NCBI GenBank assembly: GCA_003152695.1
Contig: PMAT01000052.1
Span: 1 to 33,255, forward strand
Source of the DNA: Acidobacteriaceae bacterium
GTDB lineage: Bacteria; Acidobacteriota; Terriglobia; Terriglobales; Acidobacteriaceae
Length of the DNA stretch: 33,255 bases
Reading direction: 5' to 3'
In this document: piece by piece, positions 1-33,255 of the stretch
Layout of the letters: every line of letters begins with the position of its first letter
Position numbering within the stretch: position 1 is the first letter of the stretch
Made by a program: the position numbers and the translations under genes
Notes under the pieces: generated by a model
What the model saw: the letters and a program-made list of their open reading frames with translations, nothing else
Told to the model about the DNA's origin: nothing
Database searches by the model: none

Positions 1-487
1 CTGATTCTCTTCGACTTTTAACCGGACAGCAGTGTCCAGGGATAATGAGACTTTCTCCGGTTTTTGTTCGCTCCATGCGCCTTGCTCCGTAGCGGGGATG
101 GGGGCGTGGGGCAAGGGGGCCAGCGTTTGAGGCGCCGATTGCCCCACCCCAGTTCTGTCAAAGCTTGCAGTTGACTGCGCTGCAAACTGCAATGCCACAC
201 TCGGAGCTAGGGTTAGGACTGTCGCAGCGGAAAATCCAAAAGCTAATCTCGAAATCCAGGATCACAGACTTACGCAACGGTGGCCAGCACAGCTATGTAT
301 CGGCCCGGCGACTGTTCTGGGTGATTCGCGAGTTGCAATCCGTCGCCGATGGAGCATCAACACACGCTCGTCGTCAAGAATGAGGATTTCGTCATAGCCG
401 TCGCGGAGGCCAACGTTTCCTAGCCTTCGGCGCGGATCAAGTGTGATATTGATTCCATGACAATGTCGGCTCCCACGCCCGGGTAGA

Positions 488-512
488 GTTGGTGGTGCTG
501 AACCCAACCAAC
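488..512 (+). other. Hairpin upstream of a short led ORF
   Basis: GTTGGT (488-493) followed by GGT (494-496) pairs with ACC (502-504) and ACCAAC (507-512), giving a nine-pair stem with a two-base bulge and a five-base loop. It ends 11 bases before the AAAGGAG ribosome site of the 12-codon ORF at 538. It could belong to a structured leader RNA or to the non-coding left end of an IS110-type element. The pairing is read directly; any function is a guess. Confidence 0.35.
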
Positions 513-537
513 AGGCTCGGGAGAAAGGAGCCGAACA

Positions 538-576
538 ATGTTCATTATAGGAGTAGATTTATCGCAGCGTGACTGA
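538..576 (+). pseudogene. 12-codon ORF with strong RBS; possible IS110-like transposase start remnant or leader peptide
   Basis: ATG at 538 is preceded by AAAGGAG (524-530) at an ideal seven-base spacing, yet the frame reads only MFIIGVDLSQRD before TGA. A good ribosome site on so short a frame suggests either a leader peptide or a gene broken just after its start. The M-x-I-G-V-D-x-S pattern resembles the first residues of IS110-family recombinases, where the Asp belongs to the RuvC-like site; IS110 elements also carry a structured non-coding RNA just upstream of the gene. Twelve residues are far too few to prove this, and nothing downstream matches a transposase. Confidence 0.22.
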
Positions 577-702
577 CCTAAGACCCGTTACAAAGAGATC
601 CGAAGAAACATCTGTGGGCGGGTACCAAAAATAAGGGTGGTTAACGAGGAAGGGGCTTGTTTCGTGCCTTCGTAACGACCCATCGCTTGGGAGATGCCGA
701 CC

Positions 703-2190
703 ATGCCAATTTGGCCTCGATATCCTACATTGTATGAGATCAATACGTGGGTCTGGCTATCCGACCTTAGCCAGAAATACGGAAACTTCCTGGATTTGAG
801 TTCCGTACCCTCAGCCGAATGGAATGCCATCGCTAAGAATGGCTTCGATGGGGTGTGGCTGATGGGGATTTGGGAACGAAGTCCTGCTGGCATCGCCATC
901 ACAAATCGAAACATCACTCTGCTTAATGATTTCCGAAGGGCTCTGCCTGACTTTAGTTTGGAAGACAACGTTGGATCTCCGTATTGCGTGCGACGTTATG
1001 TCGCTGACAAACATTTCGCAGGCCCTGAGGGCCTCGCCATCGCCCGTAAGGAACTCGCCAAGCGGGGCATGAAACTGATCCTCGATTTCGTGCCGAACCA
1101 CGTAGCACCAGATCACCCGTGGGTCACCGAACATCCGGAGTACTTCATTCGAGGGAACGCCGACGACGCCAGGAACGACCCAGCAGCCTACCTTGAGGTG
1201 GGAGGAACCATATGTGCTTGCGGACGTGATCCTTACTTCCCGGCTTGGTCGGATGTACTGCAACTGAATGCTTTTCAGCCGGGACTTCGGCAGGCAGCAA
1301 GGGAAGAGGTTTTCAGTATCGCGAGCCAGTGCGATGGCATCCGCTGTGACATGGCGATGCTTTTTCTAAATCAGATCTTCGAACGTACCTGGGGCAGCCA
1401 TGCGGGTCCGCTGCCAGCAACGGAGTATTGGATTGAGGTAATCTCAGCCATCAGGAAAAAGCATCCGGAGTTCCTCTTCATTGCCGAAGCTTACTGGGAT
1501 ATGGAGTGGGAGTTACAACAGAAGGGGTTCGACTTTTGTTACGACAAGAGGCTTTATGATCGCCTGGAGCATGACGATGCAGAGAGTGTTCGGCTTCATC
1601 TCTGTGCTGATCTTGCTTACCAGGAGAAGCTCCTTCGCTTCCTCGAGAACCACGATGAGCCTCGGGCCGCGGCGACCCTTTCGCCGGCAAAGGAGCAGGC
1701 CGCCGCAGTTACAATATCCACTCTTCCGGGGGCAAGGCTCTTCCATGAAGGACAATTTGCGGGCCGAAAGGTAAGGCTGCCTGTCTTTCTGGGTAGACGT
1801 CCCGCAGAGCCCGCCGATGAAGCATTGCAGGCTTTCTATGACAAGCTCCTGGCAGCGATGAATGCCCCAGTATTTCGCGATGGTGAATGGAAGCTGTGCG
1901 AGCGTGGCGGATGGCCCGACAATCCAAGCTTTCAAAACCTGATCGCCTGGATCTGGCTCAAAGACAATGATCGACGACTTATTGTGGTTAACCTCAGCGA
2001 CAGTGCTGTTCAAGCACGAGTGCAGTTGCCGTGGGGCGAGGTGCGAGGGGAGACTTGGCGCCTGACTGACGCTCTGTCGAATGCCAGCTATACCTGCGAC
2101 GGAGATGAGCTGGCGGCTGCAGGATTGTATGTCGAACTAAGACCTTGGAGTTGTCACTTTTTCCAGTGTCGTCGCGCCGGCGAGGCATGA
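703..2190 (+). CDS. Alpha-amylase family (GH13) glycoside hydrolase, cytoplasmic
   Basis: Probable GH13 enzyme of 495 residues acting on alpha-glucans or related glucosides; the exact substrate cannot be read. The conserved regions are present in order: I, DFVPNH near residue 128; II, GIRCD with the likely nucleophile Asp216; III, FIAEAYW with the acid/base Glu262; IV, ENHDE with the His317-Asp318 pair. A C-terminal beta domain follows from about 400. No signal peptide is visible, so it probably acts on internal glucan or imported oligosaccharide. Start: GGGAG at 689-693 lies nine bases before ATG 703, whereas ATG 694 directly abuts that motif; 694 remains an alternative adding three residues. 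It lies upstream of zwf on the same strand, separated by 261 bases holding a promoter-like sequence, so it is probably a separate unit. Family is confident, substrate is not. Confidence 0.88.
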   Translation: MPIWPRYPTLYEINTWVWLSDLSQKYGNFLDLSSVPSAEWNAIAKNGFDGVWLMGIWERSPAGIAITNRNITLLNDFRRALPDFSLEDNVGSPYCVRRYVADKHFAGPEGLAIARKELAKRGMKLILDFVPNHVAPDHPWVTEHPEYFIRGNADDARNDPAAYLEVGGTICACGRDPYFPAWSDVLQLNAFQPGLRQAAREEVFSIASQCDGIRCDMAMLFLNQIFERTWGSHAGPLPATEYWIEVISAIRKKHPEFLFIAEAYWDMEWELQQKGFDFCYDKRLYDRLEHDDAESVRLHLCADLAYQEKLLRFLENHDEPRAAATLSPAKEQAAAVTISTLPGARLFHEGQFAGRKVRLPVFLGRRPAEPADEALQAFYDKLLAAMNAPVFRDGEWKLCERGGWPDNPSFQNLIAWIWLKDNDRRLIVVNLSDSAVQARVQLPWGEVRGETWRLTDALSNASYTCDGDELAAAGLYVELRPWSCHFFQCRRAGEA

Positions 2191-2274
2191 CGTTTCGTCT
2201 TTCACGAGTCAAGTCTTAGAGGAATCGGTTGGACTGTTCAACGCTCCATGCTTCGCGCGATCAATAAGAACTGC

Positions 2275-2302
2275 TTGACTTTGGCCCTATTACAGTCATA
2301 AT
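2275..2302 (+). promoter_or_regulatory. Sigma-70-like promoter ahead of zwf
   Basis: TTGACT (2275-2280) and CATAAT (2297-2302) are separated by 16 bases, each matching five of six consensus positions. Transcription would begin near 2309 and give a leader of about 140 bases before zwf. Read from sequence only. Confidence 0.45.
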
Positions 2303-2451
2303 GGCGGCTCATAAATCCACTATGCTGCCCAGTCAGATCTGTTCTTTCTGCTGCGGGACGATCGCATCGCGGCAACGTAGATCTGTAAAGACGGCTTCGA
2401 GTGCGGTGCAGGCCGGAGTTTCCGCTTCAGGGGAGAGGATAAGAAAAATCA

Positions 2452-4032
2452 ATGACTAGCTCCTATCTGTCAGACACGATGGAACAAACCGCGGGAGGGC
2501 CGGGCGACCCTTGTGTCATGGTCATCTTCGGTGCGGGGGGCGACCTTACCCGGCGCAAGCTGATTCCTGCCCTCTACAACCTCGCAACTGACAATTTGTT
2601 ATCGCGCGAGTTCGCAGTTGTGGGATTGGCCCGCGAGCCGATGAGCACGGAGCAGTTCCGCGATAAATTTCGGGAAGACATCAAGCAATTTGCTACTGGC
2701 GCATTGTCAGACGACTTGACGGAGTGGTTTATCCGGAGGCTCTATTACCTGTCAGGAGAGTTTGGCGATGCCAATTCGTACATCAAGTTGCGGGAGACTT
2801 TGCAGCAGGCGGACAAAGAACATGGCACCCGCGGAAACTATTTCTATTACCTCGCCACCGCTCCTGTATTCTTCGGCCCTATCGCACAGCAATTAGGGAC
2901 TGCCAATCTCCTTTCGGAGGAAGACAAGCAATGGCGCCGTGTCGTCGTGGAAAAACCGTTCGGTCGCGATCTTGAGTCGGCATCCACTCTGAACTCCCAG
3001 CTTCTGCAAGTCATGAATGAAAGCCAGATCTATCGGATCGATCACTATTTGGGCAAGGAAACGGTTCAGAACATCATGGCTTTTCGCTTTGCCAATGGCA
3101 TTTTCGAACCGGTTTGGAACCGGCGCTATATCGATCACGTGCAAATTACCGTGGGCGAAACCGTAGGGGTGGAGAACCGCGGTGGCTACTACGACCAGTC
3201 CGGCACATTGCGGGATATGGTACCCAACCACATCTTCCAGCTGATTTCTCTGACTGCCATGGAGCCACCCATCTCTTTTCAGGCGGACGCGGTGCGCGAC
3301 GAGCAAGCCAAGATTCTTCGTGCCATTCAGCCGCTTACCTCGGAAGACGTGCTCAGCCGTGCCGTTCGCGGACAATATGGAGAGAGCCACGGGCAAGGAC
3401 AGGCGATGCCAGGCTATCGCTCAGAGTCCAGTGTGGCGCCGGATTCCGCCACCGAAACTTTCGTGGCAATGAAGGTCCAGATCGATAATTGGCGCTGGGC
3501 CGATGTGCCTTTTTACCTGCGCACAGGCAAGAGATTGCCACAGCGCCATACGGAGATTGCCATTCAATTTCGGCGGGCCCCTTTCGTTTTGTTTCGCGAC
3601 ACGGCAGTGGAGCGCCTCACGCCTAACGTTCTGGTGTTGAATATTCAACCCGAAGAGGGTATTTCCTTGAGTTTCGGGGCGAAAATGCCAGGGCCGGTCA
3701 TGCGGCTGGGCAATGTCGACATGCGCTTCGCGTATTCAGACTATTTTGGAGGCGGTGCTGCCACGGGCTACGAGAGGCTGTTGCACGATTGCATGATCGG
3801 AGACGCCACGTTGTTTCAACGGGCGGACATGGTCGAGGCCGGCTGGAGCGTCGTGACTCCGATTCTGGATGTATGGAAGGCACTCCGACCCCGCAATTTC
3901 CCAAACTATCCTGCAGGCACCTGGGGACCCAAAGAGGCGGATGAGTTGCTCGGACGAGACGGCCGGAAATGGCGGGTTAATAGCCAAGAGCCTATTAAGG
4001 CGAAGCTGTTGGCCGACGTGGCGGGCGCTTGA
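2452..4032 (+). CDS. zwf: Glucose-6-phosphate 1-dehydrogenase
   Basis: Oxidises glucose 6-phosphate to 6-phosphogluconolactone with NADP+ (or NAD+), the first step of the oxidative pentose-phosphate and Entner-Doudoroff routes, in the cytoplasm. The 526-residue protein has the nucleotide-binding motif [10 protein letters not shown] at 27-36, EKPFG at 167-171 and the active-site signature RIDHYLGKE at 195-203, whose His is the catalytic base. Length fits the family, with a slightly long N-terminus. GGGGAGAGG lies about 13 bases before the ATG; ATG 2479 is a possible shorter start. The partner 6-phosphogluconate dehydrogenase is at 22996, on the other side of the cytochrome locus; no 6-phosphogluconolactonase was seen in the window. 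Confidence 0.97.
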
Positions 4033-4171
4033 GGCGACGGGAAGATCCAGGGTCGCTGCACCTGCAGGAATCACTTCTTTCATGAACCGCACCATCCCGC
4101 AGCACTGAGGTCATGACGGGATCGAAGCGAACGGTAGCCTTCTCCACAACTGGACGAAACCAAGGGGCATC

Positions 4172-5002
4172 ATGGGGGACAACTTTGCTTTGCGATTGAA
4201 GTTCTGGGGTGTTCGGGGAACGATACCCACTCCCGCGCCGAGCCACATGGGTTATGGAGGGAATACCACTTGCCTGGAGGTGCGGTCCAGCGACGGGGTC
4301 ATTATGATCGACGCGGGAACAGGGGCCCGACAATTTGGAACGCATCTGCAAAACGAATTCAACGGCGCCAATCTGAACTTGCACGTTCTGATGACACATT
4401 TTCACTGGGACCACATTCAGGGGCTGCCTCATTTTGCTCCACTGTTCTCACCTGGGAACAAAATCATCTTCCACTCTTCCCGTCCTCCGGAACAGATAAG
4501 GGGAATTCTCGAAGGACAGATGTCCGATCCCTACTATCCGATCAGTTTGAACTACCTTCCCGCTCAAAGGGACTTTGTAGATATCTGCAGCAACCCATTC
4601 CGGCAGTTTGGAATTGCCGCGCATCCTTTTCCTCTTCATCACCCCCAGAGTGCGACGGGATACCGCCTTGAATCAAAAGGCAAAGTAATTACGCACGCCA
4701 GTGATCTTGAGCACGGGCACGATAAGCTTGACAAGACCTTGCGGGAATTTGCCCAGGACGCCGATGTGCTGATCTACGACGCACAGTACACGCCAAACGA
4801 GTATTCCTCGTGGAAGGGACGAGGCCACAGTACTTGGCTACAGGCTACTCGCGTAGCCCGCGACAGCAACGTTGGCCGACTCATTTTATTTCATCACGAT
4901 CCCAACCATGACGATGAGTGCATGACCGCAATCCTGGGGGAAGCGCGACGTCATTTCGAGAATACGGATGTGGCTACGGAAGGATCGGAGATCGCACTCT
5001 AG
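4172..5002 (+). CDS. Metallo-beta-lactamase-fold hydrolase (superfamily III type)
   Basis: A 276-residue soluble metal-dependent hydrolase. The opening FWGVRGTIPTP near residue 11 and GGNTTC near 29 are typical of a branch related to PhnP and RNase Z. Metal ligands are visible: THFHWDH at 75-81 (HxHxDH), His157 in LHHP, Asp178 in HASDLEH and His241-His242 in LFHHDP. Such enzymes often cleave phosphodiesters, but the substrate cannot be deduced here. AAGGGG sits four bases before the ATG. It follows zwf by 139 bases on the same strand and may share its transcript. No signal peptide is present. An imperfect hairpin begins about ten bases after the stop (5013-5041) without a T tract. Confidence 0.85.
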   Translation: MGDNFALRLKFWGVRGTIPTPAPSHMGYGGNTTCLEVRSSDGVIMIDAGTGARQFGTHLQNEFNGANLNLHVLMTHFHWDHIQGLPHFAPLFSPGNKIIFHSSRPPEQIRGILEGQMSDPYYPISLNYLPAQRDFVDICSNPFRQFGIAAHPFPLHHPQSATGYRLESKGKVITHASDLEHGHDKLDKTLREFAQDADVLIYDAQYTPNEYSSWKGRGHSTWLQATRVARDSNVGRLILFHHDPNHDDECMTAILGEARRHFENTDVATEGSEIAL

Positions 5003-5313
5003 CACAAGCCAGGTCCGAACGTACTTCGGCGGTTCGAGGACAACTTGACGTCCGGGATCTGCGGCATCCTCAGGCAGGGCCACCCGCGGCGGGAAGAAAC
5101 CTGTGCAATGATTTTTTTGTTTTGATTTGCTCGCGATGGTGAGAAGATCGGGGACGCTGTTGTCACACCACATTTGGACGAAGAGATTGACTGGCGGTTT
5201 GGGCCGAGCATCTGGATTTCGGCTGCAGGTTTTGCTGGCTGCCTGACTTAGCGCTGATATCTCAAAGGGACCCACGCCACATTCGTAAAGAAGCGTGGTG
5301 CAAAGGACAAGCC
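5003..5313. other. Intergenic region before the cytochrome locus
   Basis: This 311-base gap separates the sugar genes from the electron-transfer locus. It contains an imperfect inverted repeat, GTCCGAAC (5013-5020) against GTTCGAGGAC (5032-5041), and a T-rich run near 5111-5125 with no stable stem directly before it. TTGACT at 5188 could be a -35 element but no good -10 follows. I see no gene here. Confidence 0.5.
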
Positions 5314-7464
5314 GTGGTCCGACGCAATTTCTGCCGAGTGCATGCGTGGCGTTGTCCTGTCCTACTGGTAGTTTGCGTGTTTGCCCTTCGGGGCCCGGGT
5401 ATCGGACAGGAAACTCGCATTCCCCGGCAGCAGCCTCGAAATGCAGCGCTGCTGGGGACGGTCCACGACCAGGACGGGCGTCCAGTTCCCGGCGTCACGG
5501 TGCGTGCTGTCCATCGCGCTACCAGCAAGCTCTACACCACTACGTCCGACGCCGAAGGAATATTTCGCCTGTCGGACCTTCCTGCCGGGGAGTATGAACT
5601 CTCAGTTCAAGTTGAGGGAGTCGAGTCCACACCGGCAAGGCTGGCATTGTCCGCTGGGCAGATACAGTCAAGGGACATCCGTGTCGAAACCACACTCAGT
5701 CCAACACCCTTGAACGGCCCGAGCGGTTTGCCTGGTGCGGCGCGCTCTCTGCCGGTAACGGACGTTTCCTCAGGCAGTGTTTATCCGGGGATGCGCAGCC
5801 CGCAATCCGAATCGCCCTTGGCATTGCCGGAATTCGTTCCAACCCCTGCCGACAATTTCTCGCTGGAACCGTATCGCTGGACAGTTGCGATGCCCGCGTG
5901 GAAACGATACAAAACACCAGGCGACTATCCGTACGTTAAATCGCACTGGTACGACCCCTTCAACCGCAACCGCTGGAAGGGTGATTATCCAATTCTTGGT
6001 CAGCAGTGGTTCCTTAAGTTCACGGGCACGAGCTTCACGGATTTCGATCTGCGACGCTTGCCAACACCCAGCGGGCTAGGGTCCCAAAATCCGAACAGCC
6101 AGCAGTTTTTTGGCGGCGACCAGCAGACATCGGTGGGCCAAACCTTTCTCTTTTCCTTCAACCTTTTTCGTGGAGACACTTCATTCCGCCCGATTGATTT
6201 CCAGCTCCGCTTTACTCCTGCTGTCAATTTGAACTTCCTGCAGACGCAGGAACGCGGCATCGTCAACGTCAATGTTGAAGCGGGAACAAACCGATTCGAT
6301 GCGCATGTAGGTCTGCAAGAGGGGTTCTTTGAGTTAAAGCTGCACGACCTTAGTCCAAATTTCGACTTCGTGTCAGTCCGGGGAGGAATTCAGCAGTTCA
6401 CCAGCGACTTTCGCGGCTTCATATTTTCCGATGAAGAACCAGGAGTGCGCATCTTCGGCAATCTGCGTTCGAATCGCATCAACTACAACCTCGCTTATTT
6501 CTTCATGCTGGAGAAGGACACCAACAGCCATCTCAACACTTTCGCTGCCCGTGACCAGCAGGTAGAGGTCGCTAATGTTTATATCCAGGACTTCCTGACC
6601 AAGGGTTACACGACGGAGCTCTCCTTCCTTGCCAATCAGGACAACCCGTCCATTAAATTTGACACGAACGGATTTCTGGTCCGCCCCGCCCCCATTGGCA
6701 GCGTTGTCATCGCCAACGGAATACCGCAGCCGCACTCCATTCGCTCCTATTACCTGGGATGGACAGGCAACGGCCATATTAAGCGCTTGAACATGAGCAA
6801 CGCGTTTTACCAGGCGCTCGGCTATGATACCTTCAACACCATTGCCGGGCGCCGCGTGAACATCAACGGACAGCTGGCTGCATTGGAGTTGTCCATCGAT
6901 AAGGACTGGCTTCGTTTTCGGAGCTCAGTTTTCTATACCTCCGGCGACAGCTCAACCCGTATAGGTGCGTCGCGATCTGATACGGCGCGCGGATTCGATT
7001 CAATTCTTGACGACCAGCATTTCGCTGGAACCAGCTTCAGCTTTTGGGACCGCGAGAGCATTCCGCTCTCCAGTACAGGCGTGGCGCTGGTTACGCCTTC
7101 CAGTCTTATTCCCGACCTGCGTTCCAGTAAGTTCCAGGGCCAGTCGAATTTCGTAAATCCAGGGGTGCGTCTTTATAACGTGGGTGTAGACGCAGACCTG
7201 ACCCCCAAGTTGCGTGGCTTTGTAAATGCCAGTTACTTGCAGTTCGACCATACCCAGCCACTGCAGTTGGTGCTCTTTCAGCCGTCCATTAGCCGCAGTA
7301 TCGGGATGGATTTCGGGGCCGGCGTCAACTATCGCCCGCCTCTTTCGGAGAACATCGTGTTAACCACCGGCATTGACGCACTGGTTCCAGGTACGGGGTA
7401 CAAGGAAATTTACAACCCCCAAACGTTGTTGTCAGGGTTCGCCGGGCTGCGCTTCCAGTTCTAA
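5314..7464 (+). CDS. Outer-membrane beta-barrel protein with N-terminal carboxypeptidase-regulatory-like domain
   Basis: A 716-residue exported protein. A basic N-terminus and hydrophobic stretch (about 12-31) form a signal peptide. Residues 46-127 make a carboxypeptidase-regulatory-like (Cna-B type) beta-sandwich (LLGTVHDQDGRPVPGVTV ... LPAGEYELSV). From about 190 the sequence has alternating amphipathic strands with turn-rich loops, and the chain ends in RFQF, a C-terminal aromatic expected of barrel proteins inserted by BamA. The same N-terminal domain heads large TonB-dependent Oar-like receptors in Acidobacteriota, but this protein is much shorter and shows no obvious plug or TonB box. 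Start: GTG 5314 with AAAGGA six bases upstream. Only 28 bases separate it from the decaheme cytochrome gene, so the two are probably co-transcribed, suggesting the barrel hosts, anchors or exports that cytochrome. It lacks an MtrB-type N-terminal CXXC after the signal peptide. Confidence 0.75.
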   Translation: MVRRNFCRVHAWRCPVLLVVCVFALRGPGIGQETRIPRQQPRNAALLGTVHDQDGRPVPGVTVRAVHRATSKLYTTTSDAEGIFRLSDLPAGEYELSVQVEGVESTPARLALSAGQIQSRDIRVETTLSPTPLNGPSGLPGAARSLPVTDVSSGSVYPGMRSPQSESPLALPEFVPTPADNFSLEPYRWTVAMPAWKRYKTPGDYPYVKSHWYDPFNRNRWKGDYPILGQQWFLKFTGTSFTDFDLRRLPTPSGLGSQNPNSQQFFGGDQQTSVGQTFLFSFNLFRGDTSFRPIDFQLRFTPAVNLNFLQTQERGIVNVNVEAGTNRFDAHVGLQEGFFELKLHDLSPNFDFVSVRGGIQQFTSDFRGFIFSDEEPGVRIFGNLRSNRINYNLAYFFMLEKDTNSHLNTFAARDQQVEVANVYIQDFLTKGYTTELSFLANQDNPSIKFDTNGFLVRPAPIGSVVIANGIPQPHSIRSYYLGWTGNGHIKRLNMSNAFYQALGYDTFNTIAGRRVNINGQLAALELSIDKDWLRFRSSVFYTSGDSSTRIGASRSDTARGFDSILDDQHFAGTSFSFWDRESIPLSSTGVALVTPSSLIPDLRSSKFQGQSNFVNPGVRLYNVGVDADLTPKLRGFVNASYLQFDHTQPLQLVLFQPSISRSIGMDFGAGVNYRPPLSENIVLTTGIDALVPGTGYKEIYNPQTLLSGFAGLRFQF

Positions 7465-7492
7465 GGCCAGCCCGTTGTGGAGAAAGGACAGG

Positions 7493-10400
7493 ATGGCGGT
7501 TCGACTATCGGCGATCAAGCTGGCTGCCCTGGCCGCCGCGGTGCTCGTAATCGTGACGGTATCTGGCCGTTTCGTGCGACCGGCCATCGGCCAACCGGCG
7601 CACCCCGCAGAATCCGCCAGCTCGCAGGCGATGGCGGAGCAGCAGCCGCAGCTTCTGCTAATGCAAACCCAGGAGGAAGCCGACCGGAAATCAGCCGGAT
7701 GCAGGAGCTGCCACACTAAAACCGACAGCCAGACCATGCATCTCTCGCCCGCGGTCCGCTTGGGCTGCACGGATTGCCACGGCGGTAACCCGGACATTCG
7801 CGTCTCCAACGGCGTATCTGCGCAGTCACCGGAATATATTACTGCCAAGAACCAGGCGCATCTGCAGCCGCGTGTGTTGAGCAATAAACTGGATGGGGCA
7901 CTTCCGGTTCGTGCTTATACCGCGTGGCTCAGGGAAAATCCCGACTACATACGTTTTATCAATCCCGGAGACCTGCGTATCGCTGCGGCGACATGCGGGC
8001 GAGCCGGTTGTCATGTGTCCGAATTACAGAAAGTTCGGACCAGCATGATGTCGCATGGCGCCATGCTATGGGGAGCTGCCTTGTACAACAACGGTAGTTT
8101 TCTCCTGAAGAATCCGCATTTCGGAGAAAGCTACTCCACGAATGGCGAGCCGCAGCGCTTGATGAGCTTCCCGCCTCCTACGGCTGAGGAAACGCGCACC
8201 AAGGGAATCCTTCCCGACCTTCAACCTCTGGAACGATGGGAAATATCACAACCTGGAAATGTGTTGCGCATCTTTGAGCGCGGTGGGACTGAAAAGGCCG
8301 AGATTGGAAATCCTGAGCTCGGCGAAGACCCCGGCAAACCCGATGTCAAGCTCAGCGAACGCGGCTTTGGAACCAAGCTGCGCACCGACCCGGTTTTCCT
8401 CGGCCTGCAAAAAACACGGCTCCTGGATCCCCTTTTGTACCTGCCCGGGACAAACGACCAGCCGGGTGACTATCGAAACAGCGGTTGTAGTGCATGCCAT
8501 GTTATCTATGCCAACGACAGATCGGCAGAACACTCAGGACCCTACGCGCAATTTGGCCACTCAGGGTTCAGCGCGACGAACGATCCGACAATTCCAAAAG
8601 GCCACTCCGGATACCCCATCAAACACCAGTTCACTCGCGGAATTCCATCGAGTCAGTGCATGGTGTGCCATATGCATCCTGGCACCAACATGGTCACGAC
8701 TTACTTCGGATATACGTGGTGGGACAACGAAGTTGATGGCGAAAGGATGTATCCCACCAAGCAGCACAATCCCACTCCCGAAGAACAGCAACGCGTCGCT
8801 GTCCGCAATCCGGAAGGTGCAGCACCGAGGGGTCTATGGGCGAGTGTGCCTTTTCTGGAGAATGTCGGCAGCCCGGAGTTTCTGAGCACGCTGAAGTCAA
8901 CTCAGTTCGCCGATTTTCACGGCCATGGGTGGAACTACCGCGCCGTCTACAAACGCAATCGCGAAGGCGAACTTCTGGACAACAGTGGAGCGCCTATTTC
9001 GCCGGACGACCCCGACAAGTTCAAGAAGGCCGTGCACCTGACCGACATCCATCTGCAAAAGGGCATGCACTGCGTCGATTGCCATTTCCAGCAGGACAGT
9101 CACGGCAATGGGCGCCTTTACGGAGAGACGCGCAACGCGGTTGAGGTTGACTGCACCGACTGCCACGGCAGTATTCAGGCGCATGCGACCCTTAAGACCT
9201 CCGGTCCGGCGAAGCCCGAAGGCGGTACTGATCTCAGATTGCTACGAACGCCATGGGGCGACCAGCGCTTTTATTGGAAGGAAGGCCGGCTGTTTCAGCG
9301 GTCGATGCTGGATCAAAACCAGCAGTGGGAAGTCATACAGGTGCTGGACTCGGTCACTCCGGGTAATCCCAATTACAACGAGAAGGCACGCTTCGCCAAG
9401 ACGGTACGGATTGACGGCAAGACCTGGGGCAGCACCGCCGATGACGATGCTGCAAATCCATTGGCCCACCGCAACCAGCGCATGACCTGTTATAGCTGCC
9501 ATTCAGCCTGGATTCCCACCTGCTTCGGTTGTCATCTTGAAATGACGGCCAACCGAAAAATGCCCATGTTGCACAACGAGGGTCTGGTCACTCGTAACTG
9601 GACCTCTTACAGCTTCCAGATCCTCCGCGATGACATTTACATGCTCGGTGTGGATGGGACGGTTACCGGGCATCGCGTAGCGCCGGTGCGTTCGGCCTGT
9701 GCCGTTCTCGTCAGTTCGCAGAATTCAGATCGCGACTGGGGCTACTATCAGCAGCAAACCGTCTCCGCCGAAGGATTCAGCGGACAGGCTTTCAGTCCGT
9801 TCGTTCCGCATACCGTGCGAACCAAAGAAACTCGCACCTGCACCGATTGCCATGTGTCGAGCAGCGGTAATAACAATGCCTGGCTGGCGCATGTCCTGAT
9901 TCAAGGGACCGGCTTCATGAACTTCATGGGCCGTTACATCTACGTAGCGAACGGCAAAGGAGGGTATCATGCGGTGGCCGTTGCAGAACATAGCGAGCCC
10001 CCCGCCATCCTGGGCAGCGACTTCCAGAAAGTCGCCTATCCCGCAAACTACGAAGAACACATTAAGAACAAGAGCGAACTAAGAGAGGCGGATCACCACA
10101 ACGGGACAGTGCTCGACGTGCAAGCGCGCGGAGAATATCTCTATGCCGCAATGGGCGAGGGCGGTCTGCGCGTGTTTGACATCGCCAACATTGATGACAA
10201 AGATTTCTCAGAAAAAATGACCACCGCCCCTGTTTCGCCGCTGGGCCAGCGCTTCTACGTGAAGACCAAGTACGCTCAAGCGGTGGCATCTCCGACAACC
10301 CTCGGGGTAGATCCTCTGCGCACCCATCGTCCCGAGAATGAAGAGCAATCCGTTCACCTGTTTTATGGCTTTCTCTATGTGGCCGACAAATATGAGGGCC

Positions 10401-11362
10401 TGGTCATCGTGGGCAACCCGGACCTCAAGGCGAAGAGTCCGGGTGTGGGCACTCTCCTTGACGGCAACCCGAGCAATAACTTCCTGAAAAGAGCCTTGGC
10501 GTTTAATCCTGACGGGGCCTTGAATGGGGCTCGCCGCATCGCGTTTGCCGGAACGTATGCTTATATCCTTTGCGACCGGGGACTCGCGGTGGTTGATCTC
10601 GACACCCCGTTGCAGCCCAAGCTGGTGGCACAGATTGGGGCACCCGACCTGGACGAGCCGCGCGGCATCGCAGTTCAATTCCGCTATGCCTTCGTTGTCG
10701 ATCGCGCCGGCATGAAGGTCCTGGATATCACCAATCTGGCGCGACCCGCGCTGGTTCCTAACGTTCTCATTCCCCTCGTGGATGCTCGCAACATTTACGT
10801 GGCCCGCACCTATGCGTACATCTCGGCGGGTAGGCAGGGCATGGCGATTATCAATGTCGAAGCGCCGGAACGGCCTCAATTGGACCAGATGTTCGACGCG
10901 GGGGGCAAGCTGAACGACACGAATGACATCAAGATCGGCATGGTCAGCTCCAGCCAGTTCGCCTTCCTCGCCGATGGTCACAATGGATTGCAGGTAGTTC
11001 AGCTATTTTCGCCGCAGGCGACGCCGAACTTCTTCGGCTTCGCTCCCAAGCCCGTTCCCAAACTAATTGCCGGTTATAAGACCAAGGAACCTGCACTGGC
11101 CATCTCCCGCGGAATCGATCGCGACCGCGCCGTGGATGAGAGCGGACATCAGCTCGCCGTTTTCGGGCGCAGAGGCTCGCGCCCATTCAACCTCGAAGAA
11201 ATGCAGCGGCTTTATCTCCGTAACGGCAAGCTCTTCACGGTGACCGACAGTCCGCTGGGGCCCGCGGCAGAGCCGCCGATGCAGAAAAGCGCCGCACAGC
11301 CTCCAGCGTCCGCATCAGGTTCGGAGGTGCAGCAGGATGGGATGCAACAACAGCGCAGATGA
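7493..11362 (+). CDS. Secreted decaheme c-type cytochrome fused to LVIVD-repeat beta-propeller
   Basis: A 1289-residue exported multiheme cytochrome. The N-terminal hydrophobic segment (about 5-27) is a signal peptide or anchor; no lipobox is seen. Ten heme sites are visible: CXXCH at residues 70, 92, 332, 389, 527, 554, 666, 677 and 783, and one CX4CH (CGRAGCH) at 168. From about 860 to 1175, repeats ending in blocks such as GGLRVFDIAN, GLVIVGNPDL, GLAVVDLDTP, GMKVLDITNL, GMAIINVEAP and GLQVVQLFSP match LVIVD-type blades, giving a predicted propeller of roughly six blades. Start: ATG 7493 with AAAGGA upstream; the frame is open back to 7373, but that would overlap the previous gene by 92 bases and place 40 residues before the signal sequence. 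A role in periplasmic or cell-surface electron transfer is likely; donor and acceptor are unknown. It is convergent with the next operon, 54 bases away. Confidence 0.88.
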   Translation: MAVRLSAIKLAALAAAVLVIVTVSGRFVRPAIGQPAHPAESASSQAMAEQQPQLLLMQTQEEADRKSAGCRSCHTKTDSQTMHLSPAVRLGCTDCHGGNPDIRVSNGVSAQSPEYITAKNQAHLQPRVLSNKLDGALPVRAYTAWLRENPDYIRFINPGDLRIAAATCGRAGCHVSELQKVRTSMMSHGAMLWGAALYNNGSFLLKNPHFGESYSTNGEPQRLMSFPPPTAEETRTKGILPDLQPLERWEISQPGNVLRIFERGGTEKAEIGNPELGEDPGKPDVKLSERGFGTKLRTDPVFLGLQKTRLLDPLLYLPGTNDQPGDYRNSGCSACHVIYANDRSAEHSGPYAQFGHSGFSATNDPTIPKGHSGYPIKHQFTRGIPSSQCMVCHMHPGTNMVTTYFGYTWWDNEVDGERMYPTKQHNPTPEEQQRVAVRNPEGAAPRGLWASVPFLENVGSPEFLSTLKSTQFADFHGHGWNYRAVYKRNREGELLDNSGAPISPDDPDKFKKAVHLTDIHLQKGMHCVDCHFQQDSHGNGRLYGETRNAVEVDCTDCHGSIQAHATLKTSGPAKPEGGTDLRLLRTPWGDQRFYWKEGRLFQRSMLDQNQQWEVIQVLDSVTPGNPNYNEKARFAKTVRIDGKTWGSTADDDAANPLAHRNQRMTCYSCHSAWIPTCFGCHLEMTANRKMPMLHNEGLVTRNWTSYSFQILRDDIYMLGVDGTVTGHRVAPVRSACAVLVSSQNSDRDWGYYQQQTVSAEGFSGQAFSPFVPHTVRTKETRTCTDCHVSSSGNNNAWLAHVLIQGTGFMNFMGRYIYVANGKGGYHAVAVAEHSEPPAILGSDFQKVAYPANYEEHIKNKSELREADHHNGTVLDVQARGEYLYAAMGEGGLRVFDIANIDDKDFSEKMTTAPVSPLGQRFYVKTKYAQAVASPTTLGVDPLRTHRPENEEQSVHLFYGFLYVADKYEGLVIVGNPDLKAKSPGVGTLLDGNPSNNFLKRALAFNPDGALNGARRIAFAGTYAYILCDRGLAVVDLDTPLQPKLVAQIGAPDLDEPRGIAVQFRYAFVVDRAGMKVLDITNLARPALVPNVLIPLVDARNIYVARTYAYISAGRQGMAIINVEAPERPQLDQMFDAGGKLNDTNDIKIGMVSSSQFAFLADGHNGLQVVQLFSPQATPNFFGFAPKPVPKLIAGYKTKEPALAISRGIDRDRAVDESGHQLAVFGRRGSRPFNLEEMQRLYLRNGKLFTVTDSPLGPAAEPPMQKSAAQPPASASGSEVQQDGMQQQRR

Positions 11363-11416
11363 GCGGCAGCAATTTGTTGCACAGTGGCGGGGCAGATGTA
11401 TCACGTGCGGTGGACT

Positions 11417-12820
11417 TCAGTTACCGGCCCGCAAGGCATTGAGATCGAACTTGCCCTTGAGCGGTTGTTCCTTGCGCCAATCATGATAGCTGTGGCATTC
11501 ATAGCACCGGCCTTCGGCAGCCGCTTGCATCGCCCCAGCCTCTTTGTGACATCTGCGGCAGGTCTCAATTCCGGGCAGATTGACTTCAGCCGTTTGTCGG
11601 CTCTCCAATATCCGGGAGTGGCAAGACTCGCAGGTCATCATGCGATGGGCTGGATGGTCGAATTCAGCGTGAAGAAGCCAGCGAGCCGGAATTACCGCCT
11701 TGACGGAGGTCGGTAGCTTGTCGCTTTCGCCCGTTGTCTGGCTGTGGCATACTTTGCAATCTTTTCTCCACAGCAACCGTTCGGCAATCTCTGTCCGCTG
11801 CTCTGCCCAGTTCGCGGGCGTTGTCGGAGCCTTGGGAAGAACCAGGTAATCGCGGGCGGGACGCAGAAAATTGCGTGCGGCCTCGATCTGGTCTCCGTAT
11901 CCGGCAGTTATGGGTTTGTGGACTAAGCCCGGATTCTCTTTGACCAACTGCTTTATCTTTTCCACGATGAAGGCGCGCACAATCTCCGGCTTATCGTGCG
12001 GCGCTGGCTGAGATATCAGTGGATCGAATTGCAATATATGGCAGGCGGCGCATTGATTCACATACTTGAGGCGCGCCATGTAAGGCCCCGCCCCGGTTTC
12101 CGTAAACCTCTTCCTTGGCTGTTGTGTCTCAGCCGCGGAAACCACGGCTGGCTGCTGACTGGCGGCTGGCACCGCGGCAACGGAGTAAGGCCAAGGCTGG
12201 TTGACGCCGACCGGCCGGTGACAATCGCTGCATTGCATCTGCACCGGCCCGTTAGGCCCGCGTAACGTGGGCTGCAGGTGAGCGTGATGGTTCAGGTTGA
12301 TCGTCCCGGGATCATATTGGCCGTGCCGCAAAGGGAGAAACTGAGGATGTTTGTTATCGAAATCCGAGACATGCGGGTCGAACTTCAACTCTCCTTCTTT
12401 AACGTGCAGGCTGGCGTGGCACTGACCACAGGCTGCATCGGTCGTGGCCGCCATTTTGAACTTACCCTTGTGCTCCAGATGGCAGGAACTACAGGCAGGC
12501 GTAAAAGCCTGTTGTGCGTTATGAATCGGAGCGTTATGGCAGGCGAGACACGCCTTGTCTCCCACGGCAGCGCTAAAGCTTGCGCCTCGTACGTGGCATA
12601 GGTTGCAATTCTGGCCGAACACGGCGTGTGCCGACGACACTGGACCGCTACTATAAATCGCGCGATTACCCGATGCCTTTTCCCCCAGCAGCCATCCCAC
12701 CGCAAGGAGTGGGACGATTATGGAGAGCACAAGCCGCCACCGCCGAAACCCATGCAGCCGGGTGAAGTACTGCAAGTCGATTCGTGTCGCTAAGGTTTTG
12801 GCTGTTCTGACGCGTGGCAC
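11417..12820 (-). CDS. Membrane-anchored decaheme c-type cytochrome
   Basis: A 467-residue protein with a single N-terminal transmembrane segment (about 28-46, after a basic stretch) and a periplasmic domain holding ten CXXCH heme sites, at residues 72, 91, 110, 131, 197, 257, 355, 397, 421 and 439. It is the last gene of the four-gene minus-strand operon: the preceding stop and this GTG start are three bases apart, and GAGGT lies eight bases before the GTG, inside the upstream gene. Its place after a diheme-b-like membrane protein suggests it takes electrons from, or gives them to, that protein on the outer face of the cytoplasmic membrane, much as CymA/NrfH-type or Geobacter Cbc cytochromes do. 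It is not clearly a member of the NapC/NrfH family: the heme spacing and the long inter-heme segments (201-256 and 261-354) differ. Confidence 0.9.
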   Translation of the reverse strand: MPRVRTAKTLATRIDLQYFTRLHGFRRWRLVLSIIVPLLAVGWLLGEKASGNRAIYSSGPVSSAHAVFGQNCNLCHVRGASFSAAVGDKACLACHNAPIHNAQQAFTPACSSCHLEHKGKFKMAATTDAACGQCHASLHVKEGELKFDPHVSDFDNKHPQFLPLRHGQYDPGTINLNHHAHLQPTLRGPNGPVQMQCSDCHRPVGVNQPWPYSVAAVPAASQQPAVVSAAETQQPRKRFTETGAGPYMARLKYVNQCAACHILQFDPLISQPAPHDKPEIVRAFIVEKIKQLVKENPGLVHKPITAGYGDQIEAARNFLRPARDYLVLPKAPTTPANWAEQRTEIAERLLWRKDCKVCHSQTTGESDKLPTSVKAVIPARWLLHAEFDHPAHRMMTCESCHSRILESRQTAEVNLPGIETCRRCHKEAGAMQAAAEGRCYECHSYHDWRKEQPLKGKFDLNALRAGN

Positions 12821-12823
12821 AGG

Positions 12824-13747
12824 TCAATACCTCAGTGCTATTACAGCGTGAACTGCACCCAGCAGAAGCAAGGCATACGACGCAGGTATATGCACCAGGA
12901 GCCAGCCGTGCAGCAGTCGATGCAATACTCGCTGCCGATCCAGTTCGCGTTTTTCCTCACAAATATTCTCCAGGTCCTTCAACCGGGGCCAGGAATCCTC
13001 GGGGCACAGGATCCGGAACTGCTGGAACATCGCGGAAGCCCGCTCCTTGTCCGCCAACACTCGACCCCGCCCGCTGTGCTGAACCAGATACGGTTTTATC
13101 TCGTCATCAAAAAAACTGTGCAGCGTAGCGGCAAAGGGTTCATCGACCCCGATGGCAGAAGCGAAAGTAACTCCGCCCATGGTTCCGGCAGACGCAGCTT
13201 CTGCACGCTGTTGCGGGTTGGCGTGCTCCAGGTCGCCTTCCAGCGCCGAAAGCAGTTCGGTCACAGCATCTGTTGCCTCCGTAGCCAGCTGCGCGCAGAC
13301 ATGATCAATTTGCTCGTAAACCGTCTCCATTGGCACGCGAGTCGTAATCACGCGCGGAAGAAAGTGCTGCAACATGGCGCCGACAATTCCGCTGACTATG
13401 ACGAAGATGAACAGCACCATCAGCGTGCGCGTAAGCGGAGCTGCGCCCAGGCTGAACCCTGAATGGAAGAGAATGAATGGAAAGCTCAGCAGTCCCAGCC
13501 AGAGATGCCCGCGCATCCAGCTTGTCGCGCGTCCTACACGCCATACCGGAAACTTCTTCCTGGCGCCCAGAAGTCCCGCGAACAGCATCAGCGCCGAGCC
13601 CATGCTCCCATAGACAATTCCCATCGCGCTGCCGCCACGAGGTCCCTGGACGGCAACCAGTGCATACGGAATATAGACGACGAGCCCCAGCCCGAGGGCC
13701 ACCATAGTAACCGCAATCCAGACGCGATGCGTGGAGTCAATGAGCAC
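12824..13747 (-). CDS. Integral membrane diheme cytochrome-b-like protein
   Basis: A 307-residue membrane protein with about five hydrophobic helices (near 10-32, 43-61, 81-101, 108-128 and 282-303) and a soluble segment of about 150 residues between helices 4 and 5. His81 and His95 lie in helix 3 and His286 and His300 in helix 5, both pairs 14 residues apart, the pattern expected when two helices bind two b hemes stacked across the membrane. His280 is extra. The fold may be ferric-reductase-like or NapC-independent quinol/b-type, but I do not recognise the family by name. GTG 13747 begins one base after the stop of the iron-sulfur gene, with AAAGG eight bases upstream. Its position between a cytoplasmic iron-sulfur protein and a periplasmic decaheme cytochrome fits a trans-membrane electron conduit. 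Confidence 0.78.
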   Translation of the reverse strand: MLIDSTHRVWIAVTMVALGLGLVVYIPYALVAVQGPRGGSAMGIVYGSMGSALMLFAGLLGARKKFPVWRVGRATSWMRGHLWLGLLSFPFILFHSGFSLGAAPLTRTLMVLFIFVIVSGIVGAMLQHFLPRVITTRVPMETVYEQIDHVCAQLATEATDAVTELLSALEGDLEHANPQQRAEAASAGTMGGVTFASAIGVDEPFAATLHSFFDDEIKPYLVQHSGRGRVLADKERASAMFQQFRILCPEDSWPRLKDLENICEEKRELDRQRVLHRLLHGWLLVHIPASYALLLLGAVHAVIALRY

Positions 13748-13748
13748 A

Positions 13749-15929
13749 CTATTCGCCTTTCTTTAGTGTGGTATCGCTCTGCCGGGCAAGGTAGGCGAAG
13801 AATTGGCTGGGATTGACGCGATGCGCCGCGTCGTGCGGACACGCGTACACGCAGCTCGGCTCGTCATAGTCCAGGCAGAGGTTGCAGGCGGTGGCTTTGC
13901 TTTGCACCTTTGCGATCTTGCGGCCAGGCCGGGAAAGATCTTCGACTTGAACCTGGAACGGATGCATATTGATATTTCCGTAGGGACAGTTGCTGGCGCA
14001 CATTCCGCAACCAATACACCAATCCTCAATGACCATCTCGAGGCTGTTTTTGCGCCGGATCGATCCCACCGGACAGCCGACCATGCAAAGCGGGTCTTTA
14101 CACTGCCGGCATGAGGTCGCAATCAGATATTTGTCGAGGCGCAAGCCTTCGCGGATGAGGCGGCTGACGCCATCGTGCGCGTCGGCGCAGGCACGCACGC
14201 ACTGGTCGCATCGGGTACAGCGTTGCAAATCGAGCACCAGCAGGCTCTGTGCCTCCATCAGTCCCTGCGCCAGGAAAGAATCAATCGGCGCCGTGCGGAT
14301 GGTAGTGAGCCGAGCACGATTTTCCGCAAGTCGCTGCTGCGCCACGACCTGCAAGTCTTGCTTGACCGCAGGGAACTGCTCCATCATCACCCGGAAGTCG
14401 TCGGCCGCAATCCGGACCGCTTCTACGTGATCAAGGGCGGTGCAGGTCGCCGTGTACATGCCGGCGCCCAGCAACCCGATTTCACCGAGGAAGCCCGACC
14501 GCCCGATATAACCCAGAACCAGATCTCCACCCGGATGAGACTGCGAAACCTTGACGAAACCCAGGCGTACGAGGAAGAAGCTGTCGGAGTGCTCGCCCTC
14601 GTGACAGAGGACTTGTCCTGCTGCATAGCGCCGCAACTCGACCCGCTCGCGCAGATAGTCGATGAACTCAGGGGTGAGGGAAGCGAACAGCGGAATGCTC
14701 CGCAGGTGGTTTTCCAGTGCTCGCTTGCGATAGTTGAGTTCGACCCTCTCGCGGAATGACTTGTTGCGTTGCAAGATGTCGAGTACATTCCGCAACATCT
14801 CCAGCATCGTGCAATCCGTTTTGGCGCGGACCGTGGCGGAACGCGGATAGAAGCTCATGCAGGTCATCTCGCCGAAGAGGTCGCCCGCAACCAACTCAGC
14901 GATGGGATTGTCGTAGGGCAGATCAACAGGAGCATCAATCGGTATGAAGGCGCGCTCACTCCTGGCTTCGCGGGTATGCGCTTGACCGGTGAGGCTGGAC
15001 TTCAGCCTCTTGAAGAAGCCACCCTGGTCGGCCTTCGTCGAGACATGGGCCATAGGGCTGGAGAGAAAAACCTCGCATGTCCCCGCTAGTATGTAAAAAG
15101 CAGTGGAGCCATAGTCGCCTTCGCGGCAGATGATTTCGCCAGCCTTGAAGTGCCTCTTATGCACTGCGTCGCTGTTCAGGCTGAGAAATGTTCCCGACAC
15201 GTTCTGGAACATCTCGAGTAGCTGTAGTTCCTCGATGGGTACCGCGGTACCGGGGAGATCGGTTGCGATTTCCTTTTTCTTGTTGACCAGCGCCCCCGTG
15301 GGACAGGAAACCATGCACTCCCCACAACTGACGCAGGTCGATTTGCCCATGGGAAGATTTTCATCAAAAGCGATGCCAGCCTGGTAGCCTTTGCCCCTGC
15401 GGGCGAGAACAAAATTGTGCCGAATCTCGCTGCAACCGCGAATGCAACGCTCGCACAAGATGCAGGAGTCGTGATCGACGGCGATCGAGGCCGAGGAATC
15501 GTCGTGTCCGCGTGGTGTGGGCAGGCCAGGATAGCGGGAGGCGGTGAGACCTGCCTGGCTTGCAAGGTGCTCCAACTCGCAGTCGTGCGTAAGTTGCTGC
15601 CGCTGGCAGGGCGTTGGATGGTCCGCCATCAGCAACTCCAGGAGGGTGCGGCGAACCCCAGCCACATCTGCCGTCGAGGTCTTCACGACCATTCCAGGTT
15701 CAACCTGTCGAACGCACGATGCGGCGTAGACACGCTGTCCAATATCCACGACACACATCCGGCAAACTCCCACCGGAGTTTCATTTTGTTGATGACAAAG
15801 GGTTGGAATGGGAATCCCGGAGATGCGTGCGGCGTCGAAGATTGTCGTTCCGGCCGGGACAACAACCTCCCGCTGATCAATCGTGAGCTTTACACCCGGA
15901 AAATCCCTTGCTGTGCCCGGGGCGACCAC
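13749..15929 (-). CDS. Multi-cluster iron-sulfur protein with two cyclic-nucleotide-binding domains (NuoG-N/cNMP/cNMP/DmsB-like fusion)
   Basis: A 726-residue predicted cytoplasmic electron carrier. Domains in order: NuoG/HoxU-like [2Fe-2S] (Cys45, 56, 59, 72); N3-type His-Cys region (His104, Cys108, Cys117) where the expected middle Cys is Gln111; two [4Fe-4S] motifs (Cys156-159-162-166 and 199-202-205-209); cNMP domain 1 at about 243-388 with an insertion of some 50 residues and a phosphate-cassette-like GEMTCMSFYPRSATV including Arg363; cNMP domain 2 at about 410-543 lacking that Arg; then four [4Fe-4S] motifs of DmsB/NrfC style at 571-581, 607-619, 638-648 and 682-697. The C-terminal module usually hands electrons to a membrane subunit, as the next gene supplies. 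Start: GTG 15929 overlaps the upstream TAG (TAGTG). The frame is open to 16100 (57 more residues), but that lies inside NuoEF coding sequence; ATG 15971 is an alternative. Confidence 0.88.
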   Translation of the reverse strand: MVAPGTARDFPGVKLTIDQREVVVPAGTTIFDAARISGIPIPTLCHQQNETPVGVCRMCVVDIGQRVYAASCVRQVEPGMVVKTSTADVAGVRRTLLELLMADHPTPCQRQQLTHDCELEHLASQAGLTASRYPGLPTPRGHDDSSASIAVDHDSCILCERCIRGCSEIRHNFVLARRGKGYQAGIAFDENLPMGKSTCVSCGECMVSCPTGALVNKKKEIATDLPGTAVPIEELQLLEMFQNVSGTFLSLNSDAVHKRHFKAGEIICREGDYGSTAFYILAGTCEVFLSSPMAHVSTKADQGGFFKRLKSSLTGQAHTREARSERAFIPIDAPVDLPYDNPIAELVAGDLFGEMTCMSFYPRSATVRAKTDCTMLEMLRNVLDILQRNKSFRERVELNYRKRALENHLRSIPLFASLTPEFIDYLRERVELRRYAAGQVLCHEGEHSDSFFLVRLGFVKVSQSHPGGDLVLGYIGRSGFLGEIGLLGAGMYTATCTALDHVEAVRIAADDFRVMMEQFPAVKQDLQVVAQQRLAENRARLTTIRTAPIDSFLAQGLMEAQSLLVLDLQRCTRCDQCVRACADAHDGVSRLIREGLRLDKYLIATSCRQCKDPLCMVGCPVGSIRRKNSLEMVIEDWCIGCGMCASNCPYGNINMHPFQVQVEDLSRPGRKIAKVQSKATACNLCLDYDEPSCVYACPHDAAHRVNPSQFFAYLARQSDTTLKKGE

Positions 15930-17602
15930 TACATCACCGCCGCGGGCTGAAAGCAAACACCAGCGGGGCATCGCTTTCGATTCAGGTGATCTTCGATTAC
16001 TTGCGGAAAGTGCTGCATCACCGAGGTTATTGGCGCCGGCACGATTTGCCCTAAACCGCATATGGAGGTCATGCGCATCGCTTGGAACAGTTCGTCGCAC
16101 AACTGCTTGTCGTCCGGCTTGGACTCACCCGATGACCAAGCCGACAGGATGGTCACCAACTTCTGCGAGCCCACGCGGCACGGGACGCACTTGCCGCATG
16201 ATTCATTGCGGAAGAAGCGAACTGAATTCAAGGCCATGTCGAGCATGCAGCGGTTGTCCGCGCAAACCACGATGGCGCCGGAACCCACCATTGAGCCGGC
16301 ATCCGCGACCGCCTTAAAGTCCAACGGCAAATCCAGCATCGAGGCAGGCAGGTATCCAGAGGATGGTCCCGAAGGTGCAAAGGCTAGCAAAGTCCTGCCA
16401 TCGACCACACCCCCCGCATAGTTAAAAATAAGTTTGCGGTACGAGGTTCCCATCGGCACCTCGAATACTCCCGGACGTACGACGTCACCGCTGACGCCTA
16501 CGAATTTCAGCCCTGTGGATCCATTCACCCCCTGGGCCTTGAACCATTCAACTCCGCGGACCAAAATAGCGGCCGCGAAGATGAAGGTCTCGACGTTGTT
16601 GATCACCGTGGGCATGTTCCACAACCCGTTGGTTCCGGGGAAGGGTGGCTTGTTGCGAGGTTCGGCGCGCTTACCTTCCAACGCCTCCAGCAACGCACTT
16701 TCCTCGCCGCAAATATATCCGCCGGGGCTGACGAAGATTTCCAGGTCGAAGGTGCGACCACTACCCAATATGTCTTTGCCCAAAATCCGCTCGCGATAGC
16801 ATCGCTCGATTTCCTTCTGCAGCACTTCTCTGGGCTCTTCATATTCGTGTCGAATGTAGAGATAGCCTTTCTTAGCGCCGGTCACCAGTCCAGCCAGAAC
16901 CATCCCTTCAATGACCAGGTACGGGAGATGCTGCATGATAAAGCGGTCTTTTATCGTCCCAGGTTCGCTCTCGTCGGCATTGCAGACAATGTACTTCTGT
17001 TTTCCTGCCGCATTGCGCACGATCTCCCATTTCAAGCCTGTAGGAAAGCCTGCGCCTCCCAGACCGCGCAACCCGCTGGCTTTGAGGGTCGCGATCACTC
17101 CCGCGTAATCGGAAGTTTCCAAAAAGCGCTTGACCGCCCGGTATTCGCCGAAACCACCGTAGGGATCAGTACCCAACGGCTGCGCAGGTTGCACCCGGTC
17201 CGATAGGGTCTGCTTTGGCGCAGAAGCCCCGCTCCGAAGCAATTCGACAATTTCGTCTATCGGCAACCCGGCATAAATTTGATCATTGACCGAAAATGCG
17301 GGAGCACTGTCACATCGCCCCAGGCAGGACACATCGCGAAGCGTGAACTCATCGGAGGTTTTGTTCCGAAATACCTCGCGTAATCTAGCCTGCAAGTGGG
17401 GAGCGCCTCGCAGGTGGCACGTCATGTCGGTGCAGACACGCACATCCAGTTTTGGCGGTGGCGTAAGCCGGAAGTGAGGGTAGAAACTGATGACGGTATG
17501 AATCTGGCTTACCGGTATTTTCAGGCGTTGGGACACCCGGTGCAATTGCTCGACGGGAAGATAACCGAACTCCCGCTGGATGGCTCTGAGCTCATCGAAC
17601 AC
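15929..17602 (-). CDS. NuoE-NuoF fusion: NAD(P)H-oxidising flavin/iron-sulfur subunit
   Basis: A 557-residue diaphorase that should carry FMN and exchange electrons between NAD(P)H and iron-sulfur clusters. The NuoE-like part (about 1-125) has [2Fe-2S] ligands Cys57, 62, 93 and 97. The NuoF-like part has the FMN/NADH loop GLRGLGGAGFPTGLKW at 177-192, NADESEPGT near 208, ICGEESALLEALEGKR near 297 and [4Fe-4S] ligands Cys469, 472, 475 and 515. The chain ends with CPAGVC (545-550), a linker seen in diaphorase subunits that continue into a ferredoxin domain (HydB/HndC type), but the ferredoxin is absent. Start: GTG 17602 has GAGGGG six bases upstream and matches the usual NuoE beginning; TTG 17680 would add 26 residues without a good ribosome site. 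First gene of the operon. No other complex I subunit and no hydrogenase or formate dehydrogenase catalytic subunit is in the window. Confidence 0.93.
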   Translation of the reverse strand: MFDELRAIQREFGYLPVEQLHRVSQRLKIPVSQIHTVISFYPHFRLTPPPKLDVRVCTDMTCHLRGAPHLQARLREVFRNKTSDEFTLRDVSCLGRCDSAPAFSVNDQIYAGLPIDEIVELLRSGASAPKQTLSDRVQPAQPLGTDPYGGFGEYRAVKRFLETSDYAGVIATLKASGLRGLGGAGFPTGLKWEIVRNAAGKQKYIVCNADESEPGTIKDRFIMQHLPYLVIEGMVLAGLVTGAKKGYLYIRHEYEEPREVLQKEIERCYRERILGKDILGSGRTFDLEIFVSPGGYICGEESALLEALEGKRAEPRNKPPFPGTNGLWNMPTVINNVETFIFAAAILVRGVEWFKAQGVNGSTGLKFVGVSGDVVRPGVFEVPMGTSYRKLIFNYAGGVVDGRTLLAFAPSGPSSGYLPASMLDLPLDFKAVADAGSMVGSGAIVVCADNRCMLDMALNSVRFFRNESCGKCVPCRVGSQKLVTILSAWSSGESKPDDKQLCDELFQAMRMTSICGLGQIVPAPITSVMQHFPQVIEDHLNRKRCPAGVCFQPAAVM

Positions 17603-17725
17603 CGAGATCCCCCTCAGGCAATGCCTCAACCGTCCGGGCGTCTCCACGGCGTAGGTCCAACCGTAAGCACACCCGGCCAACGGTGCTCACTGTCAAGCTA
17701 ATGTCGCGGGATTGTATCCCACCGG

Positions 17726-17740
17726 ACAGCGGCTGTACAG
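17726..17740. promoter_or_regulatory. Overlapping palindromes in the divergent promoter region
   Basis: ACAGC-G-GCTGT (17726-17736) overlaps the perfect palindrome CTGTACAG (17733-17740), between the divergent NuoEF operon and the pentaheme cytochrome gene. Such nested symmetry may be an operator controlling both directions. TTGACA also occurs on the minus strand at 17696-17691 as a possible -35 element toward NuoEF, without a convincing -10. No regulator family is assigned. Confidence 0.25.
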
Positions 17741-17889
17741 TACGAAATGCGCGGAATTTTGGCTGGCAAACCACCCCTAACCCCAAACTTTTTCCCTCGC
17801 GTACGCCGAATAGGTGTAGAGTACGAAGCCATCAGTCCGACATCTCTTGGCGCGGTAAGAAAGCGTAGTTGCAGCCAGGGCAAACAACT

Positions 17890-19281
17890 ATGTGCATCAA
17901 GAGCATTCTGCGCATTCCGTACTTGGCATCGTTGACAGCGACGGTCCTCATCATCGCGGGCGTGGTAAGTGTTGCCCTCGGGCAAAGTCCTTCTCCTCAA
18001 TCGAGTGATGTGGGGAAGTTCAACGGTCCCGGTGCGTGTGCCGCCAGCAGTTGTCATGGTGGCGTGCAGCCCAAGAACACCACCCGAATCTTGCAGAACG
18101 AGTTTAGTATCTGGGCGGCCCAGGACAAACACGCCCGTGCTTACACTGTCCTATCGAATCCTGTGTCTCTGCGTATGGGCAGGATGTTGCAGCCCCCCGT
18201 CGAACAGCCCAACAAGTCGCCGAAATGCCTCGCTTGTCACGTCTTGTTTGTGCCCGAGAATTTGCGGGCTACAACTTTCAAACTTGACGATGGAGTCAGT
18301 TGCGAGAATTGTCATGGGCCGGCTGCGGGCTGGCTCGGTTATCACACCACCAACGACTGGCAATACGAAACAGCGGTCAACAAACTGGGAATGTACGATG
18401 CCCGCGACCTCGTCAAACGGACGGAACAGTGCCTAACTTGCCATGTGGGTACTGCTGATAAGCAGGTCGATCACGAGATGATCGCCGCCGGCCATCCCGA
18501 TCTGACTTTCGAACTCGATTCCTTCAGTGCGGCCATGCCGCGGCACTGGAAAACCAATCGCGAGAACAATACCCCATGGTTTGGCGTGCAGGAGTGGGCG
18601 GTCGGTCAGGCGGTGCAATTGAACAAGTCGCTGCAACGAGTGAGTCGCCGCGCTCTCAGTTCGAGCTGGCCGGAATACGCAGAGCTGGATTGTTTCGCCT
18701 GCCACCACTCCCTGACTGCACCGGCTGATAGCTGGCGGCTTACAACGACTGAGTACTACCAAGGACGCCGCGCAGGCGTCCCCGCCTGGAATGCTTCGCG
18801 ATATGTCGTGTTCCGGTACTTCGCGGAGGTAGTGGATCCGAAGGCCGCGGGACAAATGGAGAAGGAACTGGACCATTTGGCGCTGCAGTTTGCTAAATGG
18901 GATCGGCCGAACGAGATTTCCTCAACTGCACTCAGCGCAGCCTCAACCGTTGACCAATTGGCGCAGCAGATTCGCACACAGCGCTACGATCCGGACCTGA
19001 CTGCGCGAATCATGCTCAAGATCGTTGGCAACGGAGAGACCATAGCCAACTCGGGGGAACGCGCAGCAGAACAGGCAACCATGGCTATCGATTCTCTCTT
19101 CATCGCCTACACGGCGAATACCAAGCTGCCCAATGAGGCGGAGTTGCGGGCGGCCATCAAAACGCTGTTTTCACAGTTGCAAAATCCTTCTGCGTACAAT
19201 GCCGTGCAGTTCAGGGCGCAATTGCTGAAGGTTCAAGCATTGTTACCGCATTCTTCACAGGGCGCAAATGGGCTCCGGTAG
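17890..19281 (+). CDS. Secreted pentaheme c-type cytochrome (cytochrome c554-like)
   Basis: A 463-residue exported cytochrome. Residues about 5-31 form a signal peptide, with likely cleavage near ALGQ. Five heme sites are visible: one CX4CH (CAASSCH) at 50-56, then CXXCH at 113, 138, 181 and 268. The HGGV after the first site and the CENCHGP block resemble the cytochrome c554 group found in several multiheme proteins. The C-terminal third has no heme motif and looks helical. Start: ATG 17890 with AGGG nine bases upstream; TTG 17869 would add seven residues. It is transcribed divergently from the NuoEF operon across 287 bases, so shared regulation is plausible. Possible roles are a periplasmic shuttle between the two decaheme proteins or a terminal reductase of an unidentified small molecule. 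Confidence 0.86.
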   Translation: MCIKSILRIPYLASLTATVLIIAGVVSVALGQSPSPQSSDVGKFNGPGACAASSCHGGVQPKNTTRILQNEFSIWAAQDKHARAYTVLSNPVSLRMGRMLQPPVEQPNKSPKCLACHVLFVPENLRATTFKLDDGVSCENCHGPAAGWLGYHTTNDWQYETAVNKLGMYDARDLVKRTEQCLTCHVGTADKQVDHEMIAAGHPDLTFELDSFSAAMPRHWKTNRENNTPWFGVQEWAVGQAVQLNKSLQRVSRRALSSSWPEYAELDCFACHHSLTAPADSWRLTTTEYYQGRRAGVPAWNASRYVVFRYFAEVVDPKAAGQMEKELDHLALQFAKWDRPNEISSTALSAASTVDQLAQQIRTQRYDPDLTARIMLKIVGNGETIANSGERAAEQATMAIDSLFIAYTANTKLPNEAELRAAIKTLFSQLQNPSAYNAVQFRAQLLKVQALLPHSSQGANGLR

Positions 19282-19337
19282 TGTTTGATTCCCTGGGATG
19301 ACGTTGTCGAGTTGTCTCACCAGAAAGCAAAGCCATA

Positions 19338-22034
19338 ATGGCACCAAGCGTCTCGCCAAAACCGAAACAAACTAACGTGTCCGCGCAACCTGGCCGAGCC
19401 AACACGGCTGAGTACCGACGACTCACCGAACCCTACTCGGGCCCCATTCAGCCCTGGCGAAAATGGGGGCCCTACGTCAGTGAACGCTCCTGGGGAACGG
19501 TTCGCGAAGACTACAGCGCCGATGGACAAGCCTGGAATTACCTCAGCCATGACATGGCGCGCAGCAAGGCGTACCGCTGGGGTGAAGACGCCATAGCCGG
19601 CATCTGTGATCGATACCAGCTCCTGGTGTTCGGCTTCGCTTTCTGGAATGGCCGCGATCCCATTCTGAAAGAGCGGATGTTTGGCCTGACCAACCAGGAA
19701 GGAAATCACGGCGAAGATGTAAAGGAGTACTGGTTTCACCTCGACAACACTCCTACACATAGTTACATGAGGATGCTTTACAAGTATCCGCAAGGCGAGT
19801 TCCCGTATGTAAAACTCATCCATGAAAACAGCGTGGACCGGACACCTGAGTATGAACTGCTCGACACCGGAATCTTTGACGAGGACCGCTACTTCGACAT
19901 CTTCATCGAATATGCGAAAGCCTCGCCCAACGACCTCTGCATTCGGTTAGAAGCGGTGAACCGGGGCCCCGCACCCGCCGAACTTCACTGTATTCCCCAA
20001 CTCTGGTTTCGGAATAACTGGGTGCCGGCCGATCCCAAGCCCGCCGTCAGCCTCCTCGATTCCCACGAGGGTGTTTCTCTGTGCGCCCATGACCCGCGAC
20101 CGGTTCCCCTGACGAATCTCCAGTTTCCCTATGCGCTCGGGCGGACCTTCCTCCACGGCCCTGCTTCAGGCGAAGTCTTGTTTGCCGAAAACGAATCGGG
20201 CGACAGCAGCTCGTTGGGTCTTGGTAAAGGTCCGAAAGACAGCTTTCACCGATTCATCATTCACGGTGAACAATGCGTGAATTCTGATCGCGTTGGGAGC
20301 AAGGCTTGCATTCACTATCGCGAAATGATTTCTCCCGGTGGCTCATTCGTGCTGCGACTGCGGCTGACAGAAGAGTCCTCAACCCAGCCGCTGAGCGAGG
20401 TCGACAAGATTATGACGCAACGGCGCGAGGAAGCCGATGAGTTTTTCGACTCGATCGCGCCCCGCTCTGCCACTCAGGAGGAGAAGGAGATCCAGCGGAA
20501 GGCCCTCGCAGGGATGTTATGGAGCAAGCAGATCTACCTGTTCGATGTCGACAAATGGCTATCTGAGAATGTGAATGGTGACCCTGCGCACGAGGGGAGA
20601 CAAGGAATCCGTAATTCTCATTGGCGCCACCTGAATTCCATGCGCATTCTGGCGGTGCCGGACCGTTGGGAGTATCCCTGGTTTGCGGCCTGGGACTTGG
20701 CGTTTGAATGTGTCACGCTGGCGCTTGTCGATCCTGCCTTCGCGAAAGAAAATCTGTGGCTGCTTTTGTTTGAGCAGTTCCAGCACCCCAACGGCCAAAT
20801 TCCCGCCTATGAGTGGGAATTTTCTGACTTGAATCCTCCAGTGCATGCGTGGGCATGCTGGCGGGTGTATGAAATCGAAAGATCGCAAACCGGCCACGGC
20901 GATGTGGAATTCTTGAAGAAGACATTCCACAAACTCCTGATCAACTTTGCGTGGTGGGTCAACCGGGTGGACAGCCAGGGCAACAATATCTTCGAAGGCG
21001 GCTTCCTCGGTCTGGACAACATCACCGTGGTGGATCGCAGCAGCCAGCGTGAAAATGGAATCATTTTGGAGCAGTCGGATGCAACCGGCTGGATGGCATT
21101 CTTCTGCCTCAACCTGATGAAGATCGCTCTGGAATTGGCCAAGGCGGATTCCACCTACGAAGTATTGGCCACCAAGTTCTTTGAGCACTTCGTCTATATT
21201 TCGGCTGCGATGAAGAAAATGGGCGGCAGAAATTATCAGCTATGGGACGAGCAGGACGGTTTTTTCTACGACATTCTTCGATATCCCAACGGCGACTTTC
21301 ATAAATTCAGGGTGAGGTCGCTGGTTGGACTTATTCCCCTTTACGCCATCGAAGTGTTGCACCGAAGAGACTTGGAGCAGCACAAGACGTTCCTTGCTGA
21401 CATCGAATGGTTCATCCGAAACCGCCACGATCTGGTGGGGCATGCGTGTTGCGCTATCGAGGAAGAGGGTGACCGCCGCTACGTGCTGGGGGTGGTTGAT
21501 CGTCAGCACCTTTCGCGGGTGATGGCCCGATTGCTCGATCCTGCGGAGTTCTTGTCTCCTGCCGGACTACGCAGCCTCTCAAAGTTTCATCTGGAGCATC
21601 CTTTCAACTTTGGGGATGTCTGCTTGCGATACGAACCAGCGGAGTCATCGGAGAGAGTCAAAGGTGGAAACTCAAACTGGCGAGGGCCAGTGTGGTTCCC
21701 CACCACGTATTTGCTTCTCGAATCTCTTGTGCGTTTCAGCGAGGCCTTCGGTCCCGATTTCGGCGTGACGCCACTGGGCCAGGGTGCTCGTGTAACTCCA
21801 AAAGATCTAGCGCGAGACCTGGCGGATCGACTCATCAGTCTGTTCAAGCGCGACGAGCGCGGATTTCGACCTTGTTATGGAATGACCCTCAAGTTCCAGC
21901 AAGACCCACATTGGCGCAATCACTTGCTCTTTCATGAGTACTTCAACGGGGATAACGGCGCCGGCCTGGGAGCCAGCCACCAAACCGGATGGACCGGTTT
22001 AGTGGCCAACCTGATTGATGAGTGGCGCAGATAG
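19338..22034 (+). CDS. GH63-like glycoside hydrolase (MGH1-type glucosidase)
   Basis: A large cytoplasmic enzyme of 898 residues with an N-terminal beta-rich domain (to about 350) and a C-terminal (alpha/alpha)6 barrel of the GH63/mannosylglycerate-hydrolase type. Visible signatures are WFAAWDLAF with Asp453, EWEFSDLNPP near 492, LVGLIPLYA near 660, and HEYFNGDNG followed by GASHQTGWTG near 866-888; the Asp453 and Glu867 positions are candidates for the catalytic acid and base by analogy. Relatives act on alpha-glucosides such as glucosylglycerate, mannosylglycerate or short alpha-glucans; which one cannot be read. No signal peptide. The upstream cytochrome stops 56 bases before this ATG, and the ribosome site (AGAAAG) is weak. 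The next gene encodes a glucose-kinase-like protein, consistent with releasing glucose for phosphorylation. Confidence 0.85.
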   Translation: MAPSVSPKPKQTNVSAQPGRANTAEYRRLTEPYSGPIQPWRKWGPYVSERSWGTVREDYSADGQAWNYLSHDMARSKAYRWGEDAIAGICDRYQLLVFGFAFWNGRDPILKERMFGLTNQEGNHGEDVKEYWFHLDNTPTHSYMRMLYKYPQGEFPYVKLIHENSVDRTPEYELLDTGIFDEDRYFDIFIEYAKASPNDLCIRLEAVNRGPAPAELHCIPQLWFRNNWVPADPKPAVSLLDSHEGVSLCAHDPRPVPLTNLQFPYALGRTFLHGPASGEVLFAENESGDSSSLGLGKGPKDSFHRFIIHGEQCVNSDRVGSKACIHYREMISPGGSFVLRLRLTEESSTQPLSEVDKIMTQRREEADEFFDSIAPRSATQEEKEIQRKALAGMLWSKQIYLFDVDKWLSENVNGDPAHEGRQGIRNSHWRHLNSMRILAVPDRWEYPWFAAWDLAFECVTLALVDPAFAKENLWLLLFEQFQHPNGQIPAYEWEFSDLNPPVHAWACWRVYEIERSQTGHGDVEFLKKTFHKLLINFAWWVNRVDSQGNNIFEGGFLGLDNITVVDRSSQRENGIILEQSDATGWMAFFCLNLMKIALELAKADSTYEVLATKFFEHFVYISAAMKKMGGRNYQLWDEQDGFFYDILRYPNGDFHKFRVRSLVGLIPLYAIEVLHRRDLEQHKTFLADIEWFIRNRHDLVGHACCAIEEEGDRRYVLGVVDRQHLSRVMARLLDPAEFLSPAGLRSLSKFHLEHPFNFGDVCLRYEPAESSERVKGGNSNWRGPVWFPTTYLLLESLVRFSEAFGPDFGVTPLGQGARVTPKDLARDLADRLISLFKRDERGFRPCYGMTLKFQQDPHWRNHLLFHEYFNGDNGAGLGASHQTGWTGLVANLIDEWRR

Positions 22035-22119
22035 CTGTTGGGTCGGATTGCGTTGAAACTGCTCGTGCTTGCGTCAAAAAGGGCAGTACTGCAGAGTGCA
22101 TAAGCATGGAGGTCTGCTG

Positions 22120-22854
22120 ATGGACGTGCTGGCCATCGATGTGGGTGGGACCAACGTGAAAATTCTTGCTACCGGGCAGCAGGAGGGGCGCAAGTTTCCT
22201 TCCGGGCCGAAGCTGACCGCCAAGGCGATGGTCGAGGAGGTCAAGAAACTGGCCGAGGGTTGGAATTATGATGCGGTATCGATCGGATATCCCGGTCCGG
22301 TCGCCAATGGCAAGCCGGTGGCGGAGCCGCACAATCTTGCGCCCGGATGGGTGGGCTTTAATTTCGAACGTGCCTTCGGTTGTCCGGTAAAGATGGTCAA
22401 CGATGCGGCCATGCAGGCCCTGGGCAGCTACAACGGTGGCAAGATGTTGTTCCTGGGATTGGGAACCGGCCTGGGATCCACGATGATCGTGGACGGTACC
22501 CTCGAGCCCATGGAACTGGCCCATCTGCCTTACAAGAAGGCTACTTACGAGAAATACGTAGGCTTGTGCGGATTGAAACGCTTTGGCAAAAAAAAATGGC
22601 GGCGCTACGTCGAGGATGTGGTCGAGCGCCTAACCGCCGCGCTCGAGCCCGCCGACATAGTGCTGGGCGGTGGCAACGTGAGACTGTTGAAGCAACTGCC
22701 CAAGGGGTGCCGCGCGGGCAGCAACGCCAACGCCTTCCTCGGCGGATTCCGTTTGTGGGCCGATGGCAAGCGCCCGTCTGGCCCGCTGGCCGAGGCTCAA
22801 GCTACCTCCGCTGGCGCAAATAAACGGTCTGCCGGCAAAAAGCAGAAACCATAG
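22120..22854 (+). CDS. ROK-family kinase, probable polyphosphate glucokinase type
   Basis: A 244-residue cytoplasmic sugar kinase. The ATP/phosphate loop AIDVGGTNVK (5-14), catalytic Asp95 in MVNDAA, and GLGTGLGSTMIVDG (113-126) mark the ROK/hexokinase fold. The PMELAHLPY block and the lack of the zinc motif CxCGxxGC of typical ROK repressors and kinases point to the polyphosphate/ATP glucokinase branch, so it likely makes glucose 6-phosphate using polyphosphate and/or ATP; phosphoryl donor and sugar are inferred. Start: ATG 22120 with GGAGGT six bases upstream; the frame extends 17 codons further to 22069 but without such a site. The tail after about 218 is a low-complexity Ala/Lys extension. 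It stands between the GH63 enzyme and 6-phosphogluconate dehydrogenase, all on one strand. Confidence 0.82.
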   Translation: MDVLAIDVGGTNVKILATGQQEGRKFPSGPKLTAKAMVEEVKKLAEGWNYDAVSIGYPGPVANGKPVAEPHNLAPGWVGFNFERAFGCPVKMVNDAAMQALGSYNGGKMLFLGLGTGLGSTMIVDGTLEPMELAHLPYKKATYEKYVGLCGLKRFGKKKWRRYVEDVVERLTAALEPADIVLGGGNVRLLKQLPKGCRAGSNANAFLGGFRLWADGKRPSGPLAEAQATSAGANKRSAGKKQKP

Positions 22855-22995
22855 GGTAGCGCAACGAATTATTCCAGAGTTGGAAAGCCAGGTTGAACCC
22901 AAGCCAGCGAATTACAGTTCAACCAACAACCTGATCGGGCGCTACCGGCGGGACCAGTAATCGTCCAACAACGCTGGCGAGAAAGGGAGTCAACG

Positions 22996-24015
22996 ATGCA
23001 ACTCGGAATGGTGGGTCTGGGAAGGATGGGCGCCAATATGGTGCGGCGACTCATTAGGGCAGGTCATAGCTGCACGGTTTACGACGTGTTTCCGAAGAAC
23101 GTGGAAGAGCTGGCCAAAGAGAAGGCGGTCAGCTCCTCGTCGCCGCAGGACCTCGCGTGCAAGTTGCAGAAGCCGCGGGCCATCTGGCTGATGGTGCCAG
23201 CGGCCGTGGTGGACGAGACCATCGCCGGCCTCGTCCCTTACCTTGAGCCGGGCGACACGCTCATCGACGGCGGAAATTCCTATTACATCGACGACATCCG
23301 CCGCGCCAAGGAGCTGGCGCCGAAGAGCATTCACTACGTGGATGTTGGCACCAGCGGCGGCGTGTGGGGCCTGGAGCGCGGCTACTGCATGATGATTGGC
23401 GGGCCGGTTGAGGTGGTGCAGCGACTCGATCCCATCTTCAAGACGCTGGCGCCTGGCAAAGGGGGCATCGACCGCACTCCCGGACGCGAAAAGCTCGGCG
23501 GCACGGCGGAAGAAGGCTACCTGCATTGCGGACCCAATGGCGGCGGGCACTTTGTGAAGATGGTGCACAACGGCATCGAGTACGGCATGATGGCCGCGTA
23601 TGCTGAGGGGTTGAACATCATCCGCTCCGCCAACGTAGGCAAGCAGAAGCACGAGATCGACGCCGAGACCACTCCGCTGCGCGATCCCGAACACTATCAG
23701 TACGACTTCAACCTGGCCGACGTGGCCGAAGTGTGGCGTCGCGGCAGTGTCATCGCTTCCTGGCTACTCGATTTGACCGCGTCTGCGCTGACGGGAGACC
23801 CCCAGTTGGCGAAGTTTGCCGGCAGGGTGTCGGACTCCGGCGAAGGCCGCTGGACGATCAAGGCCGCCATCGACGAGGCGATACCGTCACCCGTCCTCAC
23901 CACTGCGCTTTATGAGCGATTCAGCTCGCGGGGCCAGGCCGATTTCGCGGACAAATTGCTATCGGCCATGCGCTATGAGTTCGGCGGACATTTGGAAAAA
24001 GCGGCCGGGAAGTAA
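22996..24015 (+). CDS. gnd: 6-phosphogluconate dehydrogenase, decarboxylating (short type)
   Basis: Converts 6-phosphogluconate to ribulose 5-phosphate and CO2 while reducing NAD(P)+. The 339-residue protein is the short form, not the E. coli-like form of about 470. The Rossmann motif GLGRMG is at 7-12, the substrate motif [10 protein letters not shown] at 118-127, and the catalytic Lys188 with His191-Asn192 and Glu195 lies in [16 protein letters not shown]. Short-type enzymes are often NAD-preferring, so coenzyme use is open. AAGGGAG precedes the ATG by nine bases. With zwf at 2452 it completes the two dehydrogenase steps of the oxidative pentose-phosphate route in this window; the lactonase is not seen. 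Confidence 0.95.
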
Positions 24016-24152
24016 AGGAGCAACTACGGGAGCGATTCATTCGGGCGCTTTTGGCGCGGATCTATCACAGGCGCAGCAACAGTCGTTGTTCAGAGATCGC
24101 CTAAATCTTAATCTGGGTATACATAACGCGAGCTGACGAGTAACGCAGATAC

Positions 24153-25709
24153 CTAATCGGTCGGATTGCGTGGGAACTTCAGATACGGCAGCCGGACGCC
24201 AGCATCGATAATCTGATCTGCCCGGATATTGGGAGGTGCTTCAAATCCCGAGGAACCGCCCGAGGTGACGTAGTCGTCCTGATCGACGCCGTCACCGCTC
24301 ACGCCCAATCCACCGATTAGCTGTCCGTTGCGATACAGTCCCACGCTGCCCGGAAAGAAAACAATCCCGCTTTGCTTGGGGCCCGGCGGTTGCGACCCTT
24401 GGGAACAAGGATTCTTGACATCGTTGACATATAGCTGAAAGAACGGACCGTTCGGGGAGCCATCGATGCCGGGGGGGTAGAGAGGCTGTGCTCCGAAGCC
24501 GATGGTACGGTTTGTGGACGCCGTGCCCACAGGTACTCCCGGCATGTCCGCTGGATTAAGCTGCTGGCTGTCGACGTACGTCATGTTCCGCGCCTTCGAT
24601 ACGGCCACGTCAATGCTGAACACGGTTGCATCGGGCATGCGGTACAAAGCCAGTACGGTACCGTCCAGATCGGCGACAGAAATCACCATTTTCGTGCGTT
24701 GCCCAATGGGAAGCCTGATGACAGCACGCGTCACACTCGCTGTGTTGACTGCGTTCGTCACGATCGATTGGACCTCCGCGGCAGTCAGCCCACCGAGGGG
24801 TCCGGCCCGCGCAGTAACCAGATAACCTTCAGGCACCGCTCCGGGGCTGTCGACCGGCCCTGCCACATAGCTGCCCGTGTAGTTTGGATCGGGAGAAAAG
24901 CCGGACGGCAGTGACGTCTGCAGCACGAAGGGTACAGTAATACCGTTGATCACAACGGCACCCGGCGCCGGAAACGTGGGCAGCGGGGTGAGGGACTGGG
25001 TCGCACCGGAATAGGCGGCAAACTCCGACACCTCCGGAGTCGATCCCGCAACTCCTACCCCTCCCACTACCTCGCCGTTCTTAAAAATCGGTACGCCGCC
25101 AGGATTCACGGCAGTCTGGTTGCTGTCGGCAACATCGACTTTGCCGGTAATGATGCCCAACCCGGTCGATCCATTCATTGTTCTTGCGGGGGGCACCGAC
25201 TGTCCGGGCGCGAAATCATCGCTCATGGTGCAGCCCCGGTTCGTGTTTTCGATACCGTAGAGCGCCGCATTTGGAGTGTTCATAATTCCCGGCGGGAAAT
25301 GGATGCCGCTCAGGAAGCGAACCGTTCGCGATGACAGCGGGGCCTGGTCATTGCTAAAGAAGGCGGCGGTCCTGGCCAGTGCAACTGCCAACTCATTGGC
25401 ATCGACCACGACACTGAAATCTGCCACCGCCGTCGCCGGCGCACCGGTCTTCCGAAACACCCCCAGCACCCGGCCAGCGCGGTCCGAAACGGCAATGACC
25501 AAAGGATCGGACGCCGAAGCGGCAGCCGCGCTGATCACGCTTTGCACTTCGGCCTGAGTCAGATGTTGGGCGTCAGTAGGGCCCAGAACCGGAGGATCGT
25601 TGGCAGGTGTCTCCTGCGAAGACGAGGAACTGCCTCCGCCACAACCGAGGCAAATCACAAGCAAAGCGAGCGGAACCCCCATCTTCCATCTTGTACCCGG
25701 AAAGTTCAT
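24153..25709 (-). CDS. Putative lipoprotein with two GlcG/HbpS-like (DUF336) domains
   Basis: A 518-residue exported protein. The N-terminus has a basic start, a hydrophobic core and CLGCGGGSSSSS, a lipobox-like site with an atypical Cys at -3, followed by a flexible Ser stretch. Two similar halves each begin with LTQAEVQSVI or LTAAEVQSIV, continue with IAVSDRAGRVLGVFR or ISVADLDGTVLALYR and end with a glycine-rich GEVVGGVGVAGS or GQLIGGLGVSGD block, so the gene is an internal duplication of the GlcG/HbpS fold. HbpS of Streptomyces binds heme and relatives are often called heme-binding; binding here is unproven. GGAGG is six bases before the ATG. Convergent with gnd. Whether it serves the nearby cytochrome system is unknown. 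Confidence 0.78.
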   Translation of the reverse strand: MNFPGTRWKMGVPLALLVICLGCGGGSSSSSQETPANDPPVLGPTDAQHLTQAEVQSVISAAAASASDPLVIAVSDRAGRVLGVFRKTGAPATAVADFSVVVDANELAVALARTAAFFSNDQAPLSSRTVRFLSGIHFPPGIMNTPNAALYGIENTNRGCTMSDDFAPGQSVPPARTMNGSTGLGIITGKVDVADSNQTAVNPGGVPIFKNGEVVGGVGVAGSTPEVSEFAAYSGATQSLTPLPTFPAPGAVVINGITVPFVLQTSLPSGFSPDPNYTGSYVAGPVDSPGAVPEGYLVTARAGPLGGLTAAEVQSIVTNAVNTASVTRAVIRLPIGQRTKMVISVADLDGTVLALYRMPDATVFSIDVAVSKARNMTYVDSQQLNPADMPGVPVGTASTNRTIGFGAQPLYPPGIDGSPNGPFFQLYVNDVKNPCSQGSQPPGPKQSGIVFFPGSVGLYRNGQLIGGLGVSGDGVDQDDYVTSGGSSGFEAPPNIRADQIIDAGVRLPYLKFPRNPTD

Positions 25710-26083
25710 GGCGATCCTCCACGCACTCGCGACTCGTATTTTGGGTGCGCACCCACCTATGACATTAGTACCGGCGCAAAAGCGCGTTGTTAGGAATGAT
25801 TGCGCCCGGCTAATGAAGTGACCCGGGAGAAAGACCGATGGCCCTGTTTAAGATGGGCAATCGTAAACCAGTGCTTCCAATCCGCCAAGCTAAAAGAGCA
25901 TAGGGCGGCAACTATGCCAGGCTTGTCTCCGCGGCGCTAGGCTCTCCAACCACTACGGGATACAATGGCCGCGCACCGGCAATTCCTCTCGGTTATGGCG
26001 GGGCGGCAGTGGTTGCTCATGAGTAGCGCACCAGGTGCAGCTGCGGGCCGTTGCTGCCCTCCAGAGAGTTTGAGACCTGACTC
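25710..26083. other. Divergent intergenic region
   Basis: This 374-base gap lies between the divergent lipoprotein and channel-like genes and must hold promoters for both, but I find no convincing -35/-10 pair or palindrome. The minus-strand end carries the GGAGG ribosome site of the lipoprotein. No gene is visible. Confidence 0.5.
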
Positions 26084-27124
26084 ATGACAGCTCGCCGCCG
26101 CCTGATCGTCGCTTGTTCTTTGCTGCTCGTGGTGGCGATTATCGCCGTCAGTGGATACAGAATCATTGGAGGACCGTCGGTAAGCCTGCTCGATGCCATA
26201 TACACGACGGTCGTTACCCTGTCCGGCGTCGAAGTCTACGAAGAGATCCTACATTCATCCCATAATTCCACGCTGCGCGTTTTCAATATCTTTGTAGTGC
26301 TGATCGGCGTAGGTTTCGCCGTTTATGTGTTTTCTGAATTGACCGCCTTTCTGGTCGAAGGCGAGCTACGTCACCTATTCCGGAGGGCTAGGATGAAGAG
26401 ACAGATTGGCCATTTAAAAGAGCATTTCATCGTCTGCGGAGTCGGCGAGACGGGACGGCATGTGGTTGAGGAGTTGCAGAGAGTTGGAACGCCCTATGTC
26501 GTAGTGGAGATGTCGGATAGTGCGGTAGGCCGTGTTCGCGACGACGGCGGGGATGGGTATGCGGGAATGCTGTACGTGGTCGGCGATGCCACTGATGAGG
26601 GCGTGCTTCTGGAGGCCGGGCTGGATCGCGCAAAGGGACTTATCTCTACGTTACCCAGCGACAAAGATAATCTGGTAATCACCGTCGTCGCGCGACAGAA
26701 GAATGCCGCAATTCGCATCGTGTCCCGTTGCACGGACCTCAGCTACTCCCCGCGCATGCTCAAGGTGGGCGCTAATGCCACGGTTTCACCCAATCATATT
26801 GGGGGCTTGCGCCTGGCGAGCGAGGTATTGCGTCCGAACGTGGTCAGCTTTCTCGACTTGATGTTGCAGGAAAAATCACGCACCCTGCGTATCGAGGAGA
26901 TCGACCTGGGCGCTGCGTCCGGTTGGATCAACCGCACGATCGACGAGCTTGACCTGAGCGCCCGCTACAACCTTCTCTTGCTTGCGATGAAACCGACGAG
27001 CGACCTGAATTCGCTGCCGATGTTTAACCCGCCCGGGAGCACCCTGTTGCCGCAAGATGCGGTATTGATCCTGCTCGGGGACATGGAGGACCTGCGACGG
27101 GCACGGTCAGATGCCCGAAGCTGA
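26084..27124 (+). CDS. Two-TM ion-channel-like protein with RCK (TrkA-N/TrkA-C) module and atypical filter
   Basis: A 346-residue membrane protein built like a bacterial RCK-gated K+ channel: TM1 at 6-26, a pore-helix-like segment at 33-46, TM2 at about 63-90, a Rossmann RCK_N domain from 113 (HFIVCGVGETGRHV) to about 230, and a TrkA-C-like domain at 260-340. The pore segment reads AIYTTVVTLSGVEVYEEI, which aligns with the K+-channel consensus ending T-V-G-Y-G-D but has G-V-E-V-Y-E in place of the filter. The usual carbonyl-lining Gly-Tyr-Gly is missing, so ion selectivity cannot be assumed. It may conduct a different cation, or act only as a nucleotide-sensing membrane protein. The ribosome site is weak (GAGAG, over 15 bases from the ATG). 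No K+ transport partner is adjacent. Confidence 0.82.
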   Translation: MTARRRLIVACSLLLVVAIIAVSGYRIIGGPSVSLLDAIYTTVVTLSGVEVYEEILHSSHNSTLRVFNIFVVLIGVGFAVYVFSELTAFLVEGELRHLFRRARMKRQIGHLKEHFIVCGVGETGRHVVEELQRVGTPYVVVEMSDSAVGRVRDDGGDGYAGMLYVVGDATDEGVLLEAGLDRAKGLISTLPSDKDNLVITVVARQKNAAIRIVSRCTDLSYSPRMLKVGANATVSPNHIGGLRLASEVLRPNVVSFLDLMLQEKSRTLRIEEIDLGAASGWINRTIDELDLSARYNLLLLAMKPTSDLNSLPMFNPPGSTLLPQDAVLILLGDMEDLRRARSDARS

Positions 27125-27212
27125 GCCCTCAGTCGGCGCACAACCCGCTACGATCGGCCTAAATCGCTGAAGCTGACGACCCTGAATTGCGGCCAGAGGC
27201 TGCAAACTGAGC

Positions 27213-27241
27213 TTGGAACTAAGGGTGCAGCAGTGTAAACT
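27213..27241 (+). promoter_or_regulatory. Possible promoter of the kinase gene
   Basis: TTGGAA (27213-27218) and TAAACT (27236-27241) are separated by 17 bases, each matching four of six consensus positions. Transcription from about 27249 would leave a very short leader, which fits the lack of a clear Shine-Dalgarno before ATG 27265. Confidence 0.3.
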
Positions 27242-27264
27242 TCGCCCACAACCGTTCTGGCTCG

Positions 27265-30200
27265 ATGAACAATACACTCCCACCTCGCCTTCGCTTCGGC
27301 GTCTTCGAACTCGATCTGCAATCAGGAGAACTGCACAAATCCGGTCAAAGGATCGCCCTGCAGGAGCGGCCCTTCCAAATCCTGCGGATCCTGGTCGAGC
27401 ACGCCGGCGCTATTACGACTCGCGAAGAAATCCAGCAGCAGCTTTGGCCTAACGACACCATGGCGGAGTTCGACAGTGGCATCAACGCGGCCATTGAAGA
27501 GCTTCGCGTCGCACTCGGGGACTCCGCTGGCAATCCGAAGTATATCGAGACGGTGGCCCGCCGAGGGTACCGCCTTCTCGTAGCCGTGGAGCGGAACGAG
27601 TCCACCTCCTCTAGCGAGGGAGCGGTTACTGTGAAGCCGGACCCTGCTTGTTTGACCGGCCAGACGTTTTCTCAGTATCGCGTGCTGGGAATCGTTGGCA
27701 GTGGCGGGATGGGCGTGGTGTACGAGGCCGAAGACTTGAAGCTGGGCCGGCGCGTGGCTTTGAAGTTCCTGCCCCAGGGACCGGGCCACGATGCGCGAGC
27801 CCTGGAACGGTTCGAGCGCGAGGCCCGCGCCGCCTCGGCGTTGGAGCATCCCAACATATGTCCCATCTACCAGTTTGGAGAGCATGAGGGCCAGCCGTTC
27901 ATCGTGATGCAATTGCTGCGCGGGCAAACCCTGAAGGGGTGCCTGGCCGCGGTTCGTAAGCAAGGTCCCGCCAGCTCGCAGACAAAGGCATTGCCCCTCG
28001 ATCAGGTGCTGGACATCGGGATTCAAATTGCCGACGGGTTGGAAGCTGCGCATGAGAAAGGCATCATTCATCGCGACATCAAGCCGGCTAACATCTTCCT
28101 CACCGATAAGGGCGTAGTTCAGATTCTAGATTTCGGCTTGGCCAAGCTGTTGCAGAGCAGCGTCCAGGAAGAGGTTGATCACAGCTCGCTTTCGTCGGCA
28201 GCCACGCAACTGGACGACCGGTCAATGTGGAGAATTCGCAGCCACGAATCCGGATCGCCGGCAGCCGCGGCCGCCCAGGAGCTGAGCCTGAGCGGTCCCG
28301 GTGCAGTGGTGGGAACTTTGGCGTACATGTCGCCGGAGCAGATACGAAAGGAAAAGCTGGATGCACGGACCGACCTGTTTTCCTTTGGTCTCGTGCTCTA
28401 CGAAATGGCGACTGGGCAGAGGGCATTCAGCGGCCCCACCGCGGAAATTCTGCACCAGGAAATCCTGAATGGCACGGCAGCCCCAGCGCGTGGCTTGAAC
28501 CCCGAACTGCCATCCAAGCTGGAAAAAGTCATTCAGAAGGCGATGGAGAAAGACCGCGGGTTGCGGTATCAGCACGCCAGCGAGATCCGGGCCGACCTGA
28601 ACAGAATCAAGCTGGGCATCCAATCCCGCGAGCGGGCTGCGGGCCTCCGGCGGAAGCTGCTGGCGGCCACGGCGGTCGTGCTTATCGCCGCAATTGCCGG
28701 CGGTCTCTACTGGCGCTCGCGCAAGACCACCACGCTGACGGAGCGAGACAGCATCATACTCTCTGATTTCGCCAACACCACCGGCGACAGCGTTTTCGAC
28801 GACACCCTGAAGCAAGGACTCGCGGTACAGCTCGATCAATCGCCTTTCCTCGACCAGGTTTCCGAGCACAAGGTAACCGATACATTGAAGCTGATGGGGC
28901 GTTCCGCCGGTGATCGTTTAACGCCTGAGATTGCGCGCGAGGTCTGCCAGCGCACCGGCAGCAAGGCCATGATGGTTGGCTCGATTGCCGGCCTGGGTAG
29001 CCAATACGTGATTGGCCTCAAGGCAGTGAGCTGCAACACCGGGGACGTGCTGGCGGAAGCGCAGGAGCGGGCGCCAGGCAAGGAAGGCGTGCTCAAGGCC
29101 CTGGACGCCGCAGCGGTCAGCTTGCGCGGTAAGCTGGGCGAATCGCTAAGCTCGGTACAGAAGTTCGCCACTCCGCTAGAGGAAGCGACCACACCATCGC
29201 TGGAGGCGCTGAAGGCCTACAGTCTGGGACAGAAGATGCACTTTGCGAAAGGGGACTCCGCCGCTCTGCCCCTTCTCAAACGAGCAGTGGATCTCGATCC
29301 GAATTTTGCCTTGGCCTATGCCGGCATGGCAGTCGCCTATACCAATCTCAATGAAGCCGGGCGGGCGGCGGAGAGCGCACGCAAAGCCTACGAGCTGCGA
29401 ACGAAGGTGACCGAACGGGAGCGGTTCTCGATCGAGGGAATCTACTATATGTCCACAACGGGAGAGCTAGGGAAGGCAGCGCAAGTATATGAACTGTGGA
29501 CGCAGACTTACCCGAGAGATTCTGAGCCATACTCGACCCTGGCGTTTATTAACTGCAAACTTGGAAACTGGGAGAAGGCATTAGAGGAACTCCGCGAAGC
29601 AGTGCACGTGGAACCGAATAATACGAACAACTATGTCAACCTCATCGCCACCTACAGTAGCCTCAACCGTCCGGACGAGGCAGAGACAACGTACAAACAG
29701 GCGGAAAAGCGCAAGGTGGAGGGTGAGATTCTGTTGGCAAACCGCTACCTGCTGGCTTTTATGAAGGGAGACACGGGGCAGATGGCGGAGGCGGCGGCAG
29801 CAGCCATTGGGAAGCCGGGCATGGAAGACGTGCTGCTGGCCGCGCAAGCCGACACAGAAGCTTGGTACGGGAGGTTGAAAAACGCGAACGAGCTAACCCG
29901 GCGGGCGATGGACTCAGCCCAGCACAATGACGCCAAAGAGGTTGCCGCGACGTATCAAGTGTCGGCAGCGTTGCGCGAGGTGGAAGTGGGGAACCCGAAG
30001 CAGGCGCTTGCCGATGCCCATGCCGCACTAAGGCTGGCCCCGAACCGCGATGTGCAGCCGATGGTCGCACTGGCTCTGGCTCGGGCAGGCGATACACCAA
30101 CGGCGGAGAAGCTGGCTGCCGAACTCGACAAGACATTCCCGCTGGACACGCTGGTCCAGGAATATCGGCTGCCTACTATTAGAGCGGCTATCGCCTTGCA

Positions 30201-30552
30201 ACGCAAAGACCCCAACCAAGCAGTCCAACTGCTCAAGGTAGCTAGCGCAGTAGAACTGGGGGACCAAGCTAACCTACTTCCAATCTACCTCCGGGGAGAA
30301 GCCTATCTCATGCTGCACGACGGAAATTCAGCTGCAGCGGAATTTCAGAAGTTCATCGACCACCGTGGTGTAGTTGGGAACTTTTCATGGGGCGCGCTGG
30401 CCCGTCTCGGCGTGGCCCGCGCGTATGCAATAGGGGGTGACACGGTCAAAGCCCGTGCTGCATATCAGGACTTCTTGACCCTTTGGAAAGACGCCGATCC
30501 CGACATTCCCATCTATAAACAAGCCAAGGCGGAGTTCGCGAGGCTGCAGTAA
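27265..30552 (+). CDS. Winged-helix DNA-binding / Ser-Thr protein kinase / TPR fusion
   Basis: A 1095-residue regulator. Residues 8-108 form an OmpR/CadC-type winged helix (FGVFELDLQSGEL ... YIETVARRGYRL). The kinase domain spans about 138-455: GSGGMGVV at 145-152, Lys167, catalytic loop HRDIKPAN at 269-276, DFG at 289-291 and GTLAYMSPEQ near 350, with an unusually long Ser/Ala-rich activation segment of about 58 residues. A single transmembrane helix follows at about 465-484, then an adenylate-cyclase-associated-like alpha/beta region and TPR repeats from about 640 to the end on the outer side. This puts DNA binding and kinase in the cytoplasm and a TPR sensor outside. All catalytic residues are present. 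Such fusions are common in Acidobacteriota; targets are unknown. The gene stands alone, with a possible promoter at 27213 and a weak terminator at 30590. Confidence 0.93.
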   Translation: MNNTLPPRLRFGVFELDLQSGELHKSGQRIALQERPFQILRILVEHAGAITTREEIQQQLWPNDTMAEFDSGINAAIEELRVALGDSAGNPKYIETVARRGYRLLVAVERNESTSSSEGAVTVKPDPACLTGQTFSQYRVLGIVGSGGMGVVYEAEDLKLGRRVALKFLPQGPGHDARALERFEREARAASALEHPNICPIYQFGEHEGQPFIVMQLLRGQTLKGCLAAVRKQGPASSQTKALPLDQVLDIGIQIADGLEAAHEKGIIHRDIKPANIFLTDKGVVQILDFGLAKLLQSSVQEEVDHSSLSSAATQLDDRSMWRIRSHESGSPAAAAAQELSLSGPGAVVGTLAYMSPEQIRKEKLDARTDLFSFGLVLYEMATGQRAFSGPTAEILHQEILNGTAAPARGLNPELPSKLEKVIQKAMEKDRGLRYQHASEIRADLNRIKLGIQSRERAAGLRRKLLAATAVVLIAAIAGGLYWRSRKTTTLTERDSIILSDFANTTGDSVFDDTLKQGLAVQLDQSPFLDQVSEHKVTDTLKLMGRSAGDRLTPEIAREVCQRTGSKAMMVGSIAGLGSQYVIGLKAVSCNTGDVLAEAQERAPGKEGVLKALDAAAVSLRGKLGESLSSVQKFATPLEEATTPSLEALKAYSLGQKMHFAKGDSAALPLLKRAVDLDPNFALAYAGMAVAYTNLNEAGRAAESARKAYELRTKVTERERFSIEGIYYMSTTGELGKAAQVYELWTQTYPRDSEPYSTLAFINCKLGNWEKALEELREAVHVEPNNTNNYVNLIATYSSLNRPDEAETTYKQAEKRKVEGEILLANRYLLAFMKGDTGQMAEAAAAAIGKPGMEDVLLAAQADTEAWYGRLKNANELTRRAMDSAQHNDAKEVAATYQVSAALREVEVGNPKQALADAHAALRLAPNRDVQPMVALALARAGDTPTAEKLAAELDKTFPLDTLVQEYRLPTIRAAIALQRKDPNQAVQLLKVASAVELGDQANLLPIYLRGEAYLMLHDGNSAAAEFQKFIDHRGVVGNFSWGALARLGVARAYAIGGDTVKARAAYQDFLTLWKDADPDIPIYKQAKAEFARLQ

Positions 30553-30589
30553 GCCAATTAGTGTCTTTGGTAGGCTGCGTTTCCAAAAC

Positions 30590-30632
30590 AATTGGGACCG
30601 TTGAAAAACTCAAGCCCAATTCGAGTATTTCT
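30590..30632 (+). terminator. Possible weak terminator after the kinase gene
   Basis: AATTGGG (30590-30596) pairs with CCCAATT (30615-30621) across an 18-base loop, followed by the T-rich stretch TATTTCTTTCT. The stem is short and AT-rich, so this is a tentative call. Confidence 0.28.
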
Positions 30633-30660
30633 TTCTGTGAACTCTGCCTACAAATAAGAA

Positions 30661-30684
30661 AGCCGCAGCTGGCTGGCTGCGGCT
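30661..30684 (-). terminator. Rho-independent terminator of the PEP-CTERM gene
   Basis: AGCCGCAGC (30661-30669) and GCTGCGGCT (30676-30684) form a perfect nine-pair GC-rich stem with a six-base loop. On the minus strand it is followed by TTTCTTATTT, 21 bases past the stop of the PEP-CTERM gene. It may work in both directions and also stop read-through from the kinase gene. Confidence 0.62.
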
Positions 30685-30705
30685 GGTAAGTGAACTGCTG
30701 CAACA

Positions 30706-31311
30706 CTACTGATTCAACCTGCGTCGAATAGCGCCGAATGCTCCCACCAATCCAGTACCGAGCAACAATAGAGAGCTAGGCTCCGGGGTTTGGCGTTCTC
30801 TGAGCACTACGCGAATGTTGTCGATCGTCATGTATTCCGGGTCATCTCTGAAGCCGAGGTAGATGGTGTCGCTGCCGGTTCCGGTCTCGGTGAACGAGAA
30901 TTGCGTCCACCCGACGCCTGTATTGGGATTGGTCAGGCTCAGCAATTGAGTTCCATCCCAGGAAGCACTGAAATCACTAGGGTTGTCGCCAACTGAGGCG
31001 AACCAGAAGCTGAAGGTGTACTGGGCGCCGACGGTTGTAGCAAATGTCTGGCTAAGTGTGCCGTCACTGCCCACCGGGCCCAAGACAGCATAAAACTGTC
31101 CGTCCTCGGCACCCGGATAGACGTAAAAGGGACCACTCACCACTGAGGAGTCTTCGAAGTTGCCGCCTGTAGTCCAGCCAGTGAAATCGCCGGTTTCAAA
31201 GCTGCCGTTGTTGATTAGATCGCTAGCAAAGGCCATCGGCGCTCCCACAAATACAACCACCGCGAGAGCGACAGGCAGCATACGTAACATCCATACAGAT
31301 TTCTTATTCAC
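30706..31311 (-). CDS. PEP-CTERM sorting-signal protein with carbohydrate-binding-like domain
   Basis: A 201-residue exported surface or matrix protein. Residues about 10-29 are a signal peptide cleaved near AFAS. The body (31-165) opens with LINNGSFETGDFTGWTT, a beta-sandwich start typical of CBM4/9-like and DUF642-like domains. The C-terminus has TPEPSSLLLLGTGLVG followed by Arg-Arg-Arg, a PEP-CTERM tripartite signal processed by an exosortase and linked to exopolysaccharide production. Start: GTG 31311 with GGAGG eight bases upstream. It is monocistronic, with its own terminator; no exosortase or exopolysaccharide gene is in the window. The ligand is unknown. Confidence 0.87.
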   Translation of the reverse strand: MNKKSVWMLRMLPVALAVVVFVGAPMAFASDLINNGSFETGDFTGWTTGGNFEDSSVVSGPFYVYPGAEDGQFYAVLGPVGSDGTLSQTFATTVGAQYTFSFWFASVGDNPSDFSASWDGTQLLSLTNPNTGVGWTQFSFTETGTGSDTIYLGFRDDPEYMTIDNIRVVLRERQTPEPSSLLLLGTGLVGAFGAIRRRLNQ

Positions 31312-31693
31312 TTTTGTATCCTCCGTGGTCGAGAGCCTTGCCTAGCGAGGTTGAACTGCTAACAGCTTGTGGTGCTCACGGAAGGCCGGATCGCGACTTC
31401 TAATTCGAAATCTTTCTTGTGCTCACTGGGGCCGGATATTGCGCAACCAGCAGGGTGAGGGATAACTCATTGCCGGGTACCTCGGAAATGCCATCCTCAC
31501 GCGAAGCCACGAGACACCCCGAGAGACACTACCTTAAGCGCTGTCGCAATTATGCTTCCGTTGTAACTCGCTGGAAGATATGCGAACGAATCCAGCGGGG
31601 TGCAAAGACTTGCACAAGAGTGGCGGTTTACTTCCCTCCTGATTCGTCCGTCGCTGGCGTGGTTCTGCAAGCACCAAGCGTATCAGCCGTCGT
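31312..31693. other. Intergenic region between cyclase and PEP-CTERM genes
   Basis: This 382-base gap between two minus-strand genes holds the GGAGG site of the PEP-CTERM gene and presumably its promoter. A 93-codon frame at 31419-31700 on the plus strand has no ribosome site, no domain and overlaps the cyclase end, so it is not called. No strong hairpin followed by a T tract was found after the cyclase stop. Confidence 0.45.
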
Positions 31694-32980
31694 TCACTGA
31701 CGGACAGCCCGCAACAACTGATTTCCTAGAAGCGCCATCCCATTGACAGCCAGGGGGACTATTCCCCGTACCTTCACGAAGGTACCATTGCGGCTGTCGA
31801 GATCTTCCAAAATGAAATCCTCAGCACGCTGCAGAATCCGGGCATGCGATCGGCTCATAAGCTTGTCTGCCGGAAAGGTATAGGTGCCCTTCGTGCGGCC
31901 CAAGTACACTTCGGGCAGCGAAAGAGAACAACGAACAGGGGCGCCTTCTTTGGGGTTCACTTGAACCAAGTCAGCCACTGCTTCCCGCAGAACGTTGGCG
32001 ACTTCGTTCAGCGTCGCTCCTCGTTCCGCGGCGACTGACATGGCCCCTGAGATCTCCCGGAACTTCAATACCTGCTGGCCCATCAGAACGACATCCTCAT
32101 TCTGCAACGTATATCCCCCGGCGACCCGGATAAATATACTTTCCGCCCCCTGGCTGAGGTCCTGGACAAACAGCTGCCCGTCGTCAATAAATATCCGGGC
32201 ATTCAGGGGCGCCATGTGAAGATCTGTAGGGAAGGTGACATCTCCCTGGGAGCGCCCGATAGTAAGGCTGTCGAGAAGGGGATGCTCGGCTTGTATGGCG
32301 CCCTTTCCATCCACCACTTGAAGCCCGAAACTCCGGCCTGCTTGGAGCTTCTCCGGAGAGCGCTGGCCGATCGCCCCTGCGGAGGATTCCTGATTCCATA
32401 TGACTTCGTACAAGGTACGCTCTGACTTCTTCCCTTTGAGGACGAAGCGACCCAATTTTTGTATCTCGAATCCCCCTTTGCATACTTCCTGACACAACGT
32501 GTCGGAGATGACTATCTGTCGAGGCGATGCGACGCTCTCAATGCGAGATGCGACATTGACTACGTCTCCGAATACGTCATTACTTCTGACTATTCCCGTG
32601 TCATAGTGGATTCCAATACGAATAGCTACGCGGTCGGACTCCGGGCGCCGCGCGTTTAGGTCTACCAAGGCATGCTGCATTTTTACAGCGGCTTCTACCG
32701 AAGAAGCGCACTCTTCAAATGTCGCCATCATGCCATCGCCTATAGTCTTGATGACTCGGCCACGATGGTCCTGCACGATTCTGCGAAGGATGTCGTTGCA
32801 GTGATGAACCATCACGAGTCCGGCAGCATCTCCATGTTTTTCGAAATATGCGGTCGACCCTTGAATGTCGGTAAACATTACCGTGATTGTGCGACGAAGC
32901 TTTTCGAGTTTTTCTAAGCAGGTCGGGTCTTCCCGTGCTAAATCGAGCAGCTTAGCTATGCCAGACTCTTGTTCAGCCAT
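31694..32980 (-). CDS. Class III adenylate/guanylate cyclase with two C-terminal FHA domains
   Basis: A 428-residue cytoplasmic signalling enzyme, probably making cAMP. The cyclase domain (about 30-195) has metal ligands Asp38 in FTDIQGST and Asp82 in KTIGDGM, and Asn142 and Arg146 in FGDVVNVASR. Lys78 and Asp139 occupy positions that favour adenine over guanine, so ATP is the likelier substrate. FHA domain 1 (about 233-310) keeps the GRSQGD start but has lost the SxxH phosphopeptide motif (APLNA instead). FHA domain 2 (352-427) is canonical, with GRTKG, SRSHAR and DLDSRNGTFV, and could bind phosphothreonine, perhaps made by a Ser/Thr kinase such as the one at 27265. The ribosome site is weak. 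No membrane segment. Confidence 0.9.
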   Translation of the reverse strand: MAEQESGIAKLLDLAREDPTCLEKLEKLRRTITVMFTDIQGSTAYFEKHGDAAGLVMVHHCNDILRRIVQDHRGRVIKTIGDGMMATFEECASSVEAAVKMQHALVDLNARRPESDRVAIRIGIHYDTGIVRSNDVFGDVVNVASRIESVASPRQIVISDTLCQEVCKGGFEIQKLGRFVLKGKKSERTLYEVIWNQESSAGAIGQRSPEKLQAGRSFGLQVVDGKGAIQAEHPLLDSLTIGRSQGDVTFPTDLHMAPLNARIFIDDGQLFVQDLSQGAESIFIRVAGGYTLQNEDVVLMGQQVLKFREISGAMSVAAERGATLNEVANVLREAVADLVQVNPKEGAPVRCSLSLPEVYLGRTKGTYTFPADKLMSRSHARILQRAEDFILEDLDSRNGTFVKVRGIVPLAVNGMALLGNQLLRAVRQ

Positions 32981-33020
32981 GTTGCTTCACACTCGTGGTT
33001 TGCAGCTGAAAACCGTACTT

Positions 33021-33254
33021 TCAGGAAGAACCGCGAAGCACTGTCGATGACAAAGCCGGCTCCTCCCTCGTTCCCGAAGGCTGTGGAGCGCAAATATTCC
33101 GTCCGACCCCAAAACTCATTGAAAATACCACATTTAAGACTTCTTGCAACTGTGCCTCGTCACAATCCTGTCCGGCTGTGAAATCAACAACTTCGTCGGG
33201 CAGTCGGCAAAGTGGGTCTGCTATAACTTGGTTGCCATGTTTGACCTGTTTCGG
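33021..33254 (-). CDS. Possible 3' end of a gene running off the right edge
   Basis: On the minus strand a frame is open from the window edge to a TGA at 33021, about 77 codons, with a translation including VVDFTAGQDCDEAQLQEV and LNVVFSMSFGV. It would end 40 bases upstream of the cyclase start and could be its operon partner. No domain is recognised and an open frame of this length can arise by chance, so this is a weak call. Confidence 0.18.
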   Translation of the reverse strand, partial: PKQVKHGNQVIADPLCRLPDEVVDFTAGQDCDEAQLQEVLNVVFSMSFGVGRNICAPQPSGTREEPALSSTVLRGSS

Positions 33255-33255
33255 C

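Follow-up and report, generated by a model that had tools for sequence, protein, structure and literature searches.

Do seven neighboring genes of a soil-type Acidobacteriaceae bacterium together form a single line by which electrons might pass from cytoplasmic NAD(P)H to cytochromes outside of the inner membrane, or do they represent some other arrangement of electron-transfer modules? These genes are found within what here is described as the 'window', i.e., the whole stretch of DNA that was analysed, 33,255 nucleotides in length (assembly GCA_003152695.1, contig PMAT01000052.1, forward strand, positions 1-33,255). The genes of the system, spanning 5314-19281, plus one further gene lying outside of that span, are as follows:

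5314..7464, + strand: outer-membrane-type protein, with signal-peptide-like N-terminus, CarboxypepD_reg (Ig-like) domain and predicted beta-barrel ending in Phe
7493..11362, + strand: secreted decaheme cytochrome with C-terminal LVIVD beta-propeller (9 CXXCH + CX4CH)
11417..12820, - strand: inner-membrane-anchored decaheme cytochrome with a single hydrophobic helix at the N-terminus (10 CXXCH)
12824..13747, - strand: membrane protein of 307 residues, predicted to be a diheme b cytochrome (conserved His, hydrophobic helices)
13749..16100 (ORF limits), - strand: iron-sulfur (cNMP-FeS) protein, with HoxU/NuoG-like N-terminus, two cNMP domains and DmsB-like C-terminus
15929..17680, - strand: NuoE-NuoF fusion (2Fe-2S thioredoxin-like + FMN/NADH + 4Fe-4S)
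17869..19281, + strand: secreted pentaheme cytochrome of the cytochrome c554 family (4 CXXCH + CX4CH), divergently transcribed
24153..25709, - strand: lipoprotein-like secreted protein with two HbpS/GlcG stretches (PF03928); outside 5314-19281

The reading frames are open at these positions and their domains find matches in Pfam and NCBIfam, bearing out the first-pass annotation's description of a seven-gene module set. Its count of 25 c-type heme sites likewise agrees with the motifs of the three multiheme cytochromes (10+10+5). Matches above cut-off in Pfam/NCBIfam are to NuoE, NuoF, the HoxU/NuoG-type N-terminus, the cNMP domains and the DmsB-type 4Fe-4S domains; neither the membrane protein nor the barrel part has a family above cut-off in these collections.

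The reading preferred here, given a probability of about 0.6, is that of a multi-protein line that would export electrons from NADH to the exterior of the cell. That the set would act as one functional unit, from cytoplasmic NAD(P)H to periplasmic and outer-membrane cytochromes, had been proposed from the first, and is strongly supported by linkage in two phyla, by a NuoEF/HoxU-like pairing, by flavoprotein exchange and by natural fusions. A bypassing of complex I and the lack of a described match are parts of that proposal which fit with the evidence as well, whereas its alternative, reverse flow, is disfavored.

Conservation across Genomes

Loci were picked by matches to the membrane protein, and all counts are conditional on that choice. 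There are 107 family members, window included, from Acidobacteriota and Planctomycetota, with neighborhoods taken as about 10 kb; 330 of 396 Acidobacteriota genomes have no membrane-protein match. Two repeats (L043 of L008 and L103 of L014) and a match containing stop codons (G121:C3) are not among the 107, one locus with two family members (L046) is counted twice, and counts are inflated by near-copies that were kept (e.g., L005-L007, L107/L110, L108/L109, L114/L115, L029/L070/L072). Within Planctomycetota 54 genomes have a match, with contexts coming from 19 of these (20 places), mostly the closest. Parts unseen at loci cut by contig ends are scored as lacking.

Among the nearest 13 public-genome loci, the genes for the iron-sulfur protein, membrane protein and anchored decaheme cytochrome are adjacent in all 13, a conserved co-occurrence which, as linkage, extends over two phyla. 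NuoEF is seen in 10 of these loci, the pentaheme and propeller cytochromes each in 9, and the outer-membrane protein in 7. As to the three without NuoEF, two are on contigs that begin inside of the iron-sulfur gene and one is a Planctomycetota locus (L014). Three loci (L009, L010, L013) lack both propeller cytochrome and outer-membrane protein despite 3.5 to 8.5 kb of further contig.

Across all 107 loci, a multiheme cytochrome gene lies within about 10 kb of the membrane-protein gene in 104, and the cNMP-FeS protein does so in 81, with the latter fused to the membrane protein as one chain in 22. The outer-membrane protein and the propeller cytochrome each are near 34 (window included); the outer-membrane half, that is, is less constant than the inner-membrane part.

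The NAD(P)H End

The NuoEF fusion (583 aa) has above-cut-off matches to PF01257, PF01512 and PF10589, as expected of an NADH-binding NuoEF/HydB-HoxF module, and its best solved relatives in a PDB search are HydB (3e-114) and NuoF. HydB carries additional ferredoxin domains, and bifurcation needs a hydrogenase or a second low-potential partner; a domain search finds no Fer4 domain within the 583 residues, which sets this protein apart from a bifurcating HydB. Domains of complex I (NuoD/B/I, proton-pumping membrane subunits) are absent from the seven proteins, which thus do not qualify as a complex I. Elsewhere in the genome another NuoF adjoins the best NuoD match, both on contig C89, and this pair most likely is the genome's complex I, as fits with the claim of a bypass.

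What reads NAD(P)H varies. Within about 10 kb, 20 of the 107 loci have NuoEF, 50 have a TrxR/YpdA-like flavoprotein and 37 have neither, such that 70 have an NAD(P)H flavoprotein of one type or the other. By chance roughly 1 rather than 50 loci would be expected to have the TrxR/YpdA-like protein nearby, a rough figure based on 29 matches in eight whole genomes that were chosen among holders of the system, and using TIGR04018 there versus a looser YpdA profile for the 50/107. Of the 37 loci without NuoEF or YpdA, some are cut by contig ends and some are not (e.g., L047, L113, L118), with the uncut loci suggesting that some different donor can supply the core.

Where a HoxU-like [2Fe-2S] part is detected by strict search, NuoEF is present as well (19/19), and 19 of the 20 NuoEF loci possess that extension of the iron-sulfur protein, the exception, L122, having no HoxU match. 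The pairing persists at three loci with rearranged gene order (L117, L119, L120), although there the HoxU matches are weak. In a phylogeny of 43 rows (L009 left out) the presence of NuoEF requires three changes, or 3-5 over bootstraps, with strongly supported branches forcing only one; repeated gain or loss of NuoEF is likely. Thirteen proteins furthermore represent a fused, one-chain version that spans the membrane, in the order FHA, TM, seven c-heme motifs, (TM), ferredoxin, YpdA. As judged from these sequences, relatives in two phyla keep the 'wire' but have exchanged the end that reads NAD(P)H.

The Iron-Sulfur Carrier

The cNMP-FeS protein begins with a HoxU/NuoG-like part ([2Fe-2S] plus two [4Fe-4S]) and ends with a DmsB-like part (four [4Fe-4S]), its true start probably being internal to the reading frame, at around residue 43-70. 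'Up to eight' centers had been suggested. Seven have full ligand sets, but the eighth, a His-ligated N5 motif, is without its second Cys throughout those rows of the nearest group that bear the HoxU part (14/14). Of the window's two cNMP domains, the second no longer has the Arg that usually binds phosphate (1/22 rows), and the Arg of the first is conserved. These N5 and cNMP counts concern 22 rows of the nearest group, versus the 81 loci holding the protein. Its best [FeFe] hydrogenase match is to the N-terminal iron-sulfur part (70-276), and no hydrogenase catalytic domain was found by domain search. Gating of the electron line by cyclic nucleotides is plausible given these domains. In 23 distant relatives, however, the neighborhood contains no cNMP-FeS protein, and sensor domains therefore are not universal.

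The Membrane Protein

His81/His95 and His286/His300 lie on two hydrophobic helices as two H-x13-H pairs. Among the 107 family members, counting rows with a residue at the position, conservation is 107/107 for both His81 and His95, 102/103 for His286 and 101/101 for His300. Four near-invariant histidines so placed fit with a predicted transmembrane diheme b cytochrome. The loop of residues 61-81 contains six K/R and no D/E, which by the positive-inside rule would place the iron-sulfur side in the cytoplasm, and the large loop (about 131-275) is predicted to be cytoplasmic too.

Pfam matches below threshold link the membrane protein to DUF4405 and to the families of ferric reductase and cytochrome b561. 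The AlphaFold model is weak (pLDDT 69), with Foldseek and VIA-align returning mostly unrelated helical proteins, and no claim as to fold is made; a PDB profile search gave one chance match (E 0.74). An apparent fusion of membrane protein with cytochrome in L049 does not align cleanly and was discarded.

The Cytochromes and the Outer-Membrane Protein

The secreted decaheme-propeller protein, its start taken as the ATG at 7493, upstream of a hydrophobic N-terminus, matches LVIVD (1e-20). It also partially resembles Geobacter ExtM (NF040943, 7e-27), though at 94 bits versus a cut-off of 800; matches to ExtN and ExtO are weaker still and also below cut-off, and a PDB profile search yielded nothing at 0.001. 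The CX4CH heme sites probably are real, since they are present in most full-length relatives and since those propeller cytochromes that lack such a site possess ten CXXCH instead. The anchored decaheme cytochrome has weak QrcA/HmcA matches, and the pentaheme protein has sub-cut-off matches to the DmsE family and to MtrC/MtrF domains.

For the outer-membrane-type protein, Pfam PF13620 is matched at 1.1e-17 and no MtrB-type match is seen in Pfam/NCBIfam. The barrel that had been claimed for it is weakly supported: the model supplies 16 strands able to form one, following an N-terminal Ig-like domain, but at low confidence (pLDDT 46).

A Possible Route

By homology, NuoEF would oxidize NADH at FMN in the cytoplasm, with electrons passing from the NuoF/NuoE clusters to the HoxU-like [2Fe-2S] and ferredoxin clusters and then, in what is a presumed order, to the DmsB-like four-cluster domain. 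The inner membrane may be crossed on two b hemes of the 307-residue protein, for which invariance and topology point to His81/His286 as the most likely ligands toward the cytoplasm and His95/His300 as those toward the periplasm. The anchored decaheme cytochrome would then receive these electrons, followed by the outer-membrane protein and secreted decaheme-propeller protein; the pentaheme protein and HbpS lipoprotein could be accessory carriers or receptors.

As electrons would leave from the negative side, membrane potential would assist their export. Export below quinol-pool potentials could thereby be pushed, at a cost of NADH and charge. The cyclic-nucleotide sensor domains of the carrier (FHA in other variants) might serve as a gate, and their presence would then be explained by the draining of the cell that an ungated line would bring about. 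A broader reading, and a decidedly tentative one that we think somewhat more apt to be wrong than right, is of a family of transmembrane NAD(P)H:multiheme-cytochrome oxidoreductases, spread over two phyla, that would be gated by sensors and work without quinone, having interchangeable NAD(P)H modules, a cyclic-nucleotide/FHA electron 'valve', and very-low-potential export driven by NADH plus membrane potential. A direct NADH feed, if true, would change how electron export can be energized, and lower-potential acceptors could come within reach. It would also point to Acidobacteriota and Planctomycetota as having such an export route, with sensor domains in the carrier bearing on how respiratory wires are regulated.

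Alternative Explanations

Quinone sites are common among diheme b subunits. The membrane protein might therefore exchange electrons with menaquinone, as an NADH:quinone reductase or quinol:cytochrome oxidoreductase to which NuoEF would be only a side arm, an arrangement with some likeness to CbcL or to the anammox Rieske/b complexes that include NAD(P) oxidoreductases. The 37 of 107 loci having neither flavoprotein nearby, along with the subthreshold Pfam kinship noted above, are in keeping with this, as is the comparison in PMC6295460, where the inner-membrane proteins feeding outer-membrane conduits either oxidize quinol or reduce quinone. An iron-sulfur carrier near 81 loci and an NAD(P)H flavoprotein near 70, both fusible to the core, nevertheless speak against it, as does a genome that most likely has complex I already, and we consider a quinone link unlikely, though the strongest of the competitors.

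Only slightly less probable is that, instead of exporting electrons in general, the system is a specific extracytoplasmic reductase (e.g., of oxyanions or nitrogen oxides, by means of c554-like or ExtM-like cytochromes). The partial ExtM similarity of the propeller cytochrome and the c554 family membership of the divergent cytochrome suggest as much, and ExtI of the Ext operon affects selenite/tellurite reduction (PMC5877670, in part). That ExtM match is far under cut-off, however, the Ext cluster products listed in the same portion of PMC5877670 include a Rieske protein and cytochrome b but no NADH arm, and no substrate site was identified in the window's proteins.

NuoF-type enzymes are reversible, and the same parts could serve to carry electrons inward from an extracellular donor, making NADH. 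The generation of NAD(P)H indeed has been proposed for anammox complexes (PMC12954380, in part). By established bioenergetics, though, electrons would have to leave the positive side for the negative one against the membrane potential and climb to about -320 mV, yet no energy input, whether bifurcating, proton-linked or other, is visible, and the ferredoxin domains of HydB, the best solved NuoEF relatives (from electron-bifurcating or related hydrogenases), are absent here. We view this running in reverse as improbable.

Lastly, independent genes neighboring each other by chance or shared regulation, as might be suspected given modules known from other proteins and outer-membrane genes at only 34/107 loci, are very improbable and, for the inner-membrane part, appear largely refuted by recurrent two-phylum linkage, fusions and NuoEF/HoxU-like co-occurrence.

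Comparison with Known Systems

The proposed NADH-fed export line shares NuoE, NuoF and HoxU/NuoG-type clusters with HydABC, HoxEFU and NuoEFG. Attached to it, however, are no domains of hydrogenase, formate dehydrogenase or complex I, and its HoxU-like part is followed in the same chain by cNMP and DmsB-like domains. Hmc, Tmc and Qrc similarly combine multiheme c, membrane and iron-sulfur subunits across one membrane but, to our knowledge, with a different membrane subunit, no NADH module and no outer-membrane part.

With CymA, CbcL/MtrH/MtoC and ImcH plus Mtr/Pcc conduits, the latter having a beta-barrel that docks a multiheme cytochrome at the outer membrane, the resemblance is in passage from an inner-membrane cytochrome to periplasmic and outer-membrane multihemes. 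Those entries, as compared in the relevant part of PMC6295460, are fed from the quinol pool, and CbcL joins nine c-heme motifs to a domain of diheme b-like type. CymA, CbcL/MtrH/MtoC and ImcH are described as quinol oxidases/quinone reductases, whereas here a cytoplasmic NADH module and long iron-sulfur carrier are encoded with the b subunit.

The anammox complexes Kuste4569-4574 and Kustd1480-1485 are alike in having an NAD(P) flavoprotein on the negative side, iron-sulfur centers, b hemes, and multiheme c on the positive side. As portrayed in part of PMC12954380, they differ from the window's seven genes, which have no Rieske domain and have NuoEF in place of the FAD enzyme; in that same part no counterpart is noted to the window's cNMP domains or outer-membrane-type gene. 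Geobacter extHIJKLMNOPQS has a porin, multiheme cytochromes and a b cytochrome, with ExtM partly resembling the propeller cytochrome, but includes a Rieske protein and rhodanese and, among the products given in the pertinent part of PMC5877670, no NADH arm. A domain search finds no Rieske domain in the seven proteins, which accordingly do not make up an Ext operon (ExtM, Rieske ExtO, cytochrome b ExtP). No description of the gene set was found in searches of open-access papers, consistent with the initial remark that it is not a described complex.

Flanking Genes

Genes for zwf, glucokinase and gnd were considered as members and rejected, zwf recurring in the flanks of two loci and glucokinase and gnd in none. 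A glycoside hydrolase at 19338 recurs in seven near relatives only, which looks like local synteny. The double-HbpS gene (24153-25709; PF03928, 3.9e-18, two stretches) is found 4.9 kb beyond the pentaheme gene in the window. Its family recurs with the system at 30 loci, window included, often beside the outer-membrane gene, and represents a recurrent part that the span considered in the first-pass annotation had missed.

A conserved gene set

The system described here is real and conserved and, as read from sequence, it probably is a direct NADH-fed export line and a new kind of front end on a known kind of conduit. The arrangement seen in the first-pass annotation is borne out, with seven genes lying between 5314 and 19281. 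Two forward-strand genes, encoding an outer-membrane-type protein and a decaheme-propeller cytochrome, are convergent with a reverse-strand operon consisting of NuoEF, cNMP-FeS protein, membrane protein, and anchored decaheme cytochrome genes, with a pentaheme gene divergent from NuoEF. Pfam and NCBIfam back these module assignments, excepting the membrane protein and the barrel part, for which neither collection returned a family above cut-off. The set's c-heme sites number 25, just as originally counted, and its two CX4CH sites are found again in relatives, or instead there are ten CXXCH in the propeller cytochromes.

The nearest public relatives of this locus are Acidobacteriota MAGs (the window's own genome being 4.5 Mb). 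Conserved co-occurrence across genomes, proposed earlier as a check, is indeed observed: the FeS protein, membrane protein, and anchored decaheme genes adjoin each other in 13 of the 13 nearest public loci, and linkage spans two phyla. The other parts are present in fewer of those 13, i.e., NuoEF in 10, the pentaheme and propeller cytochromes in 9 each, and the outer-membrane protein in 7. Matches to the membrane protein at 1e-5 occur in 66 of 396 Acidobacteriota genomes, ten of which, own genome included, have close matches (E under 1e-60); at 1e-8 they occur in 54 of 294 Planctomycetota genomes. Within about 10 kb of the 107 family members (near-copies retained) are found a gene with at least three CXXCH (104/107), the cNMP-FeS protein (81/107, with fusion to the membrane protein in one chain in 22), the outer-membrane protein (34/107), and the propeller cytochrome (34/107). 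Most loci of this wider family show no outer-membrane half within the stretch that was fetched.

The membrane step

The membrane protein has 307 residues:

12824-13747, reverse strand, predicted diheme b cytochrome

Histidines were counted over all 107 members, window included, from two phyla and including weakly similar ones. All 107 have His81 and His95. Counting only rows with a residue at the position, His286 is conserved in 102 of 103 and His300 in 101 of 101; His276 and His280 are variable among the 107. Both pairs display H-x13-H spacing, as in diheme b cytochromes, and we infer that they ligate heme. Subthreshold Pfam matches among 14 members are most commonly to DUF4405 (8), ferric reductase (2), and cytochrome b561 (2). 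As loop 61-81 carries six Lys/Arg and no acidic residue, it should be cytoplasmic by the positive-inside rule; the 131-275 loop then would be cytoplasmic too, with one histidine per helix towards each face. The predicted structure model is weak, and this topology and placement of the histidine pairs thus are sequence-based predictions.

Iron-sulfur path and sensor domains

NuoEF carries PF01257, PF01512, and PF10589, and its closest solved structures are HydB subunits first and NuoF second. Besides the NuoD next to a second NuoF, the window's genome has two further NuoD-like genes (C8:35692 and C89:49824); no NuoF beyond that second one was found there.

The FeS protein begins with a HoxU/NuoG/HydA-like part, with ligand sets for one [2Fe-2S] and two [4Fe-4S], followed by two cyclic-nucleotide domains and then a DmsB-type part with four complete [4Fe-4S] ligand sets. 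The earlier estimate of up to eight centres thus stands for seven with full ligand sets. The eighth is doubtful: within the nearest group, 14 of 14 HoxU-bearing rows have a His-ligated N5 motif without its second Cys. No strongly hydrophobic stretch is present in the protein, which fits with a putative cytoplasmic location. In the first cNMP domain, FGEM and PRSATV, which resemble the usual phosphate-binding cassette, are kept in 22 of 22 rows. In the second (approximately residues 530-560), the window has Tyr where the 21 other rows have the conserved cassette Arg, a loss seen in 1 row of 22.

An exchangeable NAD(P)H end

Of the loci, 20 contain NuoEF and 19 the HoxU-like [2Fe-2S] part, all 19 with NuoEF. 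In three Planctomycetota loci (L117, L119, L120) the NuoEF/FeS pair is distant from the membrane gene but still together. At other loci, the FeS protein is short, or starts with a TrxR/YpdA-like flavoprotein (7 loci: L052, L053, L055, L057, L079, L081, L082), or a YpdA-like domain lies in a separate gene. YpdA in all is found within about 10 kb in 50 of 107, against a rough chance expectation of about one (from 29 matches in about 48 Mb, eight whole genomes).

Thirteen loci possess a single-chain fusion consisting, in order, of FHA, a TM helix, seven c-heme motifs, a second TM helix (above threshold in 10 of 13), ferredoxin, which contains an eighth CXXCH, and YpdA. This fusion ties an NAD(P)H flavoprotein to hemes predicted to be periplasmic, and these 13 chains are the best evidence for both pyridine-nucleotide input and a membrane-crossing path. 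Speaking against this, neither NuoEF nor YpdA is seen in 37 of 107 loci, some of which are cut by contig ends. As L047, L113, and L118 show neither although inside longer contigs, the core can be fed otherwise.

A second branch consists of membrane-protein homologs beside cytochromes with 19 to 53 CXXCH, with no cNMP protein; sensor domains thus are not universal. Its loci are:

L024, L026-L028, L033-L037, L061, L064, L075, L086, L092, L093, L095

Ferredoxin-YpdA genes often accompany this branch and lie near several of these loci. Adjoining this branch as well is a family seen at L064 (11537-13570, 678 aa; no Pfam match at 0.01) and nine other loci.

Direction of flow and described systems

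Gene content, conserved motifs, linkage, and fusions are observed directly; the order of electron flow, along with docking and gating, we infer. Membrane potential helps electrons go from negative cytoplasm to positive periplasm, so outward NADH oxidation is downhill on both counts, and making NADH by inward flow is uphill on each. On established bioenergetics, the suggestion that the path instead runs in reverse to make NADH is thus disfavoured. A line open at all times would cost the cell NADH and charge for nothing, giving a reason for the sensor domains.

Searches of open-access papers returned no account of the present gene set, in keeping with the initial impression that this is not a described complex. 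In passages of PMC6295460, the inner-membrane entries compared for outer-membrane conduits are quinol oxidases or quinone reductases. Nearest in logic, from passages of PMC12954380, are anammox Rieske/b complexes, which join an NAD(P) oxidoreductase, b hemes, and multiheme c; these, however, have a Rieske protein, and those passages make no mention of an outer-membrane component. The Ext operon of Geobacter likewise encodes an ExtM-like cytochrome, but a Rieske protein is part of it and passages of PMC5877670 list no NADH arm.

Neighboring genes

Unbiased clustering of reading frames across all loci revealed a gene overlooked by the first-pass annotation:

24153-25709, double HbpS/GlcG gene (two stretches)

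Members of this family accompany the system at 30 loci, window included, from both phyla. In 13 of 30 its nearest recognised partner is the outer-membrane gene, within 332 bases; in the remainder either another system gene lies closer or the distance is greater (4.9 kb in the window). The protein has a signal sequence and, by our own reading, a lipobox-like end, and this lipoprotein-like protein is possibly a heme-binding outer partner.

A class III adenylate/guanylate cyclase bearing an FHA domain (31694-32980) is encoded 12 kb from the system, and cNMP domains occur in the system's carrier and FHA domains in its variants; the flanks fetched from relatives yielded no homolog of this cyclase. 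Adjoining the outer-membrane gene is a metallo-beta-lactamase-fold gene (4172-5002) with a sub-cut-off cyclic-nucleotide phosphodiesterase match (NF041851, 8e-14), though RNase Z matches better; in fetched flanks its homolog is seen at L049 only. The cluster is flanked (2452-4032, 22069-24015) by glucose-6-phosphate dehydrogenase, a polyphosphate-glucokinase-like gene, and a short 6-phosphogluconate dehydrogenase, the latter above cut-off for both TIGR00872 (NAD-dependent) and NF007161 (NADP-named).
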